Positions 1 to 64,000 of a stretch of 64,000 bases of DNA are shown piece after piece. This DNA comes from a virus. Below the pieces are notes generated by a model. That model was not told the origin of the DNA and ran no database searches. It worked only from the letters and a program-made list of their open reading frames with translations. Location of the stretch: positions 16,456 to 80,455 of the IMG/VR virus record IMGVR_UViG_3300021364_001752, one strand, 5' to 3'. Both the position numbers and the translations under genes were made by a program. Within the stretch, counting starts at the first letter, position 1. Every line of letters starts with the position of its first letter.

Positions 1-1
1 C

Positions 2-889
2 GATCTAGAAGAGCTTTGCGATTTAGCTGTAAGAGCATTAGAAGAAATTATTGATTATCAGCGTTACCCAATTGTTGCTGCTGAGAAATCAACCAAGGCT
101 AGACGTTCGTTAGGCATAGGTTATATCGGACTTGCTCACTATTTGGCAAAGAACAAAGTTCAATATAACGACCCAGAAGCATGGAAGGTTGTGCATGATC
201 TTACTGAAGCGTTCCAATACTATCTACTCAAAGCCAGCAACAAATTAGCGCAGGAGCGTGGTGCATGTGATTACTTTGACCGCACTAAATACAGCGACGG
301 CATTCTTCCAATTGACACATACAAGAAGGATGTAGACGCAATAGTGGAGAACAAGTTAAACTATGATTGGGATAGTTTACGCAATGATATCAGAGAGCAC
401 GGGCTACGACATTCAACGTTGTCCGCACAGATGCCATCGGAGAGTAGCTCTGTTGTGTCGAACGCTACCAATGGAATCGAACCACCCCGCGGTTACCTGT
501 CCGTTAAGAAGTCAAAGAAAGGGCCTCTTAAGCAGATTGTTCCGCAATATCAAAGTCTAAAACAATACTACACATTGTTGTGGGACATGCCTAGCAACGA
601 AGGTTATATCAATGTAGTTGCAGTAATGCAAAAGTTCTTTGATCAGGCTATCAGCGGTAACTGGAGTTACAATCCAACACACTATCCAGATAATGAAGTG
701 CCTATGAGTCAGATGATCAACGATTTGTTAATGACTTACAAACTGGGTTGGAAAACAAGTTACTATCAGAACACATACGATTATAAAACTGATCCTAGCG
801 AAATTGAAGAAGAAAAACCGCAGACAGAATTAGCACCATCAGAACTTGATCTCAGTGAAGATGAAATGTGCGAAGCCTGCGCTATATAA
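2..889 (+). CDS. nrdA: Ribonucleoside-diphosphate reductase alpha subunit, C-terminal part (5' end outside window)
   Basis: This is the C-terminal part of the large subunit of class Ia ribonucleotide reductase, which reduces NDPs to dNDPs for phage DNA synthesis. The frame is open from the window edge; in-frame sequence before the first ATG reads RRSLGIGYIGLAHYLAK, a typical NrdA segment, so the ATG at 143 is internal. The MPSESSSVVSNATNGIEP segment matches the conserved PSESSS..SNATNGIEPPRG block near the active site. The protein ends in CEACAI, the C-terminal cysteine pair that passes electrons from glutaredoxin to the active site. nrdB and a glutaredoxin gene follow, which completes the pathway. 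The family assignment is certain; only the missing N-terminus is unseen. Confidence 0.95.
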   Translation, partial: DLEELCDLAVRALEEIIDYQRYPIVAAEKSTKARRSLGIGYIGLAHYLAKNKVQYNDPEAWKVVHDLTEAFQYYLLKASNKLAQERGACDYFDRTKYSDGILPIDTYKKDVDAIVENKLNYDWDSLRNDIREHGLRHSTLSAQMPSESSSVVSNATNGIEPPRGYLSVKKSKKGPLKQIVPQYQSLKQYYTLLWDMPSNEGYINVVAVMQKFFDQAISGNWSYNPTHYPDNEVPMSQMINDLLMTYKLGWKTSYYQNTYDYKTDPSEIEEEKPQTELAPSELDLSEDEMCEACAI

Positions 890-898
890 ATATAACAC

Positions 899-928
899 TT
901 GACATACAGCCCTCATGGGCTGTATACT
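899..928 (+). promoter_or_regulatory. Sigma70-like promoter of nrdB with a palindrome in the spacer
   Basis: TTGACA (899-904) and TATACT (923-928) are separated by 18 bp. The spacer holds an inverted repeat, ACAGCCC and GGGCTGT, with a 4-base loop. It could be an operator or the end of the nrdA transcript. nrdB starts 30 bp downstream behind an AAGGA ribosome-binding site. Confidence 0.65.
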
Positions 929-958
929 CTATACAGACACAATTAAAAAGGAATAACA

Positions 959-2062
959 ATGTCGAAGACTGTTTTTAATCAAGAAAAAGTTGACTTTACA
1001 AAACAAAACATGTTCTTTGGCGAAGACCAAAACACACAGCGTTATGATACATTTCGCTTTCCTGTCTTCGACAAGTTGAACCAAACCATGCTAGGTTACT
1101 TCTGGCGTCCGGAGGAAGTGAGTCTGCAAAAAGATCGTGCTGACTTTGCTAACTTCCGTCCAGAACAAAAACATATTTTTACAAGTAACCTAAAATATCA
1201 AACATTGCTAGACAGTGTGCAAGGACGTGGCCCGTGCCTAGCATTTTTGCCACACGTAAGTTTGCCTGAGCTCGAAGGTTGCATTGTCACTTGGGACTTC
1301 TTTGAAACTATCCACTCACGTTCATATACACACATTATGAAAAACGTGTATGCAGATCCTGCAGAGGTTTTTGATACTATCCTCGACGATGAAAAGATTA
1401 TTGCTCGTGCAACCAGTGTAACCAAACACTACGATGCATTCAATGAAGCAGCTGATGCATACTTCCATAGAGGTGAAGGCTCTTTGTATGATGTAAAGAA
1501 AAAACTATATCTTGCAATGATGACAGTTAACATCTTAGAAGGGTTGCGTTTCTATGTAAGTTTTGCTTGCACGTTCGGCTTTGGAGAACTCAAGCTAATG
1601 GAAGGTAGTGCAAAGATTATTAGTCTTATCGCACGTGATGAAGCACAGCACCTGGCACTAAGCACACACGTTCTTAAACTTTGGGCACAGGGCAAAGACG
1701 ATCCAGAGATGGCCAAGGTTGCTAAAGAGTGTGAAGAAGATGTTTATGACCTGTGGCGTGAATGTGTTGCAGAAGAAAAAGATTGGGCAGAGTATCTATT
1801 CAAAGACGGCTCAATGATTGGACTTAACACAAACCTATTGAATCAATATGTTGAATATATTGCAAACAGACGTCTAAAAGCCCTTGGCTTCAATGCTATT
1901 TTTGATGCACCAGTGAACACCAATCCACTACCGTGGACACAGCACTGGCTTTCAAGTTCAGGCTTGCAAGTTGCTCCACAGGAAACAGAAGTAGAAAGTT
2001 ATATTATTGGCGGCATCAAACAAGATGTTGATAAAGACAAATTAAAAGGATTTTCACTATGA
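959..2062 (+). CDS. nrdB: Ribonucleoside-diphosphate reductase beta subunit
   Basis: This is the radical-generating small subunit of class Ia ribonucleotide reductase, a ferritin-like helical protein carrying a di-iron centre and tyrosyl radical. It is 367 aa, normal for NrdB. Diagnostic segments are WDFFETIHSRSYTHIMKN (iron-ligand E and H), ILEGLRFYVSFACTF and LIARDEAQHLALSTHVLK (second E..H ligand helix). The C-terminal tail, which docks on NrdA, is present. A ribosome-binding site AAAGGA precedes the ATG, and a sigma70-like promoter lies in the gap after nrdA. The 3' end overlaps the glutaredoxin gene by 4 bases, so the two are probably translationally coupled. Confidence 0.97.
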   Translation: MSKTVFNQEKVDFTKQNMFFGEDQNTQRYDTFRFPVFDKLNQTMLGYFWRPEEVSLQKDRADFANFRPEQKHIFTSNLKYQTLLDSVQGRGPCLAFLPHVSLPELEGCIVTWDFFETIHSRSYTHIMKNVYADPAEVFDTILDDEKIIARATSVTKHYDAFNEAADAYFHRGEGSLYDVKKKLYLAMMTVNILEGLRFYVSFACTFGFGELKLMEGSAKIISLIARDEAQHLALSTHVLKLWAQGKDDPEMAKVAKECEEDVYDLWRECVAEEKDWAEYLFKDGSMIGLNTNLLNQYVEYIANRRLKALGFNAIFDAPVNTNPLPWTQHWLSSSGLQVAPQETEVESYIIGGIKQDVDKDKLKGFSL

Positions 2063-2310
2063 TACACATTTGGGGTAAACCAGCATGTCCATCATGCACT
2101 AAAGCAAAAGCACTTTGCGAGTCAAATAGTTTTCAATACGAGTATCTTGAATTAGGTAAAGATTTTGATAGAGAAGCAGTATTAGCAGAATTTCCAGAAG
2201 CAAGAACGTTTCCGCAGATTGTGATTAACGGACAAAAAATTGGCGGGTATGAACAGATGCTTAAATACATTGAAGACACAGGTTACACAGGAACAGGACA
2301 CACTTTATGA
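2059..2310 (+). CDS. Glutaredoxin
   Basis: This is an 83-residue glutaredoxin, the likely electron donor to the NrdAB reductase encoded just upstream. The CPSC redox motif is at residues 10-13, within IWGKPACPSCTKAKAL. A TFPQIVINGQKIGGYEQM segment supplies the cis-proline glutathione-binding site and the GGY turn. The ATG overlaps the nrdB stop (ATGA), and its own stop overlaps the next start. T4-like phages usually keep a thioredoxin/glutaredoxin (NrdC) near their reductase genes, which agrees with this position. Confidence 0.93.
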   Translation: MIHIWGKPACPSCTKAKALCESNSFQYEYLELGKDFDREAVLAEFPEARTFPQIVINGQKIGGYEQMLKYIEDTGYTGTGHTL

Positions 2311-2600
2311 TTATTGAAACACCTTACAAACAAAACGACACAGTATCAATAAAAACCAACGCTGGTGACGAAGTTGTTGCACGTTTTGTTGAAGAGGACA
2401 AAGATACAATTACAGTTCAGAAGCCTCTTGCATTGATGGCAACACCTCAAGGCGGTGTAGGACTAGGCAACTTTGCGTTTACTATTCCACAAGATACAAA
2501 ATTAAAGTTAAATAAAAGTGGTATATTATTTGTGCATAAAACAGAAGCTGAGATGGCTAAACAATATGTTAATAGCACAAGTTCTATACAAATGGTTTAG
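2307..2600 (+). CDS. Conserved phage protein, possible Sm-like barrel
   Basis: The product is 97 aa. The N-terminal half (about residues 8-60) alternates hydrophobic and charged residues, as in VSIKTNAGDEVVARFVEED and TITVQKPLA. This resembles a small beta barrel of the Sm/Hfq type, but no diagnostic motif settles it. It overlaps the glutaredoxin stop by 4 bases and ends 8 bases before the PAAR gene, so it sits at the boundary between nucleotide metabolism and structural genes. The function is not recognised. Confidence 0.7.
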   Translation: MIIETPYKQNDTVSIKTNAGDEVVARFVEEDKDTITVQKPLALMATPQGGVGLGNFAFTIPQDTKLKLNKSGILFVHKTEAEMAKQYVNSTSSIQMV

Positions 2601-2608
2601 GAGTTAAA

Positions 2609-2917
2609 ATGCCAGGGGTGGTTAGAGAAATAGTTGATACAAATATTGGACATGCAAAGCCACCACCTGATCCAGAACCATTTCACCAGTTTCCTTTTGT
2701 AAGAAATCAAAGCACAGTTTTTGTAGACACCTATGCAGTTATTACAGATGGCGGATCAACACAGTGCGGCGATGGTGTAAATGTCCCAAGTAGTAGAAAT
2801 GTCTATGTAGAGAATCAACGGGTTGCTATTATAGGTGATCCAACAGGCGGCCATGGCGGGTTTGGAGGCAACAGTGTTGCCAGTGGAAGCGGAGATGTTT
2901 TTATAAATGGCCTTTAA
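2609..2917 (+). CDS. PAAR-domain tail spike tip protein
   Basis: This 102-residue protein has the glycine-rich PAAR-like pattern: VFVDTYAVITDGGSTQCGDG, VPSSRNVYVENQRVAIIGD, then TGGHGGFG and SGSGDVFINGL. PAAR proteins form the sharp cone capping the central spike of contractile tails; the T4 counterpart is gp5.4. The C-terminal repeat of short strands ending in a conserved ING fits the family. A GGAG ribosome-binding site lies just before the start. It is followed by a small protein and two long tail-fibre-like genes, so this is a tail/baseplate block. Confidence 0.88.
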   Translation: MPGVVREIVDTNIGHAKPPPDPEPFHQFPFVRNQSTVFVDTYAVITDGGSTQCGDGVNVPSSRNVYVENQRVAIIGDPTGGHGGFGGNSVASGSGDVFINGL

Positions 2918-3176
2918 CGTAAGCTATGGTAGTTTTGATTTTCCTCCTAATCCTGATATTGCAGGGTTACTGGCTCAAGCAGCGGCAGAAACTGATCCTG
3001 TATTACAGGCACAACTTTATCAACAGGCTTATAGTTTTTCAGCACCCTTGACAAACGAAGAAAAAACTTTGTTTTCTTATATGCAAGATGATTACATAGA
3101 AAACAATCCAGGACTGGTAGGCAATCGACAAACCAGTTATGTAGGAGCAAGAACGTTAGACGACCTTACAGAATAA
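2907..3176 (+). CDS. Small tail-associated protein of unknown function
   Basis: The product is 89 aa, with no signal peptide or membrane segment. The start overlaps the end of the PAAR gene by 11 bases. The middle (FPPNPDIAGLLAQAAAETDP) is probably helical and the C-terminus is polar. The position between the spike tip and a fibre-like protein suggests a baseplate or fibre accessory part; that is inference from context only. Confidence 0.65.
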   Translation: MAFNVSYGSFDFPPNPDIAGLLAQAAAETDPVLQAQLYQQAYSFSAPLTNEEKTLFSYMQDDYIENNPGLVGNRQTSYVGARTLDDLTE

Positions 3177-3179
3177 ATA
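3173..3179 (+). promoter_or_regulatory. Late promoter motif ATAAATA, 4 bases before a start codon
   Basis: ATAAATA is followed by CTGT and the ATG of the 492-aa fibre gene. There is no Shine-Dalgarno sequence. T4-type late promoters use TATAAATA around -10, so the message could be leaderless. Part of the motif is the stop codon of the preceding gene, so chance overlap cannot be excluded. Confidence 0.4.
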
Positions 3180-3183
3180 CTGT

Positions 3184-4662
3184 ATGGCAATAACGAAAAG
3201 AGCAGACAAAGGTGCTGCATTATCATATGAAGAAATGGATGCAAACTTTGACGCAGTTGCTCCTCGTGACAGCGCAACCGGTGCAATAGAAATACCTACA
3301 GGCACCACTGGAGAACAGCCTGCTTCTCCTGTAGTTGGACAACTTAGATTTAACACACAATTAAATTTGTTTGAAGGTTACTTTGATACATTAGGATGGA
3401 GTGCCTTAGCAGCTTCTGGTGTATCAGGCGAAGTAAACCAAAATGCTTGGGCTGAAATAGCAGTGGCAGGACAAACAAACGTTGCCGCAGATCAAAAGTC
3501 AGATGTGTTAACATTTGTTGCCGGCACTGATATTAGTATTACTACCAACGCTACAGCTGATAGCATAACAATCAACAGCACATATACACCACCGAGTAAC
3601 GTGAGCGCATTTACAAACGATTCGGGTTACTTGACTAGCGAAACTACAACCACGCTTACCGCAGACAGTGTCAACACAAAACTTGTCTTTACAGACGAAA
3701 CTGGCACAGCAAACGATATCGATCTCAGTTGGACCATTGATGACACAAATCTAGCACGTATCACCAGCGGCACTGTAGATGGTGCAACAGGCATTGCAAC
3801 ATTCACAAGAGATGATGCTACAACTTTTACAACAGACTTTAGTGCTTTATTTGATGATACAAACCTTACAAGAATAACCAGTGGTAGTTTTAACAGCGGC
3901 ACTGGTGACCTTACACTCACTCGCAGTGATGCAACTACAGCGGCGACTATAAGTCTAGACGGAAGATACCTTACCAGTTACACAGTTACAGAATCAGATG
4001 TGACACAGCACCAAGCAGCATTAAGTATAACACAAAGTCAGATAAGTGATTTAGCACATTATTCTAATAGCGATGTTGATTCACATTTAAATACAGGAAC
4101 TGCATTAGGAAGTCAAATTTTAAGTTGGACTGGCACTGATTATGACTGGGTAGCACAGCCTAGTGGCGGACTTGCAAATGTTGTTGAAGACACAACTCCA
4201 CAACTTGGCGGCAACTTGGATGTTAATAGCAACTCTATTACAGGCACCACAGTGAATATTACAACTACAACAAATGGTGATGTTGTGATTCAGCCTTCTG
4301 GAACAGGTGGAATATCTTTACGCAAAAGCTACGATGAACACTTTGTATCACTTGGAACCTTGTTTGGCACAGAACAAATTGATGTAGGAACAGCAAGTCA
4401 TTTTTATGGCTCAATACAAAGCAACGTTACATTTCAGTTTATAGGGGAGACTGCTACAACTAACCAAGTAGATAGTTTTACTTTGTATCTTTATAGAGCA
4501 ACCAGTTTTAGTATTACACTAACATGGCCTGCTGAAGTTCAATGGAGTAACGGAACAGCACCGGCTCTACCTGGTGTAGGCGAAATGGATATCTATGTAT
4601 TTACTACTATCAATAACGGAACATCGTGGTTTGGCTTCCAAGCCGGAGATGCTATGGCATGA
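3184..4662 (+). CDS. Tail-fibre-like structural protein
   Basis: This 492-residue protein begins with ITKRADKGAALSYEEMDANF, an N-terminal signature common in tail-fibre proteins of marine T4-like phages. The middle is Thr/Asn/Ser-rich and repetitive: two copies of a DDTNL.RITSG unit (about residues 185-260) look like short beta-repeat units of a fibre shaft. The C-terminal 100 residues are less repetitive and could form a receptor-binding or assembly tip. It lacks a ribosome-binding site and is preceded by a late-promoter-like motif. It ends overlapping the next start (ATGA). Confidence 0.8.
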   Translation: MAITKRADKGAALSYEEMDANFDAVAPRDSATGAIEIPTGTTGEQPASPVVGQLRFNTQLNLFEGYFDTLGWSALAASGVSGEVNQNAWAEIAVAGQTNVAADQKSDVLTFVAGTDISITTNATADSITINSTYTPPSNVSAFTNDSGYLTSETTTTLTADSVNTKLVFTDETGTANDIDLSWTIDDTNLARITSGTVDGATGIATFTRDDATTFTTDFSALFDDTNLTRITSGSFNSGTGDLTLTRSDATTAATISLDGRYLTSYTVTESDVTQHQAALSITQSQISDLAHYSNSDVDSHLNTGTALGSQILSWTGTDYDWVAQPSGGLANVVEDTTPQLGGNLDVNSNSITGTTVNITTTTNGDVVIQPSGTGGISLRKSYDEHFVSLGTLFGTEQIDVGTASHFYGSIQSNVTFQFIGETATTNQVDSFTLYLYRATSFSITLTWPAEVQWSNGTAPALPGVGEMDIYVFTTINNGTSWFGFQAGDAMA

Positions 4663-6545
4663 TACATAAAATGCTTATGGCTGCTGCCGGTGCAGGCGGC
4701 GCCCCTGACACTTCATATCATATAACCAATATAGCATACAGTGGGACAGATACACCTAACGTTCAAACGATAGAAGCTCAGCGTGATACAAGGAAAGGAG
4801 GAAGTAAAATATTATACAATTTTGACTTCTTCAATAATGGGCAAGGTATAATCACATCCAGTGGTGCTAATAGTGATTTTTGTGCATACACAGTTGAGTT
4901 TGGCGGAGGCGCATATACAAAAGGCACAGAATTATTTGATTCTTCCACAAGTGTAAGCATGCCAACAAATGACAGATGTGATTTTTTAACTTTTATTGAC
5001 AGCACAAATTTAGTTGGCGCATATGGTAATACATTAAAAAAATTCACATGTTCAACACCCTGGGACATAAGCACTTTAAGCAATAACACCTACTTTACCA
5101 GTTCTTTTGCCAGTCCTCCGTTTTCGGGTCTTATAAAATATTTTAAGTTTAACTCTACTGGAACTGAAATAATAATAGTTACCCCAGGTCAGTCTCCTAA
5201 TGGCTTGTTTAAATTTACTTTGTCAACGCCATATGATATAGCAACTATATCGTCCAGTCCGACACAGTCCGATGCTACTCATCCTAGAGGCGTTGTTCAT
5301 ATAAACGATGCAGGCACAGTCATAACATACCAAAACGGTGGTGTGGATTGGAACTACAGGCAACAAACAATGAGCACACCATTTGACCTATCTACACTGA
5401 GCACAGAAACTGTTTACACATTTAACTTTTCGGACGGCTACGGAACTCAATATAATGAAGGATTAGGTTTTGCCGAAGCACATGGATCTTTTGCAGCAGG
5501 AGAAGTATTCTTTTTTAACAAGGGTCCAAACGTTATCGGTAGAGGTGTTTGCTCTACAGCATACGACCTAAGCACTATCACATGGGATACAGATATTCCT
5601 AGCGGATCAAAAGCTACAACAATATTCCAAGCAAGCGGAAATGCAGATATAGCTTCTACCAACAGAATGTGGTATTTAGAAAATTATCCTGATAATTTTA
5701 ATCGTAATGGCCAATTTTATGTAGGATTTGATAGGTATCCAGGGCAAGGCGATAAATGGGTTTGGCAACTTAGTTTTCCATATACAATAGAAAATTTAAG
5801 TGTTTATGGGGACGGAAGTGCAATAAATCTTACCAATACCTCAAAACAAAGAAGGACATTCTGTAGAACTAGAACCAACTATTATGCATTTATCAGCACT
5901 GAGTATGTTAATAATGCTTATGCATTTTATCTTGACTATGTGCCTCAAGTTTTCGGCGGCGGTATAGATTCTACCAATGCAGTCGACTATGGGTCCGAGA
6001 TTACAGTAGATATTACTAGTTGGATATCAGATGGTGGGTTAAATTTGAACACAATTTATCCAAAAAGAATACAAATGAGACAAGAGCATGAGTATACCAG
6101 CGGTTTGAACGAATATCGTTGTTGGGTATTGTTAGCAACACAATCAACCAGTGCGACACCACAGGTAGATATAATTAGACAAATGACAGCAACAACTAGC
6201 CCTCAGAGTGATCCTACAGTATGGTCTCTTGACACAGGAGCCAATGCAACATGGCAAATACCAAGAGGAGGAACTTATGAACCTGCTACAGATGAACTCA
6301 TATCTGATTTCCAAGTTAGTCATGATGGAAGATATATTTTAATTTGCACTTGGCGAGGTAAACTTTACCTTTTTGAAAATGACGATCCTTGGAACTTGAG
6401 TGGTAATATCACAGCAATTCAGGAAGCTACTATACCATTAGAGGGAAATAAAAGACCAGAACAAATACATTTTAACAGCGACGGAACCAAACTTTTTGTG
6501 CATGATACGAGTGCAATTATATATGAATACGATATTGGCACTTAA
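4659..6545 (+). CDS. Large tail protein, possible beta-propeller receptor-binding protein
   Basis: The start chosen is the ATG at 4659, which overlaps the upstream stop; an in-frame start at 4626 lies inside the previous gene. The product is 628 aa. It carries loosely repeated units with STPWDISTLS, STPYDIATIS, STPFDLSTLS and STAYDLSTIT. Each lies near a D-G-x-x-hydrophobic strand, as in HDGRYILICTWRGKLYLFEN. This suggests a beta propeller with about seven blades. The place after the fibre gene suggests host recognition. There is no signal peptide. The propeller is inferred from repeat spacing, not from a known family. Confidence 0.75.
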   Translation: MIHKMLMAAAGAGGAPDTSYHITNIAYSGTDTPNVQTIEAQRDTRKGGSKILYNFDFFNNGQGIITSSGANSDFCAYTVEFGGGAYTKGTELFDSSTSVSMPTNDRCDFLTFIDSTNLVGAYGNTLKKFTCSTPWDISTLSNNTYFTSSFASPPFSGLIKYFKFNSTGTEIIIVTPGQSPNGLFKFTLSTPYDIATISSSPTQSDATHPRGVVHINDAGTVITYQNGGVDWNYRQQTMSTPFDLSTLSTETVYTFNFSDGYGTQYNEGLGFAEAHGSFAAGEVFFFNKGPNVIGRGVCSTAYDLSTITWDTDIPSGSKATTIFQASGNADIASTNRMWYLENYPDNFNRNGQFYVGFDRYPGQGDKWVWQLSFPYTIENLSVYGDGSAINLTNTSKQRRTFCRTRTNYYAFISTEYVNNAYAFYLDYVPQVFGGGIDSTNAVDYGSEITVDITSWISDGGLNLNTIYPKRIQMRQEHEYTSGLNEYRCWVLLATQSTSATPQVDIIRQMTATTSPQSDPTVWSLDTGANATWQIPRGGTYEPATDELISDFQVSHDGRYILICTWRGKLYLFENDDPWNLSGNITAIQEATIPLEGNKRPEQIHFNSDGTKLFVHDTSAIIYEYDIGT

Positions 6546-6548
6546 TGG

Positions 6549-6577
6549 TTGACAGAGGTTGTAGGTAAAGTTATTAT
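6549..6577 (+). promoter_or_regulatory. Sigma70-like promoter
   Basis: TTGACA (6549-6554), a 17-bp spacer and TATTAT (6572-6577) precede the lipoprotein gene at 6615. A 6-bp inverted repeat, ATAGGC and GCCTAT, sits in the leader. Confidence 0.6.
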
Positions 6578-6614
6578 TAATCATAGGCGATGTTGCCTAT
6601 TGAACGGAGATCTT

Positions 6615-7133
6615 ATGTTTAAAATTATCGCGGGTGTCGCAGTAGCAGGCGCCCTCACTGGTTGTGCTATTGGTGCAGAACCACAGGCGTTTGGTGTTGT
6701 CCGCAGCATTGAACCACATTACGAAACAGTTAGTTTCTTTCCTCCTGATGCAAACTGCACAGTGTATCCTCATTACCAGCAAGAACTTAGCCCTAGTGGT
6801 GCTCTAGTTGGTGCTGCTGCCGGATACGTTCTATCTGGTGGATTGTTGGTTCCGACTCTTGCAGTCGGCGGCGCAGGTGCAGTAGCATTTGGTAATGTTG
6901 AAAACTACTCAAATGTTGTATGCGAAAATGATTATTTGCCACCTGTAGAGCAAGAGGTAATTTCACACTTCAATGTCACTTACGAATACAAGGGTTATGA
7001 AGGCCGTGGCACTACCCAAACACAATACCAGGTTGGAGATAGTATTCCGCTATCCCATACACAAACTTATGCTCGTGAACTTACAGAATTTTTCACTGAT
7101 GCACCTTATATCAATCCTGTATTAGAAAAGTAG
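6615..7133 (+). CDS. Glycine-rich lipoprotein, paralogue of the protein at 43988
   Basis: The ATG at 6615 is chosen because it follows an ACGGAGA ribosome-binding site and begins a lipoprotein signal (MFKIIAGVAVAGALTGC, cleavage before Cys17). The in-frame ATG at 6549 would bury that signal. The mature part has a glycine-zipper-like stretch (GALVGAAAGYVLSGGLLVP), as in the Rickettsia 17-kDa antigen/2TM family. It also has RSIEPHYETVSF and a C-terminal FNVTYEYKGYEGRG strand. The window protein at 43988 has the matching YVEPRYETIYQ, glycine zipper and YYIEFDWNGVEG segments, so the two are paralogues. An envelope location is likely; the role in infection is unknown. Confidence 0.8.
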   Translation: MFKIIAGVAVAGALTGCAIGAEPQAFGVVRSIEPHYETVSFFPPDANCTVYPHYQQELSPSGALVGAAAGYVLSGGLLVPTLAVGGAGAVAFGNVENYSNVVCENDYLPPVEQEVISHFNVTYEYKGYEGRGTTQTQYQVGDSIPLSHTQTYARELTEFFTDAPYINPVLEK

Positions 7134-7134
7134 G

Positions 7135-7163
7135 TTGACAAATACTTGCAAATCTACTAAAAT
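7135..7163 (+). promoter_or_regulatory. Sigma70-like promoter
   Basis: TTGACA (7135-7140), a 17-bp spacer and TAAAAT (7158-7163) lie immediately after the lipoprotein stop. They drive the run of small genes from 7192 to about 8937. Confidence 0.65.
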
Positions 7164-7191
7164 ATGATATAGGCAAAACAGAAAGGCAAAC

Positions 7192-7791
7192 ATGAACAAG
7201 ATTATACTTACAGACTGTGACGGAGTGCTACTTAATTGGGAGTATGCTTTTTGTGTATGGATGGAACAACATGGCCATGCACAGATAGAAAATGGCAACG
7301 AAGAATATAACATCGCAAAACGATTTAATATTACTGAAGATGCAGGCAAAAAACTGGTAAAACAGTTTAATGAAAGTGCTGCAATGGGCTTTCTACCTGC
7401 ACTGCGTGATGCACGTTATTATGTAAAACGGCTACACGAAGAACATGGATACGAGTTTCATTGTATTACTAGCATGAGCTTGGATCCTAATGCTAAAAAA
7501 CTACGTCAAATGAATCTTGATAAGATGTTTGGTCCAACAGCATTTCCGGTTTTGCACTGTTTAGATACTGGTGCAGATAAAGATGAATTCTTAGATGAAC
7601 ACTATAGCGATAGTGGTCTATATTGGATTGAAGACAAAATGTCTAATGCTATTGCTGGACTTAACGTAGGATTGAATCCTATATTGATTGAGCATGGTTG
7701 GAACATGAACGATAGCGTTCCAGTAGGTATGCGTAAATGTGTCAACTGGAAAGAAGTATATGAGCTTATCGTAAATGACAGAGTTACATGA
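7192..7791 (+). CDS. HAD-superfamily phosphatase
   Basis: This 199-residue protein has HAD motif I at residues 5-12 (LTDCDGVL; nucleophile Asp and second Asp two residues on), motif II around CITSMS, and a C-terminal D-containing segment, YWIEDKMSNAIAG, for Mg binding. Phage members of this size are often 5'-nucleotidases or deoxyribonucleotidases, so a role in nucleotide pools is plausible. The substrate cannot be read from sequence. The 3' end overlaps the start of the next gene. Confidence 0.85.
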   Translation: MNKIILTDCDGVLLNWEYAFCVWMEQHGHAQIENGNEEYNIAKRFNITEDAGKKLVKQFNESAAMGFLPALRDARYYVKRLHEEHGYEFHCITSMSLDPNAKKLRQMNLDKMFGPTAFPVLHCLDTGADKDEFLDEHYSDSGLYWIEDKMSNAIAGLNVGLNPILIEHGWNMNDSVPVGMRKCVNWKEVYELIVNDRVT

Positions 7792-7954
7792 ACAATTAAA
7801 ACTGGCTTTCGCAGTTTACGTTAGAGAAAGCGAAAAATTTGAAAATGAAGGTGTCAAGGTGAGTGCAGTAAGAGCTCGCCAGGCACTTTCTGATATCAAC
7901 AAATTGATTGCTGCTCGTAGAAAAGAAATTCAAACATTAAAAGATAATACATGA
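7775..7954 (+). CDS. Histone H1-like small protein
   Basis: This 59-residue ORF starts with MTELHEQLKLAFAVYVRES and continues KFENEGVKVSAVRARQALSD. The pattern of a helix with E..F...G.K.....AR.AL..I.KL....RKEI resembles bacterial and phage histone H1-like (Hc1-type) proteins, but without the lysine-rich tail. It starts 17 bases before the end of the HAD gene and ends overlapping the next start (ATGA). It may bind nucleic acid; this rests on the short helical pattern only. Confidence 0.65.
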   Translation: MTELHEQLKLAFAVYVRESEKFENEGVKVSAVRARQALSDINKLIAARRKEIQTLKDNT

Positions 7955-8265
7955 TTAGTAATTACTTGGATAACATAGCACATCGTGTGCAACGATTAAA
8001 TGATGCAAAAGAAACCACAGTCAAGTATCTGATTAAAGAAGAAGTAAAAGACAAAGACAAAATTGAAAATTGTGTGGTGATGAGTCAAATTTGGGCTGCG
8101 CATCAATTGGGTGAGCGCATGACAATGACAGACTTGAATATTGCTTTAGGTGGTCATGAAGATGTGATTGACCATCGAGAGCTATCACTTGATCCCGAAT
8201 ATGAAGATTATACCCTAATCGAAATGCTAGACGAGCTTTTACACAATGATGACAATAAGAATTAA
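7951..8265 (+). CDS. Hypothetical protein
   Basis: The product is a 104-residue acidic, probably helical soluble protein with no recognised motif. It is coupled to both neighbours by overlaps (ATGA at the 5' end, 20 bases at the 3' end), so it is part of the 7192-8937 operon. Confidence 0.7.
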   Translation: MISNYLDNIAHRVQRLNDAKETTVKYLIKEEVKDKDKIENCVVMSQIWAAHQLGERMTMTDLNIALGGHEDVIDHRELSLDPEYEDYTLIEMLDELLHNDDNKN

Positions 8266-8491
8266 TAAATCAGAATTAAAAGTTTGCGAGAGCACTGCTA
8301 AAGTAGCAGTTTTAAATGCTACAGAAACTGATGTTAATGATATAGCAGAGTTGATCACCAGCAGGAACTATACTTGTGCTGTGATATATACCAAAGATCA
8401 AACAGCAGCACAAAAGTTATTTGAACAGGTAGGTGGCGAAACTACAAATTCTTACGACCGTCTGTATGCTTATGTAAGCAGTTTCACTTGA
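8246..8491 (+). CDS. Hypothetical protein
   Basis: The product is 81 aa, alpha/beta in character, with strands such as KVAVLNAT and CAVIYTKD. A second in-frame ATG at 8249 is an equal start candidate. No family is recognised. It overlaps the preceding gene by 20 bases. Confidence 0.65.
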   Translation: MMTIRINKSELKVCESTAKVAVLNATETDVNDIAELITSRNYTCAVIYTKDQTAAQKLFEQVGGETTNSYDRLYAYVSSFT

Positions 8492-8517
8492 TGTTAGCGC
8501 CAGCATTTTTAAAAAAT

Positions 8518-8524
8518 GTAAATA
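8518..8524 (+). promoter_or_regulatory. Late promoter motif GTAAATA, 4 bases before a start codon
   Basis: GTAAATA is followed by CAGT and the ATG at 8529, with no ribosome-binding site. The spacing is the same as at 3173, 23345, 24131 and 49426. Confidence 0.4.
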
Positions 8525-8528
8525 CAGT

Positions 8529-8750
8529 ATGTTGAGAAACGACCTTAAAGAATACTACAAAGTTTTCTACATGGTGAAAGGTCACCTCGACGCATCACCT
8601 CAGACAGTTATAGATAGTTACAACGGATACTTTCGTCGACTATGGATCGATGGAAGTAACGGCGCTCCTCTGTATGACTATGAAGAACAGTTCGAACAAG
8701 CATGGGAAGACATACAAAATGGTTTCAAAGAAAATACAAGAACTCAGTAA
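8529..8750 (+). CDS. Hypothetical protein
   Basis: The product is 73 aa, rich in aromatic and acidic residues (YYKVFYMVKGHLDASP). No Shine-Dalgarno sequence precedes the ATG. The 3' end overlaps the next gene by 32 bases. No family is recognised. Confidence 0.65.
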   Translation: MLRNDLKEYYKVFYMVKGHLDASPQTVIDSYNGYFRRLWIDGSNGAPLYDYEEQFEQAWEDIQNGFKENTRTQ

Positions 8751-8937
8751 CGACGACTTGTCGTATTTAGAAAAACTATTAGGCGAGCAATTTGCCAAAG
8801 AACTTGAAAGAGACAAAACCTGGGTCCAAAAAAATAACTATCATCGCCCAGGTGAAAAGAAAAGCAGAATACTTCGCCTTATGAATGCCATCCGTGCTCA
8901 ACAAGATATCAAAAAACGCACAGCAGAAAAGTGGTAA
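8719..8937 (+). CDS. Small basic helical protein
   Basis: The start at 8719 (MVSKKIQELSNDDLSYLEKL) is chosen because GGGAAGA lies 8-14 bases upstream. The longer reading frame from 8650 would overlap most of the previous gene. The product is 72 aa, highly charged (KELERDKTWVQKNNY), probably helical. Its function is unknown. It is the last gene before the tmRNA. Confidence 0.6.
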   Translation: MVSKKIQELSNDDLSYLEKLLGEQFAKELERDKTWVQKNNYHRPGEKKSRILRLMNAIRAQQDIKKRTAEKW

Positions 8938-8963
8938 TGCATATCTGATATGCACCAAAAAGG

Positions 8964-8994
8964 TTGACCTCATTTACATAACATGTTATAAATA
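8964..8994 (+). promoter_or_regulatory. Promoter of the permuted tmRNA (sigma70-like and late motif superimposed)
   Basis: TTGACC (8964-8969) and TATAAA (8987-8992) have a 17-bp spacer. The same -10 region is a perfect T4-type late element, TATAAATA (8987-8994). Transcription would start near 9000, just upstream of the tmRNA acceptor piece. It may be read both early and late. Confidence 0.6.
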
Positions 8995-8999
8995 GCTTT

Positions 9000-9061
9000 G
9001 TTAGCGTTGAAGCAACGTGGACACATACTGGACCCGGGTGCGATTCCCGGCAGCTCCACCA
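9000..9061 (+). ncRNA. ssrA: tmRNA acceptor piece (3' part of a circularly permuted ssrA)
   Basis: This is the piece of two-piece tmRNA that carries the CCA end and is charged with alanine. The end at 9051-9061 reads CAGCTCCACCA. Its CAGCTCC strand pairs fully with GGGGCTG at 9216-9222, including the G-U pair at position 3 that AlaRS recognises. The T stem is CCGGG (9034-9038) and CCCGG (9046-9050), around the loop TGCGATT. Upstream, CACAT can pair with GTGTG of the coding piece as helix 2. Acceptor-before-coding order is the permuted arrangement known from alphaproteobacteria and some cyanobacteria. The 5' end is estimated from the promoter. Confidence 0.88.
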
Positions 9062-9074
9062 TAAGGACACTATA

Positions 9075-9203
9075 ATGGCATTGATTTGGACAGGAATACA
9101 ATACACAAGTTTAGCCGCACTACTGGGAATGTGTGTGACGAAATGGGTTATTGATTTCCGTGCTTGGAGAGCAGGCAGACAAAAGCCAAAATGCTGCGGA
9201 TAG
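9075..9203 (+). CDS. Small membrane protein encoded in the tmRNA intervening segment
   Basis: This 42-residue ORF lies entirely between the two tmRNA pieces. An AAGGA ribosome-binding site (9063-9067) precedes the ATG by 7 bases. The protein has one hydrophobic segment (ALIWTGIQYTSLAALLG and onward, residues 2-26), then a basic tail (RAWRAGRQKPK) and a C-terminal CCG. If real, translation and tmRNA processing would compete for the same transcript. No relative is recognised. Confidence 0.5.
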   Translation: MALIWTGIQYTSLAALLGMCVTKWVIDFRAWRAGRQKPKCCG

Positions 9204-9215
9204 TGTTTTTATGAT

Positions 9216-9400
9216 GGGGCTGATCAGGATCGACAGGTGTGAAAGTGAAGTGGAGTTAACCGGATGACTGCGTAATAAGTCAATCAAACTAGATGCAAAC
9301 GATAATTTTGCACCATCTGAGTTCGCTCTAGCAGCGTAACCACAGGGGGTATGGGCTCCACCTAGCAACAGAACGGGCCTCCAAGATGAAACATAGGTTA
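9216..9400 (+). ncRNA. ssrA: tmRNA coding piece (5' part of a circularly permuted ssrA)
   Basis: The piece begins with GGGGCTGATCAGGATCGACA, the conserved tmRNA 5' end. The tag reading frame runs from the resume codon GCA at 9295 to TAA at 9337-9339. It encodes ANDNFAPSEFALAA, a normal proteolysis tag with an A-N-D-N start and an A-L-A-A end seen by ClpXP and ClpAP. After the tag, GC-rich sequence to about 9375 could form the downstream structure. The 3' end is an estimate. The phage also encodes ClpP and ClpS. The BMP gene starts 26 bases beyond the estimated end, so both may be on one transcript. Confidence 0.9.
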
Positions 9401-9425
9401 TAGCACATCTGAAAGGAAACCCAAA

Positions 9426-10553
9426 ATGTTTAAAACAATCGCCGCATCGATGATGCGGTTTTCAGCGTTAGCAGCGTTGGCATTGACTATTCTCACTCCA
9501 TCACAAGCAGCAGCAGAAACCAAAGTAGGTTTTGTTTACGTAGGTCCAGTTGGCGACCTTGGTTGGACATACCGCCATGACATTGGACGTCAAGCTGTAG
9601 AACAAGCATACGGTGATGAAGTTTCTACTACCTACCTAGAAAACGTGCCAGAAGGTCCTGAAGCAGTTGAAGCAATTACTCAACTTGCAGAAGCTGGACA
9701 CGATATTATCTTTACGACCTCTTTTGGATTCATGGATGCAACCAACGAAGTTGCTTCTAGATATCCAGACATTGCATTTGAACATGCAACTGGTTATATT
9801 CGCGAAACTGAAAACATGGCTACCTTTGGAGCACGTTTTTATGAAGGGCGTGTTGTAGAAGGCATGCTTGCAGCGGAAATGACCAAAACCAACAAGATTG
9901 GTTACATCGCATCATTCCCTATTCCAGAAGTGGTGCGCGGTATCAACGCATTTATGTTGGAAGCACAAAAGCACAATCCAGATGTTGAAGTTGACATTGT
10001 TTGGGTTTACACCTGGTTCAACCCAGCAGTTGAAGCATCAGCAGCACAGGCATTGATTGATGAAGGTGCTGATATCATTGTGCAGCATACAGACTCGCCA
10101 GCGCCATTAAGTATTGCAGAAAAAGCTGGTGTATACGGATTCGGACAAGCGTCAAACATGAGCCGCTTTGGTCCTAGTGCGCATCTTGTGAGTATTGTAG
10201 ATGATTGGGATAGTTACTATGTTGACCGTGTAGGTGAAGTTATCAACGGCACCTGGGAAGGCGGAGACACCTGGTGGGGTCTTACCAAAGACGGTCAAGG
10301 TGGCGAAAAGGGTATGGTAGCCCTTGAGAGCTACAATGTCGAAGTGCTTGGACAGGATCTAGTCGATCGTGCCATTGCACTTGAAGAGTCACTTGCTAAT
10401 GGTGAGCGTCACGCATTTCCATGTGAAGGATTGTTTATGCAAGACGGTTCGGTTCCAGAGGACTGTGCAAATGGCGAAGAGCATCTTACAGATGGAACTT
10501 TGCTTGGTATGAATTGGTATGTAAAAGGAATTGACGCATCCCTTCCAAACTAA
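9426..10553 (+). CDS. BMP-family periplasmic substrate-binding protein (nucleoside type)
   Basis: This 375-residue protein has a Sec signal peptide (cleavage after PSQAAA, about residue 30). A periplasmic binding protein of the BMP/Med (PnrA-like) family follows: KVGFVYVGPVGDLGWTYRHD at the N-terminal lobe, IIFTTSFGFMDATNEVA, ENMATFGARFYEGRVVEGML and ADIIVQHTDSP. Members bind purine nucleosides or similar ligands and hand them to an ABC transporter. No permease or ATPase is encoded here, so the protein would have to work with a host transporter. The ribosome-binding site is AAAGGAAA. It was probably acquired from an alphaproteobacterial host. Confidence 0.93.
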   Translation: MFKTIAASMMRFSALAALALTILTPSQAAAETKVGFVYVGPVGDLGWTYRHDIGRQAVEQAYGDEVSTTYLENVPEGPEAVEAITQLAEAGHDIIFTTSFGFMDATNEVASRYPDIAFEHATGYIRETENMATFGARFYEGRVVEGMLAAEMTKTNKIGYIASFPIPEVVRGINAFMLEAQKHNPDVEVDIVWVYTWFNPAVEASAAQALIDEGADIIVQHTDSPAPLSIAEKAGVYGFGQASNMSRFGPSAHLVSIVDDWDSYYVDRVGEVINGTWEGGDTWWGLTKDGQGGEKGMVALESYNVEVLGQDLVDRAIALEESLANGERHAFPCEGLFMQDGSVPEDCANGEEHLTDGTLLGMNWYVKGIDASLPN

Positions 10554-10555
10554 CC

Positions 10556-10735
10556 AATTTATATGTTGTCATCCATTATGATGATAGAGACTGGTGGGCA
10601 CCGCCTAAAACGGTGTCTGCTAGACTGCCCTACGAAAATGCAATGGATGAGCTCGCTAGGTTAAATGCAATGGCTGGTCCACCGGACAAATATCAAGTTA
10701 TGATGATTGAATGCCATCGGCCTGGTAAGAAATAA
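10556..10735 (+). pseudogene. Open frame of about 59 codons without a normal start
   Basis: The frame reads NLYVVIHYDDRDWWAPPKTV and continues with a protein-like composition to TAA at 10733-10735. No ATG, GTG or TTG lies near its beginning. The first ATG (10652) would leave 27 residues, and a GTG at 10610 about 41. It follows the BMP stop directly. It may be a decayed gene or use an unusual start. Confidence 0.4.
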
Positions 10736-10740
10736 AAAAG

Positions 10741-10766
10741 GGGGAGTGTAAAAACTCCCCTTTAGT
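10741..10766. terminator. Bidirectional intrinsic terminator
   Basis: The stem is GGGGAGT (10741-10747) with ACTCCCC (10754-10760), loop GTAAAA. T-rich sequence follows and A-rich sequence precedes. It separates the plus-strand tmRNA/BMP unit from the convergent minus-strand gene. Confidence 0.8.
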
Positions 10767-10778
10767 TTTGCGCTTTTT

Positions 10779-11786
10779 TTAAAAAGTTTTACCTATTTTT
10801 TCTTCGTCGTGGTCAGCGCCGAAAAACTCTTTGTAGGTATCAGGATTTATAATGACCTTAAGTTTATCTTCAAGGTTTAATGATTTATACCATTCTTTGA
10901 AATTGTTGCCAAATGTGTCTACGTCATCACCAATTTCAACAGTTGCATTTACCCAGCCAGTGTTTCTTTTCCTGTCCGGATCTACGTAATATTTTACTTC
11001 AGGCCAACGGCTTGCCATATCGTCAAGAAAGTCTTTTTTGTTGATAAGTGCATAAAGTTTTTTTAGCTTTTCAACATCATCGTTTTGATGGAACGCTATA
11101 AGTATACCCTGTAACACTATATCATCTTGTGGATTTTTAATGTATTTAGAAAGTTTTTCTACTCTGTAGTGTGCCAATCTACGTAGTTCAATAGCTGATT
11201 CAATAGATAACTTGCTACGTAGAGCAAAGGTGGTTGCTACAGCGTCAAGTTTATCTTGATCGTCCATTTGCGCTAAAGTCATATCCCAATCTCTGTTGGC
11301 TCGAACTTCCTTATACATCGGAATATTGTAAGCATCGTATCGTTGACTGCCTTGCGATCTTCGGCGTGGAGGAGTTGTAGTAGATCTGCCTTGATCAAAA
11401 CCTGATGCATCTCTATCGCCTCTAGCTCTACGTCTTCCTTTACCAGGATTCATCCATTGATAATGTTGACCAGCAATTGCAACCATACCAGTGACTAGAT
11501 TGCCTAATTTATCTAATAGTTGCTTAGTTTTAGATGAAGGACCAGCTGCCCGTCTTGAACCTCTAGGCGAATCAAATTCATCTCCATATGCTCTTGGTGG
11601 TGCATCAAATTCGTCGCCGTAGTTTGCACCTGGTGGTGCATCAAATTCATCTCCATATGTTGCACCTGGACCTGCTGAAAATTCATCACCGTATGTAGCA
11701 GGTGTTCTTGCTGACATCATACGGTCAAATGCATCTCTCGAGGATGGCATGCGTGGATCTTCACTAAGGATATCAATAATTTTCAT
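10779..11786 (-). CDS. Repeat protein with capsid-targeting-like N-terminus
   Basis: The start at 11786 has a CGGAG ribosome-binding site; an upstream in-frame start at 11897 crosses the promoter motif. The product is 335 aa. It begins MKIIDILSE-D, ending in L-S-E, a T4 gp21-type prohead protease site. Residues 30-62 hold four tandem YGDEF units separated by Pro/Gly/Ala-rich linkers. A basic, disordered Arg/Ser/Gly region (about 100-145) follows, then a helical C-terminal domain of about 180 residues with no recognised family. Packaging in the head is inferred from the N-terminus, which it shares with seven other proteins here. Confidence 0.8.
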   Translation of the reverse strand: MKIIDILSEDPRMPSSRDAFDRMMSARTPATYGDEFSAGPGATYGDEFDAPPGANYGDEFDAPPRAYGDEFDSPRGSRRAAGPSSKTKQLLDKLGNLVTGMVAIAGQHYQWMNPGKGRRRARGDRDASGFDQGRSTTTPPRRRSQGSQRYDAYNIPMYKEVRANRDWDMTLAQMDDQDKLDAVATTFALRSKLSIESAIELRRLAHYRVEKLSKYIKNPQDDIVLQGILIAFHQNDDVEKLKKLYALINKKDFLDDMASRWPEVKYYVDPDRKRNTGWVNATVEIGDDVDTFGNNFKEWYKSLNLEDKLKVIINPDTYKEFFGADHDEEKIGKTF

Positions 11787-11805
11787 TGTGTTCTCCGTGT
11801 TACAG

Positions 11806-11812
11806 TATTTAC
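11806..11812 (-). promoter_or_regulatory. Late promoter motif GTAAATA (minus strand)
   Basis: GTAAATA lies 19 bases upstream of the minus-strand start at 11786, with a CGGAG ribosome-binding site between them. Confidence 0.5.
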
Positions 11813-11937
11813 CTTGCCTATCAAAACCATGCATGCCTTTAAATGGGTAATATTTGCAAGAAAACCTATTGCTCCAAGCGAAGGTATATAAACGCATTGT
11901 TTACCATGCCTGCTACACTTTAGCGCAGTTCTACAAC

Positions 11938-11968
11938 TTGACATTGTAAAATTTGTATGCTATATATT
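11938..11968 (+). promoter_or_regulatory. Sigma70-like promoter
   Basis: TTGACA (11938-11943) is followed by TATATA (11961-11966) at 17 bp, or TATATT two bases later. A CGGAG ribosome-binding site precedes the ATG at 11994. It drives the 11994-13009 cluster. Confidence 0.65.
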
Positions 11969-11993
11969 AATACTTAGACACACGGAGATTAAT

Positions 11994-12197
11994 ATGAGTG
12001 ATACTGTAAGAGCAGCAGCACAAAAGCAAGCCGAAGAAGCAATGGATGGATTTATCCTATGGAGCAAACGAGTCACACTGTGGAGCGCATTCTTTTTATG
12101 TGTTGTTGTATTTGCTTGTAACTCAGGCGTAGACGGCAGTGGCAGTGGTTATAACGGAGAACAATATTCTCCTAGCAACTTGAATGTTAAAAAATGA
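11994..12197 (+). CDS. Small single-pass membrane protein
   Basis: The product is 67 aa: a polar N-terminus with a basic patch, one hydrophobic helix (VTLWSAFFLCVVVFAC, residues 28-43), then a Gly/Ser-rich tail. The cysteine at the end of the helix could be a lipidation site, but the N-terminal part is long for a lipoprotein signal. It overlaps the next gene by 4 bases. Its function is unknown. Confidence 0.65.
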   Translation: MSDTVRAAAQKQAEEAMDGFILWSKRVTLWSAFFLCVVVFACNSGVDGSGSGYNGEQYSPSNLNVKK

Positions 12198-12430
12198 AGT
12201 GGTTAATCGTATTTGCAATGTTGGAAGCAGATCCATTTGCAATAAAAAGTTTACAATTTGACACACAAAACGAATGCAAAGCATATATCAATGATCCTGC
12301 TAACAGCAGCAGACTTGCAATAGAAGTGATTGATGTGGCAGGATTTAACGATACAATATTAAATGTGGCTTGTATGCCCGCAAACAAAATTACGAGGGAG
12401 ATGTTGAATGAAACCGAACAAGAAGTTTGA
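12194..12430 (+). CDS. Hypothetical protein with short hydrophobic N-terminus
   Basis: The product is 78 aa. The start MKWLIVFAMLEADPF has a short hydrophobic stretch that is weak for a signal peptide. Two cysteines (QNECKAY and NVACMP) could form a disulphide if it is exported. It overlaps its neighbours on both sides. Confidence 0.6.
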   Translation: MKWLIVFAMLEADPFAIKSLQFDTQNECKAYINDPANSSRLAIEVIDVAGFNDTILNVACMPANKITREMLNETEQEV

Positions 12431-12572
12431 GTTATCAGTAAAAGATTTAGAACTTATCGAGAATGCACTGCACAGACTAGAACCAACTCGAGAAGTTCAG
12501 GAACTTTTAGGACGACTACACAATCAAAAGAATTGGTATCGTCCAAAAGACGCAATCTATGTAGGAGGATAA
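12408..12572 (+). CDS. Small helical protein
   Basis: The product is 54 aa (MKPNKKFELSVKDLELIENA and onward), a charged helix-turn-helix-like pattern ending in NWYRPKDAIYVGG. The start has a GAGGGAG ribosome-binding site. It overlaps the upstream gene by 23 bases and ends 2 bases before the pseudoazurin start. No family is recognised. Confidence 0.6.
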   Translation: MKPNKKFELSVKDLELIENALHRLEPTREVQELLGRLHNQKNWYRPKDAIYVGG

Positions 12573-12574
12573 AG

Positions 12575-13009
12575 ATGCGGATTTTAACTACACTAGGACT
12601 ACTGTTAGTAATGGCAACAAGTGCCTTTGCTGAATCAAGGACAGTTGAAATGTGGAACAAGGACCCAGAAGACAAAAAGCGTAAGATGGTGTTCTCAGAA
12701 GAAATCGTCGTTATTGAACCAGGCGAATCAGTTACTTGGTTAGCAACAGACAAAGGTCACAATGTGCAATTTATTGACGGTCCAGATGGCTACGAACTGC
12801 CAAAGAAATCAAAGATTTCAAAAGACGTTACAATTACATTTGATACTCCAGGTGTTTATGTTTATGTTTGCACACCACACGCAACAATGGGCATGATTGG
12901 AATGATCATAGTAGGAGATTTAACTCAAGAAGGAGTTGATGCAATACGTGACGCAAAGTTACGTGGAAAAAGCAAAAAGAAGTTTAAACAACTTTTGAGC
13001 GAACTGTAA
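12575..13009 (+). CDS. Pseudoazurin-like blue copper protein
   Basis: This 144-residue protein has a signal peptide (cleavage after SAFA, residue 19) and a cupredoxin domain. Type I copper ligands are visible in the pseudoazurin arrangement: His62 (DKGHNVQF) and Cys99, His102, Met107 in CTPHATMGM. Pseudoazurins carry electrons in the periplasm to nitrite or nitrous oxide reductases or terminal oxidases. The start at 12575 has a GGAGGA ribosome-binding site; an in-frame start at 12533 overlaps the previous gene. A phage copy suggests support of host periplasmic electron flow during infection; that role is inferred. Confidence 0.93.
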   Translation: MRILTTLGLLLVMATSAFAESRTVEMWNKDPEDKKRKMVFSEEIVVIEPGESVTWLATDKGHNVQFIDGPDGYELPKKSKISKDVTITFDTPGVYVYVCTPHATMGMIGMIIVGDLTQEGVDAIRDAKLRGKSKKKFKQLLSEL

Positions 13010-13114
13010 ACACATTTTGCTTTAAAGTGTTGTTTTTAAGCAACACTCACTGGTTTTATAATACTATCCACAGGGTAATATGCTCATAAAACTTACAAAG
13101 CAAAATTAGTGTGT

Positions 13115-13122
13115 TATAAATA
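13115..13122 (+). promoter_or_regulatory. Late promoter element TATAAATA upstream of the barrel gene
   Basis: A perfect TATAAATA lies 70 bp before the ATG at 13193. The hairpin at 13134-13158 would lie in the leader of its transcript. Confidence 0.55.
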
Positions 13123-13133
13123 AAGAGTAATTT

Positions 13134-13163
13134 GAAAGGGCACCTTTTGCGCCCTTTCATTTT
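13134..13163 (+). terminator. Intrinsic terminator or leader hairpin
   Basis: The stem is GAAAGGGC (13134-13141) with GCCCTTTC (13151-13158), followed by ATTTTG. It would terminate transcripts from the pseudoazurin cluster. It also lies downstream of a late promoter motif, so late transcripts of the next gene must read through it. Confidence 0.7.
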
Positions 13164-13192
13164 GCCTCATAATAAAAAGAAGGAAAAATATT

Positions 13193-14044
13193 ATGCGCAA
13201 GGTATTTACCATTTTAGCGGCTACCATGGTAGCTGGTGTAGCTTCAGCACAAGAAGCACCAGCACCGACAGTCGTAATGCCAGTTGTAAGTGGCGAAGTT
13301 TCACTAGATTTTGCTGAAACTGCAGGCGGTTCAATTGGCGGCACTATGGGTCTTGATTTAGGTATTGATGCAGGCGATATTGCTTACATCGATCTTGGTC
13401 TAAGTGCAACCGACGGAAATGCAGTTACACTAGATAACTGGGAAGTCGGAACCGAACTAGGCGGTGTAGGCGTTGCATTAGGTGACGACATTAACCTATT
13501 CTCAGAAGCAGAAGATGGTTCAACACTTTCTGCACCAGGCGGCGCCGAGTCAGTTAAAGTTACTGTAGGCGGTGCAGCAGTTGCAGTTGGTCTAACTGAC
13601 TGGACAACCGACGTTACTGATTTTAGCAATGTTCAGGGTTCATACACCATCGGTGATGTATCAGAACTATCAGCTATAACAGTAGCAGGTGAAATGGATC
13701 TAGCAGACGATACACTATTGCTAGGTGCAAGTGCTGGTTATGGCTTCAATGACATTGGCCTTACTGGACATCTTACTTGGGAAGAAGCAGGTTATGTATC
13801 AGACACAGTAGCTGGAACTTCAAGTGACCTAATTGGTTACGAAGTTGTTGCTAGCCTTGGTTCACTAACTGCTTATGCCAACGGCAACAACCAGTCAATT
13901 GACGAGGCTGACGTTGAGTGGATCCAAAACATTGGTGCTTCATATGAGTATGGACTAGGTGGTGCAACATTCACTGCCGGTGCAAACTACGATATGGTTG
14001 CACAAGAACTTGCTCCAACAGCAGGTATCAGCTTCAGCTTCTAA
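13193..14044 (+). CDS. Outer-membrane beta-barrel (porin-like) protein
   Basis: The product is 283 aa with a signal peptide (cleavage after GVASA, residue 19). The rest is made of alternating polar/hydrophobic strands rich in Gly, Ala, Val and Asp, such as GSIGGTMGLDLGIDAGDIAY and ATFTAGANYDMVAQ. It ends in GISFSF; a terminal Phe is the BAM recognition signal of outer-membrane barrels. The strand count suggests 12-16 strands. Flanking hairpins make it a single-gene unit with its own late promoter. Such a protein could change host permeability or block superinfection; neither can be told from sequence. Confidence 0.82.
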   Translation: MRKVFTILAATMVAGVASAQEAPAPTVVMPVVSGEVSLDFAETAGGSIGGTMGLDLGIDAGDIAYIDLGLSATDGNAVTLDNWEVGTELGGVGVALGDDINLFSEAEDGSTLSAPGGAESVKVTVGGAAVAVGLTDWTTDVTDFSNVQGSYTIGDVSELSAITVAGEMDLADDTLLLGASAGYGFNDIGLTGHLTWEEAGYVSDTVAGTSSDLIGYEVVASLGSLTAYANGNNQSIDEADVEWIQNIGASYEYGLGGATFTAGANYDMVAQELAPTAGISFSF

Positions 14045-14067
14045 GCAATAGAAGAAAAACAAGTATC

Positions 14068-14095
14068 AAGGGGCGTTTCGGCGCCCCTTTATTTG
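14068..14095 (+). terminator. Intrinsic terminator after the barrel gene
   Basis: The stem is AAGGGGCG (14068-14075) with CGCCCCTT (14082-14089), loop TTTCGG, then TTATTTG. It is strong and GC-rich against an AT-rich background. Confidence 0.85.
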
Positions 14096-14098
14096 TGA

Positions 14099-14105
14099 CT
14101 AAATA
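14099..14105 (+). promoter_or_regulatory. Late promoter motif CTAAATA
   Basis: CTAAATA lies 30 bp upstream of the nuclease start at 14136, with a TAGGAGGG ribosome-binding site between them. Confidence 0.5.
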
Positions 14106-14135
14106 ATACGGGCATATTACTTTAGGAGGGCAGAA

Positions 14136-14618
14136 ATGCAACAAAACGAATATGATGTAGTGCTACTCAAATGTGTAGATGGAGATACAGTTGATGTAGA
14201 TATTGACCTAGGCTTTGGCGTATGGTTAAAAGATGAACGTGTTAGAATAATGGGTATTGATACACCAGAATCACGCACAAGAGACAAAGTAGAAAAACTT
14301 TTTGGCACAGCAGCAAAAGAAAGACTCAAAGAATTATTAGCAGAAGGCGGCAAACTAATCACTACAGAAAACAAAGACGGTGAAGATATGAAAGGCAAGT
14401 TCGGACGTATCCTAGGCGACTTTTATGTAGAGCGTTACGAAGGACAGCGTGAAAAAGTAACAGACATTATGATCGAAGAAGGACATTGTGTTGCTTACTT
14501 CGGCGGTAGCAAAGAAGAAATTGCAATGAAGCACATGGCCAATAGAGAGAAGTTATTACGTGAAGGTGTGGTAAGTAGAGAAGCATATGAAGAAGCTCAA
14601 AACCTAATGGAGGACTGA
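14136..14618 (+). CDS. Staphylococcal-nuclease-like (SNase) endonuclease
   Basis: This 160-residue protein has the SNase OB-fold pattern: VVLLKCVDGDTVDVDIDLGF (calcium-binding Asp residues), then RVRIMGIDTPESRT (catalytic Arg and Asp), GTAAKERLKELL and GKFGRILGDFYV. SNase domains cut DNA and RNA without sequence preference. There is no signal peptide, so it acts in the cytoplasm or is carried elsewhere. It could help degrade host nucleic acid for nucleotide recycling with the NrdAB/glutaredoxin system. The ribosome-binding site is strong. Confidence 0.93.
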   Translation: MQQNEYDVVLLKCVDGDTVDVDIDLGFGVWLKDERVRIMGIDTPESRTRDKVEKLFGTAAKERLKELLAEGGKLITTENKDGEDMKGKFGRILGDFYVERYEGQREKVTDIMIEEGHCVAYFGGSKEEIAMKHMANREKLLREGVVSREAYEEAQNLMED

Positions 14619-14619
14619 A

Positions 14620-14874
14620 TTGTTCAATACCAGACCGTCAACTATACGAGAAATACAAAGTTGGATTCACGGAAGAAAAAGTGCTGCAAGAGCAGAGCTT
14701 AAAAACACAGAGCCAGGCACCGAAAAGTATGATTACCTACTAGGTCGCTTGGCTTACTACGATGAATGGTCACAAAAATATGGATCTTTAATAGGAAAAA
14801 AGATGCCACCTAAGCGTGATCGTAGTAATGAAAAAAACCTGCCAGAACATTTGAAAACCAAAAAAAGAACTTGA
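14620..14874 (+). CDS. Hypothetical protein (TTG start)
   Basis: The product is 84 aa, starting at TTG 2 bases after the nuclease stop, with AATGGAGGA upstream as ribosome-binding site. It is basic (RKSAARAELKNTEPGTEKYD and a lysine-rich tail), with Tyr/Trp in LAYYDEWSQKYG. It may bind nucleic acid, but no family is recognised. The stop overlaps the next promoter. Confidence 0.65.
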   Translation: MFNTRPSTIREIQSWIHGRKSAARAELKNTEPGTEKYDYLLGRLAYYDEWSQKYGSLIGKKMPPKRDRSNEKNLPEHLKTKKRT

Positions 14875-14898
14875 CAAACACTGACTATCTGCTATAAT
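14871..14898 (+). promoter_or_regulatory. Sigma70-like promoter
   Basis: TTGACA (14871-14876), a 16-bp spacer and TATAAT (14893-14898), both boxes matching consensus. The start codon is 31 bases on, behind a CAGGAG ribosome-binding site. Confidence 0.75.
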
Positions 14899-14928
14899 GA
14901 AAGAACAGTAACAACGCAGGAGTCTAAT

Positions 14929-15291
14929 ATGAGTATGCATCTTGTAGGTCCACATATGACCACAACCAATTACAAGAAACGCAAACAGAAAGGTCTTACA
15001 AAAAGAGATCGTCAAGCTCAAGTTGAACACGAAGCATGGCTTAAGAAGATGGGTGTGCATCCAACACAGATCAAACCCAAGAGTCAGCCGTTGCAAACAA
15101 AAAACAATTACCAGCGTAATCCTGACATTCCTAGTTGCAGCGATAAGATTGATGGCTATGCACCTAAGAAAGAGTCACAACAGTATACAGGCACGTATAT
15201 CACTGGTATTGCAACCATGCATAAATCTAACATGGTTCCTATTAGCAATAAGAAAGATGCTATTGAAGTTGCTAGAATGCGCAGAGGTTAA
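14929..15291 (+). CDS. Conserved basic phage protein (MSMHLVGP family)
   Basis: This 120-residue protein opens with MSMHLVGPHMTTTNYKKRKQ, an N-terminus I associate with conserved small proteins of T4-like marine phages. A helical segment with AQVEHEAWLKKMGVHP follows, then a polar low-complexity C-terminal half. It is strongly basic. The sigma70-like promoter suggests early expression. No function is known to me. Confidence 0.75.
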   Translation: MSMHLVGPHMTTTNYKKRKQKGLTKRDRQAQVEHEAWLKKMGVHPTQIKPKSQPLQTKNNYQRNPDIPSCSDKIDGYAPKKESQQYTGTYITGIATMHKSNMVPISNKKDAIEVARMRRG

Positions 15292-15321
15292 ACTGCGCAT
15301 TTATAACCATATTACTTAACC

Positions 15322-15328
15322 GTAAATA
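15322..15328 (+). promoter_or_regulatory. Late promoter motif GTAAATA
   Basis: GTAAATA lies 17 bp before the SleB-like gene start at 15346, with a TGAGGT ribosome-binding site between them. Confidence 0.45.
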
Positions 15329-15345
15329 ATATATGAGGTATAATA

Positions 15346-15837
15346 ATGAAAACTCTAATCTTAGTGTTGGCAGGTGTTTTGATGGCTAGCCAAGTTGTAG
15401 CAGAAAGTTTGTTTGACAAAGATGCACATCCAGATGCCTTTTGTCTTGCACAAAATATATACTACGAAGCACGTGGTAGTAATCTAGCTGACCGAGCAGC
15501 AGTTGCAGATGTAGTTATTAACCGTGTAGAAGATACACGTTATCCTAATACAGTGTGCGAAGTAGTAAAACAAGGACGTAAAGATTCAAACGGAAATATG
15601 ATTAGAAACCAATGCCAATTCAGTTGGTATTGTGATGGAAAAAGTGATAACCCTCAGGATGCCGATCTATGGGCGGATGCACAAATGTTGGCATGGAATG
15701 TGTTTTATTTCGATAAGTATAATGGACTGACCGAAGGTGCAACACACTATCATGCAACTTATGTTTCGCCGAGTTGGGCAAAAGAATTACAATTGGTAGG
15801 AAGAATCGGAGGACATATCTTCTACCGTTGGGAATAG
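15346..15837 (+). CDS. SleB-like cell-wall hydrolase (Hydrolase_2)
   Basis: This 163-residue protein has a signal peptide (cleavage after SQVVA, residue 19). A SleB/CwlJ-type hydrolase domain follows: AQNIYYEARGSNLADRAAVA with the catalytic Glu, VINRVEDTRYPNTVCEVV, a CQFSWYCDGK block, and ATHYHATYVSPSWAKEL near the end. Family members cleave the glycan backbone of peptidoglycan. Because of the signal peptide it can reach the periplasm without a holin, so it may act in lysis or envelope remodelling. A late promoter motif precedes it. Confidence 0.92.
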   Translation: MKTLILVLAGVLMASQVVAESLFDKDAHPDAFCLAQNIYYEARGSNLADRAAVADVVINRVEDTRYPNTVCEVVKQGRKDSNGNMIRNQCQFSWYCDGKSDNPQDADLWADAQMLAWNVFYFDKYNGLTEGATHYHATYVSPSWAKELQLVGRIGGHIFYRWE

Positions 15838-15849
15838 GAATTTCAATAA

Positions 15850-17775
15850 ATGTTTTTAGGTTTACTAGTTTTAATCACGGCCCTATCTATCTCTGCCGTT
15901 GCAATTTATTACAGTGTTAGCGGTCTGGTAGCAATCTTTGCTGCCGCCGCTATACCAATTCTAATCATGGGAGGAGTATTAGAAATAGGAAAACTTGTGA
16001 CTGCTGTTTGGTTGCATAGGTATTGGCGTGAAGCCAAGTGGTGGCTTAAAACTTATCTCAGTATCAGTGTCCTTGTGCTCATGTTTATTACAAGTATGGG
16101 TATTTTTGGTTTCCTATCAAAAGCACACATTGAGCAAACGGCTGCCGCAGAGGAAGGTATTGCTCAATTACAGATTATTGACACAGAAATTGCAAGATCA
16201 CAAGCAATCATTGAAAGAGCAGAAATAAAGATAGAAGAAGCTCTTGCCAGTGTAGGACAAGGCAACGATGCAATACAAGCTCAAATTGACAAAGAGCAAG
16301 AGCGAATTGATACAGCATACGATCGCATTCAGCCTGCTATTGATGAACAAAATGCCATTATAGCCAATGCAAGACAAGACGATGCAAAAAGAACCGAACC
16401 TTATGAGCAACAGCTGGCGTCTTTAGATGTTGAGCTACGCAGTCTAGCAGAGCAAGCCAATCAATATGAAGAACGTATAAGTGCCTTGGTTGTGGATAAC
16501 AGTGCAAGTAATCCGCTATTAGATAATATTGCTCTTATACGTGAAAGTATAACTAGAGTAAACGCACAACTTGCCAGTAGAGAACGTGAGCAAATACGAC
16601 AGGCACAAAGAACTATTGGTGCTAATCCTGATGGATGGGCAGGACAAAATACAAGAAACGCAGCCGATGCATGGATCAATCAACAAAATCTAGTAATTGA
16701 AGATTTACAAGAACAAGTTAGTATTCTAAGAGAAGAAGCACAAACTGAAGTTAACAATGAACGAACAAGGTTGAGCAATCTTGTTGCATCATTGCGAGGG
16801 CAAAAGACAGACGAAATTAAAAGTAGACAACTTGAAATTCTTGCTACCATAGATCAAGTTAGGGGAACAGAATCTCCTATAATTGTTTCAGCAAGAAAAG
16901 AAATATCTAGGCTACGAGAAAGTGCAGATACACAAATTACACAATCAAATGATCTTATACAAAGACTACGTGATAGTCTTACAGTAGGCGTTGATGAAGA
17001 AGTAGAAGCAGAAGTAGAACAGCAACAACAAAAAATTATAGAAGCAAACAATTCTATTGACACACTTACAGAACAAAAGTATACTCTTCAAGCAGAGTAT
17101 AGAAAACTAGAAGCAGAAGTAGGACCAGTAAAATATCTTGCAGAGTTTGTTTACGGAGAAACCGCTAACCAAGATTTACTAGAAGAGGCAGTAAGATGGG
17201 TCATTATTATGATTATTTTTGTATTTGATCCCCTGGCAGTCCTTCTGTTGATAGCAAGCCAGACAACATTCGAAATGCGCCGAGCCAATAAGATGGCTAA
17301 TAAGGAGTATCTTCGGCAAAAAGAGTGGAAAAACTATGAGCAAGCAAGGGCACAAGCTATAGTCAATAATCCTGGCTTCACAGTAGGAGATAAAGATGAC
17401 AATGAAAGCATTGATAATAAGCATGATGAACATGCACAATCCAGAAGTGTCGACAGAGGATCTAGTGACACCAACGGAGCCACCCATGAAGACGGAGCCG
17501 GACCAGGAGAAGATATCCTCGCCTATGCCGAAATGTATCACGATACTGGAACCAACGATAATGGAGGAAGCACTACCGTCGGACTTTCTGACTCCCAAAA
17601 ACAAGAACGAATAAGTGAATTAGAAGAAAAAGAACAGGATCTAAATTATACAGAGCTGAAAAGAAAATGGAAATTGAAATATCCAGATCAGACCGCAAAG
17701 TTTTGGAAAGAGCAATATATACTTGGTAAAATTAACAGTCTTCCTTGGGAAGATTTTGAAAACACATCTGATTAA
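15850..17775 (+). CDS. Membrane protein with long coiled coil
   Basis: The product is 641 aa. The first 95 residues contain three hydrophobic helices, including LLVLITALSISAVAIYYSVS and YLSISVLVLMFITSMGIFGF. Residues about 95-440 are a continuous Glu/Gln/Arg-rich heptad region, a long coiled coil. A further membrane segment follows (VIIMIIFVFDPLAVLLLIA, about 453-471). The C-terminal tail is acidic and disordered, ending in a conserved-looking WKLKYPDQTAKFWKEQYILG segment. I believe similar proteins occur in T4-like cyanophages. It could scaffold membrane-associated replication or head assembly; that is speculation. Confidence 0.8.
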   Translation: MFLGLLVLITALSISAVAIYYSVSGLVAIFAAAAIPILIMGGVLEIGKLVTAVWLHRYWREAKWWLKTYLSISVLVLMFITSMGIFGFLSKAHIEQTAAAEEGIAQLQIIDTEIARSQAIIERAEIKIEEALASVGQGNDAIQAQIDKEQERIDTAYDRIQPAIDEQNAIIANARQDDAKRTEPYEQQLASLDVELRSLAEQANQYEERISALVVDNSASNPLLDNIALIRESITRVNAQLASREREQIRQAQRTIGANPDGWAGQNTRNAADAWINQQNLVIEDLQEQVSILREEAQTEVNNERTRLSNLVASLRGQKTDEIKSRQLEILATIDQVRGTESPIIVSARKEISRLRESADTQITQSNDLIQRLRDSLTVGVDEEVEAEVEQQQQKIIEANNSIDTLTEQKYTLQAEYRKLEAEVGPVKYLAEFVYGETANQDLLEEAVRWVIIMIIFVFDPLAVLLLIASQTTFEMRRANKMANKEYLRQKEWKNYEQARAQAIVNNPGFTVGDKDDNESIDNKHDEHAQSRSVDRGSSDTNGATHEDGAGPGEDILAYAEMYHDTGTNDNGGSTTVGLSDSQKQERISELEEKEQDLNYTELKRKWKLKYPDQTAKFWKEQYILGKINSLPWEDFENTSD

Positions 17776-17780
17776 AACAT

Positions 17781-18173
17781 ATGGCTCACATAAACGTTAT
17801 TACTCCTCCTGACATGTTGCACAATGCTGCATTGACATTTTGTTTGATACAACCTAGCGACAGTATCAAAGAACAGACGCAAAAACTTATAGAAAATTTT
17901 GATGATCCTGTGAACATTTATATCTACGACCCAGAAGCCGAGCAAGACAGAGATTGGGACTGGCTTATCAACACAGCTAGGTTAGCTGATTATACCATAT
18001 TAGATATTGATAATTTAGATGTAATCACACGTAATTTTGCAAGCTATTTCGTCAGCTTGCCAAATGTTTTTTACTTGACAAATGACGAAAACACCCCTTA
18101 TAATAAATTAAGTTTGAACAGAGTTTACAACTTAGATTGGCTTTACGATAAAATCTTAGAGAGGAAAACATGA
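17781..18173 (+). CDS. Hypothetical alpha/beta protein
   Basis: This 130-residue soluble protein alternates strands and helices (INVITPPDM, LTFCLIQP, VNIYIYDPEAE, YTILDIDNLD, VFYLTNDEN), like a Rossmann-type or TIR-like fold. No catalytic motif is clear. It overlaps the bS21 gene by 4 bases and follows the coiled-coil gene by 5. Confidence 0.7.
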   Translation: MAHINVITPPDMLHNAALTFCLIQPSDSIKEQTQKLIENFDDPVNIYIYDPEAEQDRDWDWLINTARLADYTILDIDNLDVITRNFASYFVSLPNVFYLTNDENTPYNKLSLNRVYNLDWLYDKILERKT

Positions 18174-18418
18174 GCAGATACAATCGCAAACAAAAAAACT
18201 TTGAAGAAGGCATCAAAGGCCTTGCTGTAGAAGTTTACAACAACGACATCAACAAAGCACTTCGCAAGTTCAAAAAGAAAGTGCAAGAGGATGGAATTTT
18301 ACAAGAGCTTCGTAAGCGTGAATATTACGAAAGCAAAGGCACAAAGAAACGTAAAGCCAAAGAAGCTGCAATCCGTCGTCATCGCAAGCAGCGTCTCAAA
18401 GAAGCAGCTAACTGGTAA
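18170..18418 (+). CDS. rpsU: Ribosomal protein bS21
   Basis: The product is 82 aa with the bS21 pattern: VEVYNNDINKALRKFKKKVQ, then DGILQELRKREYYESKGTKK and a basic KRKAKEAAIRRHRKQR tail. bS21 sits near the anti-Shine-Dalgarno region of the 30S subunit and helps initiation; phage copies could bias ribosomes toward phage messages. It is translationally coupled to the upstream gene (ATGA). I recall bS21 being reported from pelagiphages, which agrees with the suggested host. Confidence 0.95.
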   Translation: MSRYNRKQKNFEEGIKGLAVEVYNNDINKALRKFKKKVQEDGILQELRKREYYESKGTKKRKAKEAAIRRHRKQRLKEAANW

Positions 18419-18427
18419 GAGGTAATT

Positions 18428-19564
18428 ATGCGTCTCGAAGAAGACCTTAAACTAGACTACAAGGACGTCCTAATTCGTCCCAAGCGTAGCACTCTCAAAA
18501 GTCGTTCTGAAGTTAGTCTCGAACGTAAAACAAACTTTCGTAACTATGAACCAGACTTTGATATTGGAGACTACCATTACCGTGGTATTCCAATTATGGC
18601 AAGTAATATGGATGGTGTTGGCACATTTGAAATGGCTGACAAACTTGCCGAAGGCGATATATTCACCTGTCTAGTAAAGACCTATAGCGTAGAGGAACTA
18701 GTTGAATATTTCAATGGTCCTATTGAACGCACTGAATGTGTTGCAATGAGTATTGGCACAGGTGATAGTGATTATAATAAACTTATCCAAGTTAAGAAAG
18801 AATGTGATAACAAATTAAAATATGTTTGTATGGACATTGCAAATGGATACAGTGAACATTTTGCTGACCATGTAAGAAAGGTCCGCGAAGATTTTCCTGA
18901 TCTTGTGATTATTGCTGGTAATGTTGTCACTAGAGAAATGACGGAGGAATTGATTCTTGCTGGAGCCGACATTGTTAAAGTGGGCATTGGCCCTGGTAGT
19001 GTTTGCACTACTCGTATTCAAACTGGTGTGGGTTATCCACAACTTTCGGCTGTTATTGAGTGTGCTGATGCTGCTCATGGTCTCGGCGGTCACATTATTG
19101 CTGATGGCGGGTGTTCGACGCCTGGAGATGTCGCAAAAGCCTTTGCCGCAGGAGCCGACTTCGTCATGCTTGGAGGAATGCTTGCAGGACACGATGAAGG
19201 CGGAGGAGAATCCATTTTCAAATATGAAGGAACTGGTGAGTTCTATTTTATGAAAGAGGACGAAATTTACAAGCCGGTTATCAACAGAAAAGAATATCGT
19301 AAGTTTTACGGTATGAGTAGCGAAACAGCTAATGAAAAACATTTTGGCGGACTTAAAGACTATCGTTCGTCGGAAGGTCGCACAGTGCTTGTGCCATACA
19401 GAGGACCTGTAGCTAAAACAGTGCAGGAAATCATGGGTGGTGTGCGTAGCACCTGCACCTATACGGGTGCAAAGAAAATCAAGCAGTTGCCCAAGTGTGC
19501 AACTTTTATACGTTGTTCACAAACACATAATTCAGTGTATGAAGGAAGCACAATTGGTAAATAA
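18428..19564 (+). CDS. guaC: GMP reductase (IMPDH/GMPR family)
   Basis: This 378-residue TIM-barrel protein starts with [20 protein letters not shown], typical of GMP reductase. The catalytic Cys is in [12 protein letters not shown], and [19 protein letters not shown] and FYGMSSETA follow. There is no CBS insertion, which favours GMP reductase over IMP dehydrogenase. The reaction turns GMP to IMP with NADPH, feeding purine interconversion, in line with the ribonucleotide reductase and nuclease genes. It has an AGAGGTAA ribosome-binding site 6 bases before the ATG. Confidence 0.93.
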
Positions 19565-19610
19565 ACATGAGCGCCGAAAGGGCTCAACATATCTTGCTTA
19601 AAAAGGAGAA
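19557..19610 (+). promoter_or_regulatory. Late promoter motif and possible ROSE-like RNA thermometer before hsp20
   Basis: GTAAATA (19557-19563) overlaps the guaC stop. The leader has a hairpin TGAGC (19568-19572) with GCTCA (19582-19586), closed by CC-GAAA-GG. CTTGCT (19593-19598) faces the ribosome-binding site AAGGAG (19603-19608). ROSE thermometers of alphaproteobacterial small heat-shock genes pair a UYGCU sequence with the Shine-Dalgarno sequence. Here the pairing would be imperfect and the leader is short. Confidence 0.4.
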
Positions 19611-19615
19611 ATGAC

Positions 19616-20062
19616 ATGACAAGATTAACAACTCTAGACTTACCTACATTCGCTCGTGCCACAATTGGCTTTGATAGAATGTTTGAGCAACTCGATAGAG
19701 AGTTTTCAAATTCAAAAAGCTCAGGATATCCTCCATACAATGTTGTCCAAGAAAACGACGATGAGTATACTATCTCATTGGCTATTGCTGGATTTTCTAT
19801 GAACGACCTTGACATCACTTTGGAGAAAAATGTCCTAACAATCGAAGGCACATCGCCCGAAGTTCCAGAAGGTAAAAATTACCTACATAAAGGCATTGGC
19901 AACAGAAACTTCCGTAGACAGTTTACACTAGCTGAACACATTGAAGTTGAAGATGCTGAACTAGAAAACGGTATGCTACATATCAATTTGGTGCGTAATG
20001 TGCCAGAAGCACAGAAGCCAAAGAAGATTAATATCCGTGAAGTTGGAATGATCGAAGGCTAA
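19616..20062 (+). CDS. Small heat-shock protein (Hsp20/IbpA type)
   Basis: This 148-residue protein has an alpha-crystallin domain: FDRMFEQLDREFSNSKSSGY, PPYNVVQENDDEYTISLAIA, then LDITLEKNVLTIEGT, the conserved GIGNRNFRRQFTLAEHIEV and AELENGMLHINLVRNVPE. A C-terminal KKINI replaces the usual I-x-I tail. It is closest in form to bacterial IbpA. T4-like cyanophages often carry hsp20. As an ATP-independent holdase it may protect proteins during virion assembly. A leader hairpin and a hairpin after the gene isolate it. Confidence 0.95.
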   Translation: MTRLTTLDLPTFARATIGFDRMFEQLDREFSNSKSSGYPPYNVVQENDDEYTISLAIAGFSMNDLDITLEKNVLTIEGTSPEVPEGKNYLHKGIGNRNFRRQFTLAEHIEVEDAELENGMLHINLVRNVPEAQKPKKINIREVGMIEG

Positions 20063-20070
20063 AAAGTCTA

Positions 20071-20092
20071 GGGGGAGTGAAATACCTCCCCC
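20071..20092 (+). terminator. GC-rich hairpin after hsp20
   Basis: The stem is GGGGGAG (20071-20077) with CTCCCCC (20086-20092), followed by AATTATAGG rather than a T tract. It may be a weak terminator or a 3'-end stabiliser; the clpS start is 20 bases on. Confidence 0.55.
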
Positions 20093-20111
20093 AATTATAG
20101 GAGATGAATGA

Positions 20112-20417
20112 ATGAGTGTTGATACAGAAGTTGTATTAGACGAAAAAATTAAAATCAAACAGAAACAGCCAAAAAAATATAAAGTTGTTTTCCTAAACGA
20201 TGATACTACGCCTATGGAGTTTGTTGTAGGTGTGTTAATGGAAATATTCAAACACTCTGCCGCTACAGCAGAAAAAATTACAATGACTATACACAACGAA
20301 GGCAGTGGTGTCGTTGGTGTTTACAGTTACGAAATTGCAGAACAAAAAAGTATCGAAACTACACAAGCTGCAAGAAACAATGGTTTTCATTTACAGGTTA
20401 GATTAGAAGAAGAATGA
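20112..20417 (+). CDS. clpS: ClpS N-end-rule adaptor
   Basis: This 101-residue protein has the ClpS core: KYKVVFLNDDTTPMEFVVGV, where NDD contacts the N-degron amino group. VLMEIFKHSAATAEKITMTI follows, then GVYSYEIAEQKSIETTQAAR. ClpS presents proteins with N-terminal Leu, Phe, Tyr or Trp to ClpA or ClpC. The window also encodes ClpP and a tmRNA, so the phage carries adaptor, protease and tag but no unfoldase. It overlaps the heme oxygenase gene by 4 bases. Confidence 0.93.
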   Translation: MSVDTEVVLDEKIKIKQKQPKKYKVVFLNDDTTPMEFVVGVLMEIFKHSAATAEKITMTIHNEGSGVVGVYSYEIAEQKSIETTQAARNNGFHLQVRLEEE

Positions 20418-20950
20418 GCAAACTCAAAGAACTTACTTGGGCAAATCATCAAAAAGCAGAACGCACAGAACATGCCCGTAAACTGCTAAAAGGAATGACT
20501 CCTGAAGAGTATCACAGATACATTTATAATCAATATGTGCAATACGCAGTTTTAGAAAGTAGAGCAAAAGATGTTTCTGCTCTTGCTGGTATAGAAACTA
20601 TATGTAGAGCAAAAAATATATTAGAAGACTTGGAAGAATTAGAATCAGAATTTGATATTCAACGCAATGTCGACTTGCTTTGTCCGGTGGTTGCTCAATA
20701 TACAGGACATGTAATGAGTCTAACTGAAATTGATGACTTGCTTGCACACATTTACGTAAGACATTTTGGTGATATGTATGGCGGACAAATGATCAACAAA
20801 CGCAACCCCGGCTCGGGTAAAATGTATGAGTTTGAAGATGTAGAAGGTTTGAAACTTACGGTAAGAGCAAGGCTAAAAGACTCAATGGCAGACGAAGCCA
20901 ATCGCTGCTTCGAGTTTGCAATGCAATTATTCGAAGAACTTGATGGTTAA
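20414..20950 (+). CDS. Heme oxygenase
   Basis: This 178-residue all-helical protein matches the HO-1 family. The proximal heme ligand is His12 in LTWANHQKAERTEHARKLL. The distal helix signature HIYVRHFGDMYGGQ corresponds to the usual AxAYTRYLGDLSGGQ block. The enzyme opens heme to biliverdin IXalpha, releasing CO and iron, using ferredoxin or a reductase. It is slightly short but complete. A bilin reductase gene lies one gene downstream and would use the biliverdin. Phage ho genes are known from cyanophages, and with pcyX-type reductases in phages thought to infect alphaproteobacteria. Confidence 0.93.
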   Translation: MSKLKELTWANHQKAERTEHARKLLKGMTPEEYHRYIYNQYVQYAVLESRAKDVSALAGIETICRAKNILEDLEELESEFDIQRNVDLLCPVVAQYTGHVMSLTEIDDLLAHIYVRHFGDMYGGQMINKRNPGSGKMYEFEDVEGLKLTVRARLKDSMADEANRCFEFAMQLFEELDG

Positions 20951-21641
20951 AACTGTATATTCAATAGGGTGCAGTCATACTAATGGCTGCATGATTGACG
21001 GTATAAACGGAACAAGTAAAGTTAATAAACAAAATAGCTTTGCAGGACAAATTGCAAAAAGGCTTAAAGCAACACATTATAATCTGTCTTTAAACGGCGC
21101 AAGTAACCAGTATATATTTCGCATAGCTAACCAAGTTGTAGCGCAGGTCACTGACTCTGATGACACATTGTTTATAATAGGGTGGACTAGTCCTACTAGA
21201 TTAGAGTTAAGAGAAGATAATAAAATTTTTCCAGGCCATCCTGAGGGATATGACAATAACTATATTCCTTTTAGTGTTGGGGCTAATAAAGACAACTTTT
21301 CTAAAGAGTATAAAAGGCTATTAAATGATGCACCTGCATTGTGTAATATAACAATGTTAATTGATCACTGGACTTGCTACATCATTGCACTTCAAAATTT
21401 ATTTGCACAGCATAAAATAAGATATATAATGTGTAATACAATGCAGCCCATTGAGCAAACAAGCAATAATAGTGACATGATTAAAATGATAGATACATCA
21501 AATTATTATAAACCTTTTGATGTTGATGAAAGTTTTTATAATTGGGCAAACCTTAATTATGAAAGAACACCATGTCATCACTTCCCCTTAAAAGCACATA
21601 AAGATTTTGCTGTAAAAATTATGAAAGAGATGAAATTATGA
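20943..21641 (+). CDS. SGNH-like protein (SIGCSHT family), copy 1
   Basis: The start at 20943 (MVKTVYSIGCSHTNGCMIDG) overlaps the heme oxygenase stop. The product is 232 aa. The N-terminal G-C-S-H-T block lies where SGNH/GDSL hydrolases have GDS, and NLSLNGASNQYIFRIANQVV has the G..N pattern of block III. FIIGWTSPTRLELR and a C-terminal C-H-H-F-P-L segment follow. The window protein at 61456 is a clear paralogue (GCSHTHG, GVPGASNTYIFRA, LIGWTSQDRMEMR, CWHHRRHAH). The missing usual Ser nucleophile makes the activity uncertain. Its relatives sit beside radical SAM genes at the other locus too. Confidence 0.75.
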   Translation: MVKTVYSIGCSHTNGCMIDGINGTSKVNKQNSFAGQIAKRLKATHYNLSLNGASNQYIFRIANQVVAQVTDSDDTLFIIGWTSPTRLELREDNKIFPGHPEGYDNNYIPFSVGANKDNFSKEYKRLLNDAPALCNITMLIDHWTCYIIALQNLFAQHKIRYIMCNTMQPIEQTSNNSDMIKMIDTSNYYKPFDVDESFYNWANLNYERTPCHHFPLKAHKDFAVKIMKEMKL

Positions 21642-22324
21642 GTGAAGTTTGGAATACACTGATTAAAATTCAAGATAGACTAATTGAACGTTTTGATGAT
21701 ACTGGCAAAGAAATAGAAGAACCAGGAATGAATAGATTCAATCAACCAGGCTGGATTAATAGAGTTTGGAGCAGTGAAGCCTATCGTCGAGCTCACGTAG
21801 ATGTTGTCGATGCAAGAGACACTAAAGGTCTATGGATGATGCATTGTTGTGTGTTTCCACACTTGCACAACGATGGTCCTATCTTTGGATTAGATGTTAT
21901 TGCAGGTAAAAATAAAATTACAGGTTACTTTCATGATTACTCACCGACTAGCAATCCTGCAAATGAAATGATTGAGGCGTTTGGAGATGAAGTTGCAAAA
22001 CTAGAATGGCGCAAACCTCGCGAGCTACCAGATTGGGCCAAAGCAATATTTACAGAACATATGGTAGCAGCAGGAAATGTTAACAGCGAAGAAGAATTAC
22101 AGCAGTTGCTTGATCTTAGTTTTGAAAGCATAGATAACTATCTAGAATACATTAGTGCATACAATAACGTAGCCAACGAGCAAGCAGGTAAAGATGCACA
22201 AAATCGCTATGCTCATTATCAAAAACAAAATCCGCATACGCCACGCACAATGACCAGTTTAGGACTTGATGAAGAAGATGTGCAAGTATTTGTGCAGGAG
22301 TGTCTTTTTCCCGACATTGAATAA
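21638..22324 (+). CDS. Ferredoxin-dependent bilin reductase (PcyX/PebS-like)
   Basis: This 228-residue protein matches the FDBR family: YRRAHVDVVDARDTKGLWMM, then CVFPHLHNDGPIFGLDVIAG, the central sandwich carrying the substrate-protonating Asp, and DYSPTSNPAN. The C-terminal part has the helix ending in AGKDAQNRYAHYQKQNPHTP. FDBRs reduce biliverdin to phycobilins with electrons from ferredoxin. Upstream heme oxygenase would supply the substrate. Phage FDBRs of the PebS type make phycoerythrobilin; PcyX-type enzymes were described from phages of presumed non-cyanobacterial hosts. Which product is made here cannot be read by eye. Confidence 0.9.
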   Translation: MSEVWNTLIKIQDRLIERFDDTGKEIEEPGMNRFNQPGWINRVWSSEAYRRAHVDVVDARDTKGLWMMHCCVFPHLHNDGPIFGLDVIAGKNKITGYFHDYSPTSNPANEMIEAFGDEVAKLEWRKPRELPDWAKAIFTEHMVAAGNVNSEEELQQLLDLSFESIDNYLEYISAYNNVANEQAGKDAQNRYAHYQKQNPHTPRTMTSLGLDEEDVQVFVQECLFPDIE

Positions 22325-23349
22325 TGCCACAATGCAAAGCTCTAACAAACCAACTTCATATTAATGTAGACGGGGAATATAAGCCCTGTTGTGCCTATAG
22401 TGGTGATACAGGTTACAAGGTAGCTAACACCGATCATAAAGATTTTTTGTCCAGCCCGTTGATGCAAACCATTAAGCAAGAAATGGAACAAGGATGGCAT
22501 GACGGGTGTCTTGGGTGCAAACACGCAGAAGAAAGTGGACAAATGAGTGCTCGCAATGCATTTAATATGTGGTGCAAACAGCAACCTGGTGTGTTAGAAT
22601 ATCTTGATATAAGTTTAAGCAATCAATGCAATCTAGCCTGTAGAATGTGCAATGAGATAAGCAGTAGTCGTTGGGAAAAATTATTAGACTGTAAAACTGC
22701 TCCTAAAAATAATTTAGATAGCATAATAAAAGACCTAGATTTAAATCTATTAAATCACATAAAGTATCAAGGCGGCGAGCCTTTTATAACTCCTGAAATA
22801 ATAGATGTGTTAAAATTAGTTGCTTCGCAAAAAACTTTCTTTACATTCAGCACCAACTTGACGCTGTATCCTAAAAAGTATGAAAGCCTACTAATGCAAG
22901 CCAAAGGAATATATGCAAACTTTAGTTTGGACGGATACAAGCATGTAAACAATTATATAAGAAGTTGTGCTTGGGATACTATAGATTCTAATCTAGATCG
23001 TTGGCTTAAATTTTTTAAAAAATACAATATCAAAGGTATGCAAAATGTTAGCACAGTGGTTCAAGCTCTAAATTTTCACGACCTTCAAAATATAAAAAAT
23101 TATGTAAACGGAAAAAATATAATTTGGATAGCACAAGAAATAGTAGATCCTGATTATATGAGTATAAATGCTTTACCTGAATCTTATATAGAGCAAGTTA
23201 TAGACGATGTAAATTCAAAATTTTTACACTCATACAAATTTGATCAACAACTTTTTAAAGATTTTAAACAAAACATTTTGGCACAAGATAAGTTGTTAGG
23301 CACAACATTGCAAACAGTAAATCCGTTGCTGTATTCTTATTTAGAATAA
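22324..23349 (+). CDS. Radical SAM protein with N-terminal SPASM/twitch-like cysteines (locus 1)
   Basis: The product is 341 aa. The radical SAM cluster motif CxxxCxxC is Cys102, Cys106, Cys109 (SNQCNLACRMCNE), followed by the GGEP SAM-binding motif (KYQGGEPFITPEI). In front lies a second cysteine set: Cys4, Cys22-Cys23, then Cys62 and Cys65, which probably binds an auxiliary iron-sulphur cluster. This order (auxiliary module first) and the exact C-x17-CC spacing are shared with four proteins at 55-61 kb. The substrate is unknown. It overlaps the bilin reductase gene by one base, so it belongs to the heme oxygenase operon. Confidence 0.9.
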   Translation: MPQCKALTNQLHINVDGEYKPCCAYSGDTGYKVANTDHKDFLSSPLMQTIKQEMEQGWHDGCLGCKHAEESGQMSARNAFNMWCKQQPGVLEYLDISLSNQCNLACRMCNEISSSRWEKLLDCKTAPKNNLDSIIKDLDLNLLNHIKYQGGEPFITPEIIDVLKLVASQKTFFTFSTNLTLYPKKYESLLMQAKGIYANFSLDGYKHVNNYIRSCAWDTIDSNLDRWLKFFKKYNIKGMQNVSTVVQALNFHDLQNIKNYVNGKNIIWIAQEIVDPDYMSINALPESYIEQVIDDVNSKFLHSYKFDQQLFKDFKQNILAQDKLLGTTLQTVNPLLYSYLE

Positions 23350-23352
23350 ATA
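23345..23352 (+). promoter_or_regulatory. Late promoter motif AATAAATA, 4 bases before a start codon
   Basis: AATAAATA is followed by CTGT and the ATG at 23357, with no ribosome-binding site. The arrangement is identical to 3173. Confidence 0.45.
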
Positions 23353-23356
23353 CTGT

Positions 23357-24139
23357 ATGCGTTATAAAGAAGTTATACCAGAACAAGATAGAATCGTGTC
23401 TGTCGGCGGCGACAAATTGCTATATCATTCAACCAGCTATGCGCATGCCGCTGCCATACTAAGCGATGATGGATTCAAGCCCGGAGTATCAGATGGCGGG
23501 CAACCTGTAAAAAAGGACAGTTTTATCAGTTTTAGTAGAACACCCGGAAACACATATGCAGGGTCATCTATGACTGTTACATTTGAAATTGATGAAGAAA
23601 AATTACAAAGACATTTGAATAGCCAGGCAAGAAAATTTGACATGGAGCCGCATAGATTTGCAAGATTTTATCACGGAGAGCGTGAAACAAGATTGAACCT
23701 AGGCGGTGCTGACAAAATTACAAACTTAAAAAAATTTGTAAGAGCAATTCATGTATGGCCTGTCAAAGATATACAAGATGTAGCATCATGGGAAATTGAA
23801 GCAGACAAAATGCCTGCTATGGTAGGAGGTTTAGACAGTGATCCTAATCGTGTTGATCCAGCTGATCCTAATGCTAGAACACCCAAAGGCGAAGCACAAT
23901 ATAGAAAAATAGTTACAGGCCATGCAAAAACAGAAGCAGAACCGTTGGATGTGATGCTTAAACTTGCAAAACAAAAAGGCATACGCACTCATATCTATTT
24001 AGACAGAACAGACTTTTTGTCTAAGCGCATAGACCGTAGTGCAAGGGTAACAAATAGGCCTGCAATTTTTCCAATTGTTAAGGCATTACTACAGCGCAAA
24101 TTTGTAAAAGCAGCAAGGTTAATAGGCGGAGATAAATAG
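23357..24139 (+). CDS. Putative packaged ADP-ribosyltransferase-like protein
   Basis: The product is 260 aa. It begins MRYKEVIPE-Q, where I-P-E is a T4 gp21-type prohead protease site. After it, LLYHSTSYAHAAAILSDDGF resembles the L(Y/W)HGT..... IL..G opening of PARP/KptA-type ADP-ribosyltransferases (His24). ISFSRTPGNTY follows as the second core segment, and GERETRLN could supply the catalytic Glu. In T4 the packaged and injected protein Alt is an ADP-ribosyltransferase, so the combination is meaningful. The C-terminal 100 residues are basic and not recognised. The catalytic assignment is tentative. Confidence 0.6.
   Translation: MRYKEVIPEQDRIVSVGGDKLLYHSTSYAHAAAILSDDGFKPGVSDGGQPVKKDSFISFSRTPGNTYAGSSMTVTFEIDEEKLQRHLNSQARKFDMEPHRFARFYHGERETRLNLGGADKITNLKKFVRAIHVWPVKDIQDVASWEIEADKMPAMVGGLDSDPNRVDPADPNARTPKGEAQYRKIVTGHAKTEAEPLDVMLKLAKQKGIRTHIYLDRTDFLSKRIDRSARVTNRPAIFPIVKALLQRKFVKAARLIGGDK
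24131..24138 (+). promoter_or_regulatory. Late promoter motif GATAAATA, 4 bases before a start codon
   Basis: GATAAATA overlaps the preceding stop and is followed by GTAT and the ATG at 24143. A weak GGAG lies 11 bases upstream of the ATG. Confidence 0.45.
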
Positions 24140-24142
24140 TAT

Positions 24143-25240
24143 ATGCGTTACAATGATTTTAAATTAGTTGAATATGTAGATCCAGAAGAAGCCAAGCGTG
24201 AAATCTTGACAAAAGTTCAACAACTAGATGTAAATACAGAAGAAAACCAAGCTCTGCTTGACAGAGTTTACAGCATTGTGCATCAGACAGGTGTTACTGA
24301 TAGACTTATGCCCAGCCTAGAAGGTGCTCTTAAAGACGAGTATAACGATGCTGCAATCAAAATGATAGCAGAAAAAATTGTAATAGCAAATAGTTTAAAT
24401 TTAGCGCAAAAGAAAAAATTCTTACAAAACTTAGAAAATAACAAGTGTGTAAATCACAAGTTATTTCTTCAAAATGGCCATTTCAATTTAGACGAATTGT
24501 TCTACAACGACCCTATTAACAAACAGATGTTTTTAGAATTTATAAACTTTGGTGCTGGCCAAAAACGTGCAGGTAAAGGTGAACATGCATTTGCTATTCT
24601 AAGTCAGAATATTACACAAAAAGGCTTAGGCGATCTTGATGTTGATGGTGCACCAGTTGAGTTAAAAGTTGCAACTACAAAAGGTAGCGGTAGACTAGGC
24701 GAAGGCGGAGTTAACCCAGAAAAAGCAAGACAAATAATTGCACAATTTGAAGAACTAACGGATGCACTAAATGGATACTCCAAAGGTGGACACCAAGGTG
24801 ATAGTGAATTTATTAAAAGTCGCGGCACTCCAGACAAACCACAAAAAAGTGTAAACCTAGTAGACTTTACTCGTATATGTAATGCATTGAGATTAGACGA
24901 GCAGCGCAGACAAGCCATAGGCAAAGCAGTATTCAATGATAGGTTTGGAAAGTTTGGCGATACTATTACAGCAGTATTCCAAAAACCTGGTGCAGCACCA
25001 ACAGCAGTGCTTGATGCTTATATTGAAGCAAACTTTGAATTCTACAAAGCAAGTGAAGGTGGCGGCGCATGGCAAACATTAACTAGTATTGCATTAGGAT
25101 CAAACAGTGGTGTGACAGCTGATACTGGCAAAGCATTAGCTCAACTTTTTGCAGATGGCGCTCTTGCTAGCAGTATTCCTGCTGTAATTCCTACACAAGA
25201 TCCTGAAGTTTTCTATCAAGTTAACCCAGCCGTAAAGTAA
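24143..25240 (+). CDS. Putative packaged PD-(D/E)XK nuclease
   Basis: The product is 365 aa. It begins MRYNDFKLVE-Y, where L-V-E is a prohead protease-type site. The middle holds GKGEHAFAIL (Glu147) and GLGDLDVDGAPVELKVATTK, which gives Asp164, Glu173 and Lys175 in the order D-x8-E-x-K. This is the core of restriction-endonuclease-like nucleases. A G/S-rich loop and a long helical C-terminal region follow. If packaged and injected it could attack host DNA at the start of infection. The nuclease motif is clear to me; packaging is inferred from the N-terminus. Confidence 0.7.
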   Translation: MRYNDFKLVEYVDPEEAKREILTKVQQLDVNTEENQALLDRVYSIVHQTGVTDRLMPSLEGALKDEYNDAAIKMIAEKIVIANSLNLAQKKKFLQNLENNKCVNHKLFLQNGHFNLDELFYNDPINKQMFLEFINFGAGQKRAGKGEHAFAILSQNITQKGLGDLDVDGAPVELKVATTKGSGRLGEGGVNPEKARQIIAQFEELTDALNGYSKGGHQGDSEFIKSRGTPDKPQKSVNLVDFTRICNALRLDEQRRQAIGKAVFNDRFGKFGDTITAVFQKPGAAPTAVLDAYIEANFEFYKASEGGGAWQTLTSIALGSNSGVTADTGKALAQLFADGALASSIPAVIPTQDPEVFYQVNPAVK

Positions 25241-25262
25241 GCAGTTATAAAAGAACTGTTTC

Positions 25263-25270
25263 GATAAATA
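25263..25270 (+). promoter_or_regulatory. Late promoter motif GATAAATA before the curli module
   Basis: GATAAATA is followed 17 bases later by the ATG of csgF, with a TGGAGGG ribosome-binding site between them. Confidence 0.55.
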
Positions 25271-25287
25271 TACATGGAGGGCCATGT

Positions 25288-25770
25288 ATGAAAAGAATAG
25301 CGAACATCGCCATGTTGCTGCCTATGTTTGTGTCACTGTCAGTGTCACATGCAGGAGCAGATCTAGTTCATCAGTTTAAAAATCCCAGTTTTAGTGGTAT
25401 TGGGTATAGCACCCATGTTTTGAGTTTAGAACAATTACAATTTAACAGAACAGAGGACATTGCAAAGGCAGCTGAAGCAGAAGAGCGTAGGCTAGAGCGC
25501 GAGCTAGAAAATTCAACATTAAACAAATTTATTAAAAATGTAGAGTCTCGCATATATGCAACATTGAGCAAGCAAATGGTAGACGCTATGTTTGAATCAT
25601 GCACTGATGACACTGGGCTTACCTGTCCTACAAGCGGAACTACTGAAATTGAGGATAGCACCATTACTTGGAGCAAAGATACAACCACAGGAGAAATTAC
25701 AATTGTTGTTGATGGTCCTGACGGTTATACTGAAATCAGCATACCGGGATCAGGGGAGTTTGCCTTTTGA
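25288..25770 (+). CDS. csgF: CsgF-like curli assembly factor
   Basis: This 160-residue protein has a signal peptide (cleavage after SVSHA, about residue 22). The next segment, DLVHQFKNPSFSGIGYSTHV, matches the N-terminus of CsgF, the part that enters the CsgG pore and forms its second constriction. LSLEQLQFNRT follows. The C-terminal half contains a Cys pair (ESCTDDTGLTC) and a strand-rich end. CsgF normally tethers nucleator to the secretion channel at the cell surface. csgG follows with a 4-base overlap, which supports the call. Confidence 0.88.
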   Translation: MKRIANIAMLLPMFVSLSVSHAGADLVHQFKNPSFSGIGYSTHVLSLEQLQFNRTEDIAKAAEAEERRLERELENSTLNKFIKNVESRIYATLSKQMVDAMFESCTDDTGLTCPTSGTTEIEDSTITWSKDTTTGEITIVVDGPDGYTEISIPGSGEFAF

Positions 25771-26546
25771 AGTATTTAATGATACTTGGAATTTTATTTT
25801 TAACAGGTTGCACGGTGCCACAAAGCGTTCAAGAAGCAATGGATAGCGAACCTGAAGTCCAAGTAAATCCTATGCAAGCTGAGTTGAGAGCACTACCTGG
25901 ACCAGATGGCGATCCAGTGCCAATAGGTGTTTACAGTTTTTCAGACAAAACTGGACAGCGTAAGCCTGCTGACAGTGTAGCAAATCTAAGTTCAGCTGTT
26001 ACACAAGGCGCAGAAGTATGGCTTATTGATGCACTACTGGAGGCAGGCGAAGGCGAATGGTTTAATGTTGTCGAGCGTGTTAGTTTAGACAACATTATAA
26101 GAGAAAGACAACTTATACGAAGCACAAGGGAAAATTATGATGATCCAAGTCCTTTAGAGCCAATGCTCTTCGCAGGAGTGGTTTTAGAAGGCGGAATTAT
26201 AGGATATGACAGCAACCAGACCACAGGAGGGTATGGTGCAAGATATTTTGGAATAGGCGCTGCTACTGAATACAGAGTAGATACTGTGACAGTTGGCATG
26301 CGTTTAGTGAGCGTTGGCACTGGAAGAGTGTTAATGAGCGTGGCAGCAGAGAAGACTATAGCTAGCCATAGGAGTGGGGCAGATGTTTTTAAGTTCTTAG
26401 ACATGAGCACCAAGGCACTGGAAATAGAGAGCGGATACAGTGTCAATGAGCCTACCAATTATGCTGTGAGGGCAGCAATAGAGGCAGGAGTAATAGAACT
26501 AATTTATGAAGGAAATCGAAAAGGTTTTTGGACATTTAAACAATGA
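25767..26546 (+). CDS. csgG: CsgG curli secretion channel lipoprotein
   Basis: This 259-residue lipoprotein has the signal MKYLMILGILFLTGC with a lipobox (LTGC). The mature protein follows CsgG closely: PIGVYSFSDKTGQRKPADSV, SSAVTQGAEVWLIDALLEAG, WFNVVERVSLDNIIRERQLI, then the transmembrane hairpin regions around GGIIGYDSNQTTGGYGARYF and VDTVTVGMRLVSVGTGRVL. CsgG forms a nonameric outer-membrane pore that exports curlin subunits. CsgE is not seen. Phage-encoded CsgG could export the two curlin-like proteins downstream or serve as a pore. Confidence 0.95.
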   Translation: MKYLMILGILFLTGCTVPQSVQEAMDSEPEVQVNPMQAELRALPGPDGDPVPIGVYSFSDKTGQRKPADSVANLSSAVTQGAEVWLIDALLEAGEGEWFNVVERVSLDNIIRERQLIRSTRENYDDPSPLEPMLFAGVVLEGGIIGYDSNQTTGGYGARYFGIGAATEYRVDTVTVGMRLVSVGTGRVLMSVAAEKTIASHRSGADVFKFLDMSTKALEIESGYSVNEPTNYAVRAAIEAGVIELIYEGNRKGFWTFKQ

Positions 26547-26558
26547 GGGCAACGATAA

Positions 26559-27266
26559 ATGAAAAAAATAATATATGCCGCCTTATTTGGTCTTATTAGT
26601 TCGGTTGCATTAGCAAATGAAATTTATATCAGTCAAATAGGTGACACATTAGACTTAGACATTACCCAAAGCGGTGATAACAACAAAATAGGAACCAGTT
26701 TAGCCGATATGGTTATTCAAGGTGACGACATGACATTCAGTATTACACAAACTGGAGATAGCAATACGATTGATGCAACTATAAAAGGAGCCAATTATAC
26801 AGGCACATGGGATTTTACAGGAAGCAATAACGATGTTGATCTTTTATGTAGTTCAACTACCGCAGGCAATTGTGATACTGTAACCCTTAACATAGATACC
26901 ACTGGCGGATACAACAATTTCACATTTGCTATTGGCGAAACCGCTTCGGCTGACAGCAGTATTATTAACTTTACTGTGACAGGGGATAGTCAAGTATTTG
27001 ATGTTACTGTAGATGGCGAAGCAATTGATGTAACAGTTGTAATTGATGATGGCACAAGCGGTCTTACAAACACAGCGGGCAACACTAACAATTTAACAAT
27101 TGATACAAGTGGCAATGGCGGAACCAACGGTAACACAGTTGACTTGAACATTACAGGTTCGGGTGGGACATACAACGTTACACAAACAGGAACGCTAATT
27201 GATCAGACCATTGATGCAACATTCAGTGGCGATGACGCAACAGTTGATATCACACAGAGCGACTGA
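26559..27266 (+). CDS. Curlin-like repeat protein, copy 1
   Basis: The product is 235 aa with a signal peptide (cleavage after SVALA, residue 19). The mature part has curlin-type repeats: IYISQIGDTLDLDITQSGDN, FSITQTGDSNTIDATIKG, NVTQTGTLIDQTIDATFS and VDITQSD. The hallmark is x-(I/V)-x-Q-x-G-x-x-N spaced about 20-25 residues, which stacks as an amyloid beta solenoid in CsgA and CsgB. The middle repeats are degenerate and Thr/Asp-rich. It lies directly after csgG, its probable exporter. Confidence 0.85.
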   Translation: MKKIIYAALFGLISSVALANEIYISQIGDTLDLDITQSGDNNKIGTSLADMVIQGDDMTFSITQTGDSNTIDATIKGANYTGTWDFTGSNNDVDLLCSSTTAGNCDTVTLNIDTTGGYNNFTFAIGETASADSSIINFTVTGDSQVFDVTVDGEAIDVTVVIDDGTSGLTNTAGNTNNLTIDTSGNGGTNGNTVDLNITGSGGTYNVTQTGTLIDQTIDATFSGDDATVDITQSD

Positions 27267-28357
27267 TGTGGAGATTGTTATTTGTGCTGCTGTTTTTTGC
27301 CAGCAGTGCTATAGCTCAAATAGGCGAAATCGCTGACATAGAAGGCAGCGGCATTGTTAAGCGTGACAGTGAAAAGATAAAAGGTGAACTGGGCATTGGT
27401 GTTCAAATGGCCGACAAAATTATTACGGCCAAAGGACGTATGCAATTACACTTCTCTGACGAAACTCGTGTAGACGTAACTGAGCATAGTGCAATGGTGA
27501 TCGATGAGTTTATATATGATCCTGCACAAGGCACAGGTGCATTAAAAATGCGAGCTACATTGGGTGCAGTAAGATATGCCAGCGGACAGATAGCCAAAAC
27601 CAGCAGACAAAGAGTTAGTATCAGAACACCTAGTGCAACTATCGGTGTTCGCGGCACAGACTTTATAATGATTGTTGATGAAATAGGCGGCAGCATGGTT
27701 ACCCTCTTACCTAGCTGTGATGACAGAGGCTTTTGTATGGTTGGTGAAATTACTGTAGAGAGCGATGCAGGTATTGTAATAATGAATCAAGCCTATCAAA
27801 CAACAATAGTTAAACACAGTGCTGCTCCTCCTGCGCCACCTAAGATATTAGACTTACCAGACGATCTTTTACGTGCAATGTTGATAGTAAGAAAGACTTC
27901 TCCTTACGATGAAATTAATGAAGAGGCTGTAGCTGCAACAGATATTTTAAAATTTGATTTTCTAGCATTTGATGGTTTAGATGAGGATTTACTTAATGCA
28001 GATGAGCTATGGGTAACTGATTTAGACAATGAATCTTATTTAAACCAAATGTTTGTAGATCAGTTAACCCAGGCACTGAAAGAATTGTTCGCATTACTTA
28101 CAAGTCTATTGGATTTACAAGCAGAAGAATTTATGCGTATACAAGTATTTGGATACGATCCCGAAACTGGTATAACCTTAGAAGACCAGCCACCAAATTA
28201 TGTATTCACACGAACAGAAAATACACACCATGTGAGATTAACATTGAATGAAAATTATGGTTATAATATTGATTTAATTCAAAACGATTTTTCAATATTT
28301 GATTACAGTATAGGAGTAGGAGCAAATGACATTTACATCAATCAGCAAGAAAATTAA
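27266..28357 (+). CDS. Secreted FecR-domain protein
   Basis: The product is 363 aa with a signal peptide (cleavage after SSAIA, residue 17). A FecR domain follows: GEIADIEGSGIVKRDSEKIK, VQMADKIITAKGRMQLHFSD, RVDVTEHSAMVIDEFIYDP, then SIRTPSATIGVRGTDFIM. The last block is the signature of FecR proteins in outer-membrane/secreted contexts. The C-terminal half is acidic and ends in a strand-rich segment. It lies between two curlin-like genes and overlaps both, so it may act on fibre assembly or anchoring; that is inferred. Confidence 0.87.
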   Translation: MWRLLFVLLFFASSAIAQIGEIADIEGSGIVKRDSEKIKGELGIGVQMADKIITAKGRMQLHFSDETRVDVTEHSAMVIDEFIYDPAQGTGALKMRATLGAVRYASGQIAKTSRQRVSIRTPSATIGVRGTDFIMIVDEIGGSMVTLLPSCDDRGFCMVGEITVESDAGIVIMNQAYQTTIVKHSAAPPAPPKILDLPDDLLRAMLIVRKTSPYDEINEEAVAATDILKFDFLAFDGLDEDLLNADELWVTDLDNESYLNQMFVDQLTQALKELFALLTSLLDLQAEEFMRIQVFGYDPETGITLEDQPPNYVFTRTENTHHVRLTLNENYGYNIDLIQNDFSIFDYSIGVGANDIYINQQEN

Positions 28358-29018
28358 ATTGCTGGTATTATTTGCAGCATTTCCTGCCCATGCTAACGAA
28401 ATTTATATTACGCAAACCGGTGATAGCCTTGCCTTGCGTGTTGAGCAGCGAAGTGCAGACAATTATGTCAATCTAAGCAGCACTGGTAATACAAACGACA
28501 TAAGCATTACACAAGGCATGCATTACGATGGCTCTACATATTGGGTAGACACAGACGAGACTGGTGGACACGAAGCATACTGGACCATTACTGGTGCAAA
28601 CAATACCGTGTGGAGTAGTCAAACAGATGTCAACAGAGGTGGTGGTGGAGGATCTCCGCACCATTTGGCAAACATAGTAAATGGAGATTACAATACAATT
28701 GCACATACACAAATGGGAAAAGCAGGACACGATGGCTTTGTAGAAATACAAGGTGACAACAATGATGTTACACTTTATCAGAGAGGTAATGGTGGTGCAA
28801 AGTGGGCAGATGTTGTGCTCAACGGTGATGGACATAGTGTAGACGTTAACCAAAGAGGAAGCCAAAGTGCTAATGCTACTGTAGATTTAACCAATAGTGG
28901 CGGTGCATATGATTTTATACTCACACAGAATGTTACTACTAGTGCTGATACATATAGTATAACTGGCATTTGCACAAACAGTGCAGGTTGCGCATTGTCT
29001 GTTGATCGCAACAACTAA
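28326..29018 (+). CDS. Curlin-like repeat protein, copy 2
   Basis: The product is 230 aa with a signal peptide (cleavage near FPAHA, about residue 23). It opens EIYITQTGDSLALRVEQ, parallel to copy 1, and repeats NDISITQGM, NTIAHTQMG, NNDVTLYQRGNG, HSVDVNQRGSQSA and FILTQNV. The spacing and Q-x-G-x-x-N pattern are curlin-like but more diverged. It overlaps the FecR-domain gene by 32 bases. Two different curlins with CsgF and CsgG would be enough for a nucleator/major subunit pair. Confidence 0.82.
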   Translation: MTFTSISKKIKLLVLFAAFPAHANEIYITQTGDSLALRVEQRSADNYVNLSSTGNTNDISITQGMHYDGSTYWVDTDETGGHEAYWTITGANNTVWSSQTDVNRGGGGGSPHHLANIVNGDYNTIAHTQMGKAGHDGFVEIQGDNNDVTLYQRGNGGAKWADVVLNGDGHSVDVNQRGSQSANATVDLTNSGGAYDFILTQNVTTSADTYSITGICTNSAGCALSVDRNN

Positions 29019-29021
29019 ATA
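29015..29021 (+). promoter_or_regulatory. Late promoter motif CTAAATA
   Basis: CTAAATA overlaps the curlin stop and lies 16 bp before the start at 29038. A GTGAGGG ribosome-binding site is between them. Confidence 0.45.
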
Positions 29022-29037
29022 TATGTGAGGGCATACA

Positions 29038-29178
29038 ATGGGCGAAAGTATCATAGCATTCTTTGTAGCAGGATTTTTCACCGCATTTGGCTGGTGGGCT
29101 GCCGGCAAGGTTACCACACAGATTGACTCTCACATAGAGGAGCAGCACAATGGATCTAATTTGGGCACTGGCGATTAG
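29038..29178 (+). CDS. Small membrane protein
   Basis: This 46-residue ORF, MGESIIAFFVAGFFTAFGWW and onward, has one N-terminal membrane helix and a short acidic tail. A GTGAGGG ribosome-binding site precedes it. It overlaps the next gene by 29 bases in a different frame. Its function is unknown. Confidence 0.55.
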   Translation: MGESIIAFFVAGFFTAFGWWAAGKVTTQIDSHIEEQHNGSNLGTGD

Positions 29179-29497
29179 CACACATCTAGGAATGGAAGGC
29201 GATTACAACAGCATTCATCCACACGTAAGGATAGAAGATGGAGGAGCAATAGCAGGAGCCTATTACAACAGCATGGACCGCATAAGTTTATATGCGGGGC
29301 ACAGATTAGAATCGGGTAACGCAGGCTTAGAGTTTGCGTTGGTCACAGGATACGATGAATGGATGCCCGTAGCACCATACATTAGAGGCACATATGACTT
29401 AGGCAATGTTAGAGCGTTTGCATCACCAACAGGGGAAGTATGGAACGGCGAAACCAATATAGGCGTGGTTTTTGGAATTGAATACACGTTTAAATAG
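29150..29497 (+). CDS. Small secreted/outer-membrane barrel-like protein
   Basis: The product is 115 aa. The first 10 residues (MDLIWALAIS) are a minimal hydrophobic start, too short for a good signal peptide. The rest consists of amphipathic strands such as GAIAGAYYNSMDRISLYAG and TNIGVVFGIEYTFK; the terminal aromatic pattern is that of an outer-membrane barrel. The lipid A modifying PagP/PagL-like families have this size, but no active-site motif is clear. Confidence 0.6.
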   Translation: MDLIWALAISTHLGMEGDYNSIHPHVRIEDGGAIAGAYYNSMDRISLYAGHRLESGNAGLEFALVTGYDEWMPVAPYIRGTYDLGNVRAFASPTGEVWNGETNIGVVFGIEYTFK

Positions 29498-29563
29498 TAT
29501 GTGGACCGCGGCGTGAGGGCGCAACCGGCATAACAAGAAGTCTTCAATCAAGGAGAACATTAA

Positions 29564-31063
29564 ATGAGGGCAATCAAAAATACGTTAGGCGGAGCCATTG
29601 TCGCCTCTTTATTATCAACAACAGCAATGGCACACACAAATTCAGTTGGTTATGTTGGTGACGGTAACGGAAACATTACTGTATGGTATGGTTCATGGCA
29701 CGACGGCACAACATTTAACGAAGCAGAACTAAAAGTATTAGATTCTAATGATGCTAAAATTACACAAACACAGTTTAACTTACTGTCGCAGGATTCACCA
29801 GCAGGACTTATCTCAGGTGTAAACTACTTTGGTAGTGATGGTATACAGTTGATTGATTATGATGTAAACACGGGTGGTGGCGAGTCATACACTTGGCAAG
29901 GTGCAACATTTACACTGGCACCAGGTGACTACACATTTGTATACATTCCATTACAGGATGCAGAAAGCACACTATGTCCGGCTGGCACATCAGGATGCGG
30001 TCCAACACAAGACTGGGTTCCAATGGACGAAATTATTCGCAGTTTAAGTATTACACTTACACAAAATGATATCGATGGTGATGCTAACGCAAACGGAATC
30101 CTTGATACAACTGAAGTTGCTGTAGGTGATGCGGCGGCCGCGGCAAGTGGTCCAACAGTAGTAAGCCAGGGTTCAAGCACAGTAATTGGATATGTTGCGG
30201 CAAGCGGCGGCGTTATACAGATTGTTCAAAGAACAAGCACAACAACTATGTGGAATAATATGAGTGACGGATCTATAGATGGACTACACACAATGGCTCC
30301 TGTTACACTCGATCCGTTCGAAGGACGCATTGATCAGGTGGATCAAATGTTAAATTTAAATTTACATAGAAGCACACCTATTGCAGATGGTATTCAAAGC
30401 GGACGTATCAGTCACGAAATGGGCGACGGATATGACGCAGATACAAGAACCTATAGTTTAGGACACACTGTATTCACAGAAGAAGGTATGAGTATACAAG
30501 GTGGAATAACAAAAGGATCAACTACCTTTACAGGAAGCGATAGCACAGGATCAATGGAATCTATGATGTTGCAAGGAAGAGTAGGTAAAGCCTTAGATGA
30601 TAGAGATATTACAATAGGCGTAGGTGCGCATGTGCATAACAGCGATATTGAATATTCTAGAACAATAGGAGATTTCAGTGCTGCTGGTTCAACCAGTGCA
30701 AGTGACATCGGAGCTAACATTACTTTTGAAAAATCAACTGGTAACGTTCGTCCTTTTGTAGGATATACAATTGGAAAGCAGTCAACAGATGCTTATGATG
30801 AGACAGGAGATGCACAAGTAGCTCTATCACGTGATGCAGCAGAAGAGACTTACAACTTTGCAACAATTGGTATCAACATTGATGCAGGAATGTTTACAGC
30901 AAATTTTGCTAGAGATTTCGACGATGTAGGAACTACCAGAATAGGGCTGGGCATTGATAAGCACATAAATGATAGAATATCTATAGGTGCAAGTGCTAAT
31001 CGTTCTATGAGTGGTGACAACACAAGCACATACCTAAGTGCAGGATTTAAAATTAAATTTTAA
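29564..31063 (+). CDS. Autotransporter-like outer-membrane protein
   Basis: The product is 499 aa with a signal peptide (cleavage after STTAMA, residue 23). Residues 24-200 form a strand-rich exposed domain starting HTNSVGYVGDGNGNITVWYG. An acidic linker with DANANGILDTTEVAVG follows. The C-terminal 260 residues look like a 12-strand barrel: YSLGHTVFTEEGMSIQGGIT, then VGKALDDRDITIGVGAHVH, ending in LSAGFKIKF with a terminal Phe. A CAAGGAGAA ribosome-binding site precedes it. It is probably surface exposed and part of the same envelope module as the curli genes. Confidence 0.8.
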   Translation: MRAIKNTLGGAIVASLLSTTAMAHTNSVGYVGDGNGNITVWYGSWHDGTTFNEAELKVLDSNDAKITQTQFNLLSQDSPAGLISGVNYFGSDGIQLIDYDVNTGGGESYTWQGATFTLAPGDYTFVYIPLQDAESTLCPAGTSGCGPTQDWVPMDEIIRSLSITLTQNDIDGDANANGILDTTEVAVGDAAAAASGPTVVSQGSSTVIGYVAASGGVIQIVQRTSTTTMWNNMSDGSIDGLHTMAPVTLDPFEGRIDQVDQMLNLNLHRSTPIADGIQSGRISHEMGDGYDADTRTYSLGHTVFTEEGMSIQGGITKGSTTFTGSDSTGSMESMMLQGRVGKALDDRDITIGVGAHVHNSDIEYSRTIGDFSAAGSTSASDIGANITFEKSTGNVRPFVGYTIGKQSTDAYDETGDAQVALSRDAAEETYNFATIGINIDAGMFTANFARDFDDVGTTRIGLGIDKHINDRISIGASANRSMSGDNTSTYLSAGFKIKF

Positions 31064-31087
31064 GTGATAGTTTTATTGCCCTCATTG

Positions 31088-31095
31088 GATAAATA
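31088..31095 (+). promoter_or_regulatory. Late promoter motif GATAAATA
   Basis: GATAAATA lies 14 bp before the ATG at 31110, with a TGAGGGC ribosome-binding site. Confidence 0.5.
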
Positions 31096-31109
31096 CCTTT
31101 GAGGGCAAT

Positions 31110-31505
31110 ATGAGAATAATAATTTTATTATGTATACTGGCGGGACCAGTATGGGCTGACTCCAATCACGATAGCAAACTCTGCTTGGAGCGGTATGGGT
31201 ATTCTGTAGAAAATTTTGATAGGTTTGACTGGAACAAAGCAGCAGCATGTGCAAGTAAACTAAGACAAAAACAAAATGCAGAAGAATTAGCAGAACTAAG
31301 AGACTTTCTCAAACATAATCCAAGATACAGAGTGCCAGGACAGAGTTTAAATCGTTGCTGGGGCAAGCCACGTGAAATGCCGTTTGAAAGTGTAACAGCA
31401 AGTGCCAGTGCAGATGGCAGTTGGCATGTGGGTGTAAATTATAAAGATAAACTGCCAGCAGGATGCTATGAAAATGCTCCGTGGGATAATAGGGACTCAA
31501 AATAA
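31110..31505 (+). CDS. Small secreted protein
   Basis: The product is 131 aa with a signal peptide (cleavage after GPVWA, about residue 16). The mature part has four cysteines (KLCLERYG, AAACASKL, NRCWGKP, AGCYENAP) that could form two disulphides. There is no recognised family. It is coupled to the next small gene (TAATG). Confidence 0.65.
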   Translation: MRIIILLCILAGPVWADSNHDSKLCLERYGYSVENFDRFDWNKAAACASKLRQKQNAEELAELRDFLKHNPRYRVPGQSLNRCWGKPREMPFESVTASASADGSWHVGVNYKDKLPAGCYENAPWDNRDSK

Positions 31506-31663
31506 TGTGGAAAACATCATTAGCAATACTTTTAATCATACTAGGCGTAACTTGGTGGAGGTATGGAGAGCAAAGTCAAACATATTGGCAGAACGTAGGA
31601 CCTTCTTGGGACAAGATGTTAAACCCGAATAAATACACGGAGCAACACAATGAAGGACAATAA
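31505..31663 (+). CDS. Small membrane protein
   Basis: The product is 52 aa: MWKTSLAILLIILGVTWWRY forms one N-terminal helix, followed by a polar Trp/Gln-rich tail. The gene contains a late promoter motif for the cyclase downstream. Its function is unknown. Confidence 0.55.
   Translation: MWKTSLAILLIILGVTWWRYGEQSQTYWQNVGPSWDKMLNPNKYTEQHNEGQ
31628..31635 (+). promoter_or_regulatory. Late promoter motif AATAAATA
   Basis: AATAAATA lies within the 3' end of the small membrane protein gene, 30 bp before the cyclase start. Confidence 0.45.
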
Positions 31664-31665
31664 TA

Positions 31666-33714
31666 ATGACCAAAAAAATTCTTCTGTCACCACTGTGGAG
31701 CGTTCTGCTTTTAGGCCTCTTAGCCTACGTGATATCGCTGTCGCCCAGCTTCCTGCAGAGCATCCAACTAAGATACTTCGACCAACTTATAATCAATCAA
31801 CCAAAAGTTGAAAACAATATCTACACTGTAGACATTGACGAAGATACAATCAACGCATATGGACAATGGCCATTTCCAAGGGGCGATTATGCAATGCTTA
31901 TTGATGATCTTTATGCTAGGGGTGCAGGTTTGGTTGTGTTCAATGTTTTAATGAGTGAGCCTGATAGGTCTGGTCAGGACGATATACTTGCAGATACAAT
32001 GGAACAGTTTCCTGTTATTTTAACCATGCTAGGAGCAGCAGAAGGTAAAAATGAACCTATCAATCCAGGTGCAACCATTGTTAACAGTGACTTCTTACAC
32101 ACAATTCCCAGTGTTCCAGGCATAATTGCCAATGTGCCTGAAATTGAAAATGTAGCAGTTGGAAGTGGAATAATCAACTCATGGGCAGAAATAGACGGCG
32201 TTACTAGACGCATACCACTGGTTGTTATGGCTGATGGCACATTGTATCCTAATGTAACAATGGAAGTGTTACGTGTGTTAGCAGGTGATCCCTCGTTCCA
32301 AATCAAACTAAATGCACTAGGTGTAGACAAACTACGCATACCACAGTTTGGCTTTTTACAAACAAATCCAGATGGTGAAGTATGGATTGACTGGAGTCAA
32401 GGATATAAACGTTATAGTGCAGTAGACTTGCCAGACGACTTTGCGGGTGGTATTGTATTTGTAGGTCCAACAGCAGCTGGTGTAACACAACCTATAGCTA
32501 CTGCAATGGGCAGTGTATTTCCGCATCAAATACAAGCAGCATTGCTTGGCACAGTTTTTAACGAATCAAACATAAGCAGACATCCTGACGCAGAAGCATG
32601 GGGCGAATTAGCCGCCTTTGTTGTTGCAGGCTTGCTGTTAATCGCACTCGCCCGATGGACATATGTTGGCATAGCCTTTTACATTATGTCAGTAGGCGGC
32701 TTTATTGGAGTTAGTATATATGTATTTAATACGCAAAACATTCTTATTGATGGCGCTACTATCAGTGCTTTCCTCTTGCTCGTGGGCCTTCAACGATACG
32801 TGCTCAAGTTCATCGACGAGTTCTTGCAAAAGCAAGCCATTAAAAAACAATTCGAAGGATACGCCAGCCCAGCAGTTGTTAAATTACTACAACAATCTCC
32901 AGAGCTTGTTAAGCAGGGTATAAAGAAAGATGTAAGCATCGTGTTCTCAGACTTACGTGGCTTTACACCATTAGGTGAAAGTTTTGGTGATGATGTGCAA
33001 GGACTTACAAGAATAATGAATGGCTATATGGATGCCATTACACAACCTGTGCTAGACGCAGACGGGATGATTATAAAATATATTGGTGATGCAAGTATGC
33101 ATATACACAACGCACCTATAGACGATGCTAACCACGCTAGAACAGCAGTGCAGTGTGGCTTAGACATGTTAAGAGCAGTGGAGAAATTCAATGACGAAGT
33201 TATTATTCCAGAAGGTCGCCCTCCTGTTGGGATGGGTGCTGGGATTAATACTGGCCTTGGCTACATTGGCGAAATGGGCAGTAGTAAGCGGCATAGTTAC
33301 GATGTGCTTGGAGACGCCGTCTCAACGGCTGCTAGGGTTGAATCTAAATGTAAAGAATACGGTTGTTTGTTATTGGTGGGAGAAGCCACCTATGAAGCAA
33401 CTAAGGATGATTTCTTCTATTTAAAAATTGACGACTTGCAAGTTAAAGGCAAAAGTGTAGGATTAGGCATTTATACAGTTTTAGACGACACAAAGGCACA
33501 CTTTACAGTTAGCAAAAAGTATCACGATCAAATGCACAAACAATATAGAGATCAAGACTTTGACGGTGCTATAGAAACAATAAAGAAAATATACAGTGGA
33601 TTTGATGGCAGGATGCAAGGGTATTATGATATGTGGATAGAACGTTGTGAGTATATGAAGAAGCAAGAATTGCCTTCAAATTGGAATGGCACATTTATAG
33701 CAACGTCTAAATAG
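31666..33714 (+). CDS. CHASE2-domain class III adenylate cyclase
   Basis: The product is 682 aa. An N-terminal membrane helix (WSVLLLGLLAYVISLS) precedes a periplasmic CHASE2 sensor domain with YFDQLIINQPKVENNIYTVD and EDTINAYGQWPFPRGDYAML. Then come about three membrane helices (residues 305-375) and a class III cyclase domain. Metal-binding Asp is in FSDLRGFTPLGE; the substrate-specifying Lys and second Asp are in IIKYIGDASM. VLGDAVSTAARVES has the conserved Arg, but Ser replaces the usual transition-state Asn. It would make cAMP in response to an envelope signal. Reduced activity is possible because of the Asn to Ser change. Its length is normal for the family, so it is not truncated. Confidence 0.93.
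   Translation: MTKKILLSPLWSVLLLGLLAYVISLSPSFLQSIQLRYFDQLIINQPKVENNIYTVDIDEDTINAYGQWPFPRGDYAMLIDDLYARGAGLVVFNVLMSEPDRSGQDDILADTMEQFPVILTMLGAAEGKNEPINPGATIVNSDFLHTIPSVPGIIANVPEIENVAVGSGIINSWAEIDGVTRRIPLVVMADGTLYPNVTMEVLRVLAGDPSFQIKLNALGVDKLRIPQFGFLQTNPDGEVWIDWSQGYKRYSAVDLPDDFAGGIVFVGPTAAGVTQPIATAMGSVFPHQIQAALLGTVFNESNISRHPDAEAWGELAAFVVAGLLLIALARWTYVGIAFYIMSVGGFIGVSIYVFNTQNILIDGATISAFLLLVGLQRYVLKFIDEFLQKQAIKKQFEGYASPAVVKLLQQSPELVKQGIKKDVSIVFSDLRGFTPLGESFGDDVQGLTRIMNGYMDAITQPVLDADGMIIKYIGDASMHIHNAPIDDANHARTAVQCGLDMLRAVEKFNDEVIIPEGRPPVGMGAGINTGLGYIGEMGSSKRHSYDVLGDAVSTAARVESKCKEYGCLLLVGEATYEATKDDFFYLKIDDLQVKGKSVGLGIYTVLDDTKAHFTVSKKYHDQMHKQYRDQDFDGAIETIKKIYSGFDGRMQGYYDMWIERCEYMKKQELPSNWNGTFIATSK
33707..33713 (+). 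promoter_or_regulatory. Late promoter motif CTAAATA, 5 bases before a start codon
   Basis: CTAAATA overlaps the cyclase stop and is followed by GTATT and the ATG at 33719. No ribosome-binding site is seen. Confidence 0.4.
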
Positions 33715-33718
33715 TATT

Positions 33719-34363
33719 ATGCTGAACTACATAAGAAATTTATTCGGTAATCATACCGAAGAAAAACGCACTACAGATGATATAAATGTTATATGGCTAC
33801 ATGGCGCAAATCAGTCAAGTCTAAGTTTCAAATATCTACAAACCAAAACACAATTTTCAAATGAAATATTGCCTAACTATAGCAGTATGAATCGCTTCTA
33901 TGATAATCTTGAAATGATTGCAGATTCATGCCAAGGCAAAGGTCCTCATTTTGTTATAGGTCATTCTATGGGCGGTCTATATGCACTGCATTTAACTAGA
34001 TATGTTAGGGTAATTGGAGGAGTAAGCATAGGAACTCCCTTTGCAGGCAGTAGCACAGCAGATTGGGCAAAATATATAGTGCCAAACTATCAATTGTTTA
34101 GAGACATAGGACGTAAAAGCGACCCTGTAAAAGAATCACAACAAATAGAATTAGAAATACCTTGGACTCAGATAGTAAGCACTCACGGAAGCGTTCCTTA
34201 TCACGGTGGACCAAATGATGGTGTAGTGACAATTGCTAGCATGAAGTATAGAAAAGATATGAAAATTATTGAAGTTCCACATACACACCATGAAGTTATG
34301 GTTAGTGATAAAGTAGGCGAAATAATTTTAGATTCTTACAACGCTATTGTAAATCCTTCTTGA
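33719..34363 (+). CDS. Alpha/beta hydrolase (lipase/esterase-like)
   Basis: The product is 214 aa. VIWLHGANQSSLSF forms the oxyanion-hole strand. GHSMGGLYAL is the nucleophile elbow with the catalytic Ser. A GGVSIGTPFAGS segment is typical of lipases, the acid is probably in GGPNDGVVTIAS, and His in PHTHHEVM. There is no signal peptide. It could hydrolyse a lipid or ester late in infection, perhaps to weaken membranes; the substrate is unknown. It converges with the minus-strand gene, overlapping by 20 bases. Confidence 0.87.
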   Translation: MLNYIRNLFGNHTEEKRTTDDINVIWLHGANQSSLSFKYLQTKTQFSNEILPNYSSMNRFYDNLEMIADSCQGKGPHFVIGHSMGGLYALHLTRYVRVIGGVSIGTPFAGSSTADWAKYIVPNYQLFRDIGRKSDPVKESQQIELEIPWTQIVSTHGSVPYHGGPNDGVVTIASMKYRKDMKIIEVPHTHHEVMVSDKVGEIILDSYNAIVNPS

Positions 34364-34742
34364 TTTCTTTTAGATCGTCTTTGCTAAAACTTTCTTTATT
34401 TAAATCTGGCTTAGGCTTTGGTGCTTCCTCTATGCCTGTGCTGTTGAAAACTTCGCTAGTGCTTTGGTAACGAGCAACAATATCATTTAGTTCGTCCTGT
34501 CTTTCTTTGTCTAACATGGCACGATGTTCTAGAACCATACTTAGTTTACTATTAAGTCTAATCATATCATTGTCAAGCATACGAATACGATCAACAAGTT
34601 TTATTAATGTTCCCATTGTTTCACCTAGCACAGGATCAATGGTTTCAGTTACCCATTTCCATATAAAGAATATAAAATACCCCATACCCATTGCGGCAAT
34701 AATAGGAAATCCGTATTCTGCTACTGCTGCTCCGATATCCAT
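34344..34742 (-). CDS. Membrane-anchored coiled-coil protein 1
   Basis: The product is 132 aa. It has one N-terminal hydrophobic helix (GFPIIAAMGMGYFIFFIWKW), a coiled coil (about residues 40-95, DRIRMLDNDMIRLNSKLSMV) and an acidic/lysine-rich tail. The neighbour at 34743-35021 has the same plan and start (MDFLSLVGDVGFPIAGALAA), so they are tandem relatives. The plan resembles small BhlA-type phage holins, but this is only a resemblance. Confidence 0.65.
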   Translation of the reverse strand: MDIGAAVAEYGFPIIAAMGMGYFIFFIWKWVTETIDPVLGETMGTLIKLVDRIRMLDNDMIRLNSKLSMVLEHRAMLDKERQDELNDIVARYQSTSEVFNSTGIEEAPKPKPDLNKESFSKDDLKEIKKDLQ

Positions 34743-35021
34743 TTAGTCTCTCCTAGCATCATTTTTGCCTTCGTTGGCTGCAATACGGTCTATATTTGGT
34801 TTTACATTGAGTGCGTAACTAAGTAGTGCATCTATCTTAACAAGGTCATTGTTCATCGTTTGAACACGGTTGTCCAATTGACCAATGATGTTCTTAAGAG
34901 TCGTTACACTACCTGTTACACCAGCTAATATGAATTTTAGTGTGAGAAATACAAAGCCACCTGCGGCTAATGCTCCAGCTATTGGAAACCCTACATCGCC
35001 CACTAAACTTAAAAAATCCAT
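34743..35021 (-). CDS. Membrane-anchored coiled-coil protein 2
   Basis: The product is 92 aa. The N-terminal helix VGFPIAGALAAGGFVFLTLK is followed by a coiled coil, LKNIIGQLDNRVQTMNNDLV. Its stop directly abuts the start of the 132-aa neighbour, so they are probably made as a pair. The start has a CAGGAGGGC ribosome-binding site and an upstream late promoter motif. Holin or membrane scaffold are the possibilities. Confidence 0.65.
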   Translation of the reverse strand: MDFLSLVGDVGFPIAGALAAGGFVFLTLKFILAGVTGSVTTLKNIIGQLDNRVQTMNNDLVKIDALLSYALNVKPNIDRIAANEGKNDARRD

Positions 35022-35059
35022 TTGCCCTCCTGGTAGAACGCCCTCACGCTCTGCACTTG

Positions 35060-35066
35060 TATTTAG
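35060..35066 (-). promoter_or_regulatory. Late promoter motif CTAAATA (minus strand)
   Basis: CTAAATA on the minus strand lies 38 bases upstream of the start at 35021. It is back-to-back with the plus-strand sigma70-like promoter at 35070. Confidence 0.5.
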
Positions 35067-35069
35067 TAG

Positions 35070-35097
35070 TTGACAACCGTAAATGATATGTTATACT
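35070..35097 (+). promoter_or_regulatory. Sigma70-like promoter
   Basis: TTGACA (35070-35075), a 16-bp spacer and TATACT (35092-35097) drive the run of small early-type genes from 35116. An AAAGGAG ribosome-binding site follows. Confidence 0.7.
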
Positions 35098-35115
35098 ACA
35101 ACAAAGGAGTAAAAA

Positions 35116-35841
35116 ATGGCTACTAAAGAAGAAAAGCAAGAAACGGTTGATGTTCTAAAAGGTCCGCGATACTATCGTATCTATTTGAATGGATATGGTG
35201 GCGAAGCAGCATACATCAACATTTCAAAAGAAGCATATGAATTTTGGAAAGATGTTACTGAAGAAAATGGCGACAGCGATCTTGTAAATTATATGGTAGA
35301 AGCAGAGAACGGCGATTTAGATGATCTAGAAGTTATCGTTCCGCCTGAAGCAATGTTTATGCAGGAAGAAGACGATGGGGAAGTATATGCTTATCCTTGG
35401 TATGAATCACCACATGAATTTGTGCATCAATACGGTGTAGAATATGGTAGTGCTAGGCTTGTAGTTGAGGAAGTTGATTCAGATGACTATATGAGCAAAA
35501 CAATTGCAGATGTAATTGATGGCGAAGATCTACAAGAGTATATGGACAATGTAATGGAGAAAAACAATTACGAATTTGATCTAGTTGAAGCAGATGAGGA
35601 CTTTGGCGAAGAAGGCGATTATGTTGTTCAATTCTACAGTAGTGAAAAAGGCTGCTTTTTTGATGGCATCATCGACACTCACGGCGAGTTTGATCCTACA
35701 AAATTAAAAGTCATTTATACAGAATATCCTAATGGCGAAGATGTTGTAACCAGTATTGAATACGACGGTGTTGAGATTGATAATCAAGGTGGCGATACAA
35801 ACGGCAAAGGATATTCAGCTCACCTTTGGAAAAATGTATAA
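35116..35841 (+). CDS. Acidic hypothetical protein
   Basis: The product is 241 aa, very acidic (EEDDGEVYAYPW, VDSDDYMSKTIADVIDGEDL), soluble, and mixed alpha/beta. No catalytic motif is visible. The high negative charge is like that of DNA mimics or phage anti-restriction proteins, but many marine phage proteins are acidic, so this is not specific. It is the first gene of an early-type operon. Confidence 0.75.
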   Translation: MATKEEKQETVDVLKGPRYYRIYLNGYGGEAAYINISKEAYEFWKDVTEENGDSDLVNYMVEAENGDLDDLEVIVPPEAMFMQEEDDGEVYAYPWYESPHEFVHQYGVEYGSARLVVEEVDSDDYMSKTIADVIDGEDLQEYMDNVMEKNNYEFDLVEADEDFGEEGDYVVQFYSSEKGCFFDGIIDTHGEFDPTKLKVIYTEYPNGEDVVTSIEYDGVEIDNQGGDTNGKGYSAHLWKNV

Positions 35842-35878
35842 AATATTTTGCTAAATTATATATAACCAGGAGTTGTAT

Positions 35879-36109
35879 ATGATTTGGGTAGATTATATTG
35901 TAGAAAGTGCTGGAGGTAAAGGCCAAGCATTTCGTGTAAAAGGTGATTGGGAAGGTGAAGTTATGGGTGTCGGTAAAGATGGCACTCCTAAAGATAGCTG
36001 GTTATACAAACCAGGAGATGTGTTTATTGTGAATGAACACGGATGGCTGGTAAAAACAGACGAAGTAAATATGCTGTTAACAAAGTATGAACAAGGAAAG
36101 AAAAAATGA
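35879..36109 (+). CDS. Hypothetical protein
   Basis: The product is 76 aa. The ATG at 35879 follows a CCAGGAG ribosome-binding site better than the TTG at 35873. It is strand-rich with a basic C-terminus (LLTKYEQGKKK). It overlaps the next gene by 4 bases. No family is recognised. Confidence 0.65.
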   Translation: MIWVDYIVESAGGKGQAFRVKGDWEGEVMGVGKDGTPKDSWLYKPGDVFIVNEHGWLVKTDEVNMLLTKYEQGKKK

Positions 36110-36297
36110 TTGTGGTAGGATACAGATCAACTGCAAATTTTATAGAAGCAACCAATGTGATTAGAAAGCACACAGAATTTAGTCTAAATGATACGAAAAC
36201 TATCATTGAAAACATTAAATCAGGTAAGGGTGTAAAGCTGCCCGATGACTTTGTGCTTAGAGCAGACTTAGAAGACCTTGATTTTTTGGTGCAGTAG
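36106..36297 (+). CDS. Small protein resembling the ribosomal L7/L12 C-terminal domain
   Basis: The product is 63 aa. ATNVIRKHTEFSLNDTKTII parallels the L7/L12 C-terminal helix with K.IRE.TGL.L.EAK..V, and DLEDLDFLVQ gives a last helix/strand. The L7/L12 domain recruits translation factors. The gene lies two genes before a phage IF-1, which makes a translation role attractive, but the similarity is weak and short. Confidence 0.5.
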   Translation: MIVVGYRSTANFIEATNVIRKHTEFSLNDTKTIIENIKSGKGVKLPDDFVLRADLEDLDFLVQ

Positions 36298-36298
36298 C

Positions 36299-36490
36299 AT
36301 GGTAAATAATACTTACACATACAAAGTTGAAGAAATATTTGAAGATATCCCTGGAGATCCAGATAATGTTAATATGAACATTCCTAATGAGATTATGGAA
36401 TCTCAAGGCTGGAAAGAAGGGGATATTTTAAAAATTAAAATAGAAGAAGGATTAATAACAATAGTGAAAGCAAATAATGGCGAAGAGTGA
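36299..36490 (+). CDS. AbrB/MazE-like small DNA-binding protein
   Basis: The product is 63 aa, starting at 36299 just after the previous stop; an earlier in-frame start at 36278 overlaps it. The half [20 protein letters not shown] matches the SpoVT/AbrB swapped-hairpin pattern (P..(I/L)....GW..GD.(L/I)). Such proteins are transcription regulators or antitoxins; no toxin is adjacent. The stop overlaps the IF-1 start. Confidence 0.6.
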
Positions 36491-36695
36491 AGACCTGCTC
36501 GAGTTTGAAGGCGATATAATAGAAGTGTTGCCTAATCAAATGTTTAAGGTCAAACTGGATAACGAACATGTAGTCACATGTTATACCGGCGGAAAGATGC
36601 GCCAGTTTAAGATAAGACTAGTAGCAGGCGACAGGGTGCGCATAGAAATGACGCCTTATGATTTAGAAAAAGGCCGTATAGTTCGTAGATTATAG
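36477..36695 (+). CDS. infA: Translation initiation factor IF-1
   Basis: This 72-residue S1/OB-fold protein has the full IF-1 pattern: [20 protein letters not shown], then [40 protein letters not shown] and VRRL. IF-1 binds the 30S A site and helps IF-2 and IF-3 choose the start codon. A phage copy, with bS21 also encoded here, suggests control of initiation during infection. It overlaps the upstream gene by 14 bases. A promoter begins at its stop codon. Confidence 0.95.
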
Positions 36696-36724
36696 TTGAC
36701 AGCCATTTTGCCTTGTGCTATAAA
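36696..36724 (+). promoter_or_regulatory. Sigma70-like promoter
   Basis: TTGACA (36696-36701), a 17-bp spacer and TATAAA (36719-36724), starting one base after the infA stop. Confidence 0.7.
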
Positions 36725-36745
36725 ATAGTATACACGGAGGGTAAC

Positions 36746-37048
36746 ATGGCGTTATTAGAATTAGCAAGTTTTGAAATGATTGAAGAGCATGACATACTGG
36801 GTAAACAACAGTGTGTGCTTGCGTTTGGCGATGAATATGAACTCAGCATTATTTCTGGCGAAGGAGCATACAGCACCAAAGATGCTCCATATGAAATTGG
36901 TGTTTTCAAAAACGGTGACTTTGTGCATATGCCTGGTATTACAGATGATGGTGATACTGTAAAAGGTTACCTTACCGAAACTGAAGTCAACGGTATAATC
37001 AAAAAAATGTTTTTGGTTAGCGGCTTCAAAAATCCGGTGCAAGTATGA
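36746..37048 (+). CDS. Hypothetical protein
   Basis: The product is 100 aa. The ATG at 36746 has an ACGGAGGG ribosome-binding site; an in-frame start at 36713 lies inside the promoter. The protein is strand-rich with one cysteine. It overlaps the GIY-YIG gene by 4 bases. No family is recognised. Confidence 0.65.
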   Translation: MALLELASFEMIEEHDILGKQQCVLAFGDEYELSIISGEGAYSTKDAPYEIGVFKNGDFVHMPGITDDGDTVKGYLTETEVNGIIKKMFLVSGFKNPVQV

Positions 37049-37437
37049 AAGACAAAATAAAAGAAAGCATTAATAAGATTGTTACCCTATATGATATATG
37101 GGGCAATATACAATTTGATCAATGGAGTTCTAAACCCAACATTGAAAATAAAAGAGCACGTGGTGTCTACGTTATCTATGATAATGAACGTGTTTATTAT
37201 GTCGGAAAGGGATTTATACGAGATCGTCAAGACAAACACAAAGAAAAGTTTTTAGGCGAATTCCGTAATGCAAGAGACACTAGAGGTTTTAAAGCCTTTA
37301 GAGACAAATTTGGCATTTTAGACTTGACACAGCTGGATTTCTGCTATATAACTTTAGATGAGGAAACAGCAATAGGTGCTGTTGAAACAGGGCTAATTCA
37401 CTTACTTCAGCCTTTAGCAAATGATGAGACACAATGA
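37045..37437 (+). CDS. GIY-YIG nuclease
   Basis: The product is 130 aa. The GIY-YIG core reads GVYVIYDNERVYYVGKG (GVY ... YVG), followed by the conserved Arg in RDRQDKHKEKF. The catalytic Glu lies in AVETGLIHLLQP. There is no extra DNA-binding domain, so it is a minimal form. It may be a homing enzyme or act in host DNA breakdown or repair. It is in an operon with overlaps at both ends. Confidence 0.85.
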   Translation: MKDKIKESINKIVTLYDIWGNIQFDQWSSKPNIENKRARGVYVIYDNERVYYVGKGFIRDRQDKHKEKFLGEFRNARDTRGFKAFRDKFGILDLTQLDFCYITLDEETAIGAVETGLIHLLQPLANDETQ

Positions 37438-37832
37438 TTTATGTAGAGGGCGGCACAAAGTCACAAAAGACATATGCATACAGCATGGCAGACTTTGTAT
37501 GCAATAAATTTAATATCGATGCAGATATAGAAATCTACTTTCGCAGCATGACTAATGATAGGAGTTTAGGTGGGTGTGTTCAAGTAGATCAGCATGAATA
37601 TGAGATTGATATTAAGCGTGGTATGAAACTGCGTGATATGCTTACAACACTTGCGCATGAACTGGTTCATGTTAAACAATATGAAGCAGGCGAACTTGAT
37701 CACGATGCAGAACGTGATATTGAATACTGGGACAAGCCCAGTGAAATCGAAGCACATGGACGTGAAGTTGGACTGTTTGTTCGGTGGGCAGAACAGCACA
37801 ATCACGCACACAAAAAATGGACTCAGGTATAA
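37434..37832 (+). CDS. SprT-like zinc metalloprotease-type protein
   Basis: The product is 132 aa. A zincin motif HELVHVKQYE (H-E-x-x-H) is at about residues 71-80, and a later acidic/histidine segment, EIEAHGREVG, could supply the third ligand. Small phage SprT-like proteins of this size exist. A target cannot be named. It overlaps both neighbours by 1-4 bases. Confidence 0.75.
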   Translation: MIYVEGGTKSQKTYAYSMADFVCNKFNIDADIEIYFRSMTNDRSLGGCVQVDQHEYEIDIKRGMKLRDMLTTLAHELVHVKQYEAGELDHDAERDIEYWDKPSEIEAHGREVGLFVRWAEQHNHAHKKWTQV

Positions 37833-38440
37833 TGTGGACACAGGATAACGTTGACTTCTTACGAGGATTAGGAAAAAGAAGTATCACACTCAATGACTAT
37901 GTAAAGGCATATTATGATGTAGAAATTTTGCCTTACGATACAGCTCTCAATAATACACTACAAAAAGTTATAGATCGTGTATATGAGATTACAAAAGAAG
38001 CATATGACAATCCTAGTCATGAATATTACTATGCTCCTAACAGACGCATTAATGAATACGGAAACCACGTGGAAGATGTATTGTGTCAGGCAATTGAAGA
38101 TGTAGATGGCACAGAAGCAAAAAACCTTGGTGTTGGTTATCCGGATGTGCGGACAAAACTAGGCGGCACGTTTTTATATCCAGAATGTAAAATCAGCAGC
38201 AACATAGACGAAGTGGGTTCTATGCGCAGTTTTTATACCAGTGTTCCTGCTGAACGCACAAAGAAGATTAAAAACCTGCAAGATGGTATGCATATCCTAT
38301 TCAAGTTTCAACACAATGGACCAGGTGTGCTTACGGGGCGCCACAAGGTGTTTGATCTAAACGGAATGGAGTATGTAAGCGAAGCATTGCAGCAGGGCAA
38401 TGACAAAAATGTTTATGCTTGTAAAATGCTTTTCGGTTGA
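37832..38440 (+). CDS. PD-(D/E)XK nuclease-like protein
   Basis: The product is 202 aa from the ATG at 37832 (TAATG overlap). The core motif is GYPDVRTKLGGTFLYPECK: Asp, then Glu-Cys-Lys 11 residues on, preceded by a helix with a conserved Glu (NHVEDVLCQAIED). This matches restriction-endonuclease-like folds. It differs from the 24143 protein and lacks the capsid-targeting N-terminus, so it would be made after infection starts. Confidence 0.7.
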   Translation: MWTQDNVDFLRGLGKRSITLNDYVKAYYDVEILPYDTALNNTLQKVIDRVYEITKEAYDNPSHEYYYAPNRRINEYGNHVEDVLCQAIEDVDGTEAKNLGVGYPDVRTKLGGTFLYPECKISSNIDEVGSMRSFYTSVPAERTKKIKNLQDGMHILFKFQHNGPGVLTGRHKVFDLNGMEYVSEALQQGNDKNVYACKMLFG

Positions 38441-38465
38441 CATTGGGCAAAAGACTCGTTATATT
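38437..38465 (+). promoter_or_regulatory. Sigma70-like promoter
   Basis: TTGACA (38437-38442) overlaps the upstream stop; TATATT (38460-38465) lies 17 bp on. It shows that the ATG at 38500, not the frame start at 38437, begins the next gene. Confidence 0.7.
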
Positions 38466-38499
38466 ACACTTACACAAAGGCAAAACAAAGGCACAACAA

Positions 38500-39180
38500 A
38501 TGGAATATCCTACTCAACAACTCCTCGAAATGTCATATGCTGCTTATCGTATTAACAAGGGCTATGTAAAACAAACACGCCGTTACAGCGAAGGCCAGCC
38601 CACAACATTCAGCAACAAAGAAATGATTACATACACCGCACATGGTGAATGGAAGCCAGAAGACTTTGTCCCAATTGAGATTACTGACGAAGATCGTGAA
38701 GCAAAGGTTAAAGGCGACAAGCATATGCGCCGTTATACTCTTTTGGCAATGGGCGATTTGCCGCAGTTTGAATCAGATCTTTTTGCTGCTTACAGCAGTG
38801 ATAAAATGCCAATTGGTCGTGTTGGCTTAATTGCATATTTACCTGCATTTGTTGACCGTGAACTACAGGATAAAATCTATAAGCAGCGTCTTAAGACTGA
38901 ATTTAGTGATAGTCAATATCTCAATGACAATATCACCGAGGCAACCGATGTTGAAATATTGAAAGTCATTCCACTTAACAATGACTGGATGTCGGAACCT
39001 GCTTACATGCACTTTGGTGCAATTGGCAAAGATTTGGTTTGCTTTACAAAGAAAGAAATGTTTGCAGTTGGAGAGACATATGACCTTATTGGTCGTATCA
39101 AAGGGGTGGACACAGAACGTGACAGCGGATTGCCGCTAACACGTCTTAACTATGTTAAAATTCGTAAACAAGAGGTATGA
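38500..39180 (+). CDS. Hypothetical protein
   Basis: The product is 226 aa starting MEYPTQQLLEMSYAAYRINK. It is soluble and mixed alpha/beta, with a KAKVKGDKHMRRYT-like basic patch and a strand-rich C-terminus ending YVKIRKQEV, which could be an OB-type barrel. No family is recognised. It is the first gene under a strong early-type promoter, so it is probably abundant. Confidence 0.75.
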   Translation: MEYPTQQLLEMSYAAYRINKGYVKQTRRYSEGQPTTFSNKEMITYTAHGEWKPEDFVPIEITDEDREAKVKGDKHMRRYTLLAMGDLPQFESDLFAAYSSDKMPIGRVGLIAYLPAFVDRELQDKIYKQRLKTEFSDSQYLNDNITEATDVEILKVIPLNNDWMSEPAYMHFGAIGKDLVCFTKKEMFAVGETYDLIGRIKGVDTERDSGLPLTRLNYVKIRKQEV

Positions 39181-39181
39181 T

Positions 39182-39424
39182 ATGAATCGAGTTACAAAAA
39201 AGTTTCTAAACAAAATATGGCCGCCGTTTGCAGTAATGGCGTATGTGTTTGTAGTTTTCTATGTCGCAACAATGGCAAAGGATCCGCTAACCATGGCATT
39301 GATCATAGGAAGTTGTTTGGCTGTTCCTATATTGTATGTTTTCTTTAGAGATTCATACAAAGATGCTAAATGGGAAGTAGAACAAGAAAACCAAATAATG
39401 TTGAGTAAAATTAAAGGTGAATAA
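39182..39424 (+). CDS. Small two-helix membrane protein
   Basis: The product is 80 aa with two hydrophobic helices (WPPFAVMAYVFVVFYVATMA and MALIIGSCLAVPILYVFF) and a charged C-terminal tail. An AGAGGT ribosome-binding site is present. The topology would place both termini inside. Its function is unknown. Confidence 0.7.
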   Translation: MNRVTKKFLNKIWPPFAVMAYVFVVFYVATMAKDPLTMALIIGSCLAVPILYVFFRDSYKDAKWEVEQENQIMLSKIKGE

Positions 39425-39600
39425 TGTTCAACTACTATAATGTATGGTTAGTTGATGCAAATGGCAAAAAAATCAAACACATTGATACTGTCAAATGTAT
39501 TAGCAAAAGCACAGCAGAACAACGCTGTTTCATGGCATATGGTTCAGCAAGTAAATACACTGGCTGGGGCCGAGATAATTTTGTAGCGGAGGTAGCATGA
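39424..39600 (+). CDS. Small soluble protein
   Basis: The product is 58 aa, MFNYYNVWLVDANGKKIKHI and onward, with a strand-rich start and two cysteines. It overlaps both neighbours (TAATG and ATGA). No family is recognised. Confidence 0.6.
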   Translation: MFNYYNVWLVDANGKKIKHIDTVKCISKSTAEQRCFMAYGSASKYTGWGRDNFVAEVA

Positions 39601-39818
39601 TTACAGATATTATTACAGATCCATTAACCTATTGGTTTTTGCTAACAGCAGTTATTTTTACTCTGCTCGGACGTTGGATGGCATACCATGACATTATCCA
39701 TAATGCCGTAGAAGCAACACTTGACAGTCTTATCAAACAAGGTTATATTAAAACCAAAGGTGTTGGTGAAGATATGGAAATTCTTAAAGTTTCGGAGTGG
39801 TGCAGCAAAGATGATTAA
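39597..39818 (+). CDS. Small membrane protein
   Basis: The product is 73 aa. One hydrophobic helix (YWFLLTAVIFTLLGRWMAYH) is followed by a helical, charged C-terminal half. It overlaps the tilS start by 8 bases. Its function is unknown. Confidence 0.65.
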   Translation: MITDIITDPLTYWFLLTAVIFTLLGRWMAYHDIIHNAVEATLDSLIKQGYIKTKGVGEDMEILKVSEWCSKDD

Positions 39819-40431
39819 ACTACAGGGCAAACTGCCTAGACGGGTTTATCTTGCATGTAGCGGTGGAGTAGATTCAATGGCAGCATTGGATTTTCTTCGC
39901 CGTAATCATGACATCCATGTGTTACATTTTAATCATGGAACAGCACACGGTGAAAAAGCACAAGCGTTTATGGAACGCTATTGCACCGAAAAGCAAATTC
40001 CTCTTACCATCGGAGAAGTCAGTGGCACTATTCCTCCTGGCCCAATCAGTAGAGAAGCATGGTGGCGTGAACAGCGTTATGCTTTTCTTGACAAGTTTTT
40101 TACTGTTCCTGTTATTACCTGTCATCATTTAGACGATTGTGTTGAAACTTGGGTAATGAGCAGTATGCACGGAACAGGTAAATGGATTCCGTATCGTAGA
40201 CGTCATGTAATTCGTCCCTTCCGTCTTACTCGTAAGAGAGATCTTACTTTATGGTGTGAACTAAATAATGTGCCATGGATTGAAGACGGAACAAACGAAG
40301 ATATTCATTATACCCGTAATTATGTGCGGCATGAGATGATGCCACATGTATTGCAAGTAAATCCAGGCATCCATAAAACGATTGCAAAAAAGGTTAAAAA
40401 AGATGTCGAAGGCATCGAAAGAACAGAGTAA
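39811..40431 (+). CDS. tilS: tRNA(Ile)-lysidine synthetase-like PP-loop ATPase
   Basis: The product is 206 aa. The PP-loop SGGVDS is at residues 17-22, then HVLHFNHGTAHGEKAQAF, a REQRYAFLDKFF segment, ITCHHLDDCVETWVM, and TRNYVRHEMMPHVLQVNPG, the N-x-x-R-x-x-x-x-P motif of TilS. The protein is only the N-terminal catalytic domain; the C-terminal domains of full TilS are absent. TilS converts the C34 of tRNA-Ile(CAU) to lysidine. No tRNA-Ile(CAU) is seen in this window, so the substrate may be host or elsewhere. Confidence 0.87.
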   Translation: MIKLQGKLPRRVYLACSGGVDSMAALDFLRRNHDIHVLHFNHGTAHGEKAQAFMERYCTEKQIPLTIGEVSGTIPPGPISREAWWREQRYAFLDKFFTVPVITCHHLDDCVETWVMSSMHGTGKWIPYRRRHVIRPFRLTRKRDLTLWCELNNVPWIEDGTNEDIHYTRNYVRHEMMPHVLQVNPGIHKTIAKKVKKDVEGIERTE

Positions 40432-40546
40432 AAAGTTGTTGAAGGAATGGAAGCAGCATCTAGCACAAACAAGGCTCACACCTCAACAACAAAATAAAAG
40501 GGCACGTGAGTTTACAAGGAAAGGAATGCGACCTAATGAGTCATGA
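40403..40546 (+). CDS. Small basic protein
   Basis: The product is 47 aa, strongly basic (MSKASKEQSKKLLKEWKQHL and onward), in a different frame from tilS, whose end it overlaps by 29 bases. It overlaps the next start by 11 bases. The size and charge suggest nucleic-acid binding; nothing more can be said. Confidence 0.55.
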   Translation: MSKASKEQSKKLLKEWKQHLAQTRLTPQQQNKRAREFTRKGMRPNES

Positions 40547-40739
40547 TTATCTAGGGTTAGAAGATAGTTTAGAAGAAGATGATTACGGATTCATCTTGGA
40601 TAAAGAAGGCAATCTCAAAGGCATGTGGATACCACAAAGCCAAGAAGATGAACCTGTGCCAGAAGCCATAGTTGCCTTGTTAAAAGCTCACTGGGGAGTT
40701 GACTTAACAGATCCTACGGAATATGGAACAATCCATTGA
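40536..40739 (+). CDS. Acidic small protein
   Basis: The product is 67 aa, starting MSHDYLGLEDSLEEDDYGFI with AAAGGAATG upstream as ribosome-binding site. It is acidic, with a strand-turn-strand pattern (FILDKEGNLKGMWIP). No family is recognised. Confidence 0.6.
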   Translation: MSHDYLGLEDSLEEDDYGFILDKEGNLKGMWIPQSQEDEPVPEAIVALLKAHWGVDLTDPTEYGTIH

Positions 40740-40852
40740 AACTGTATTGGGTGTTCCTTTTCTGTATTTCTGTAGCATTTGGAGTTGCTGTTTATTTTTG
40801 GTTATGGCAATTCCTACTTTTAGCCTATCTTAATATTGGATTAAAATCATGA
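40736..40852 (+). CDS. Single-helix membrane peptide (TTG start)
   Basis: This 38-residue ORF starts at TTG overlapping the previous stop (TTGA) and ends overlapping the next start (ATGA). It is almost wholly hydrophobic, with FGVAVYFWLWQFLLLAY in the middle. The tight overlaps on both sides support translation. Its function is unknown. Confidence 0.5.
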   Translation: MKLYWVFLFCISVAFGVAVYFWLWQFLLLAYLNIGLKS

Positions 40853-41079
40853 CACCACAAGAGATATTTGAATACAAACAACGTTGGAAACCAGGTCATA
40901 CTGTAAGACTTCACAGCGATGTAGTTGACTTGGGCAAGACATGGTGTAAACGGCAATGTGAAAAACACGAATGGAGTTGCACCACATGGACTGGCCCTTA
41001 CGAACATACATTCCATTTTGAAAATATTTTAGCAGCACAAAATTTTGCAATGGAAATGGGAAGGTATGCAAATCAATGA
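40849..41079 (+). CDS. Hypothetical protein
   Basis: The product is 76 aa, soluble, with three cysteines and a WSCTTWTGPYEHTFHFEN segment. It overlaps both neighbours by 4 bases. No family is recognised. Confidence 0.65.
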   Translation: MTPQEIFEYKQRWKPGHTVRLHSDVVDLGKTWCKRQCEKHEWSCTTWTGPYEHTFHFENILAAQNFAMEMGRYANQ

Positions 41080-41546
41080 AAATACATATTCCAAGTTACG
41101 ACGAAAGAGATGATATAGGCACAGAAATTATAATCCATTCTTGGGATACCTGGAATATGGATCATACCTTAGCTTTGATTATTCTGCCTATGCTGAAGCA
41201 ACTGAAAAAAACAAAGCATGGGTCGCCAAATGTGAAGGACGAAGATGTGCCTAAAGAATTACAGTCAACCAATGCTGCGCCTAAAGAGAACACTTGGGAT
41301 ATTGACGAGTTATGGCACCAAAGGTGGGACTATGTTCTTGATGAAATGATTTGGACTTTTGAACAAATGCACATAGAACAAGGTTGGGAAGACCAATATT
41401 ATGGACCATATATCAAGGGGCCAGAAGGCGGCGTCAAAGATGGACATTTTGAATGGATAGATGACAAAGGTTTGAAAGCACACCAAAAACGTATGGATAA
41501 TGGATTTCTGTTGTTTGGAAAATATTATCAAAACCTTTGGGATTAA
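41076..41546 (+). CDS. Hypothetical protein
   Basis: The product is 156 aa and Trp/His-rich, with IIIHSWDTWNMDHTLALIIL near the start and TFEQMHIEQGWEDQYY later. The histidine pattern could bind metal, but no known family fits. It is common-looking phage material at the end of a long operon. Confidence 0.7.
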   Translation: MKIHIPSYDERDDIGTEIIIHSWDTWNMDHTLALIILPMLKQLKKTKHGSPNVKDEDVPKELQSTNAAPKENTWDIDELWHQRWDYVLDEMIWTFEQMHIEQGWEDQYYGPYIKGPEGGVKDGHFEWIDDKGLKAHQKRMDNGFLLFGKYYQNLWD

Positions 41547-41550
41547 CTTA

Positions 41551-41579
41551 TTGACATTAATAGTATTTTATATTATAAT
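41551..41579 (+). promoter_or_regulatory. Consensus sigma70-like promoter
   Basis: TTGACA (41551-41556), a 17-bp spacer and TATAAT (41574-41579), a perfect consensus. The ATG at 41602 follows a TTGGAGA ribosome-binding site. Confidence 0.8.
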
Positions 41580-41601
41580 GAACAAATAGTTTGGAGATAA
41601 A

Positions 41602-41880
41602 ATGACTGAATTACTAACTAGAACTGAAGCAGTTGGAAGGCTTATAGAGCTTGCCAGAGAAATGGAAATAAAAACCTTTGATGTAGTTCCAAGCGAAATC
41701 AATATTGATCATGCATATGAAATGTGTGCAAATAACGTGCTTACACAACTATATGCAGTTCCTGAAGACCATAAAGAAACTGTTTCGCTGGCAACTATTA
41801 CTAAACTGCTGGTAGAAAACATGATGTTACATATTAAATTAAACGAGGTAAAAAATGTATCTAATTCCAACAGTGATTGA
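41602..41880 (+). CDS. Hypothetical helical protein
   Basis: The product is 92 aa, all helical, no motif recognised. Its 3' end overlaps clpP by 26 bases, so translation of the two is probably coupled. Confidence 0.65.
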
Positions 41881-42472
41881 AAAAACAAGTAAAGGCGAAC
41901 GTGCTTACGATATCTACAGTCGCTTGCTTAAAGATCGTATTGTAATGCTGAATGGTCCTGTAGAGGACGGAATGGCAAACAGTATTGTATCGCAATTGCT
42001 TTTCTTAGAAGCAGAAAATCCTGACAAAGAAATTAATTTGTATATTAACTCTCCAGGTGGCGCTGTAACTGCTGGACTTAGTATCTATGACACCATGCAA
42101 TTTATCAAGTGTGATGTTAGAACAATTGTTTTAGGTCAAGCAGCAAGCATGGGTAGCTTCTTAGCACAAGCAGGCACAAAAGGTAAACGAGTAGTGCTAC
42201 CAGAAAGCCGCACAATGATTCATAGAGTATCAAGTGGAACACGAGGCACCAGTGGTAGTGTCCATGTTCAAGAACTTGAGTTTGAAGATGCTCGTAGACA
42301 CTTTGAAGAAAGTAAACGCCTTAATCAACGTTTGACTGAACTTTATGTAAAACACAATTCAGTAGGCAAATCTTATGAAGAACTTTTTGAAACTATGAAG
42401 TTTGACACATTCTTGAGTGCTGAGGAGGCAGTGGAAAATGGATTCGCAGACAGAGTCATCGAAAGTCGCTGA
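41855..42472 (+). CDS. clpP: ATP-dependent Clp protease proteolytic subunit
   Basis: The product is 205 aa with full ClpP features: the catalytic Ser98 in [10 protein letters not shown], His123 in TMIHRVSS and Asp184 in [11 protein letters not shown]. The strand-loop [20 protein letters not shown] is also present. ClpP forms a 14-mer chamber that works with ClpX or ClpA; the phage brings no unfoldase here, so it must use the host's. Together with ClpS and the tmRNA in this window, it suggests redirected protein turnover. The ribosome-binding site ACGAGGT lies within the upstream gene. Confidence 0.96.
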
Positions 42473-42797
42473 AACAGTAGCAGCTCTTAAAGGCATACCC
42501 ACAAGAGAAGAGCTGCTAAAGTTACTCAGTGAAGAAATTTGTTATGTAACATTTAAAAAACTAAGTGGCGATGAACGTAAGATGCGCTGCACTTTGATTC
42601 CGAGTATGTTGCCGCCGGCTCAGCGTGATGACAAATTAAGTCAAACAAAAATACGCAACCTGGAAGACAAAGTTTTTGTTGTATGGGCAATTGACATTGA
42701 TCCTAGTGCATGGCGCAGTTTCAGATATGATAGAGTTACTGATGTAGAGGTTGATAAGTATTATGGTAATGGACATGAAGATGGAGCAAACTATTGA
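42438..42797 (+). CDS. Hypothetical protein with small beta-barrel pattern
   Basis: The product is 119 aa from the ATG at 42438; a start at 42417 is deeper in clpP. The C-terminal part ([19 protein letters not shown], then [20 protein letters not shown]) has an SH3-like or WYL-like strand pattern that I have seen in small T4-like phage proteins. The N-terminal helix is charged. It overlaps clpP by 35 bases. Possibly nucleic-acid binding. Confidence 0.65.
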
Positions 42798-43333
42798 TAC
42801 TTGAAACAAAACTTAACTATGATTTATCTGTATTTCTATCAGCTGATTACGAGCAACACAAAGGTAGCTGTATCAGCTATCAGGTTCGTGAGCAGGAAGA
42901 CATTCATAAAACATTTGGAGGTTTTCCGCCTAGTTACAGTGAAGAAAATACAAAGATACAGCAGTTATGGTTTGATGACGGTGATATAGATTATGCTGCT
43001 CTAGGCAAAGAGCTTGACATTGAAATTGTAACAGTGAGCAGCATATTACAGCCCCCTGGTAATACTATAACCATGCACAGGGATACATTTTTTAAGATTA
43101 ACAATATGTATCCAGATGACCAACGTAAAAAAGTTCGTGCAAACATTTATTTGGAAGATTGGGCACCAGGTCATTTTATAAACTATCAAGATTCTAACAA
43201 ACAATGGCAAACCAGCACACACTGGCATGCAGGTGATGGATTTATTTGGGATAGTGACCATTTGCATTTGAGTGCAAATGCAGGACTCACTCCAAAATAT
43301 ACATTACAAATTTCAGGTTTTTGGCAAAAATAG
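42794..43333 (+). CDS. 2OG-Fe(II) oxygenase-like protein 1
   Basis: The product is 179 aa, starting at TTG overlapping the upstream stop (TTGA). The jelly-roll iron site is suggested by His and Asp in ITMHRDTFFK and a later His in SDHLHLSANAGLTPKYTLQI. VSSILQPPGNT gives the first strand. Substrates of such phage dioxygenases include DNA bases and proteins; this one cannot be assigned. Two more 2OG oxygenase-like genes lie at 44899 and 46371. Confidence 0.75.
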   Translation: MILETKLNYDLSVFLSADYEQHKGSCISYQVREQEDIHKTFGGFPPSYSEENTKIQQLWFDDGDIDYAALGKELDIEIVTVSSILQPPGNTITMHRDTFFKINNMYPDDQRKKVRANIYLEDWAPGHFINYQDSNKQWQTSTHWHAGDGFIWDSDHLHLSANAGLTPKYTLQISGFWQK

Positions 43334-43334
43334 G

Positions 43335-43363
43335 TTGACCTTGCTGCATAAGTCGTATATGTT
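43335..43363 (+). promoter_or_regulatory. Sigma70-like promoter
   Basis: TTGACC (43335-43340), a 17-bp spacer and TATGTT (43358-43363). The ATG at 43396 follows AAAGGA. Confidence 0.55.
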
Positions 43364-43395
43364 ATTTGCATAGGCAATAACAAAAGGCTAAAGGA

Positions 43396-43983
43396 ATGGC
43401 AACTGTATTAACCGAGAACTGTCAAAAAGGTGATAACCTTATTTTTGACCAAATTATCAATTATGCTTACCAAGGCATTACAAAAGACACTTATAATGTT
43501 TTGAGACGTATGGTAGACGACGGTGTTTTGCAAATAGAAACACTGGTAGAACAAGCAATCAGCAAGGCAGGCCAATTAGAACGTGAAAGTATTGAAGGCC
43601 GTGACTTTGTAGACGGCTCAGATGCCAAAAAGGCTATCACAACCGAATGTGTAGAACCTAGTAAAAACACTTATAGACGTGTTGCACATATCAGTAATAT
43701 CAAAGGCAAACAAGGTATTTTGCGTATTGTTGTCAGCGAAACTGTAAACAATAAGCTTCATTATTTTGCTATTCCAAAATATGCATACGAAGGACTACAA
43801 AGTATCCGTATCTATTTTAATTGGGATGGAACCCCTAAGCTAGGTGGTAAATGGTTTGTTTACCGCTGCAAATCTTTTGAACAGATGGCAAATATAAAAG
43901 ATGAAGATATCAATCAATTAATGGTTGACAATAACCCTATGTTGCGCTATATTATAAATACAGGCACAAACTTGGAAGGCTAA
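43396..43983 (+). CDS. Hypothetical protein
   Basis: The product is 195 aa, soluble, with a helical first half (MVDDGVLQIETLVEQAISKA) and a strand-rich second half (LRIVVSETVNNKLHYFAIPK). No catalytic motif is clear. It is followed after 4 bases by the glycine-zipper gene. Confidence 0.7.
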   Translation: MATVLTENCQKGDNLIFDQIINYAYQGITKDTYNVLRRMVDDGVLQIETLVEQAISKAGQLERESIEGRDFVDGSDAKKAITTECVEPSKNTYRRVAHISNIKGKQGILRIVVSETVNNKLHYFAIPKYAYEGLQSIRIYFNWDGTPKLGGKWFVYRCKSFEQMANIKDEDINQLMVDNNPMLRYIINTGTNLEG

Positions 43984-43987
43984 AACT

Positions 43988-44497
43988 ATGAAAAACATTA
44001 TTGCAGGTGCAATCATCTCATCATCTGTCTTTGCAACCACTGCAATGGCAGAAACCGTTACGGCTACTGTAACATACGTAGAACCTCGTTATGAAACTAT
44101 CTATCAAAATGTTCCATCAACGCACTGTCAAAATGTGCAAGTTCCGATTTATGGAACTGTGCAAGGCGGCGGAGCAACCGGTGGCGATGTATTAGGTGGA
44201 ATGATTATCGGCGGTTTGCTTGGTAAAGGTGTAACTGGCAAAGACAACGGTGCAGCAGCTGGTGCTGTTATTGGCGGTATCATTGCTGCTGATCAAGGTA
44301 ACCGTAGTCAGCAAGTTATTACAGGCTACAGAAATGAACGTCAGTGCAGCGAAGTTATTAATCGTGAACAAGTGCGTCAGCTAAAAAACTATTACATTGA
44401 GTTTGATTGGAACGGTGTTGAAGGAAGTGCATACACTTACAATAATTACCGTATCGGCGATCAACTTTATGCAACAGTTTCTATTGTGGCACAATGA
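43988..44497 (+). CDS. Glycine-zipper envelope protein, paralogue of the lipoprotein at 6615
   Basis: The product is 169 aa with a signal peptide (cleavage after TTAMA, residue 21; there is no lipobox Cys). The glycine zipper GGMIIGGLLGKGVTGKDNGA, then AGAVIGGIIAADQGNR, is the 17-kDa antigen/2TM type. QVITGYRNERQC and YYIEFDWNGVEGSAYTYNNY complete the family pattern. The 6615 protein shares the order of blocks but has a lipoprotein signal. It probably inserts in the outer membrane; why a phage needs two is unclear. Confidence 0.8.
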   Translation: MKNIIAGAIISSSVFATTAMAETVTATVTYVEPRYETIYQNVPSTHCQNVQVPIYGTVQGGGATGGDVLGGMIIGGLLGKGVTGKDNGAAAGAVIGGIIAADQGNRSQQVITGYRNERQCSEVINREQVRQLKNYYIEFDWNGVEGSAYTYNNYRIGDQLYATVSIVAQ

Positions 44498-44640
44498 ACG
44501 ATAACCGTGAAATTCTAGCCTTCCTACAAGAAATTTTAGCAAGGCTAGAAAAGATTGAACAGCAGTTGAAATCCCCTAAAGCTGCCAATGTAAATCGTTT
44601 GGCTCCAAAATTACGATTGATTACAGACGAAGACGAATAA
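44494..44640 (+). CDS. Small coiled-coil protein
   Basis: The product is 48 aa; the first 26 residues (MNDNREILAFLQEILARLEK) form a leucine heptad helix, followed by a basic/acidic tail. It overlaps the upstream stop by 4 bases. Its function is unknown. Confidence 0.55.
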   Translation: MNDNREILAFLQEILARLEKIEQQLKSPKAANVNRLAPKLRLITDEDE

Positions 44641-44647
44641 CTATAAT

Positions 44648-44908
44648 ATGGACATCAAAGATATTATACCTGGCAACAGTTATGGTTGCAAATTTAGAAT
44701 AACAACAATGCTCAATGAGCTAGGTCATCCTGTAGCAGAAGATGAGAAACTTGCTATCAAAGGACCAGGACGTTATGAAGCGTTTGGTATTTTAGTAAGA
44801 CGTGATTCAACAAATCAACTTGTAGAAGTCTATGACGATGATATAAAACGTAATTTTGTTGTGCATTGGGATGACATTTGGGACGTAGATGATATAGAAT
44901 GGATATAG
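44648..44908 (+). CDS. Hypothetical protein
   Basis: The product is 86 aa, strand-rich, beginning MDIKDIIPGNSYGCKFRITT and ending in an acidic WDDIWDVDDIEWI. It overlaps the next gene by 10 bases. No family is recognised. Confidence 0.65.
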   Translation: MDIKDIIPGNSYGCKFRITTMLNELGHPVAEDEKLAIKGPGRYEAFGILVRRDSTNQLVEVYDDDIKRNFVVHWDDIWDVDDIEWI

Positions 44909-45576
44909 AAAAATTACTGTATCTACCAATTGAAATTGAAAAACCGCCTACAGATTTTCTGGATCATCTGAATAATTTAAAATTAGAAAAGTTATACGAC
45001 GATGAATACAGGCAATGTTATCATGTGCCTATCATGTATGACTTTAAGCCTGGCAACTTTACTTGGACACCTTATGCCTTGCCTTATCCTTCATTGAGAG
45101 AATGGGCAGAAGATGTTTTACTACCTGCATTTGGAAAAAGTCGTATTATGATTATAACAACTCCGGCAGGTATAACAAATCCTCCACACATTGATTGTGA
45201 TAGGAAAAAATTTCACACTACATTACAACACAAGTTTAGATATGTGTTGCAAGGCAATATAGATGATTTGTATTTTATGTCCGACAAAGGCGATGTTAGA
45301 GCACCTCACGGTCCAGACAAGCCATTTATTATGAGTGGCAAATGGCCTCACTATATGACCAATACCAGCAGCGATACAAAATTCACATTGGCGCTTGGAG
45401 CACCTTGGGATGGTAGTATAGACGATAAAGCATATGTTGATTTGCTAACAAACAGTCATAAGGTGAATAAAAAATATTACCTAGAAGCAGATTTTGATTT
45501 ACCAAATGACTATGATAACCTGTTTGAAGAATCTTATGATTTTAGAGAACGTGCAAAAAAGTTTATCAAACACTGA
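44899..45576 (+). CDS. 2OG-Fe(II) oxygenase-like protein 2
   Basis: The product is 225 aa. IMIITTPAGITNPPHIDCDR gives an H-x-D pair on the iron strand. The second His may lie in SGKWPHYMTNTSSDTKFTLA. The layout resembles aspartyl/asparaginyl hydroxylase-like jelly rolls. The substrate is unknown. It converges with the minus-strand aminotransferase-like gene, overlapping by 11 bases. Confidence 0.72.
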   Translation: MDIEKLLYLPIEIEKPPTDFLDHLNNLKLEKLYDDEYRQCYHVPIMYDFKPGNFTWTPYALPYPSLREWAEDVLLPAFGKSRIMIITTPAGITNPPHIDCDRKKFHTTLQHKFRYVLQGNIDDLYFMSDKGDVRAPHGPDKPFIMSGKWPHYMTNTSSDTKFTLALGAPWDGSIDDKAYVDLLTNSHKVNKKYYLEADFDLPNDYDNLFEESYDFRERAKKFIKH

Positions 45577-46387
45577 GAAGGTTAGATAAGCACATACGAT
45601 TGATAATCGTTCTTTCAAATTTATCCCATTTAGCGTCATTACTGGTTCCAAATATCACAGTATTGGTAGTATCAATGTTGTGTTCATTGCAAATTTCTAC
45701 ACTGCGTGATTTGTATTTGTCAACGATGTAATTAGAACTAAATTCTCTCATTAGATATTGATGTATCAAAGAACCTAATTGATTATTGTATGCCCAAAGA
45801 TTTTGATGTAACAAAGGTGTGTTGTATTTTTCTCTAGTATATAAAAAGCCAGTCCTATAGGAGCCTGTATTAAATGCTTTGCTAAAACTAAAAGCGCAGT
45901 GAGTTACACATTTAGGAATACTCAATTCTAAATCGTATGCAACACCAAATAGGCACAAGTCAAGAAACACACTTATGTTCAAGGACTCGCATACATTGAT
46001 TATGTTTTGCCAGTCTGGATGCACTGTGCCTGTTGCGCTGAATGGAAAGCTGATAATCAATGCACTGTTTGGCTCTATCTCTCCAATGCGACTTATTTGT
46101 TTTATGCCTATGTCTCTATGATAATTGTATTCTCCTTCGAGAACAAATATATTTTTATGCAAGAAATAAAAATCGTTAAAAGCATCTGTGACGCCGTGCG
46201 TAACATTACAATATTCAAAATCCAAGTCTATTTTAAAATTTTTAGATTTTGCTATCCATTGCCTGTGTTGTTTTACAATGGTATCTGGTAACACAAGTTT
46301 GTTATAGTTTCTAGCAAAATCAAAATTTAGTATTGCATCATCTACATCATTGTCTTTGATAGCAAATGCTTTACGAACTAGAGCCAT
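45566..46387 (-). CDS. Short PLP-dependent aminotransferase-like protein
   Basis: The product is 273 aa, shorter than class I/II aminotransferases (about 400). NSALIISFPFSATGTVHPDW and VCESLNISVFLDLCLFG match the substrate/PLP strands with the Asp that holds the pyridine nitrogen. AFSFSKAFNTGSYRTGFLYT holds the PLP lysine (S-x-S-K) with a following Arg. The usual large N-terminal and C-terminal parts are reduced, so it may be a trimmed enzyme. It is the last gene of a three-gene minus-strand operon. Confidence 0.75.
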   Translation of the reverse strand: MALVRKAFAIKDNDVDDAILNFDFARNYNKLVLPDTIVKQHRQWIAKSKNFKIDLDFEYCNVTHGVTDAFNDFYFLHKNIFVLEGEYNYHRDIGIKQISRIGEIEPNSALIISFPFSATGTVHPDWQNIINVCESLNISVFLDLCLFGVAYDLELSIPKCVTHCAFSFSKAFNTGSYRTGFLYTREKYNTPLLHQNLWAYNNQLGSLIHQYLMREFSSNYIVDKYKSRSVEICNEHNIDTTNTVIFGTSNDAKWDKFERTIINRMCLSNLLSV

Positions 46388-47096
46388 TGTTCTTTACCAC
46401 GTTTTGTGAAAACACATTGTAAAATCCTGTAAGTGTCACTCTCATATTTTGTCCTGCGTCTGGATCTACTCTAGTGATACCATGCACAGTGCCGCCATTT
46501 ATAAGCACAAGTCTATTTGGTTTAGGACTTACAAATGTTCCTAACCCATGTTGTATTAAATTTTTATTCTTTTCTTTTTGTTCAAATAATTCTAAACTGA
46601 CTAAATCTTTATAAGAATCATATTGCACAGTCCCAGGTAGCAATGGCATTTTTTGTTTAAAATTGACACTGCCTTTTGGTAATACCAATAGTGTGCTATC
46701 CCAGTTGATTTCCCATTCCTTATGAAGATAGTAGGTATATGTTGTAGCACCTAAATCCATATGCCACGGGTTCTTAGAACCTACAGGATAGGCATGGCAC
46801 CGCATGGCTATGTCTGTGTATTTTTTTACATATGGCTGTGCTGCTTCACACTTGCTGCTAAATTCGTGTATCGCTTGAAACCAAAGATCAAAATTATCAT
46901 TGTATGGTGCCTGTTTAAGAAAACGTTTGATACCTTTGTAATTAGGACCATCTGTGATGTGCCAATATCTATCATCTGTTTCGGTTTGTGTCCATGCATC
47001 TACCTGAGCTTGGTTGAGTATTTTATCCCATGTGGTTTCGTCAAGAAAGTCATCAACAACCAACAGCTCTGGTGTTTGCATTACAATATTATACAT
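46371..47096 (-). CDS. 2OG-Fe(II) oxygenase-like protein 3
   Basis: The product is 241 aa (a second start at MQTPELL is possible). Iron ligands are His and Asp in SKNPWHMDLGATTYTYY and His in LINGGTVHGITRV. The 2OG-binding Arg is probably in MRVTLTGFYNV. Trp-rich N-terminal residues fit prolyl-hydroxylase-type enzymes. It overlaps the genes on both sides (amidinotransferase by 8, aminotransferase-like by 17 bases), so all three are made together. Confidence 0.82.
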   Translation of the reverse strand: MYNIVMQTPELLVVDDFLDETTWDKILNQAQVDAWTQTETDDRYWHITDGPNYKGIKRFLKQAPYNDNFDLWFQAIHEFSSKCEAAQPYVKKYTDIAMRCHAYPVGSKNPWHMDLGATTYTYYLHKEWEINWDSTLLVLPKGSVNFKQKMPLLPGTVQYDSYKDLVSLELFEQKEKNKNLIQHGLGTFVSPKPNRLVLINGGTVHGITRVDPDAGQNMRVTLTGFYNVFSQNVVKNNGSSS

Positions 47097-48087
47097 AACT
47101 CTCGCAAGTTCCTTCTCTTGTCAAATCAAGTGTTACACAGTGCAAGCCTCCGTCCCAGAAAAATTTATGTCTAAAATCAAAAGGCACCATTTCTACACCA
47201 TAGCGTTTTAATTGTGCAGCAATGTCTTTGTCGTATCCATTGGTGACAACAAGTTCTGGTGAAACACTGACTATATTTACATCAAATATTGTTTCGTCTA
47301 CATGCCCTATCCAACTGTCTAACCAACGTGCTACATTTTTTGCTTTGATAGGTTGTATTTTACTTTGCCAAAATTGCTCTGGCACAGGTTGCTTGGGCAC
47401 CTGTATGTAATCCCATGACTTTAATTCTTCTGGAATCATGTCAGGTGTCCAACACATCAACAAGCCCGGTTTGATTAGTGCTAACTTTCCATCTGCATGT
47501 CCGCTTTCGTGCAAACCAATCCATTTAGCATCTATGGTGTCTTGCACCCATTTTAAACCGGCCTGTGTGCCTCTGCCAAATTGCCTAGTAAGCGGATAGG
47601 TGTTGTCGTTGTATGGCGCTGTGTAAAGCAGTGTGTCGCCGCATTTGAGTATGTTAGCAGCATGATATAAAGGGATATCTTCTTGTGTCTTATATGGCAT
47701 ATAAATTCTGCCTAATGCTGGTGTTGGCATTTCGCTATATTGTCTGTCTAACCCAAGCATTATATCGTTATAATGTTCACGCTCATAAAATCTATTTGGA
47801 TCGCCCCCAATGGTAGCAACAACTTGATCTCCATAAACTATGTGCATGTCCCTTGGACACACAGCAGGATAACGAAAATCTCCTTTGTATTCGCAAGTAG
47901 GTCTATGCACCTTGACACCGTAACTGGCAAATAGTTCTGCTAGGTCATGAAAATCTTCCTCTGACTCTTCGAGTATACGTTGTAAACCGTTACGGAATTC
48001 TACATCTTCAATGTGTGATATATCATGTGGATCATATACACGACCAACTATGATTTCTTTTAGGGGATCCCATTCTGTCCAAATCAT
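47089..48087 (-). CDS. Amidinotransferase (glycine/arginine amidinotransferase family)
   Basis: The product is 332 aa from the ATG at 48087; a TTG at 48111 is less likely. The five-bladed pentein pattern is clear: WTEWDPLKEIIVGRVYDPHD, then FRYPAVCPRDMHIVYGDQVV (conserved R-D), IGLHESGHADGKLALIKPGL (the active-site His) and GGLHCVTLDLTREG with the catalytic Cys about 15 residues from the end. Enzymes of this family move the amidino group of arginine to an amine such as glycine. The two genes after it could modify the same small molecule or side chain. Confidence 0.9.
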   Translation of the reverse strand: MIWTEWDPLKEIIVGRVYDPHDISHIEDVEFRNGLQRILEESEEDFHDLAELFASYGVKVHRPTCEYKGDFRYPAVCPRDMHIVYGDQVVATIGGDPNRFYEREHYNDIMLGLDRQYSEMPTPALGRIYMPYKTQEDIPLYHAANILKCGDTLLYTAPYNDNTYPLTRQFGRGTQAGLKWVQDTIDAKWIGLHESGHADGKLALIKPGLLMCWTPDMIPEELKSWDYIQVPKQPVPEQFWQSKIQPIKAKNVARWLDSWIGHVDETIFDVNIVSVSPELVVTNGYDKDIAAQLKRYGVEMVPFDFRHKFFWDGGLHCVTLDLTREGTCESYV

Positions 48088-48092
48088 AAAAA

Positions 48093-48099
48093 TATTTAC
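48093..48099 (-). promoter_or_regulatory. Late promoter motif GTAAATA, 5 bases before a start codon (minus strand)
   Basis: GTAAATA on the minus strand is followed by TTTTT and the ATG at 48087. There is no ribosome-binding site. Confidence 0.4.
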
Positions 48100-48119
48100 A
48101 AAAAAATTCAATTTGATGG

Positions 48120-48148
48120 TTGACTTCTGATAAGTAATACACTATATT
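48120..48148 (+). promoter_or_regulatory. Sigma70-like promoter of the tRNA cluster
   Basis: TTGACT (48120-48125), a 17-bp spacer and TATATT (48143-48148). The first tRNA starts about 45 bp after the expected start site. Confidence 0.7.
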
Positions 48149-48201
48149 AAACAAATAAGCGCAACGCTTATTCGTTCTTTGACATTGTGGTTAGGTAATT
48201 A

Positions 48202-48291
48202 GGAAACGTGGCTGAGTGGTCGAAAGCGGCACCCTGCTAAGGTGTTGAACGTGTAAGCGTTCCGAGGGTTCGAATCCCTCCGTTTCCGCCA
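48202..48291 (+). tRNA. tRNA-Ser (anticodon GCT)
   Basis: A full tRNA with encoded CCA. The acceptor is GGAAACG with CGTTTCC, discriminator G. The anticodon is GCT at 48236-48238 in the loop CTGCTAA. A long variable arm (GAACGTGTAAGCGTTC) as expected for serine, and T loop TTCGAAT. Confidence 0.95.
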
Positions 48292-48297
48292 GAGTTT

Positions 48298-48383
48298 GTG
48301 GGTGCGATACAGTTGGAGAGGTATGCTGGTCTCCAAAACCAGTGCATTAAGCTGAGTAGGTTCGAATCCTACCACCTACGCCA
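48298..48383 (+). tRNA. tRNA with anticodon CCA (Trp), unusually long variable loop
   Basis: The acceptor is GTGGGTG with CACCTAC, discriminator G, encoded CCA. The D stem is ATAC with GTAT. The anticodon stem is CTGGT with ACCAG and loop CTCCAAA, giving CCA. The variable region is 13 nt (TGCATTAAGCTGA), where tRNA-Trp normally has 5. The T loop is TTCGAAT. Confidence 0.85.
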
Positions 48384-48385
48384 AA

Positions 48386-48460
48386 ACCCGGTAGAGCAAT
48401 GCCCTTGGCCCGTGGCATTCTACTGTGAGAATCAAATCCTACTCCGGTAGGGGTTGCAAA
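48386..48460 (+). other. Degenerate tRNA-like sequence
   Basis: The stretch has a D-arm-like GGTAGAGC, a stem AATGCC with GGCATT around CTTGGCCCGT, and CAAATCC with CTACTCCGG near the end. CCGGTAG and CTACTCCGG could pair imperfectly as an acceptor. There is no normal T arm and no CCA. The rest of the gap to 48500 shows nothing I can name. Confidence 0.3.
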
Positions 48461-48500
48461 CATCATTCCAACGGTGTGCAGCTAACGGGCCGCCAACCAT

Positions 48501-48574
48501 GCGGGTATAGTATAATGGTATTATCGCAGCCTTCCAAGCTGAGGATACGAGTTCGATTCTCGTTACCCGCTCCA
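48501..48574 (+). tRNA. tRNA-Gly (anticodon TCC)
   Basis: The acceptor is GCGGGTA with TACCCGC, discriminator T, encoded CCA. The anticodon loop CTTCCAA gives TCC. The T loop is TTCGATT. 74 nt. Confidence 0.95.
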
Positions 48575-48597
48575 TATATTTTTATAAGTAAACTTAT

Positions 48598-48625
48598 GCT
48601 CCTATAGCTCAGTTGGTAGAGCAGA
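48598..48625 (+). pseudogene. Broken tRNA 5' half next to a homing endonuclease
   Basis: GCTCCTATAGCTCAGTTGGT followed by AGAGCAG is a normal tRNA acceptor 5' strand and D arm. The sequence then runs into the leader of the HNH gene, and no anticodon or T arm follows. The 3' half is not found before the next tRNA. Confidence 0.75.
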
Positions 48626-48659
48626 AATGATAAATAAAGTGGTATACAAGGAAATTAGT

Positions 48660-49055
48660 ATGGATACTTTTATTTGTCAAAACTGCGGAAAGGAAAATTT
48701 AAAGTCTCACCAGACTACTAATAAGTATTGTAATAATTCGTGTCAACAGGAAGCACAATACAAAAAACGTATAGTAGAATGGAAAAAGACTGGTAAATTT
48801 TCTAAAGGACCAGTTAAGCGTTATTTGTCAGAACAGAAAGAAGGTTGCTGGACTTGCGGTATTAACAAATGGAACAATAAACCTTTAGTGTTAGAGTTAG
48901 AACATATCGACGGTGATTCTAATAATAACACAGAAGACAATTTATCTTTGCTTTGTCCTAACTGTCATTCGCAGACAGATACATACAAAGGGAAGAATAG
49001 AGGCAAAGGAAGATATGCTCGTAGAGAGCGGTATGCTGAAGGAAAAAGTTTTTAA
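48660..49055 (+). CDS. HNH homing endonuclease
   Basis: The start at 48660 has an AAGGAA ribosome-binding site; an earlier ATG at 48627 adds 11 residues. The product is 131 aa. A zinc-finger-like N-terminus (FICQNCGKENLK, then CNNSCQ) is followed by a CWTCG pair, LVLELEHIDGDSNNNTEDNL (the HNH His-Asp-Asn core), and LLCPNCHSQTDTYKGKN (second zinc pair and final His). It is flanked by a broken tRNA on the left and an intact tRNA on the right, which fits insertion of a homing gene into the tRNA cluster. A GATAAATA late motif lies at 48629-48636. Confidence 0.9.
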   Translation: MDTFICQNCGKENLKSHQTTNKYCNNSCQQEAQYKKRIVEWKKTGKFSKGPVKRYLSEQKEGCWTCGINKWNNKPLVLELEHIDGDSNNNTEDNLSLLCPNCHSQTDTYKGKNRGKGRYARRERYAEGKSF

Positions 49056-49130
49056 GCTGCTGTGGCCGAATGGTAAGGCAACTGATTTGTAATCAGTAGA
49101 TTGGGAGTTCGATTCTCTCCAGCAGCACCA
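49056..49130 (+). tRNA. tRNA-Thr (anticodon TGT)
   Basis: The acceptor is GCTGCTG with CAGCAGC, discriminator A, encoded CCA. The anticodon loop TTGTAAT gives TGT. The T loop is TTCGATT. It starts directly at the HNH stop codon. Confidence 0.95.
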
Positions 49131-49134
49131 TATT

Positions 49135-49219
49135 GCGAGTATGGTGAAATTGGTAGACACGCTAGATTTAGGTTCTAGTGCTTTACGGCGTGGGGGTTCA
49201 AGTCCCTCTACTCGCACCA
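49135..49219 (+). tRNA. tRNA-Leu (anticodon TAG)
   Basis: The acceptor is GCGAGTA with TACTCGC, discriminator A, encoded CCA. The anticodon loop TTTAGGT gives TAG. A long variable arm (TGCTTTACGGCGT) as expected for leucine. Confidence 0.95.
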
Positions 49220-49234
49220 TTTTTTGGAGTTTAT

Positions 49235-49429
49235 ATGTGGAGTTTAGTATTAATAGTTTTTTTAGCTGGCACACCACATGCGTCTTTCCAAGGCAACTAT
49301 GTTACCATGTATGATTGTTTTGAAGACAGAGAACAGCTCGCATTTGATGTGGGCGGTGTAGATGGATACTATCCCAGCGGTATGCAAGCTGTGTGCATTT
49401 ATAGAGAAGATGTTGATATAAAGATGTAA
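49235..49429 (+). CDS. Small secreted protein
   Basis: The product is 64 aa from the ATG at 49235, with a TTGGAG ribosome-binding site. The hydrophobic start MWSLVLIVFLAGTPHA is a short signal peptide. The mature part has two cysteines (YDCFED and QAVCIY) that could form a disulphide. It lies inside the tRNA cluster. Its function is unknown. Confidence 0.65.
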   Translation: MWSLVLIVFLAGTPHASFQGNYVTMYDCFEDREQLAFDVGGVDGYYPSGMQAVCIYREDVDIKM

Positions 49430-49432
49430 ATA
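49426..49432 (+). promoter_or_regulatory. Late promoter motif GTAAATA, 4 bases before a start codon
   Basis: GTAAATA overlaps the upstream stop and is followed by CAGC and the ATG at 49437. There is no ribosome-binding site. Confidence 0.4.
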
Positions 49433-49436
49433 CAGC

Positions 49437-49592
49437 ATGTTCAAAGCAGTAAAAGAAACTATTTGGCATCTCACTTGCACCAAGTGCAAGAACTGGTTTA
49501 CCTATGCAACAATGGAAAAAATGTGTATCGACCGATATACGTTTCACTGCCCGCATTGTGGACACAAAGGCGGATGTGAAATAGACAGGTAG
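49437..49592 (+). CDS. Zinc-ribbon protein
   Basis: The product is 51 aa with two CxxC pairs, CTKCKNWFTYATMEKMCIDR and then FHCPHCGHKGGC, i.e. a treble-clef or zinc-ribbon knuckle. It probably binds nucleic acid or protein. Its stop codon shares one base with the next tRNA. Confidence 0.65.
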   Translation: MFKAVKETIWHLTCTKCKNWFTYATMEKMCIDRYTFHCPHCGHKGGCEIDR

Positions 49593-49681
49593 GTAAGGTG
49601 GCCGAGAGGCTTAAGGCGTCGGTCTTGAAAACCGAAGTAGAGGAGACTCTACCGTGGGTTCGAATCCCACCCTTACCGCCA
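49592..49681 (+). tRNA. tRNA-Ser (anticodon TGA)
   Basis: The acceptor is GGTAAGG with CCTTACC, discriminator G, encoded CCA. The anticodon loop CTTGAAA gives TGA. It has a long variable arm and T loop TTCGAAT. The second serine tRNA of the cluster. Confidence 0.95.
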
Positions 49682-49697
49682 CTATGCTTATCAAAGC

Positions 49698-49705
49698 GAT
49701 AAATA
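49698..49705 (+). promoter_or_regulatory. Late promoter motif GATAAATA before the packaged-protein cluster
   Basis: GATAAATA lies 20 bp before the ATG at 49726. A CAGGAGA ribosome-binding site is between them. Confidence 0.55.
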
Positions 49706-49725
49706 CATCAAAGCAGGAGAAATAG

Positions 49726-50493
49726 ATGATTCTTAACGAAGGCGGCAATGTATTTGATGGCACTAGTGATTTTGATCATGCAGATATAGACAACATACTC
49801 AAAACAGTAAATGCAAGTTTAGATGGCACAGGCATAGAAGCAATTCCAGTTGGCAGTGCTGCTACACCTACTCCTGGAAAAATCAGTGGTGACTTAGATG
49901 TTATTGTTGACGCTGGTGCTGTAATGAATTACTTTGATGTTAAGGATCCTAAGTCTGCTAGAAAAATGCTAAACGATTTTATTGCCAACAAAGGTTTTGA
50001 AACAGCACAGACTGGCACTAATGTCCACGTAAGAGCACCCAATAATGATAGCAGCGCACAAGTTGATATTATGGTTGTAGCTAATGCACCTACCATTGCT
50101 AAATTCCATACGCATGATATTCCGGTAGATTCGCCATATAAAGGTATACACAAGCAACTTGCAATTAGTAAACTTGCAAAGCAGCAAGGTAAATTGTGGA
50201 GTGCATGGAAAGGCTTGTATACTAGAAACGACAAAGGCAAAGCAGGCGATTTTATTTCCGACGATTTAAATGTTATTGCACAGTCATTGCTAGGCGATGG
50301 TGCAAGGGCAGAAGACCTAGGAAGTTTAGAAAGCATAGTTGCAAAACTGCCGAAAGACCAAGGCGATGCATTAATGGCAGAACTTTCGCAAGATCCTAAC
50401 TGGACAAAAGTAAAAAAAGAAACAGTTTTAACATTAGCCGATAAGAATCATCAACGAATTGTTGAATTAATGCAAAGGATGGCAGACAGATGA
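49726..50493 (+). CDS. Putative packaged nucleotidyltransferase-fold protein
   Basis: The product is 255 aa. It begins MILNE-G, a short form of the (L/I)-x-E prohead protease site. IEAIPVGSAATPTPGKISGD followed by LDVIVDAG gives the G-S and D-x-D pattern of the nucleotidyltransferase (pol beta-like) fold. AQVDIMVV supplies the third Asp. The C-terminal half is helical. It could transfer a nucleotide to RNA, protein or a small molecule. It overlaps the next gene by 4 bases; five such genes run in series. Confidence 0.72.
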   Translation: MILNEGGNVFDGTSDFDHADIDNILKTVNASLDGTGIEAIPVGSAATPTPGKISGDLDVIVDAGAVMNYFDVKDPKSARKMLNDFIANKGFETAQTGTNVHVRAPNNDSSAQVDIMVVANAPTIAKFHTHDIPVDSPYKGIHKQLAISKLAKQQGKLWSAWKGLYTRNDKGKAGDFISDDLNVIAQSLLGDGARAEDLGSLESIVAKLPKDQGDALMAELSQDPNWTKVKKETVLTLADKNHQRIVELMQRMADR

Positions 50494-51149
50494 AGATAAG
50501 AGATTTAATTGAGGACGATCCAGGCAGCAGCGATTCATTAGGACTTGGCGGTCTTTTTACTGGTGTGTTGCGTGGAGCAGAAAGAACTCAACAAGCAGCA
50601 TCTGGTTCTGTTGATACACACGGTAGCACAGGTTCAGTAGGTGGTTCTGATAGTTTAGACGATATAGAGTTTGCTCAAGGACAGTCGCAAGGTAGAGTAA
50701 GAATGCAAAACAGTGGAGCAACTCGTAACAAGCCACTGAATCAAAGATTAATGAATATACTGGTTGCAGCAGCAGAAGAAGCACAAGTTGATGTTGTTGT
50801 ATTCAGCGGTGGACAAGATGCAAGAGGACAAGGCACTAGACGCACTGGCTCAGTCAGACACGACAACGGTAATGCAGCAGATGTTTGGATTTACTCAGGC
50901 GGAAGCAGATTGAGCACAGCTAGAGAAAATCCTATTGTTGCTAACTTTATTAGAGCAGCCGTTGCAGCAGGCGCAAAAGGCATAGGCGCAGGCCCAGGTT
51001 ATATGGACAGCGTTGGAATACACGTTGACATAGTTGGAGACTCAGCAGGCGGATCAGTAACATGGGGTAGAGGTTCAAGATCAGCAACAACTCCTGGCTA
51101 CGTTACAGCAGCATATCAAGCTGGGCAATCTGGAACATCAATGGCATGA
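50490..51149 (+). CDS. Putative packaged M15-type peptidoglycan peptidase
   Basis: The product is 219 aa. It begins MKIRDLIE-D (L-I-E site). Residues 15-75 are Gly/Ser-rich and disordered. The C-terminal domain has SVRHDNGNAADVWIY with His124 and Asp131, and MDSVGIHVDI with His178. These are the zinc ligands of the M15/Hedgehog-type D-Ala-D-Ala or L-Ala-D-Glu peptidases (H-x6-D ... H). Packaged in the head it could be delivered to the periplasm or cytoplasm of the host. The conserved zinc triad makes the fold call fairly firm. Confidence 0.78.
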   Translation: MKIRDLIEDDPGSSDSLGLGGLFTGVLRGAERTQQAASGSVDTHGSTGSVGGSDSLDDIEFAQGQSQGRVRMQNSGATRNKPLNQRLMNILVAAAEEAQVDVVVFSGGQDARGQGTRRTGSVRHDNGNAADVWIYSGGSRLSTARENPIVANFIRAAVAAGAKGIGAGPGYMDSVGIHVDIVGDSAGGSVTWGRGSRSATTPGYVTAAYQAGQSGTSMA

Positions 51150-52276
51150 GATATCAAGAGATCATAGAAGCAAAGCAGCTAGGAAGAGCTTTCAATCATT
51201 TGGAAGATCTTGTGTTCTTTTACGGCAGCCAAGGCACACTTGAAGCCTTAGAACATTTACGTGATTTTGCAAGTGAACAGGGCGGCAACAGTATAAGAAT
51301 GAAATGGGATGGCAACCCACAAATCTATTGGGGCAGAGCAGAAGCAGGAGGTCCATTAGTATTAGCAGGACACAATGCTTGGGCCAGAGGAGCAGCAGCC
51401 ACATCACCAGAACAAGTTCAAGACTTTATTGCGAACCAAAGTGGTAATCCAAAAACGGACGAAGAGCGTGAAGCACGTAATGAATTTGCTGCAAAGTTTG
51501 CAAGTTTATACAGTGAGTTTGATGCTGCAACACCAAAAGATTTTGTAGGCTATGTTTATGCGGACGGGCTGTTTTTAGAACAACCTGCGCAGCAAAACGG
51601 AGTTTACACTTTCTGTCCTAATCCTAGGTCACAAACTTGCTATCATGTAAAAGCTGACAGCGATTTAGGTAAACGTATCCAAGCTGCTAATATTATGGTA
51701 GTAGGACATGCGTTCTTCCCTGAGTTTGGAATGCCTGACAGCGCACAACAACCAATGCAAGACTTTAGCATGTTTGATGGCAACCGAAACGTTATTGTTT
51801 TAGGTCCAGTGTATAACACAAAACCAGTTGAAATTGACACAGGCGCAATAGACATTGTTGAAGCATTTGTAAAAAAACATGCAGGACACATTGATCAGTT
51901 TTTAGAAAGTGTTAAAGGTTTAAGCGACTTAAAAAATATTATATACACCTATGTTAATCAAACAGCAAAGGCAAAGCAACTAGATAATCTAAGCGACAAG
52001 CATTTTTTCCAATGGTTGGCAACAAGTAAGGTAAGCCAAGGTAAGCAAGACAAAATTGCTGAATTAGAGCAAACTTTTAATGGAGCTCTAGCTGCAATAT
52101 TTGAATTGGTAAAAATGATACAGCGCATGAAGGATCAAGTTATTGATCAAATTGAAGGCGAACAAGGCGACATATGGGATACAAATGGAGAAGGTAGGGT
52201 AAGATATGCAGATCCATCTACCAAACAATTTGGCAATGTAAAACTTGTTCCAAGAAAGAGATGGACACCGTCATGA
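51146..52276 (+). CDS. Putative packaged ligase-fold protein (KWDG motif)
   Basis: The product is 376 aa. It begins MRYQEIIE-A (I-I-E site). SFNHLEDLVFF-type sequence and a helix follow. RMKWDGNPQIYWGR then resembles motif I (K-x-D-G) of ATP-dependent DNA and RNA ligases. DFVGYVYADGLFL may be motif III-like, and CYHVKADSDLGK may be motif V-like. The C-terminal 130 residues are helical. I recall uncharacterised T4-like phage proteins with this NHLEDL...KWDG layout. Ligase activity is a guess from motif I; the rest of the motif set is weak. Confidence 0.7.
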   Translation: MRYQEIIEAKQLGRAFNHLEDLVFFYGSQGTLEALEHLRDFASEQGGNSIRMKWDGNPQIYWGRAEAGGPLVLAGHNAWARGAAATSPEQVQDFIANQSGNPKTDEEREARNEFAAKFASLYSEFDAATPKDFVGYVYADGLFLEQPAQQNGVYTFCPNPRSQTCYHVKADSDLGKRIQAANIMVVGHAFFPEFGMPDSAQQPMQDFSMFDGNRNVIVLGPVYNTKPVEIDTGAIDIVEAFVKKHAGHIDQFLESVKGLSDLKNIIYTYVNQTAKAKQLDNLSDKHFFQWLATSKVSQGKQDKIAELEQTFNGALAAIFELVKMIQRMKDQVIDQIEGEQGDIWDTNGEGRVRYADPSTKQFGNVKLVPRKRWTPS

Positions 52277-53190
52277 GATTTAAAGAAATAATGGAAGATA
52301 TACCTGTGCCAACACCAAGACCAGATGCGCCGCCACCTGTGCCACCATCAAGAGGTGACGCACCGCCACGTGTTCAACAGTCTGGCGATATCACTGTTAG
52401 TGGACCAGATGGCTCAGATTTTGAAACACAAACCACAGATTCAGGATTGCAAGAAGGACCTCCATATCATACAGAGGAAGTAGATATGGTAAAGGCAGTG
52501 CAAACCAAATTGGAACAGTTAGGTTACAGTGTAGGTCTTACAGGAATTGACGGGAAATATGGTTATAGAACGGCTGCCGCAATAGCAGCCTTCAAGCAGG
52601 ATAACAACATTGCAGGCGCCGGCAGTTCAATAAGTAGAGACGAAATTGCTAAATTGAACAATGCAACGCCTGTGGAAAATCCTACACCTGTAAGGACAAC
52701 CGATCCAACTAGACGCCCAGTTACACCTGTTACTGATTTAACACCAGATGAGAATTTGTTTAATGGTCCATCTAGTAATAGAGCAGCAGTTAGATTTAAC
52801 AATCCAGGTGCTATGTATCCTGCAAGCTGGCAAAGTAGATTCGGCGGCACAGACACTAGAGAACGCATAGGCGGCGGACATAGAATTGCAATGTTTCCTG
52901 ACAAAGTTTCTGGAGCAGCAGCTCTTTTCGCCCTGTTGGATGGCAGATTATACAGAGACAAATCAGTTGCAAGTGCATTGAGAACATGGACTGGAGGTAA
53001 TAGCACATCTTCCTATGTAACATGGCTGCAAGGTAGAGGTATAGACACTGACGAAACAGTAGCAAATTTCCTTGCAAATGAAGATGCGGCTGTTGCTTTA
53101 GGATCAGCAATGGCTAGATGGGAAACAGGACACGTCTATCCTATGTCGGAAGACGATTGGCGTCAAGCATACAGTAGATCAGGAGTATAA
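52273..53190 (+). CDS. Putative packaged murein hydrolase with peptidoglycan-binding domain
   Basis: The start at 52273 overlaps the upstream stop (ATGA); an in-frame ATG at 52261 lies inside it. The product is 305 aa. It begins MRFKEIME-D (I-M-E site). A proline-rich linker follows, then a PG_binding_1 domain (KAVQTKLEQLGYSVGLTGID, then GYRTAAAIAAFKQDNNI, about residues 76-115). The C-terminal domain (FNNPGAMYPASWQSRFGGTD, then MFPDKVSGAAALFALLDGRL) resembles phage lysozyme-like or lytic transglycosylase domains. It probably cuts peptidoglycan at DNA entry. Confidence 0.82.
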   Translation: MRFKEIMEDIPVPTPRPDAPPPVPPSRGDAPPRVQQSGDITVSGPDGSDFETQTTDSGLQEGPPYHTEEVDMVKAVQTKLEQLGYSVGLTGIDGKYGYRTAAAIAAFKQDNNIAGAGSSISRDEIAKLNNATPVENPTPVRTTDPTRRPVTPVTDLTPDENLFNGPSSNRAAVRFNNPGAMYPASWQSRFGGTDTRERIGGGHRIAMFPDKVSGAAALFALLDGRLYRDKSVASALRTWTGGNSTSSYVTWLQGRGIDTDETVANFLANEDAAVALGSAMARWETGHVYPMSEDDWRQAYSRSGV

Positions 53191-53191
53191 G

Positions 53192-53785
53192 ATGAAAATT
53201 AGAGAATTACTAGAAGCACCAGGCGAAACTGTAGGACTAATATTTGGACGTTTTAATCCTCCACACAAAGGACACAAAGCAGCATGGGAAATGGCAAGCC
53301 AGGAAAATCATTGGTATGTAGGAACAAACATGGCAACTATAGGTCCTAAAGATCCACTGCCTTTCCAAGTAAAAATCAAAGCCATGGAAACAATATGGCC
53401 ACAGGTAAGGGACCATATTATTGCAAGTCAAAGTTGGTTAACATTAGCCAGTGAGCTATACGCAAAACATCCTAATGCTACACTGGTATTATTCACTGAC
53501 GAAGCATGGGTTCCTAAAACCATTCAGCAATATAACGGACAAGAAGGTCCGCATGGTGTTTATAATTTTAAAAATATTGAGACAAAACCCACACCAAGAT
53601 TGAGCAGTGCAACAGCATTACGTCAAGCTGTTTTGGACAACAATCCAGAAGAGTTTAGCGATGCAGCTGGTGTTCCTGCTGATACTGTAATTGACGTTCC
53701 TGGAGAAAATATTACCTTCTTTGATATGGTAGCTAAGTATATAGAACCACATCGAGAGAAACTTCTTGCAAAATCTAAAAAATAA
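53192..53785 (+). CDS. Putative packaged NMN adenylyltransferase-like nucleotidyltransferase
   Basis: The product is 197 aa. It begins MKIRELLE-A (L-L-E site). GLIFGRFNPPHKGHKAAWEM has the H-x-G-H motif (His25 to His28) of the cytidylyltransferase/NMNAT superfamily. LSSATALRQAVLDNNPE has the matching ISST-like S-S-x-T-x-x-R block. In phages this fold is known in NAD-salvage enzymes. If injected it could alter host NAD or CDP metabolism at once. It has an AGGAG ribosome-binding site. Confidence 0.82.
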   Translation: MKIRELLEAPGETVGLIFGRFNPPHKGHKAAWEMASQENHWYVGTNMATIGPKDPLPFQVKIKAMETIWPQVRDHIIASQSWLTLASELYAKHPNATLVLFTDEAWVPKTIQQYNGQEGPHGVYNFKNIETKPTPRLSSATALRQAVLDNNPEEFSDAAGVPADTVIDVPGENITFFDMVAKYIEPHREKLLAKSKK

Positions 53786-53800
53786 TAGTATAATCAATTA

Positions 53801-54982
53801 ATGAAACACGCTTTTATTCTAACTGAAGTAGAGCCTACTCCTCACGGAGCACTGACTGCTACTAGGCAGAGTGGACCTCCCAGTGTCCCTATTGACAGCA
53901 TGTTGGCACACCTAGGCGGCTTTAACATGAGTGAATTTTACACATGGGAGAAGCGACATCTTACAAAAAACTGTGATAGGATTTATGTAACATATTTTTT
54001 GCACATGCCTCAAATTGTGCATTTTAACTTCAGCGACAAAATTGTAGAGGAACTAAAAAACAATCCTAAATATTTTTTGGTGTGTTTTAGTATGCTCGAA
54101 GGTGTTATTACACCAGAGCAGTTGGCTAGCGCAGCGAAAGACAAAGGTCTGCCGCTTGAAAAGATAATAGTTGTATGCAGTAACTATCCTGCAGATAAAA
54201 CTACACAAAACGGTATTAAATTTGTTTATATTGATTTTTGGGAAAGTTTTACACGCTTCCATCAAAGATGTATGCCAGGCAGCACTGAGTTAAACATTAA
54301 TGAAAGAAAAAAATCACTTCCAAGGGCTAGAAGAAAATTTTTATGTTTGAATAGAAATATCAAAGCACATCGTATTTGGTTCTATTGGTTGTTGTTACAA
54401 AAGAATCTAGTTGAACGTAATCACGTAAGCTATCACTTGCCACGTATCAACAAACCGCAGTATATGCTGGAAGCTCTTAATTATGACACAACCAAATATA
54501 TTCCTAAGTTATTGCATAAAGAATATCATATAGCTTTGAAAAGACAAATACATCCACGTCAGTTGGATAAAATTGACAGTGAATATATTATTAATTATAG
54601 AGAAACTATTAAACCTTTTTACAAAGACAGTCTGTTTAGTATAGTAACAGAAAGTGATTTTAGATTGCCGTTTTTAACTGAAAAAACATATAAAGCTATT
54701 GCTCACTGTCATCCGTTTTTCATTATTGGAAATCCAGAACATCATCGTTTGCTTAGGGAAAAGGGATATTATACATTTGAAAACTTTTTTGGCGTTTCTC
54801 AAGTTACCAACTGGGAGGAAGCAGAATTGTTTTTAGATAATATATCTAGAATTGATTTAGAAACTTATAAAAGTAAAGTTACAGAAATATTACCAATGTT
54901 GGAACACAACTACAATAACTTTTTTGAAAGAAGCCTAGAATGGTCTGAGGTTAAACAAAAAATAGATTCAGTGGCCGGATGA
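53801..54982 (+). CDS. Glycosyltransferase-like protein
   Basis: The product is 393 aa, with no signal peptide. The C-terminal half has LFSIVTESDFRLPFLTEKTY, then KAIAHCHPFFIIGNPEHHRL and REKGYYTFENFF. This pattern (T-E-K-x-x-K, aromatic-P, G-x-x-x-L, G(Y/F)x-T-F) resembles the donor domain of alpha-1,3-fucosyltransferase-like (GT10-type) enzymes. The N-terminal half is not typical. It is the first gene of the radical SAM array, and its stop overlaps the next start. The reaction may attach a sugar to the same target that the array modifies; this is inference. Confidence 0.65.
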   Translation: MKHAFILTEVEPTPHGALTATRQSGPPSVPIDSMLAHLGGFNMSEFYTWEKRHLTKNCDRIYVTYFLHMPQIVHFNFSDKIVEELKNNPKYFLVCFSMLEGVITPEQLASAAKDKGLPLEKIIVVCSNYPADKTTQNGIKFVYIDFWESFTRFHQRCMPGSTELNINERKKSLPRARRKFLCLNRNIKAHRIWFYWLLLQKNLVERNHVSYHLPRINKPQYMLEALNYDTTKYIPKLLHKEYHIALKRQIHPRQLDKIDSEYIINYRETIKPFYKDSLFSIVTESDFRLPFLTEKTYKAIAHCHPFFIIGNPEHHRLLREKGYYTFENFFGVSQVTNWEEAELFLDNISRIDLETYKSKVTEILPMLEHNYNNFFERSLEWSEVKQKIDSVAG

Positions 54983-56190
54983 TGCAGGATAACAAAGAAC
55001 ATTTTTGCATGGCACCTTGGGTGCATATGAGTGTGTGGCAGACAGGAGATGCATATCCTTGTTGTATCTATCACTGGGACATGCCAGTAGACAATATTAA
55101 TCGCAGTGGAATTAAGGGTGCATGGAACAGTGAAAAGATGCGTGAACTGCGTTTGCGTATGCTTGCAAATGAGCCAAGCGAAGGTTGTGCAAAGTGTATT
55201 AACTATGATAAAGATGGCATTATCAGTTATAGACACAAGATGAACACTGAGTATGCACATCACAAAGATGTGGTAGAAAGCACACACGATGACGGAACTG
55301 TTGATAAACTTAATCTAGCGTATTTTGATATACGGTTTAGTAATCTATGCAACATGAAATGCCGTAGCTGTGGTCCGCACTTTAGCAGCAAGTGGGCTGA
55401 AGACCTTTCTGGCAAGCCGGAAGTAATAGAAATCAATCATCCCGACATGTGGGAAGAAATAGAAGAAGTGTTACCTACTATTGAAGAAGTTTATTTTACA
55501 GGTGGAGAGAGCTTGTTTATGTCACAGCATTATAGATTGCTAGACATGCTTATAGAGCGTGGACTCAAACCGAGACTGACATACAACAGCAACGCAACAC
55601 GCCTGAGTCTCAAAGGCAAACACATAAAAGATTATTGGCAGCATTTTGATCGTATCTTTTATTGTGTAAGTTTGGATCAAGTAGGACCTAAAGCAGAGTA
55701 TACACGCAATGGCCAAACATGGGATACAGTGTTTACCAACCTGTGTTGGATACGTGATAACTTTGAACACAGTTATGAAAAAGGTGTGATAATACAACCC
55801 AACCCAACTATCAGTGTATTAAACATTTTGGATTTAGATTACATTATTAAATTTTTATTTGATAATAATATACCAACTGACTTTGATATAAATTTAAGCA
55901 ATGTATTAATAGGCCCCGAATGGTTAAGTATTACAATATTGCCAACACATATTAAAGATATTGCAAAACAAAAATTAGAAGCACTAAAAATAGATTTAGA
56001 TAATTATAAAATGTATCCAGATAGAAAAAACTTCATTGTTAATGGAATTGACAATATTATTAATCACATGTATAATGAAGATAACTCTAACTTGATTCCA
56101 AAGTTTAGACAGGAAATGCAAAAGATGGACATGGTAAGAAATGAAAACTTTTTAAAAGTATTTCCGGAGTTAAAGGATCTATATGTCTAA
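54979..56190 (+). CDS. Radical SAM protein with N-terminal SPASM/twitch-like module (array 1)
   Basis: The product is 403 aa. N-terminal cysteines are Cys10, Cys28-Cys29 (FCMAPWVHMSVWQTGDAYPC), then Cys70 and Cys73. The radical SAM motif CxxxCxxC is Cys124, Cys128, Cys131, followed by FTGGESLFMSQH. The spacing C-x17-CC is the same as in the 22324, 56183, 57385 and 59554 proteins. The first half resembles a SPASM domain moved to the N-terminus. Overlap with the glycosyltransferase-like gene suggests joint expression. The substrate is unknown. Confidence 0.92.
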   Translation: MMQDNKEHFCMAPWVHMSVWQTGDAYPCCIYHWDMPVDNINRSGIKGAWNSEKMRELRLRMLANEPSEGCAKCINYDKDGIISYRHKMNTEYAHHKDVVESTHDDGTVDKLNLAYFDIRFSNLCNMKCRSCGPHFSSKWAEDLSGKPEVIEINHPDMWEEIEEVLPTIEEVYFTGGESLFMSQHYRLLDMLIERGLKPRLTYNSNATRLSLKGKHIKDYWQHFDRIFYCVSLDQVGPKAEYTRNGQTWDTVFTNLCWIRDNFEHSYEKGVIIQPNPTISVLNILDLDYIIKFLFDNNIPTDFDINLSNVLIGPEWLSITILPTHIKDIAKQKLEALKIDLDNYKMYPDRKNFIVNGIDNIINHMYNEDNSNLIPKFRQEMQKMDMVRNENFLKVFPELKDLYV

Positions 56191-57388
56191 AATAAAAGAC
56201 TCAAAAACATTTTGTATAATGCCATGGATTCACATGCACATGTGGCCCGCCGGAACAACTTATCCGTGCTGTCTAAGTGATCCAAATCATCCTGTAGGAA
56301 ACACACAAGAACAAAGTTTGCAGGACATTTGGAATGGTCCAGAAATGCGCAAACTTAGGTTGAATATGCTTGAGGACAAAAAATCCCCAGAGTGTAGACG
56401 CTGTTACGAACTAGAAGAAAACGGCGTATGGACATTACGCAATAGCTCAAACGCAAACTTTGAACATCATTTAAACAAAGTAGAACAAACTGCTGAAGAC
56501 GGAAGTGCTGGTGATGTAAATATGGCTTACATGGATATACGCTTCAGTAATCTCTGTAATCTAAAATGTCGCAGTTGTGGACCTCAGTTCAGCAGCAGTT
56601 GGTTTGAAGACCATAAACAAACACACGGCGATCCAGGACATCCTAAAATACTACAAGTTCGTGAAGAAATGAAAAGTTTTATGGATGAACTTGATCCATT
56701 GTTAGAAACTGTAGAACGTGTATACTGGGCAGGTGGCGAGCCATTAATTACAAAAGAACATTACGACATACTTGACAAATGGATTACGATGGGCAAACGT
56801 GATGTTAAGATGGATTACACCACAAACTTCACACAGATGTTTTACAAACGCAAAACAGCATTTGAATATTGGAATGCATTTGATCATGTAAGAGTTGCAG
56901 CCAGCTTGGATGCCAATCACAGTAGAGCAGAATATTTGCGTAAGAACATGGATTGGTCAATTGTTGTGCAAAACAGACGTGATATGATTGAGCAGTGTCC
57001 ACATGTATATTTTGAAGTAACACCTACTGTGAGTGTTTACAATGTTTTGAATCTGCCTGACTTCCATAAAGAATGGATTGAGGAAGGGTTGCTTGAGCCT
57101 GGTAATATGAGAATTAACATCTTGTTGGATCCAACTTATATGAGATTAAGCATACTACCTCCTTGGAAAAAAGATGCAGTGCGTAGCAGATATGAAGAAC
57201 ATTTATCTTATCTAAAACAGTTTGATGATATTGATGCTGTGGTAAATCATTATAATAGCATATTGCAATTCATAGAAGAAGACAGAACAGAAGAAATTAA
57301 AATGTTTATGTATAAAACAAATAGGGTTGATTTATTACGCAAAGAAAATGTGTTTGATACGTTTCCTGAACTAGAAGGTTTACAATGA
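56183..57388 (+). CDS. Radical SAM protein with N-terminal SPASM/twitch-like module (array 2)
   Basis: The product is 401 aa, the closest relative of the preceding protein. Cysteines are Cys11, Cys29-Cys30 (FCIMPWIHMHMWPAGTTYPC), Cys71 and Cys74, then CxxxCxxC at Cys125, Cys129, Cys132, and WAGGEPLITKEH for SAM. The similarity extends to the C-terminus (MRINILLDPTYMRLSILPPW against the parallel WLSITILPTH region). A tandem duplication is likely, with later divergence. The reading frame overlaps the preceding stop by 8 bases. Confidence 0.92.
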   Translation: MSKIKDSKTFCIMPWIHMHMWPAGTTYPCCLSDPNHPVGNTQEQSLQDIWNGPEMRKLRLNMLEDKKSPECRRCYELEENGVWTLRNSSNANFEHHLNKVEQTAEDGSAGDVNMAYMDIRFSNLCNLKCRSCGPQFSSSWFEDHKQTHGDPGHPKILQVREEMKSFMDELDPLLETVERVYWAGGEPLITKEHYDILDKWITMGKRDVKMDYTTNFTQMFYKRKTAFEYWNAFDHVRVAASLDANHSRAEYLRKNMDWSIVVQNRRDMIEQCPHVYFEVTPTVSVYNVLNLPDFHKEWIEEGLLEPGNMRINILLDPTYMRLSILPPWKKDAVRSRYEEHLSYLKQFDDIDAVVNHYNSILQFIEEDRTEEIKMFMYKTNRVDLLRKENVFDTFPELEGLQ

Positions 57389-58593
57389 CAGATACCTATT
57401 GTGTTTACCCATTTATAAATGTGCATACAAATACAGATGGCAGGTGCAAATTGTGCTGTCATGTTTACGGAGAAGATTACATACAAGTTGACGGCAAAGA
57501 TGCTGTGCTTGGAAAAACAGATTGGACTAACATTTGGAATAGCAAATACATGCTAGATGTTAGAGCAAACATGTTAGCAGGTAAGCCTGTTAAAGAATGT
57601 AGTCGCTGCTACGAGCATGAAGAAAAAGGTTTACAAAGCAGTAGGCAGTGGGCAAACGAAAACTATAAGGCACCCATGTTGCATAGCAATCCTACTCACC
57701 TGGAACTTAGGCTTGGCAATCACTGCAACCTAAAGTGCAACAGTTGTTGGAGTGTTAGCAGCGACAACATTTACAAAGAACGCAAAAAGATTATGAGCAA
57801 AGAGCGTTTGCCTACTTGGTTGCACGATCAGTGGGCACACGAAATACGCAGCGTAGAAGAACATGATTGGCAGTGGTATGAAACACAGGAGTTCCGTGAC
57901 TTTGTAGATAGCGTAGCACCAACACTGGAACGATTATACATGACAGGTGGTGAACCAACACTAATACAAGCAAACCAATATGTGTTGGACAAACTAGTAG
58001 AAACGGGCAACCGCAAATGTCATGTTGCTTGGACAACCAATATGACAACATGGCCCAAAGGCTTTTACGACAAATTAGACTTCTTTGATAGCAGTGAAAT
58101 ACAGATGAGCATAGACGGTTACGATGCACACAATCAGTATATACGATATCCTACTGATTGGAGCAAGGTAGAAGAAAACTTTGCAAAAGCAATGACACTG
58201 CCTAGCAAAGTAGAACTAAAAATATACTTTGTGTATCAAGCATGGAATGTGTTTGATGTAGCACCATTAATCAAATGGCTAGAAGATGCACAAACAAGAC
58301 GTGTGGATTTTGTGCCTATCTTCCTTGAGCATCCTGATCAGTTGCACAGTTGCGTATGGCCTGAAGAAATTAGACACAAAGCACTAGACGACTTACGGAT
58401 GTTAAAAACTACAATGCATAGAGATCCTGTCCAAAGAATCATTAACTACACAGTTAATACCGATAAATATTCTGTAGAAAACATTAAACGTATGAAACAG
58501 TTTATTGATATAAACGACAAATACAGAAAACTTAAATTCTCTGAAGTTTTTCCTGCACTGAATTATATATTGGAAACTGAATGCAAGATATAA
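57385..58593 (+). CDS. Radical SAM protein with N-terminal SPASM/twitch-like module (array 3)
   Basis: The product is 402 aa. Cysteines are Cys6, Cys24-Cys25 (YCVYPFINVHTNTDGRCKLC), Cys72 and Cys75, then CxxxCxxC at Cys114, Cys118, Cys121, followed by MTGGEPTLIQAN. This copy is the most diverged of the four N-terminal-module proteins in the array, with a longer segment between CxxxCxxC and GGEP. It overlaps the previous stop by 4 bases (ATGA). Confidence 0.92.
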   Translation: MTDTYCVYPFINVHTNTDGRCKLCCHVYGEDYIQVDGKDAVLGKTDWTNIWNSKYMLDVRANMLAGKPVKECSRCYEHEEKGLQSSRQWANENYKAPMLHSNPTHLELRLGNHCNLKCNSCWSVSSDNIYKERKKIMSKERLPTWLHDQWAHEIRSVEEHDWQWYETQEFRDFVDSVAPTLERLYMTGGEPTLIQANQYVLDKLVETGNRKCHVAWTTNMTTWPKGFYDKLDFFDSSEIQMSIDGYDAHNQYIRYPTDWSKVEENFAKAMTLPSKVELKIYFVYQAWNVFDVAPLIKWLEDAQTRRVDFVPIFLEHPDQLHSCVWPEEIRHKALDDLRMLKTTMHRDPVQRIINYTVNTDKYSVENIKRMKQFIDINDKYRKLKFSEVFPALNYILETECKI

Positions 58594-59573
58594 AAGCAAT
58601 TGTTCCTGCAAAGGATAAATGGGTAAGCATAGTATGGCAAGTAAACGATTGGTGTAACTTTCGTTGCACATATTGTAGTGAATGGAACTGGGCAGGACGT
58701 AACAAAAATGATACCGACATTCAGTTGATTGTAGACACACTTGAAAGAATAGTAAAACACTATCAAAGCAAAGGATATGTGTATTTCAAACTATTCCTCA
58801 GCGGTGGCGAGCCTACATTTTGGAAAGGTCTTATTCCTGTAGTAGAAAAATTTAGGGAACTAGTTGAGTGGCCCGGCAGTTGTGTGGGCATCAACACAAA
58901 CTTTTCAAAGCCATTAAGTTGGTGGAAAGAACATCATCACTTGTTTGAAGATGTTGTTGCAAGTTACCATGCTGAATGGAGCAAAGACGACAAGTATATG
59001 GAGACATATAAATTTCTACAAGACAAGAAAAATTACCTTTGCAGTAGAATAATGATGCACCATAACAAATTTGAACAGTGTGTAGATTTTGCAAATCGTA
59101 TTAAAGATGAGTGCGACAATTATCATATAGAGTATGCTCCGGTTTATGACGAGCTTCGTCCAAGCACTGATCCTTATCACTACGAAGAACAATGGAAAAT
59201 GGATTTCTTTAAAACTCATAGCACAGAGCGTAATCAAACTATTCCTGTTAAGAAAGACCCAAGTTATGCGTGGGCAAAAGTTTGGTATGAAGATGATACC
59301 GAAGATGCTATTGATACAAATGCTATAATCACAGAAGGAAAAAACTTTTTCAAAGGTTGGCTTTGTAACATTCACGAAAGTTTACATATACATCCAAATG
59401 GTAGAATACAGGCCGCAAGCTGTGGTGTAGGACCAATTGTGGGTAATATAGTTGAAGGCAAGTTTGACAGTGATTTAGCAGAAGGTATATGGTGTCCTAA
59501 GACACACTGCCATTGTGCAGCAGACTTTAACATAAGCAAAGCAAGGCCTGAGTATGCAGAAAGAATTAGATAA
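58581..59573 (+). CDS. Radical SAM protein without N-terminal module, C-terminal cysteine cluster (array 4)
   Basis: The product is 330 aa. The radical SAM motif comes early: Cys25, Cys29, Cys32 (NDWCNFRCTYCSEWNWAG), then LFLSGGEPTFWKGL. There is no N-terminal auxiliary module. A cysteine set lies at the C-terminus instead (GWLCNIHESLHIHPNGRIQA, ASCGVG, then CPKTHCHC), the ordinary SPASM position. It is therefore a second architecture within the same operon. It overlaps neighbours by 13 and 20 bases. Confidence 0.92.
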   Translation: MQDIKAIVPAKDKWVSIVWQVNDWCNFRCTYCSEWNWAGRNKNDTDIQLIVDTLERIVKHYQSKGYVYFKLFLSGGEPTFWKGLIPVVEKFRELVEWPGSCVGINTNFSKPLSWWKEHHHLFEDVVASYHAEWSKDDKYMETYKFLQDKKNYLCSRIMMHHNKFEQCVDFANRIKDECDNYHIEYAPVYDELRPSTDPYHYEEQWKMDFFKTHSTERNQTIPVKKDPSYAWAKVWYEDDTEDAIDTNAIITEGKNFFKGWLCNIHESLHIHPNGRIQAASCGVGPIVGNIVEGKFDSDLAEGIWCPKTHCHCAADFNISKARPEYAERIR

Positions 59574-60891
59574 CTTACCAGGGAATTTTTGTTACTATGC
59601 AATGCAGGGTTATAGCACCCATCCGCATGGAAGAACACGCCCTTGTTGCTTTAGCAGAGTAGGCACCAATGAATACATGCCAGATGTTGATATACACAAC
59701 ATACCAGAATGGGAACATCACAACAATCGCAACTCTAAGAACATCGATGAATTTATAAATGATGCTGCGATAAAAACTATTCGCAAGGCATTGATTGCTG
59801 GCGAAAAGCCTGCAGGCTGTGCTGAATGTTTCAAATTAGAAGATCAAGGTATACGCAGTTTTAGACAAACTTTCAATGAAGTTTACGCAGACGAAATTGA
59901 CAGCAGTTTACAGTATCTAGGAGAGGACGGAAGTTTAAGTCCTCAAGCAATTACATACTTGGATATCAGTTTAGGCAATGTGTGCAATTTAAAATGCCGT
60001 AGTTGTAACCCATGGGCAAGTCATAACTGGATAGAAGAAGGCCCAACAGTTCCGCATACAGACTGGGACAAAACTGCCTATACCATAGGCAACATGAGTT
60101 GTAAAGATCCGTGGTATATTGCAGCATTTGAAACAGGATTTTTTGATGAAGTCTTGCCCAATATAAAACGTATAAATTTTATTGGCGGCGAGCCACTGGT
60201 AGTAAAAGAACACTACACATGGTTAAGGCATATTGCACAAAACGGCTGGGCTGAAAATATAGAACTGCATTACAATACAAATGCTACAACTTTTCCAAAC
60301 GAACTTTTGGATTTATGGAGCATGTTTAAAGGTATTGTTTTAAGTATTAGCATTGATGCTGTAGAAGATTTGGCATACTATGTTAGATTTCCAAGTAAAT
60401 GGCGTGTGGTTCAAAAGCAGGTTAACAAACTAAAAGAATTTAGCAAAGACAAAAAAGGTGTTACAGTGCAAACGCACGTCACTTTAAGTGTTCTTAATTT
60501 GCACGATTTGCCCAATGTGCTGTCTTGGTGCGAAGACAATTACAATACCTGGCATCATACATGGGAATGGGGCAATTGGGGATATCAAAACTGTTTGCCG
60601 CATTTTAATTTTGTCGAATGGCCTCAAAACATGAGTATAAAACATTTGCCAGAAAAACAAAAACAAAAAATGATTACGATGCTGGACGAACAGTATGCTA
60701 AATTTGCTGCGAAAGATTTACCGGAATGGGAACAACACAGTATTGAAAATATCAAAGGTATAAAAAACATACTCACACAACCTCGAGACGATACAATGTG
60801 GCAGCATTTTATAGACAATACTCGTGCAAGCGACAAGTTTCGCAATGTAGATATTTGCGATTATATTCCATGGATGGAGGAATACATTTGA
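59554..60891 (+). CDS. Radical SAM protein with N-terminal SPASM/twitch-like module (array 5)
   Basis: The product is 445 aa, the longest of the set. Cysteines are Cys13, Cys31-Cys32 (FCYYAMQGYSTHPHGRTRPC), Cys89 and Cys92, then CxxxCxxC at Cys144, Cys148, Cys151, with FIGGEPLVVKEH. Extra length lies between the N-terminal module and the GGEP region. It is followed by two SGNH-like genes. The ribosome-binding site lies within the previous gene. Confidence 0.92.
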   Translation: MQKELDNLPGNFCYYAMQGYSTHPHGRTRPCCFSRVGTNEYMPDVDIHNIPEWEHHNNRNSKNIDEFINDAAIKTIRKALIAGEKPAGCAECFKLEDQGIRSFRQTFNEVYADEIDSSLQYLGEDGSLSPQAITYLDISLGNVCNLKCRSCNPWASHNWIEEGPTVPHTDWDKTAYTIGNMSCKDPWYIAAFETGFFDEVLPNIKRINFIGGEPLVVKEHYTWLRHIAQNGWAENIELHYNTNATTFPNELLDLWSMFKGIVLSISIDAVEDLAYYVRFPSKWRVVQKQVNKLKEFSKDKKGVTVQTHVTLSVLNLHDLPNVLSWCEDNYNTWHHTWEWGNWGYQNCLPHFNFVEWPQNMSIKHLPEKQKQKMITMLDEQYAKFAAKDLPEWEQHSIENIKGIKNILTQPRDDTMWQHFIDNTRASDKFRNVDICDYIPWMEEYI

Positions 60892-61472
60892 GATTACTAA
60901 GTTTAGGTGATAAAACTTTACAAGAAACCCATTACCATGTCAGCTTGTTTTTCGACGCTGACATTGTGGACTTGACATACAAGGATGCAAGCATACAAAC
61001 TATATATAGATTGTTGGTTAAATTTTTATGCGAAGCATACAATCCTAGAGACGAGTATGTTGCTTTAATACAAATTCCTACAACCAAAAGATTAGAATTA
61101 AGGCACGACACAAATCAAAACACAGACTTTTTTGATAATAACTATTTTGTTTATTATCCAAGATCAAAAGACTTTCCTAAACTAATATATGCAAAATTAA
61201 AAAAGTTTAATGCACCTATTTTTGAACAGAAAATGATAAACAACAGACACAGTTATTTTATCTATGCTATATCAAATCTATTGGAAATTTACAATATAGA
61301 TTATATTATGTTCAATGCCGATGAGCCATTGGATAAGGATATCCCAGTTCCAAAAAATTATTTTGCACCATATGCATATAATAAAACTGCAAACTATGTT
61401 TTGGATCAGGAAGAAACTGAATTGTATTATTCACAAAAACTAACGAGGTTCTATCGTGACCACTGTAGTTAG
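60888..61472 (+). CDS. SGNH-like protein, degenerate member (TTG start)
   Basis: The start is the TTG at 60888, overlapping the previous stop (TTGA), with ATGGAGG upstream. An ATG at 60798 lies inside the previous gene. The product is 194 aa, starting MRLLSLGDKTLQETHYHVSL. It shares with its downstream neighbour the order LIQIPTTKRLELRHD (compare LIGWTSQDRMEMRYD) and IYNIDYIMFNADE (compare QKNIKYLMFNTCQE). The GCSHT motif is lost, so it is probably inactive or has a structural role. Confidence 0.6.
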   Translation: MRLLSLGDKTLQETHYHVSLFFDADIVDLTYKDASIQTIYRLLVKFLCEAYNPRDEYVALIQIPTTKRLELRHDTNQNTDFFDNNYFVYYPRSKDFPKLIYAKLKKFNAPIFEQKMINNRHSYFIYAISNLLEIYNIDYIMFNADEPLDKDIPVPKNYFAPYAYNKTANYVLDQEETELYYSQKLTRFYRDHCS

Positions 61473-62181
61473 TATAGGATGCAGTCATACACATGGCAGT
61501 ATGCTGGATGGAGAAAATGGCACCAGCTTATATAACAAAGAGAATGCCTACGGACCGCAATTGGCAAAACTACATAATTTTGATTTCCTAAATCTAGGAG
61601 TTCCTGGCGCAAGCAATACTTATATCTTTAGAGCAACAATAAACTTTTTGCAAAACCATCTTAAAAAGAAAGAAGACTATATTTTCTTAATTGGATGGAC
61701 AAGCCAAGACAGAATGGAAATGCGTTACGATGAAAACAATAGATTTAGACATGACACCATCGGCGACCTAATAGATACAAAATACATTCCCTTTACTTCA
61801 GGAACTTCAAAAGGATTGATGAAAACTTTCCATCACAGAAAACTGCTGGATTTAACGCCTTTATTTTTTGATACAGTGCAAGCACATGACGAATGGGCCA
61901 GCTATGCATTTGGCTTGCAAAAAATACTTAGTCAAAAGAATATAAAATATCTAATGTTCAACACTTGTCAAGAGCTTAAGATAACCGAAAACAATTATCG
62001 CATAATTGATAATCTGGATACAACACATTACCTACATCCACAAAACTCAGAGGAAGTGTTCTTAAATTGGGGTATGAACAGAGGCCACGAAATTACAGAA
62101 TGCTGGCACCACCGTAGGCATGCACATATTGCATGGGCAAAATATTTAGATATTGTTTGTAAAAACCTAGATTTCTATTGA
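61456..62181 (+). CDS. SGNH-like protein (SIGCSHT family), copy 2
   Basis: The product is 241 aa, starting at GTG (61456) with ACGAGG upstream, overlapping the previous gene by 17 bases. SIGCSHTHGSMLDGENGTSL at the N-terminus and NLGVPGASNTYIFRATINF match the window protein at 20943 almost block for block, as do FLIGWTSQDRMEMR and the C-terminal CWHHRRHAHIAWAKY. The G-C-S-H-T block replaces the GDS motif, so a nucleophilic Ser is present but displaced. It ends the radical SAM array. Confidence 0.78.
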   Translation: MTTVVSIGCSHTHGSMLDGENGTSLYNKENAYGPQLAKLHNFDFLNLGVPGASNTYIFRATINFLQNHLKKKEDYIFLIGWTSQDRMEMRYDENNRFRHDTIGDLIDTKYIPFTSGTSKGLMKTFHHRKLLDLTPLFFDTVQAHDEWASYAFGLQKILSQKNIKYLMFNTCQELKITENNYRIIDNLDTTHYLHPQNSEEVFLNWGMNRGHEITECWHHRRHAHIAWAKYLDIVCKNLDFY

Positions 62182-62206
62182 CAAGCAAATTGTATTGTGC
62201 TAATTT
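62178..62206 (+). promoter_or_regulatory. Sigma70-like promoter
   Basis: TTGACA (62178-62183), a 17-bp spacer and TAATTT (62201-62206). The ATG at 62229 follows a strong AAAGGAGGG. Confidence 0.6.
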
Positions 62207-62228
62207 ATAGAAAATAAAGGAGGGCTAG

Positions 62229-62753
62229 ATGGCTGACAAATGGGTAATCAGTGACACACACTTTAATCACGCTGCTATTCTGACATTCAAAGACTATGCT
62301 GGCAAACCTCCTAGAGTGTTTGACAGTGTAGACGACATGAACCAATGCATGTTGGACAACTGGGCAGACACAGTTAAGCCAGGTGACACAGTATACCACT
62401 TGGGCGATGTGCTGTTTGGTATGGATAAAGTAGATTGGATGGACAAGAACTTTGCCAAGTTGCCTGGAAAGAAGAAACTTATCTTAGGTAACCACGATAA
62501 TCCAAAGTTCCTTGGACCGTTCTTCAAAGATATCATGTTGTGGAAAGATTTAAGCGATATTGGGTTGTTGTTGAGTCACACACCGCAACATGCTAGCACA
62601 CTTGCTGAATCACACAGATTTGGCACTGATCCTGTGCTTAACGTGCATGGACACATACACAGTAACCCATCGCCTGTTGGTCCTTACAAATGTGTGTGCG
62701 TTGAGCAAACAGATTACAAGCCGGTAAACATCGAGGATCTAATAAATGCTTGA
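62229..62753 (+). CDS. Calcineurin-like metallophosphoesterase
   Basis: The product is 174 aa. Metal-binding motifs are in order: ISDTHFNH (D-x-H), YHLGDVLF (GD), LILGNHDNP (GNHD), LLLSHTP and NVHGHIHSNP (GHxH). This is the compact phage form of metallophosphoesterase. The substrate could be a phosphodiester or a phosphoprotein; the family does not say. It overlaps the next gene by 8 bases. Confidence 0.92.
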   Translation: MADKWVISDTHFNHAAILTFKDYAGKPPRVFDSVDDMNQCMLDNWADTVKPGDTVYHLGDVLFGMDKVDWMDKNFAKLPGKKKLILGNHDNPKFLGPFFKDIMLWKDLSDIGLLLSHTPQHASTLAESHRFGTDPVLNVHGHIHSNPSPVGPYKCVCVEQTDYKPVNIEDLINA

Positions 62754-63060
62754 TAATCATGCTGCTAAACTGTTTGCAACAGATGTAAATATGATGGTGC
62801 CATGGTATCTCATGGCATCATACGCATATTACGAACAAGGCGATCCAATCTTCTCAGATGCTTTCTTTGATGATATGGGCAAAACAATGTTGGAGGTATG
62901 GGATGATATCGATCATTTTCATAAACATCTTATTAGTGTTGACGATCTACATGCTGGCACCTATCTTGGAGAGTATCCCTCTAGAGTTATAGGCGGACTA
63001 GGAGCAGTTCGTGAAGAATTTTTTACAAAAAAAGGGCAGGTAAAAAAGAAGTATGCCTAG
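62746..63060 (+). CDS. Hypothetical protein
   Basis: The product is 104 aa with a helical start (PWYLMASYAYYEQGDPIFSD) typical of an N-terminal domain seen in several phage proteins, and a basic tail. No catalytic site is visible. It overlaps both neighbours by 8 bases. Confidence 0.7.
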   Translation: MLDNHAAKLFATDVNMMVPWYLMASYAYYEQGDPIFSDAFFDDMGKTMLEVWDDIDHFHKHLISVDDLHAGTYLGEYPSRVIGGLGAVREEFFTKKGQVKKKYA

Positions 63061-63277
63061 AAAATTTGCAGTGGCAGATAAATTTGAAATAGACAGCAAT
63101 ATTGCAGATGAAATTGCAATACAAAGTCTAAAACAATTCTACAATTACACTGTAACAGATATGGACGCCTTTGTGCTGCATCAAAAAGGTCATCCAGATG
63201 ACTACGAACGCAATGTAAAATTGAAAGAAGCACTCGAAATAGTTCTTGACTTCTATGGACACTCGCTATATAGTTAG
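63053..63277 (+). CDS. Hypothetical protein
   Basis: The product is 74 aa, helical and acidic (NIADEIAIQSLKQFYNYTVT). No motif is recognised. It overlaps the upstream gene by 8 bases. Confidence 0.65.
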   Translation: MPRKFAVADKFEIDSNIADEIAIQSLKQFYNYTVTDMDAFVLHQKGHPDDYERNVKLKEALEIVLDFYGHSLYS

Positions 63278-63295
63278 ATCAGTGAGGAGAAGAAT

Positions 63296-63496
63296 ATGTC
63301 AAAATATGGTCCAAAAGTTTATGCCAGTGATGTGATTAACACAAAGGGTCACTGGGCAGTAGGCACAATTTGGAACGCTGAGGGCAGTCGCGGCATATAT
63401 AATATCGAAATGGTTGACAAAGGATTTACATGCGATTGTCCTGCGTTCAAGAAATGCAAACACATCAAAGCGGTTGAGGAGAAGTTCATTGGCTAG
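63296..63496 (+). CDS. SWIM zinc-finger protein
   Basis: The product is 66 aa ending in FTCDCPAFKKCKHIKAVEE, the SWIM pattern C-x-C-x(n)-C-x-H. SWIM fingers bind DNA or proteins and are frequent in phages. It has a GTGAGGAG ribosome-binding site and overlaps the next TTG-start gene. Confidence 0.85.
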   Translation: MSKYGPKVYASDVINTKGHWAVGTIWNAEGSRGIYNIEMVDKGFTCDCPAFKKCKHIKAVEEKFIG

Positions 63497-64000
63497 ACGT
63501 CCAACAGCAAAACCAAAAAAGAAAACAGTAAGAGCAGTCCGTAGAGGCTCTGCTCGAATGCCTTTGATGCCAACTAAAATCACGTGGGAAGGTGCAAAGT
63601 ATTACACGCACTATGAGGTTGAGTCAAAGGAGTGGTTAAGTGTTATCAAAGACTACATTAAAAAGAATTATGATAAGAAGACTCTTAGTGCAATTAATAA
63701 GCTACCGGATTGGAAGGTCGGTGGGAAAAGCCATTGGACTTGCACGGCGTATCTTTTAGAACACAATCCAGAACTTGTTCCTGAGTCTTATTCTACTGGA
63801 TTTAAAAAATGGATCGACGAGCTTGCAGAAGAAGGTGCAAAGGTTGTTGAAGAAAAGAAAGCCGAAGAAAAAAGCAAAAAGAACGTTTATGTTCCAAGCA
63901 TCCAAGAACGCATTTCAGAACAAGCACAACTTGCTTGCGAAGAAGTTGAAGAATGGCTAGACGGCTTTGTAACTGACAAAAAGAAGTTTGATCCTAAAGG
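63489..64000 (+). CDS. Conserved phage protein, N-terminal part (TTG start; continues past window)
   Basis: The reading frame opens at the TTG overlapping the SWIM stop and runs to the window edge, giving 170 residues. A basic start (LARRPTAKPKKKTVRAVRRG) is followed by a folded region with WEGAKYYTHYEVESKEWLSV and an acidic, Lys/Glu-rich stretch. NVYVPSIQERISEQAQLACE begins what looks like the main domain. The highly basic start suggests DNA binding. The function is unknown to me. Confidence 0.7.
   Translation, partial: MARRPTAKPKKKTVRAVRRGSARMPLMPTKITWEGAKYYTHYEVESKEWLSVIKDYIKKNYDKKTLSAINKLPDWKVGGKSHWTCTAYLLEHNPELVPESYSTGFKKWIDELAEEGAKVVEEKKAEEKSKKNVYVPSIQERISEQAQLACEEVEEWLDGFVTDKKKFDPK

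Follow-up and report, generated by a model that had tools for sequence, protein, structure and literature searches.

Ordered arrays of N-terminal-twitch radical SAM genes linked to glycosyltransferases in phages, and their probable role in glycan tailoring

The stretch of DNA analysed here, referred to as the window, comprises 64,000 nucleotides (bases 16456-80455) of the 80455-base virus record IMGVR_UViG_3300021364_001752. Eight plus-strand genes within it overlap in series (Table 1) and therefore form a single tightly packed block, 53801-62181, in which five consecutive members, R1 to R5, encode radical SAM proteins; a further gene of this kind, R0, lies outside the array. A first-pass annotation of the sequence had described five overlapping radical SAM genes in a row, and the coordinates agree in this with the Pfam and NF033640 matches. 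The first gene of the block shares 4 bp with R1 and is preceded by a gap of 15 bp. The gene annotated from 60798 probably has its real start further downstream; its product, the next one and a third SGNH-like protein encoded at 20916 constitute one family. A search with the T4 late promoter TATAAATA returned 4 matches against 5.6 expected, and no direct DNA matches to window positions 40000-62000 were found in the phage collection.

Table 1. Genes of the block and the separate gene R0, in window coordinates.
Feature	Position	Strand	Evidence
Predicted GT-B fold glycosyltransferase, family c1, first gene of the block	53801-54982	+	Structure model and Foldseek
R1, N_Twi_rSAM	54979-56190	+	NF033640, E 2.9e-109, 365.8 bits; motifs; structure model
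R2, N_Twi_rSAM	56183-57388	+	NF033640, E 3.7e-119, 398.4 bits; Pfam SPASM at residues 11-75
R3, N_Twi_rSAM	57385-58593	+	NF033640, E 1.3e-90, 304.3 bits; own orthologue clade
R4, radical SAM, C-terminal cysteine module, ordinary domain order	58581-59573	+	Pfam Radical_SAM
R5, N_Twi_rSAM	59554-60891	+	NF033640, E 6.7e-97, 325.1 bits; own orthologue clade
SGNH-like protein	60798-61472	+	Clusters with DUF6071/SGNH family; profile weakly matches GDSL lipases/esterases
SGNH-like protein, DUF6071 family	61456-62181	+	PF19547, E 1.7e-9; GCSxT and HPxxxxH in alignment
R0, N_Twi_rSAM outside the array	22324-23349	+	NF033640, E 1.3e-53, 182.5 bits

The window contains a permuted tmRNA gene of alphaproteobacterial type (8960-9430, tag ANDNFAPSEFALAA), which makes an alphaproteobacterial host of the phage probable. 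Other features of the window include a curli operon at 25288-29018, with CsgF (25288), CsgG (25767), two curlin-repeat proteins (26559 and 28326) and a protein with a FecR domain (27266), and, just downstream of it, a protein with CHASE2 and adenylate/guanylate cyclase domains (31666-33714). Outside the window the same record (L087) encodes a NifU-domain Fe-S protein (11788-12105) and a sulfotransferase-family protein (4258-4821).

R0, R1, R2, R3 and R5 share the same domain order and all score above 170 bits, the curated threshold of the NCBIfam family NF033640 (N_Twi_rSAM, 'twitch domain-containing radical SAM protein'), with E-values between 1.3e-53 (R0) and 3.7e-119 (R2), so that their common layout reflects homology and not chance; R4 scores 15.2 bits and falls outside the family. 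The motif order C-x17-CC, CxxC, CxxxCxxC, GGE, which had been noticed in R1, R2, R3, R5 and R0, is present in all of them, and the spacing from C to CC is exactly 17 in each case (R0 C4/C22C23, R1 C10/C28C29, R2 C11/C29C30, R3 C6/C24C25, R5 C13/C31C32). Since the five belong to a named family, the reversed layout is already catalogued; the NF033640 entry names the architecture only, to which the arrays and the gene linkage are added here. Genes of this type are common across aquatic phages and Bdellovibrio-like bacteria, and a pattern search of IMG/VR for close relatives of R0 found none.

R4 has its core cysteines at C25/C29/C32 and additional ones at C262, C281, C305, C310 and C312, at the C-terminus instead of the N-terminus, as the first reading of the sequence had stated; these C-terminal cysteines are conserved in an alignment of 28 R4-type members. 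R0 directly follows a bilin reductase gene and lies one gene after the SGNH-like gene 20916-21641, within a run (20414-23349) of heme oxygenase, SGNH-like gene, ferredoxin-dependent bilin reductase and R0.

A profile built from 45 N-terminal modules gave a single convincing match in the PDB, the twitch of BtrN (E 3e-5, next match 0.43), and the alignment spans the cluster cysteines of the module. Pfam SPASM matched the first approximately 70 residues of R0, R1 and R2 above its cut-off and R3 below it; R5 gave no match. A SPASM domain is defined by a seven-cysteine motif with two auxiliary clusters, and SPASM identity was rejected because the module has 4-5 conserved cysteines and BtrN twitch as its only convincing PDB match. 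A BtrN-type twitch has one auxiliary site built from Cys, beta-hairpin, Cys and then CxxC, and both the profile match and the conserved cysteines place the module in this class. The earlier proposal of an auxiliary module ahead of the radical SAM core thus stands as regards the order, the module being a twitch and not of SPASM type.

Within the 45 modules C10, C29, C70 and C73 (R1 numbering) are invariant. Among 95 diverse homologues C10 and C73 occur in every one, C29 in 92 and C70 in 90, and the first position of the CC pair is Cys in 82 and Ser in 13, the second being Cys in 92. Because these four are conserved, whereas C28 may be Cys or Ser, they are the likely ligands of the auxiliary cluster, although the spacing relative to BtrN would favour C28 instead. 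The N-terminal twitch is accordingly predicted to hold one auxiliary [4Fe-4S] cluster. In the structure prediction that had been suggested as a check, R1 models confidently (pLDDT 95.7, pTM 0.92) with a helical tail C-terminal to the core, the cluster itself being a prediction. BtrN, the butirosin 2-deoxy-scyllo-inosamine dehydrogenase, has an alignable auxiliary cysteine layout (C, hairpin, C, CxxC), but its twitch follows the core, while in the phage enzymes the twitch comes first and the helical tail last. Auxiliary twitch and SPASM domains are usually C-terminal extensions (PMC9012708), so the domain order is reversed here.

A scan of viral contigs listed at least 600 candidates, nearly all of them relatives. 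The best 80 loci among these candidates typically carry 4-8 N_Twi genes in about 20 kb, and of 27 long records, 26 have a largest cluster of at least 4-6 genes, the counts being lower bounds. The array loci were picked by likeness to R1; contigs found via the glycosyltransferase alone also have clustered N_Twi genes. A census had been proposed as a way of telling arrays from single unlinked genes, and arrays are the rule. Cellular homologues (L095-L146) are mostly from the predatory Bdellovibrionota and are often themselves arrayed alongside genes of the R4 type.

In a tree of 105 proteins, calculated by a quick method, with some weak deep forks and R0 on a long branch, R1, R2, R3 and R5 each fall in a separate clade together with the genes in the same position of other loci (L006, L008, L010, L012, L013 and L016, plus L014 for R2, R3 and R5), and the sisters of R3 and R5 are different Bdellovibrionota lines. 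R2, R3 and R5 are only 24-37% identical to R1. On this tree the four are separate ancient orthologous lines in kept order and not recent duplicates. Compared with up to four relatives, R1-R5 have dN/dS values of 0.03-0.16, with dS saturated, which indicates purifying selection on R1, R2, R3 and R5; identity of R1-R5 to their relatives is mostly 64-89%, with a minimum of 56%. The alternative, in which the array arose as a side effect of tandem duplication and its redundant copies provide dosage and not different steps, could draw on the adjacency and common architecture of four members. It is very improbable in view of the low identity to R1, the separate clades with kept positions and the grouping of two clades with different Bdellovibrionota lines, and recent tandem duplication is largely refuted by the tree. 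A gene for a B12-binding radical SAM protein of ~720 residues is found between R2 and R3 in the close relatives L006-L011, L014, L162 and L167 and is absent from the window and L157; it may represent a lineage-specific extra step.

Searches of the first gene of the block against family profiles gave no match. Foldseek paired its AlphaFold model (pLDDT 91.4) best with trehalose-6-phosphate synthase, the glycosyltransferase of phage HY126 and fucosyltransferases, every one of them a GT-B enzyme. With E 6.9e-5, a probability of 1.00 and numerous separate GT-B entries among the matches, the protein models as a GT-B fold, with sugar transfer as the predicted activity. Among the matches listed, 97 GT-B copies in 27 records lie at a median distance of 3.8 kb from the closest N_Twi gene, as compared to 17.7 kb in a circular-shift control, in which none of 5000 shifts was as good (P<2e-4). 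Two GT-B profiles were also used to collect new contigs with a minimum length of 15 kb, and N_Twi genes are present in 33/42 and 61/63 of these (94/105 together). Control loci around phage nrdB, with a minimum length of 8 kb, contain them in 0/44 cases. The size of this effect is overstated, because the controls are shorter and the GT-B queries were drawn from N_Twi loci, while its direction is sound. An order common to many contigs is structural gene, fibre-like gene, two GT-A-like genes (c2), a GT2-like gene (c3), both assignments being weak, N_Twi array, R4 type, GT-B and epimerase/carbamoyltransferase. Bacterial N_Twi genes have GT2 and DegT and class-V aminotransferases as neighbours, and in one Rhodobacteraceae genome they lie near a sugar kinase and an aldo/keto reductase. 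As N_Twi enzymes almost always adjoin sugar-transferring enzymes, remodelling of a sugar coat is the most likely function, although radical SAM and glycosyltransferase genes may cluster through a shared hypervariable host-recognition island alone.

That the array lies in many contigs a few genes past structural or fibre-like genes, in conserved order, would also suit enzymes which modify amino-acid side chains in a structural protein of the phage, such as a tail fibre, or in a ribosomally synthesised peptide, in the manner of SPASM/twitch peptide maturases. SuiB and EpeE are among the fold neighbours, and other lineages encode the small conserved proteins c6 and c13 close to the array. We consider this unlikely. 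c6 and c13 are absent from the group of the window, and the overlapping genes of 53801-62181 and the 15 bp before them leave no room for a precursor gene, in keeping with the absence of an evident precursor peptide remarked on in the first-pass annotation. Every match to a peptide-maturase model was far below its cut-off, the N-terminal module is a twitch and not a peptide-binding element, and the linkage to glycosyltransferases would go unexplained.

The PDB neighbours of the core fold are viperin, BlsE, MoaA, SuiB, SpeY and DesII, and also QueE and EpeE. The substrates of BlsE, SpeY and DesII are sugars or sugar-like compounds. With viperin, MoaA and QueE among the top fold matches, and weak profile matches to all three, the enzymes might act on nucleotides or nucleic acids, for example in DNA or tRNA hypermodification. 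This is still less probable than modification of a protein or peptide: membership in the viperin family is rejected by scores of 19.7-32.9 bits against the NF038283 cut-off of 180, membership in the MoaA family by scores far under its cut-off, and the linked genes in phages and bacteria are those of glycosyltransferases and not of nucleotide or DNA modification.

We regard the tailoring of a glycan by distinct radical steps as the best explanation of the block and as somewhat more probable than its contrary. It is favoured by the BtrN twitch match, the BlsE, SpeY and DesII neighbours, the glycosyltransferase linkage, the orthologue lines and purifying selection. Among the possible targets named at first, glycan, peptide or nucleotide, the linkage speaks for the glycan, and the other two are disfavoured. 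The proposed series of modifications to a single target gains strength, short of proof, because the members of the array are distinct conserved orthologues. Several points count against glycan tailoring: viperin, MoaA and peptide maturases are also among the core fold neighbours; the glycosyltransferase next to the array evolves faster than the radical SAM enzymes (dN/dS 0.25-0.36, 34-41% identity to relatives); no fibre genes immediately flank the array in the group of the window; and some bacterial arrays adjoin unrelated housekeeping genes (L114). That no substrate or activity is known to us for the NF033640 members found here likewise counts against this explanation. No functional study of the N-twitch family was found in the literature searched.

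From the enzyme families and their neighbours we infer stepwise tailoring by the block, and with it cluster occupancy, a sugar substrate, the order of steps and the target. R1, R2, R3 and R5 would each generate a 5'-deoxyadenosyl radical and abstract hydrogen from a sugar or sugar-linked substrate, at positions that differ from enzyme to enzyme, with the auxiliary cluster accepting an electron in an oxidation or in a step of an epimerisation or deoxygenation. BtrN, whose auxiliary cluster is of the four-Cys type, oxidises an aminocyclitol (PMC9012708), and a cluster like that of BtrN would suit the two-electron oxidation of a sugar or cyclitol alcohol. R4, with ordinary domain order, would contribute a further radical step, the glycosyltransferase would attach the product and the SGNH-like proteins would put on or take off acyl groups. 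The combination of several regiochemically different enzymes with a transferase and SGNH-like proteins is consistent with a glycan being tailored step by step. The modified glycan might change the surface of the infected cell, for superinfection exclusion or an altered receptor, or be displayed on the virion.

Multiple radical SAM genes in a marine phage are not new, since cassettes are published (PMC5332604, PMC7029224). According to the accessible text of PMC7029224, pelagimyophages, which are marine and T4-like, carry radical SAM cassettes in a host recognition cluster, an island shared with glycosyltransferases, and like the window have a curli operon, in their case with CsgF and CsgG and without CsgA/CsgB, while curlin-repeat proteins are present in the window; that text gives no enzyme family, orthologue order or link to particular glycosyltransferases. 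The T4-like marine genome TARA_ERS488813_N000010 has 12 radical SAM genes and Fe-S assembly genes, as the contig of the window encodes a NifU-domain protein; the accessible part of the source reads the radical SAM genes as Fe-S metabolism and leaves gene order unanalysed (PMC5332604). An ocean virome study lists radical SAM and glycosyltransferase genes among the features of one water mass (PMC7150976). The family and the marine-phage cassettes were thus already known; the array size as a norm, the ordered orthologues, the glycosyltransferase linkage and the relatives in KVP40 are new.

Three KVP40 proteins, 0260, 0261 and 0272, match the N_Twi profile with E-values of 1e-36 to 1e-41 and have the N-terminal cysteine layout in common with the phage array, 0260 lacking GGE and the CC pair; they differ in being encoded by two adjacent genes and one apart, with no array of four, and in their very distant sequence. 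The 0272 type was found in 40 phage records, all of Vibrio phages, with about three N_Twi places each. Phage QD01, a relative that grows on the laboratory strain Vibrio natriegens Vmax, has the 0272 orthologue and three N_Twi places. Two genes from 0272, KVP40 0274 is assigned in its record to the glycosyltransferase family PF00534, an assignment that a search of the protein against Pfam did not bear out. The N_Twi genes of the distant Vibrio phage K566 are interleaved with GT8, GT4-like and GT8 genes. Cultured Vibrio phages of the KVP40 group, which include well-studied laboratory phages, are a tractable model for N_Twi genes.

With 4-7 non-redundant N-twitch enzymes, the R4 type and, in close relatives, a B12-dependent enzyme, marine phages could, as a tentative proposal, possess a multi-step radical assembly line for a hypermodified sugar that alters host receptors or virion fibres. 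To our knowledge no comparable radical assembly-line pathway has been characterised in any virus. The glycosyltransferase linkage, the ordered orthologues and the KVP40-like relatives make an unexplained family testable; if the proposal is true, glycans would be substrates of phage radical enzymes, and this would add a new layer to the contest between phage and host at the cell surface.
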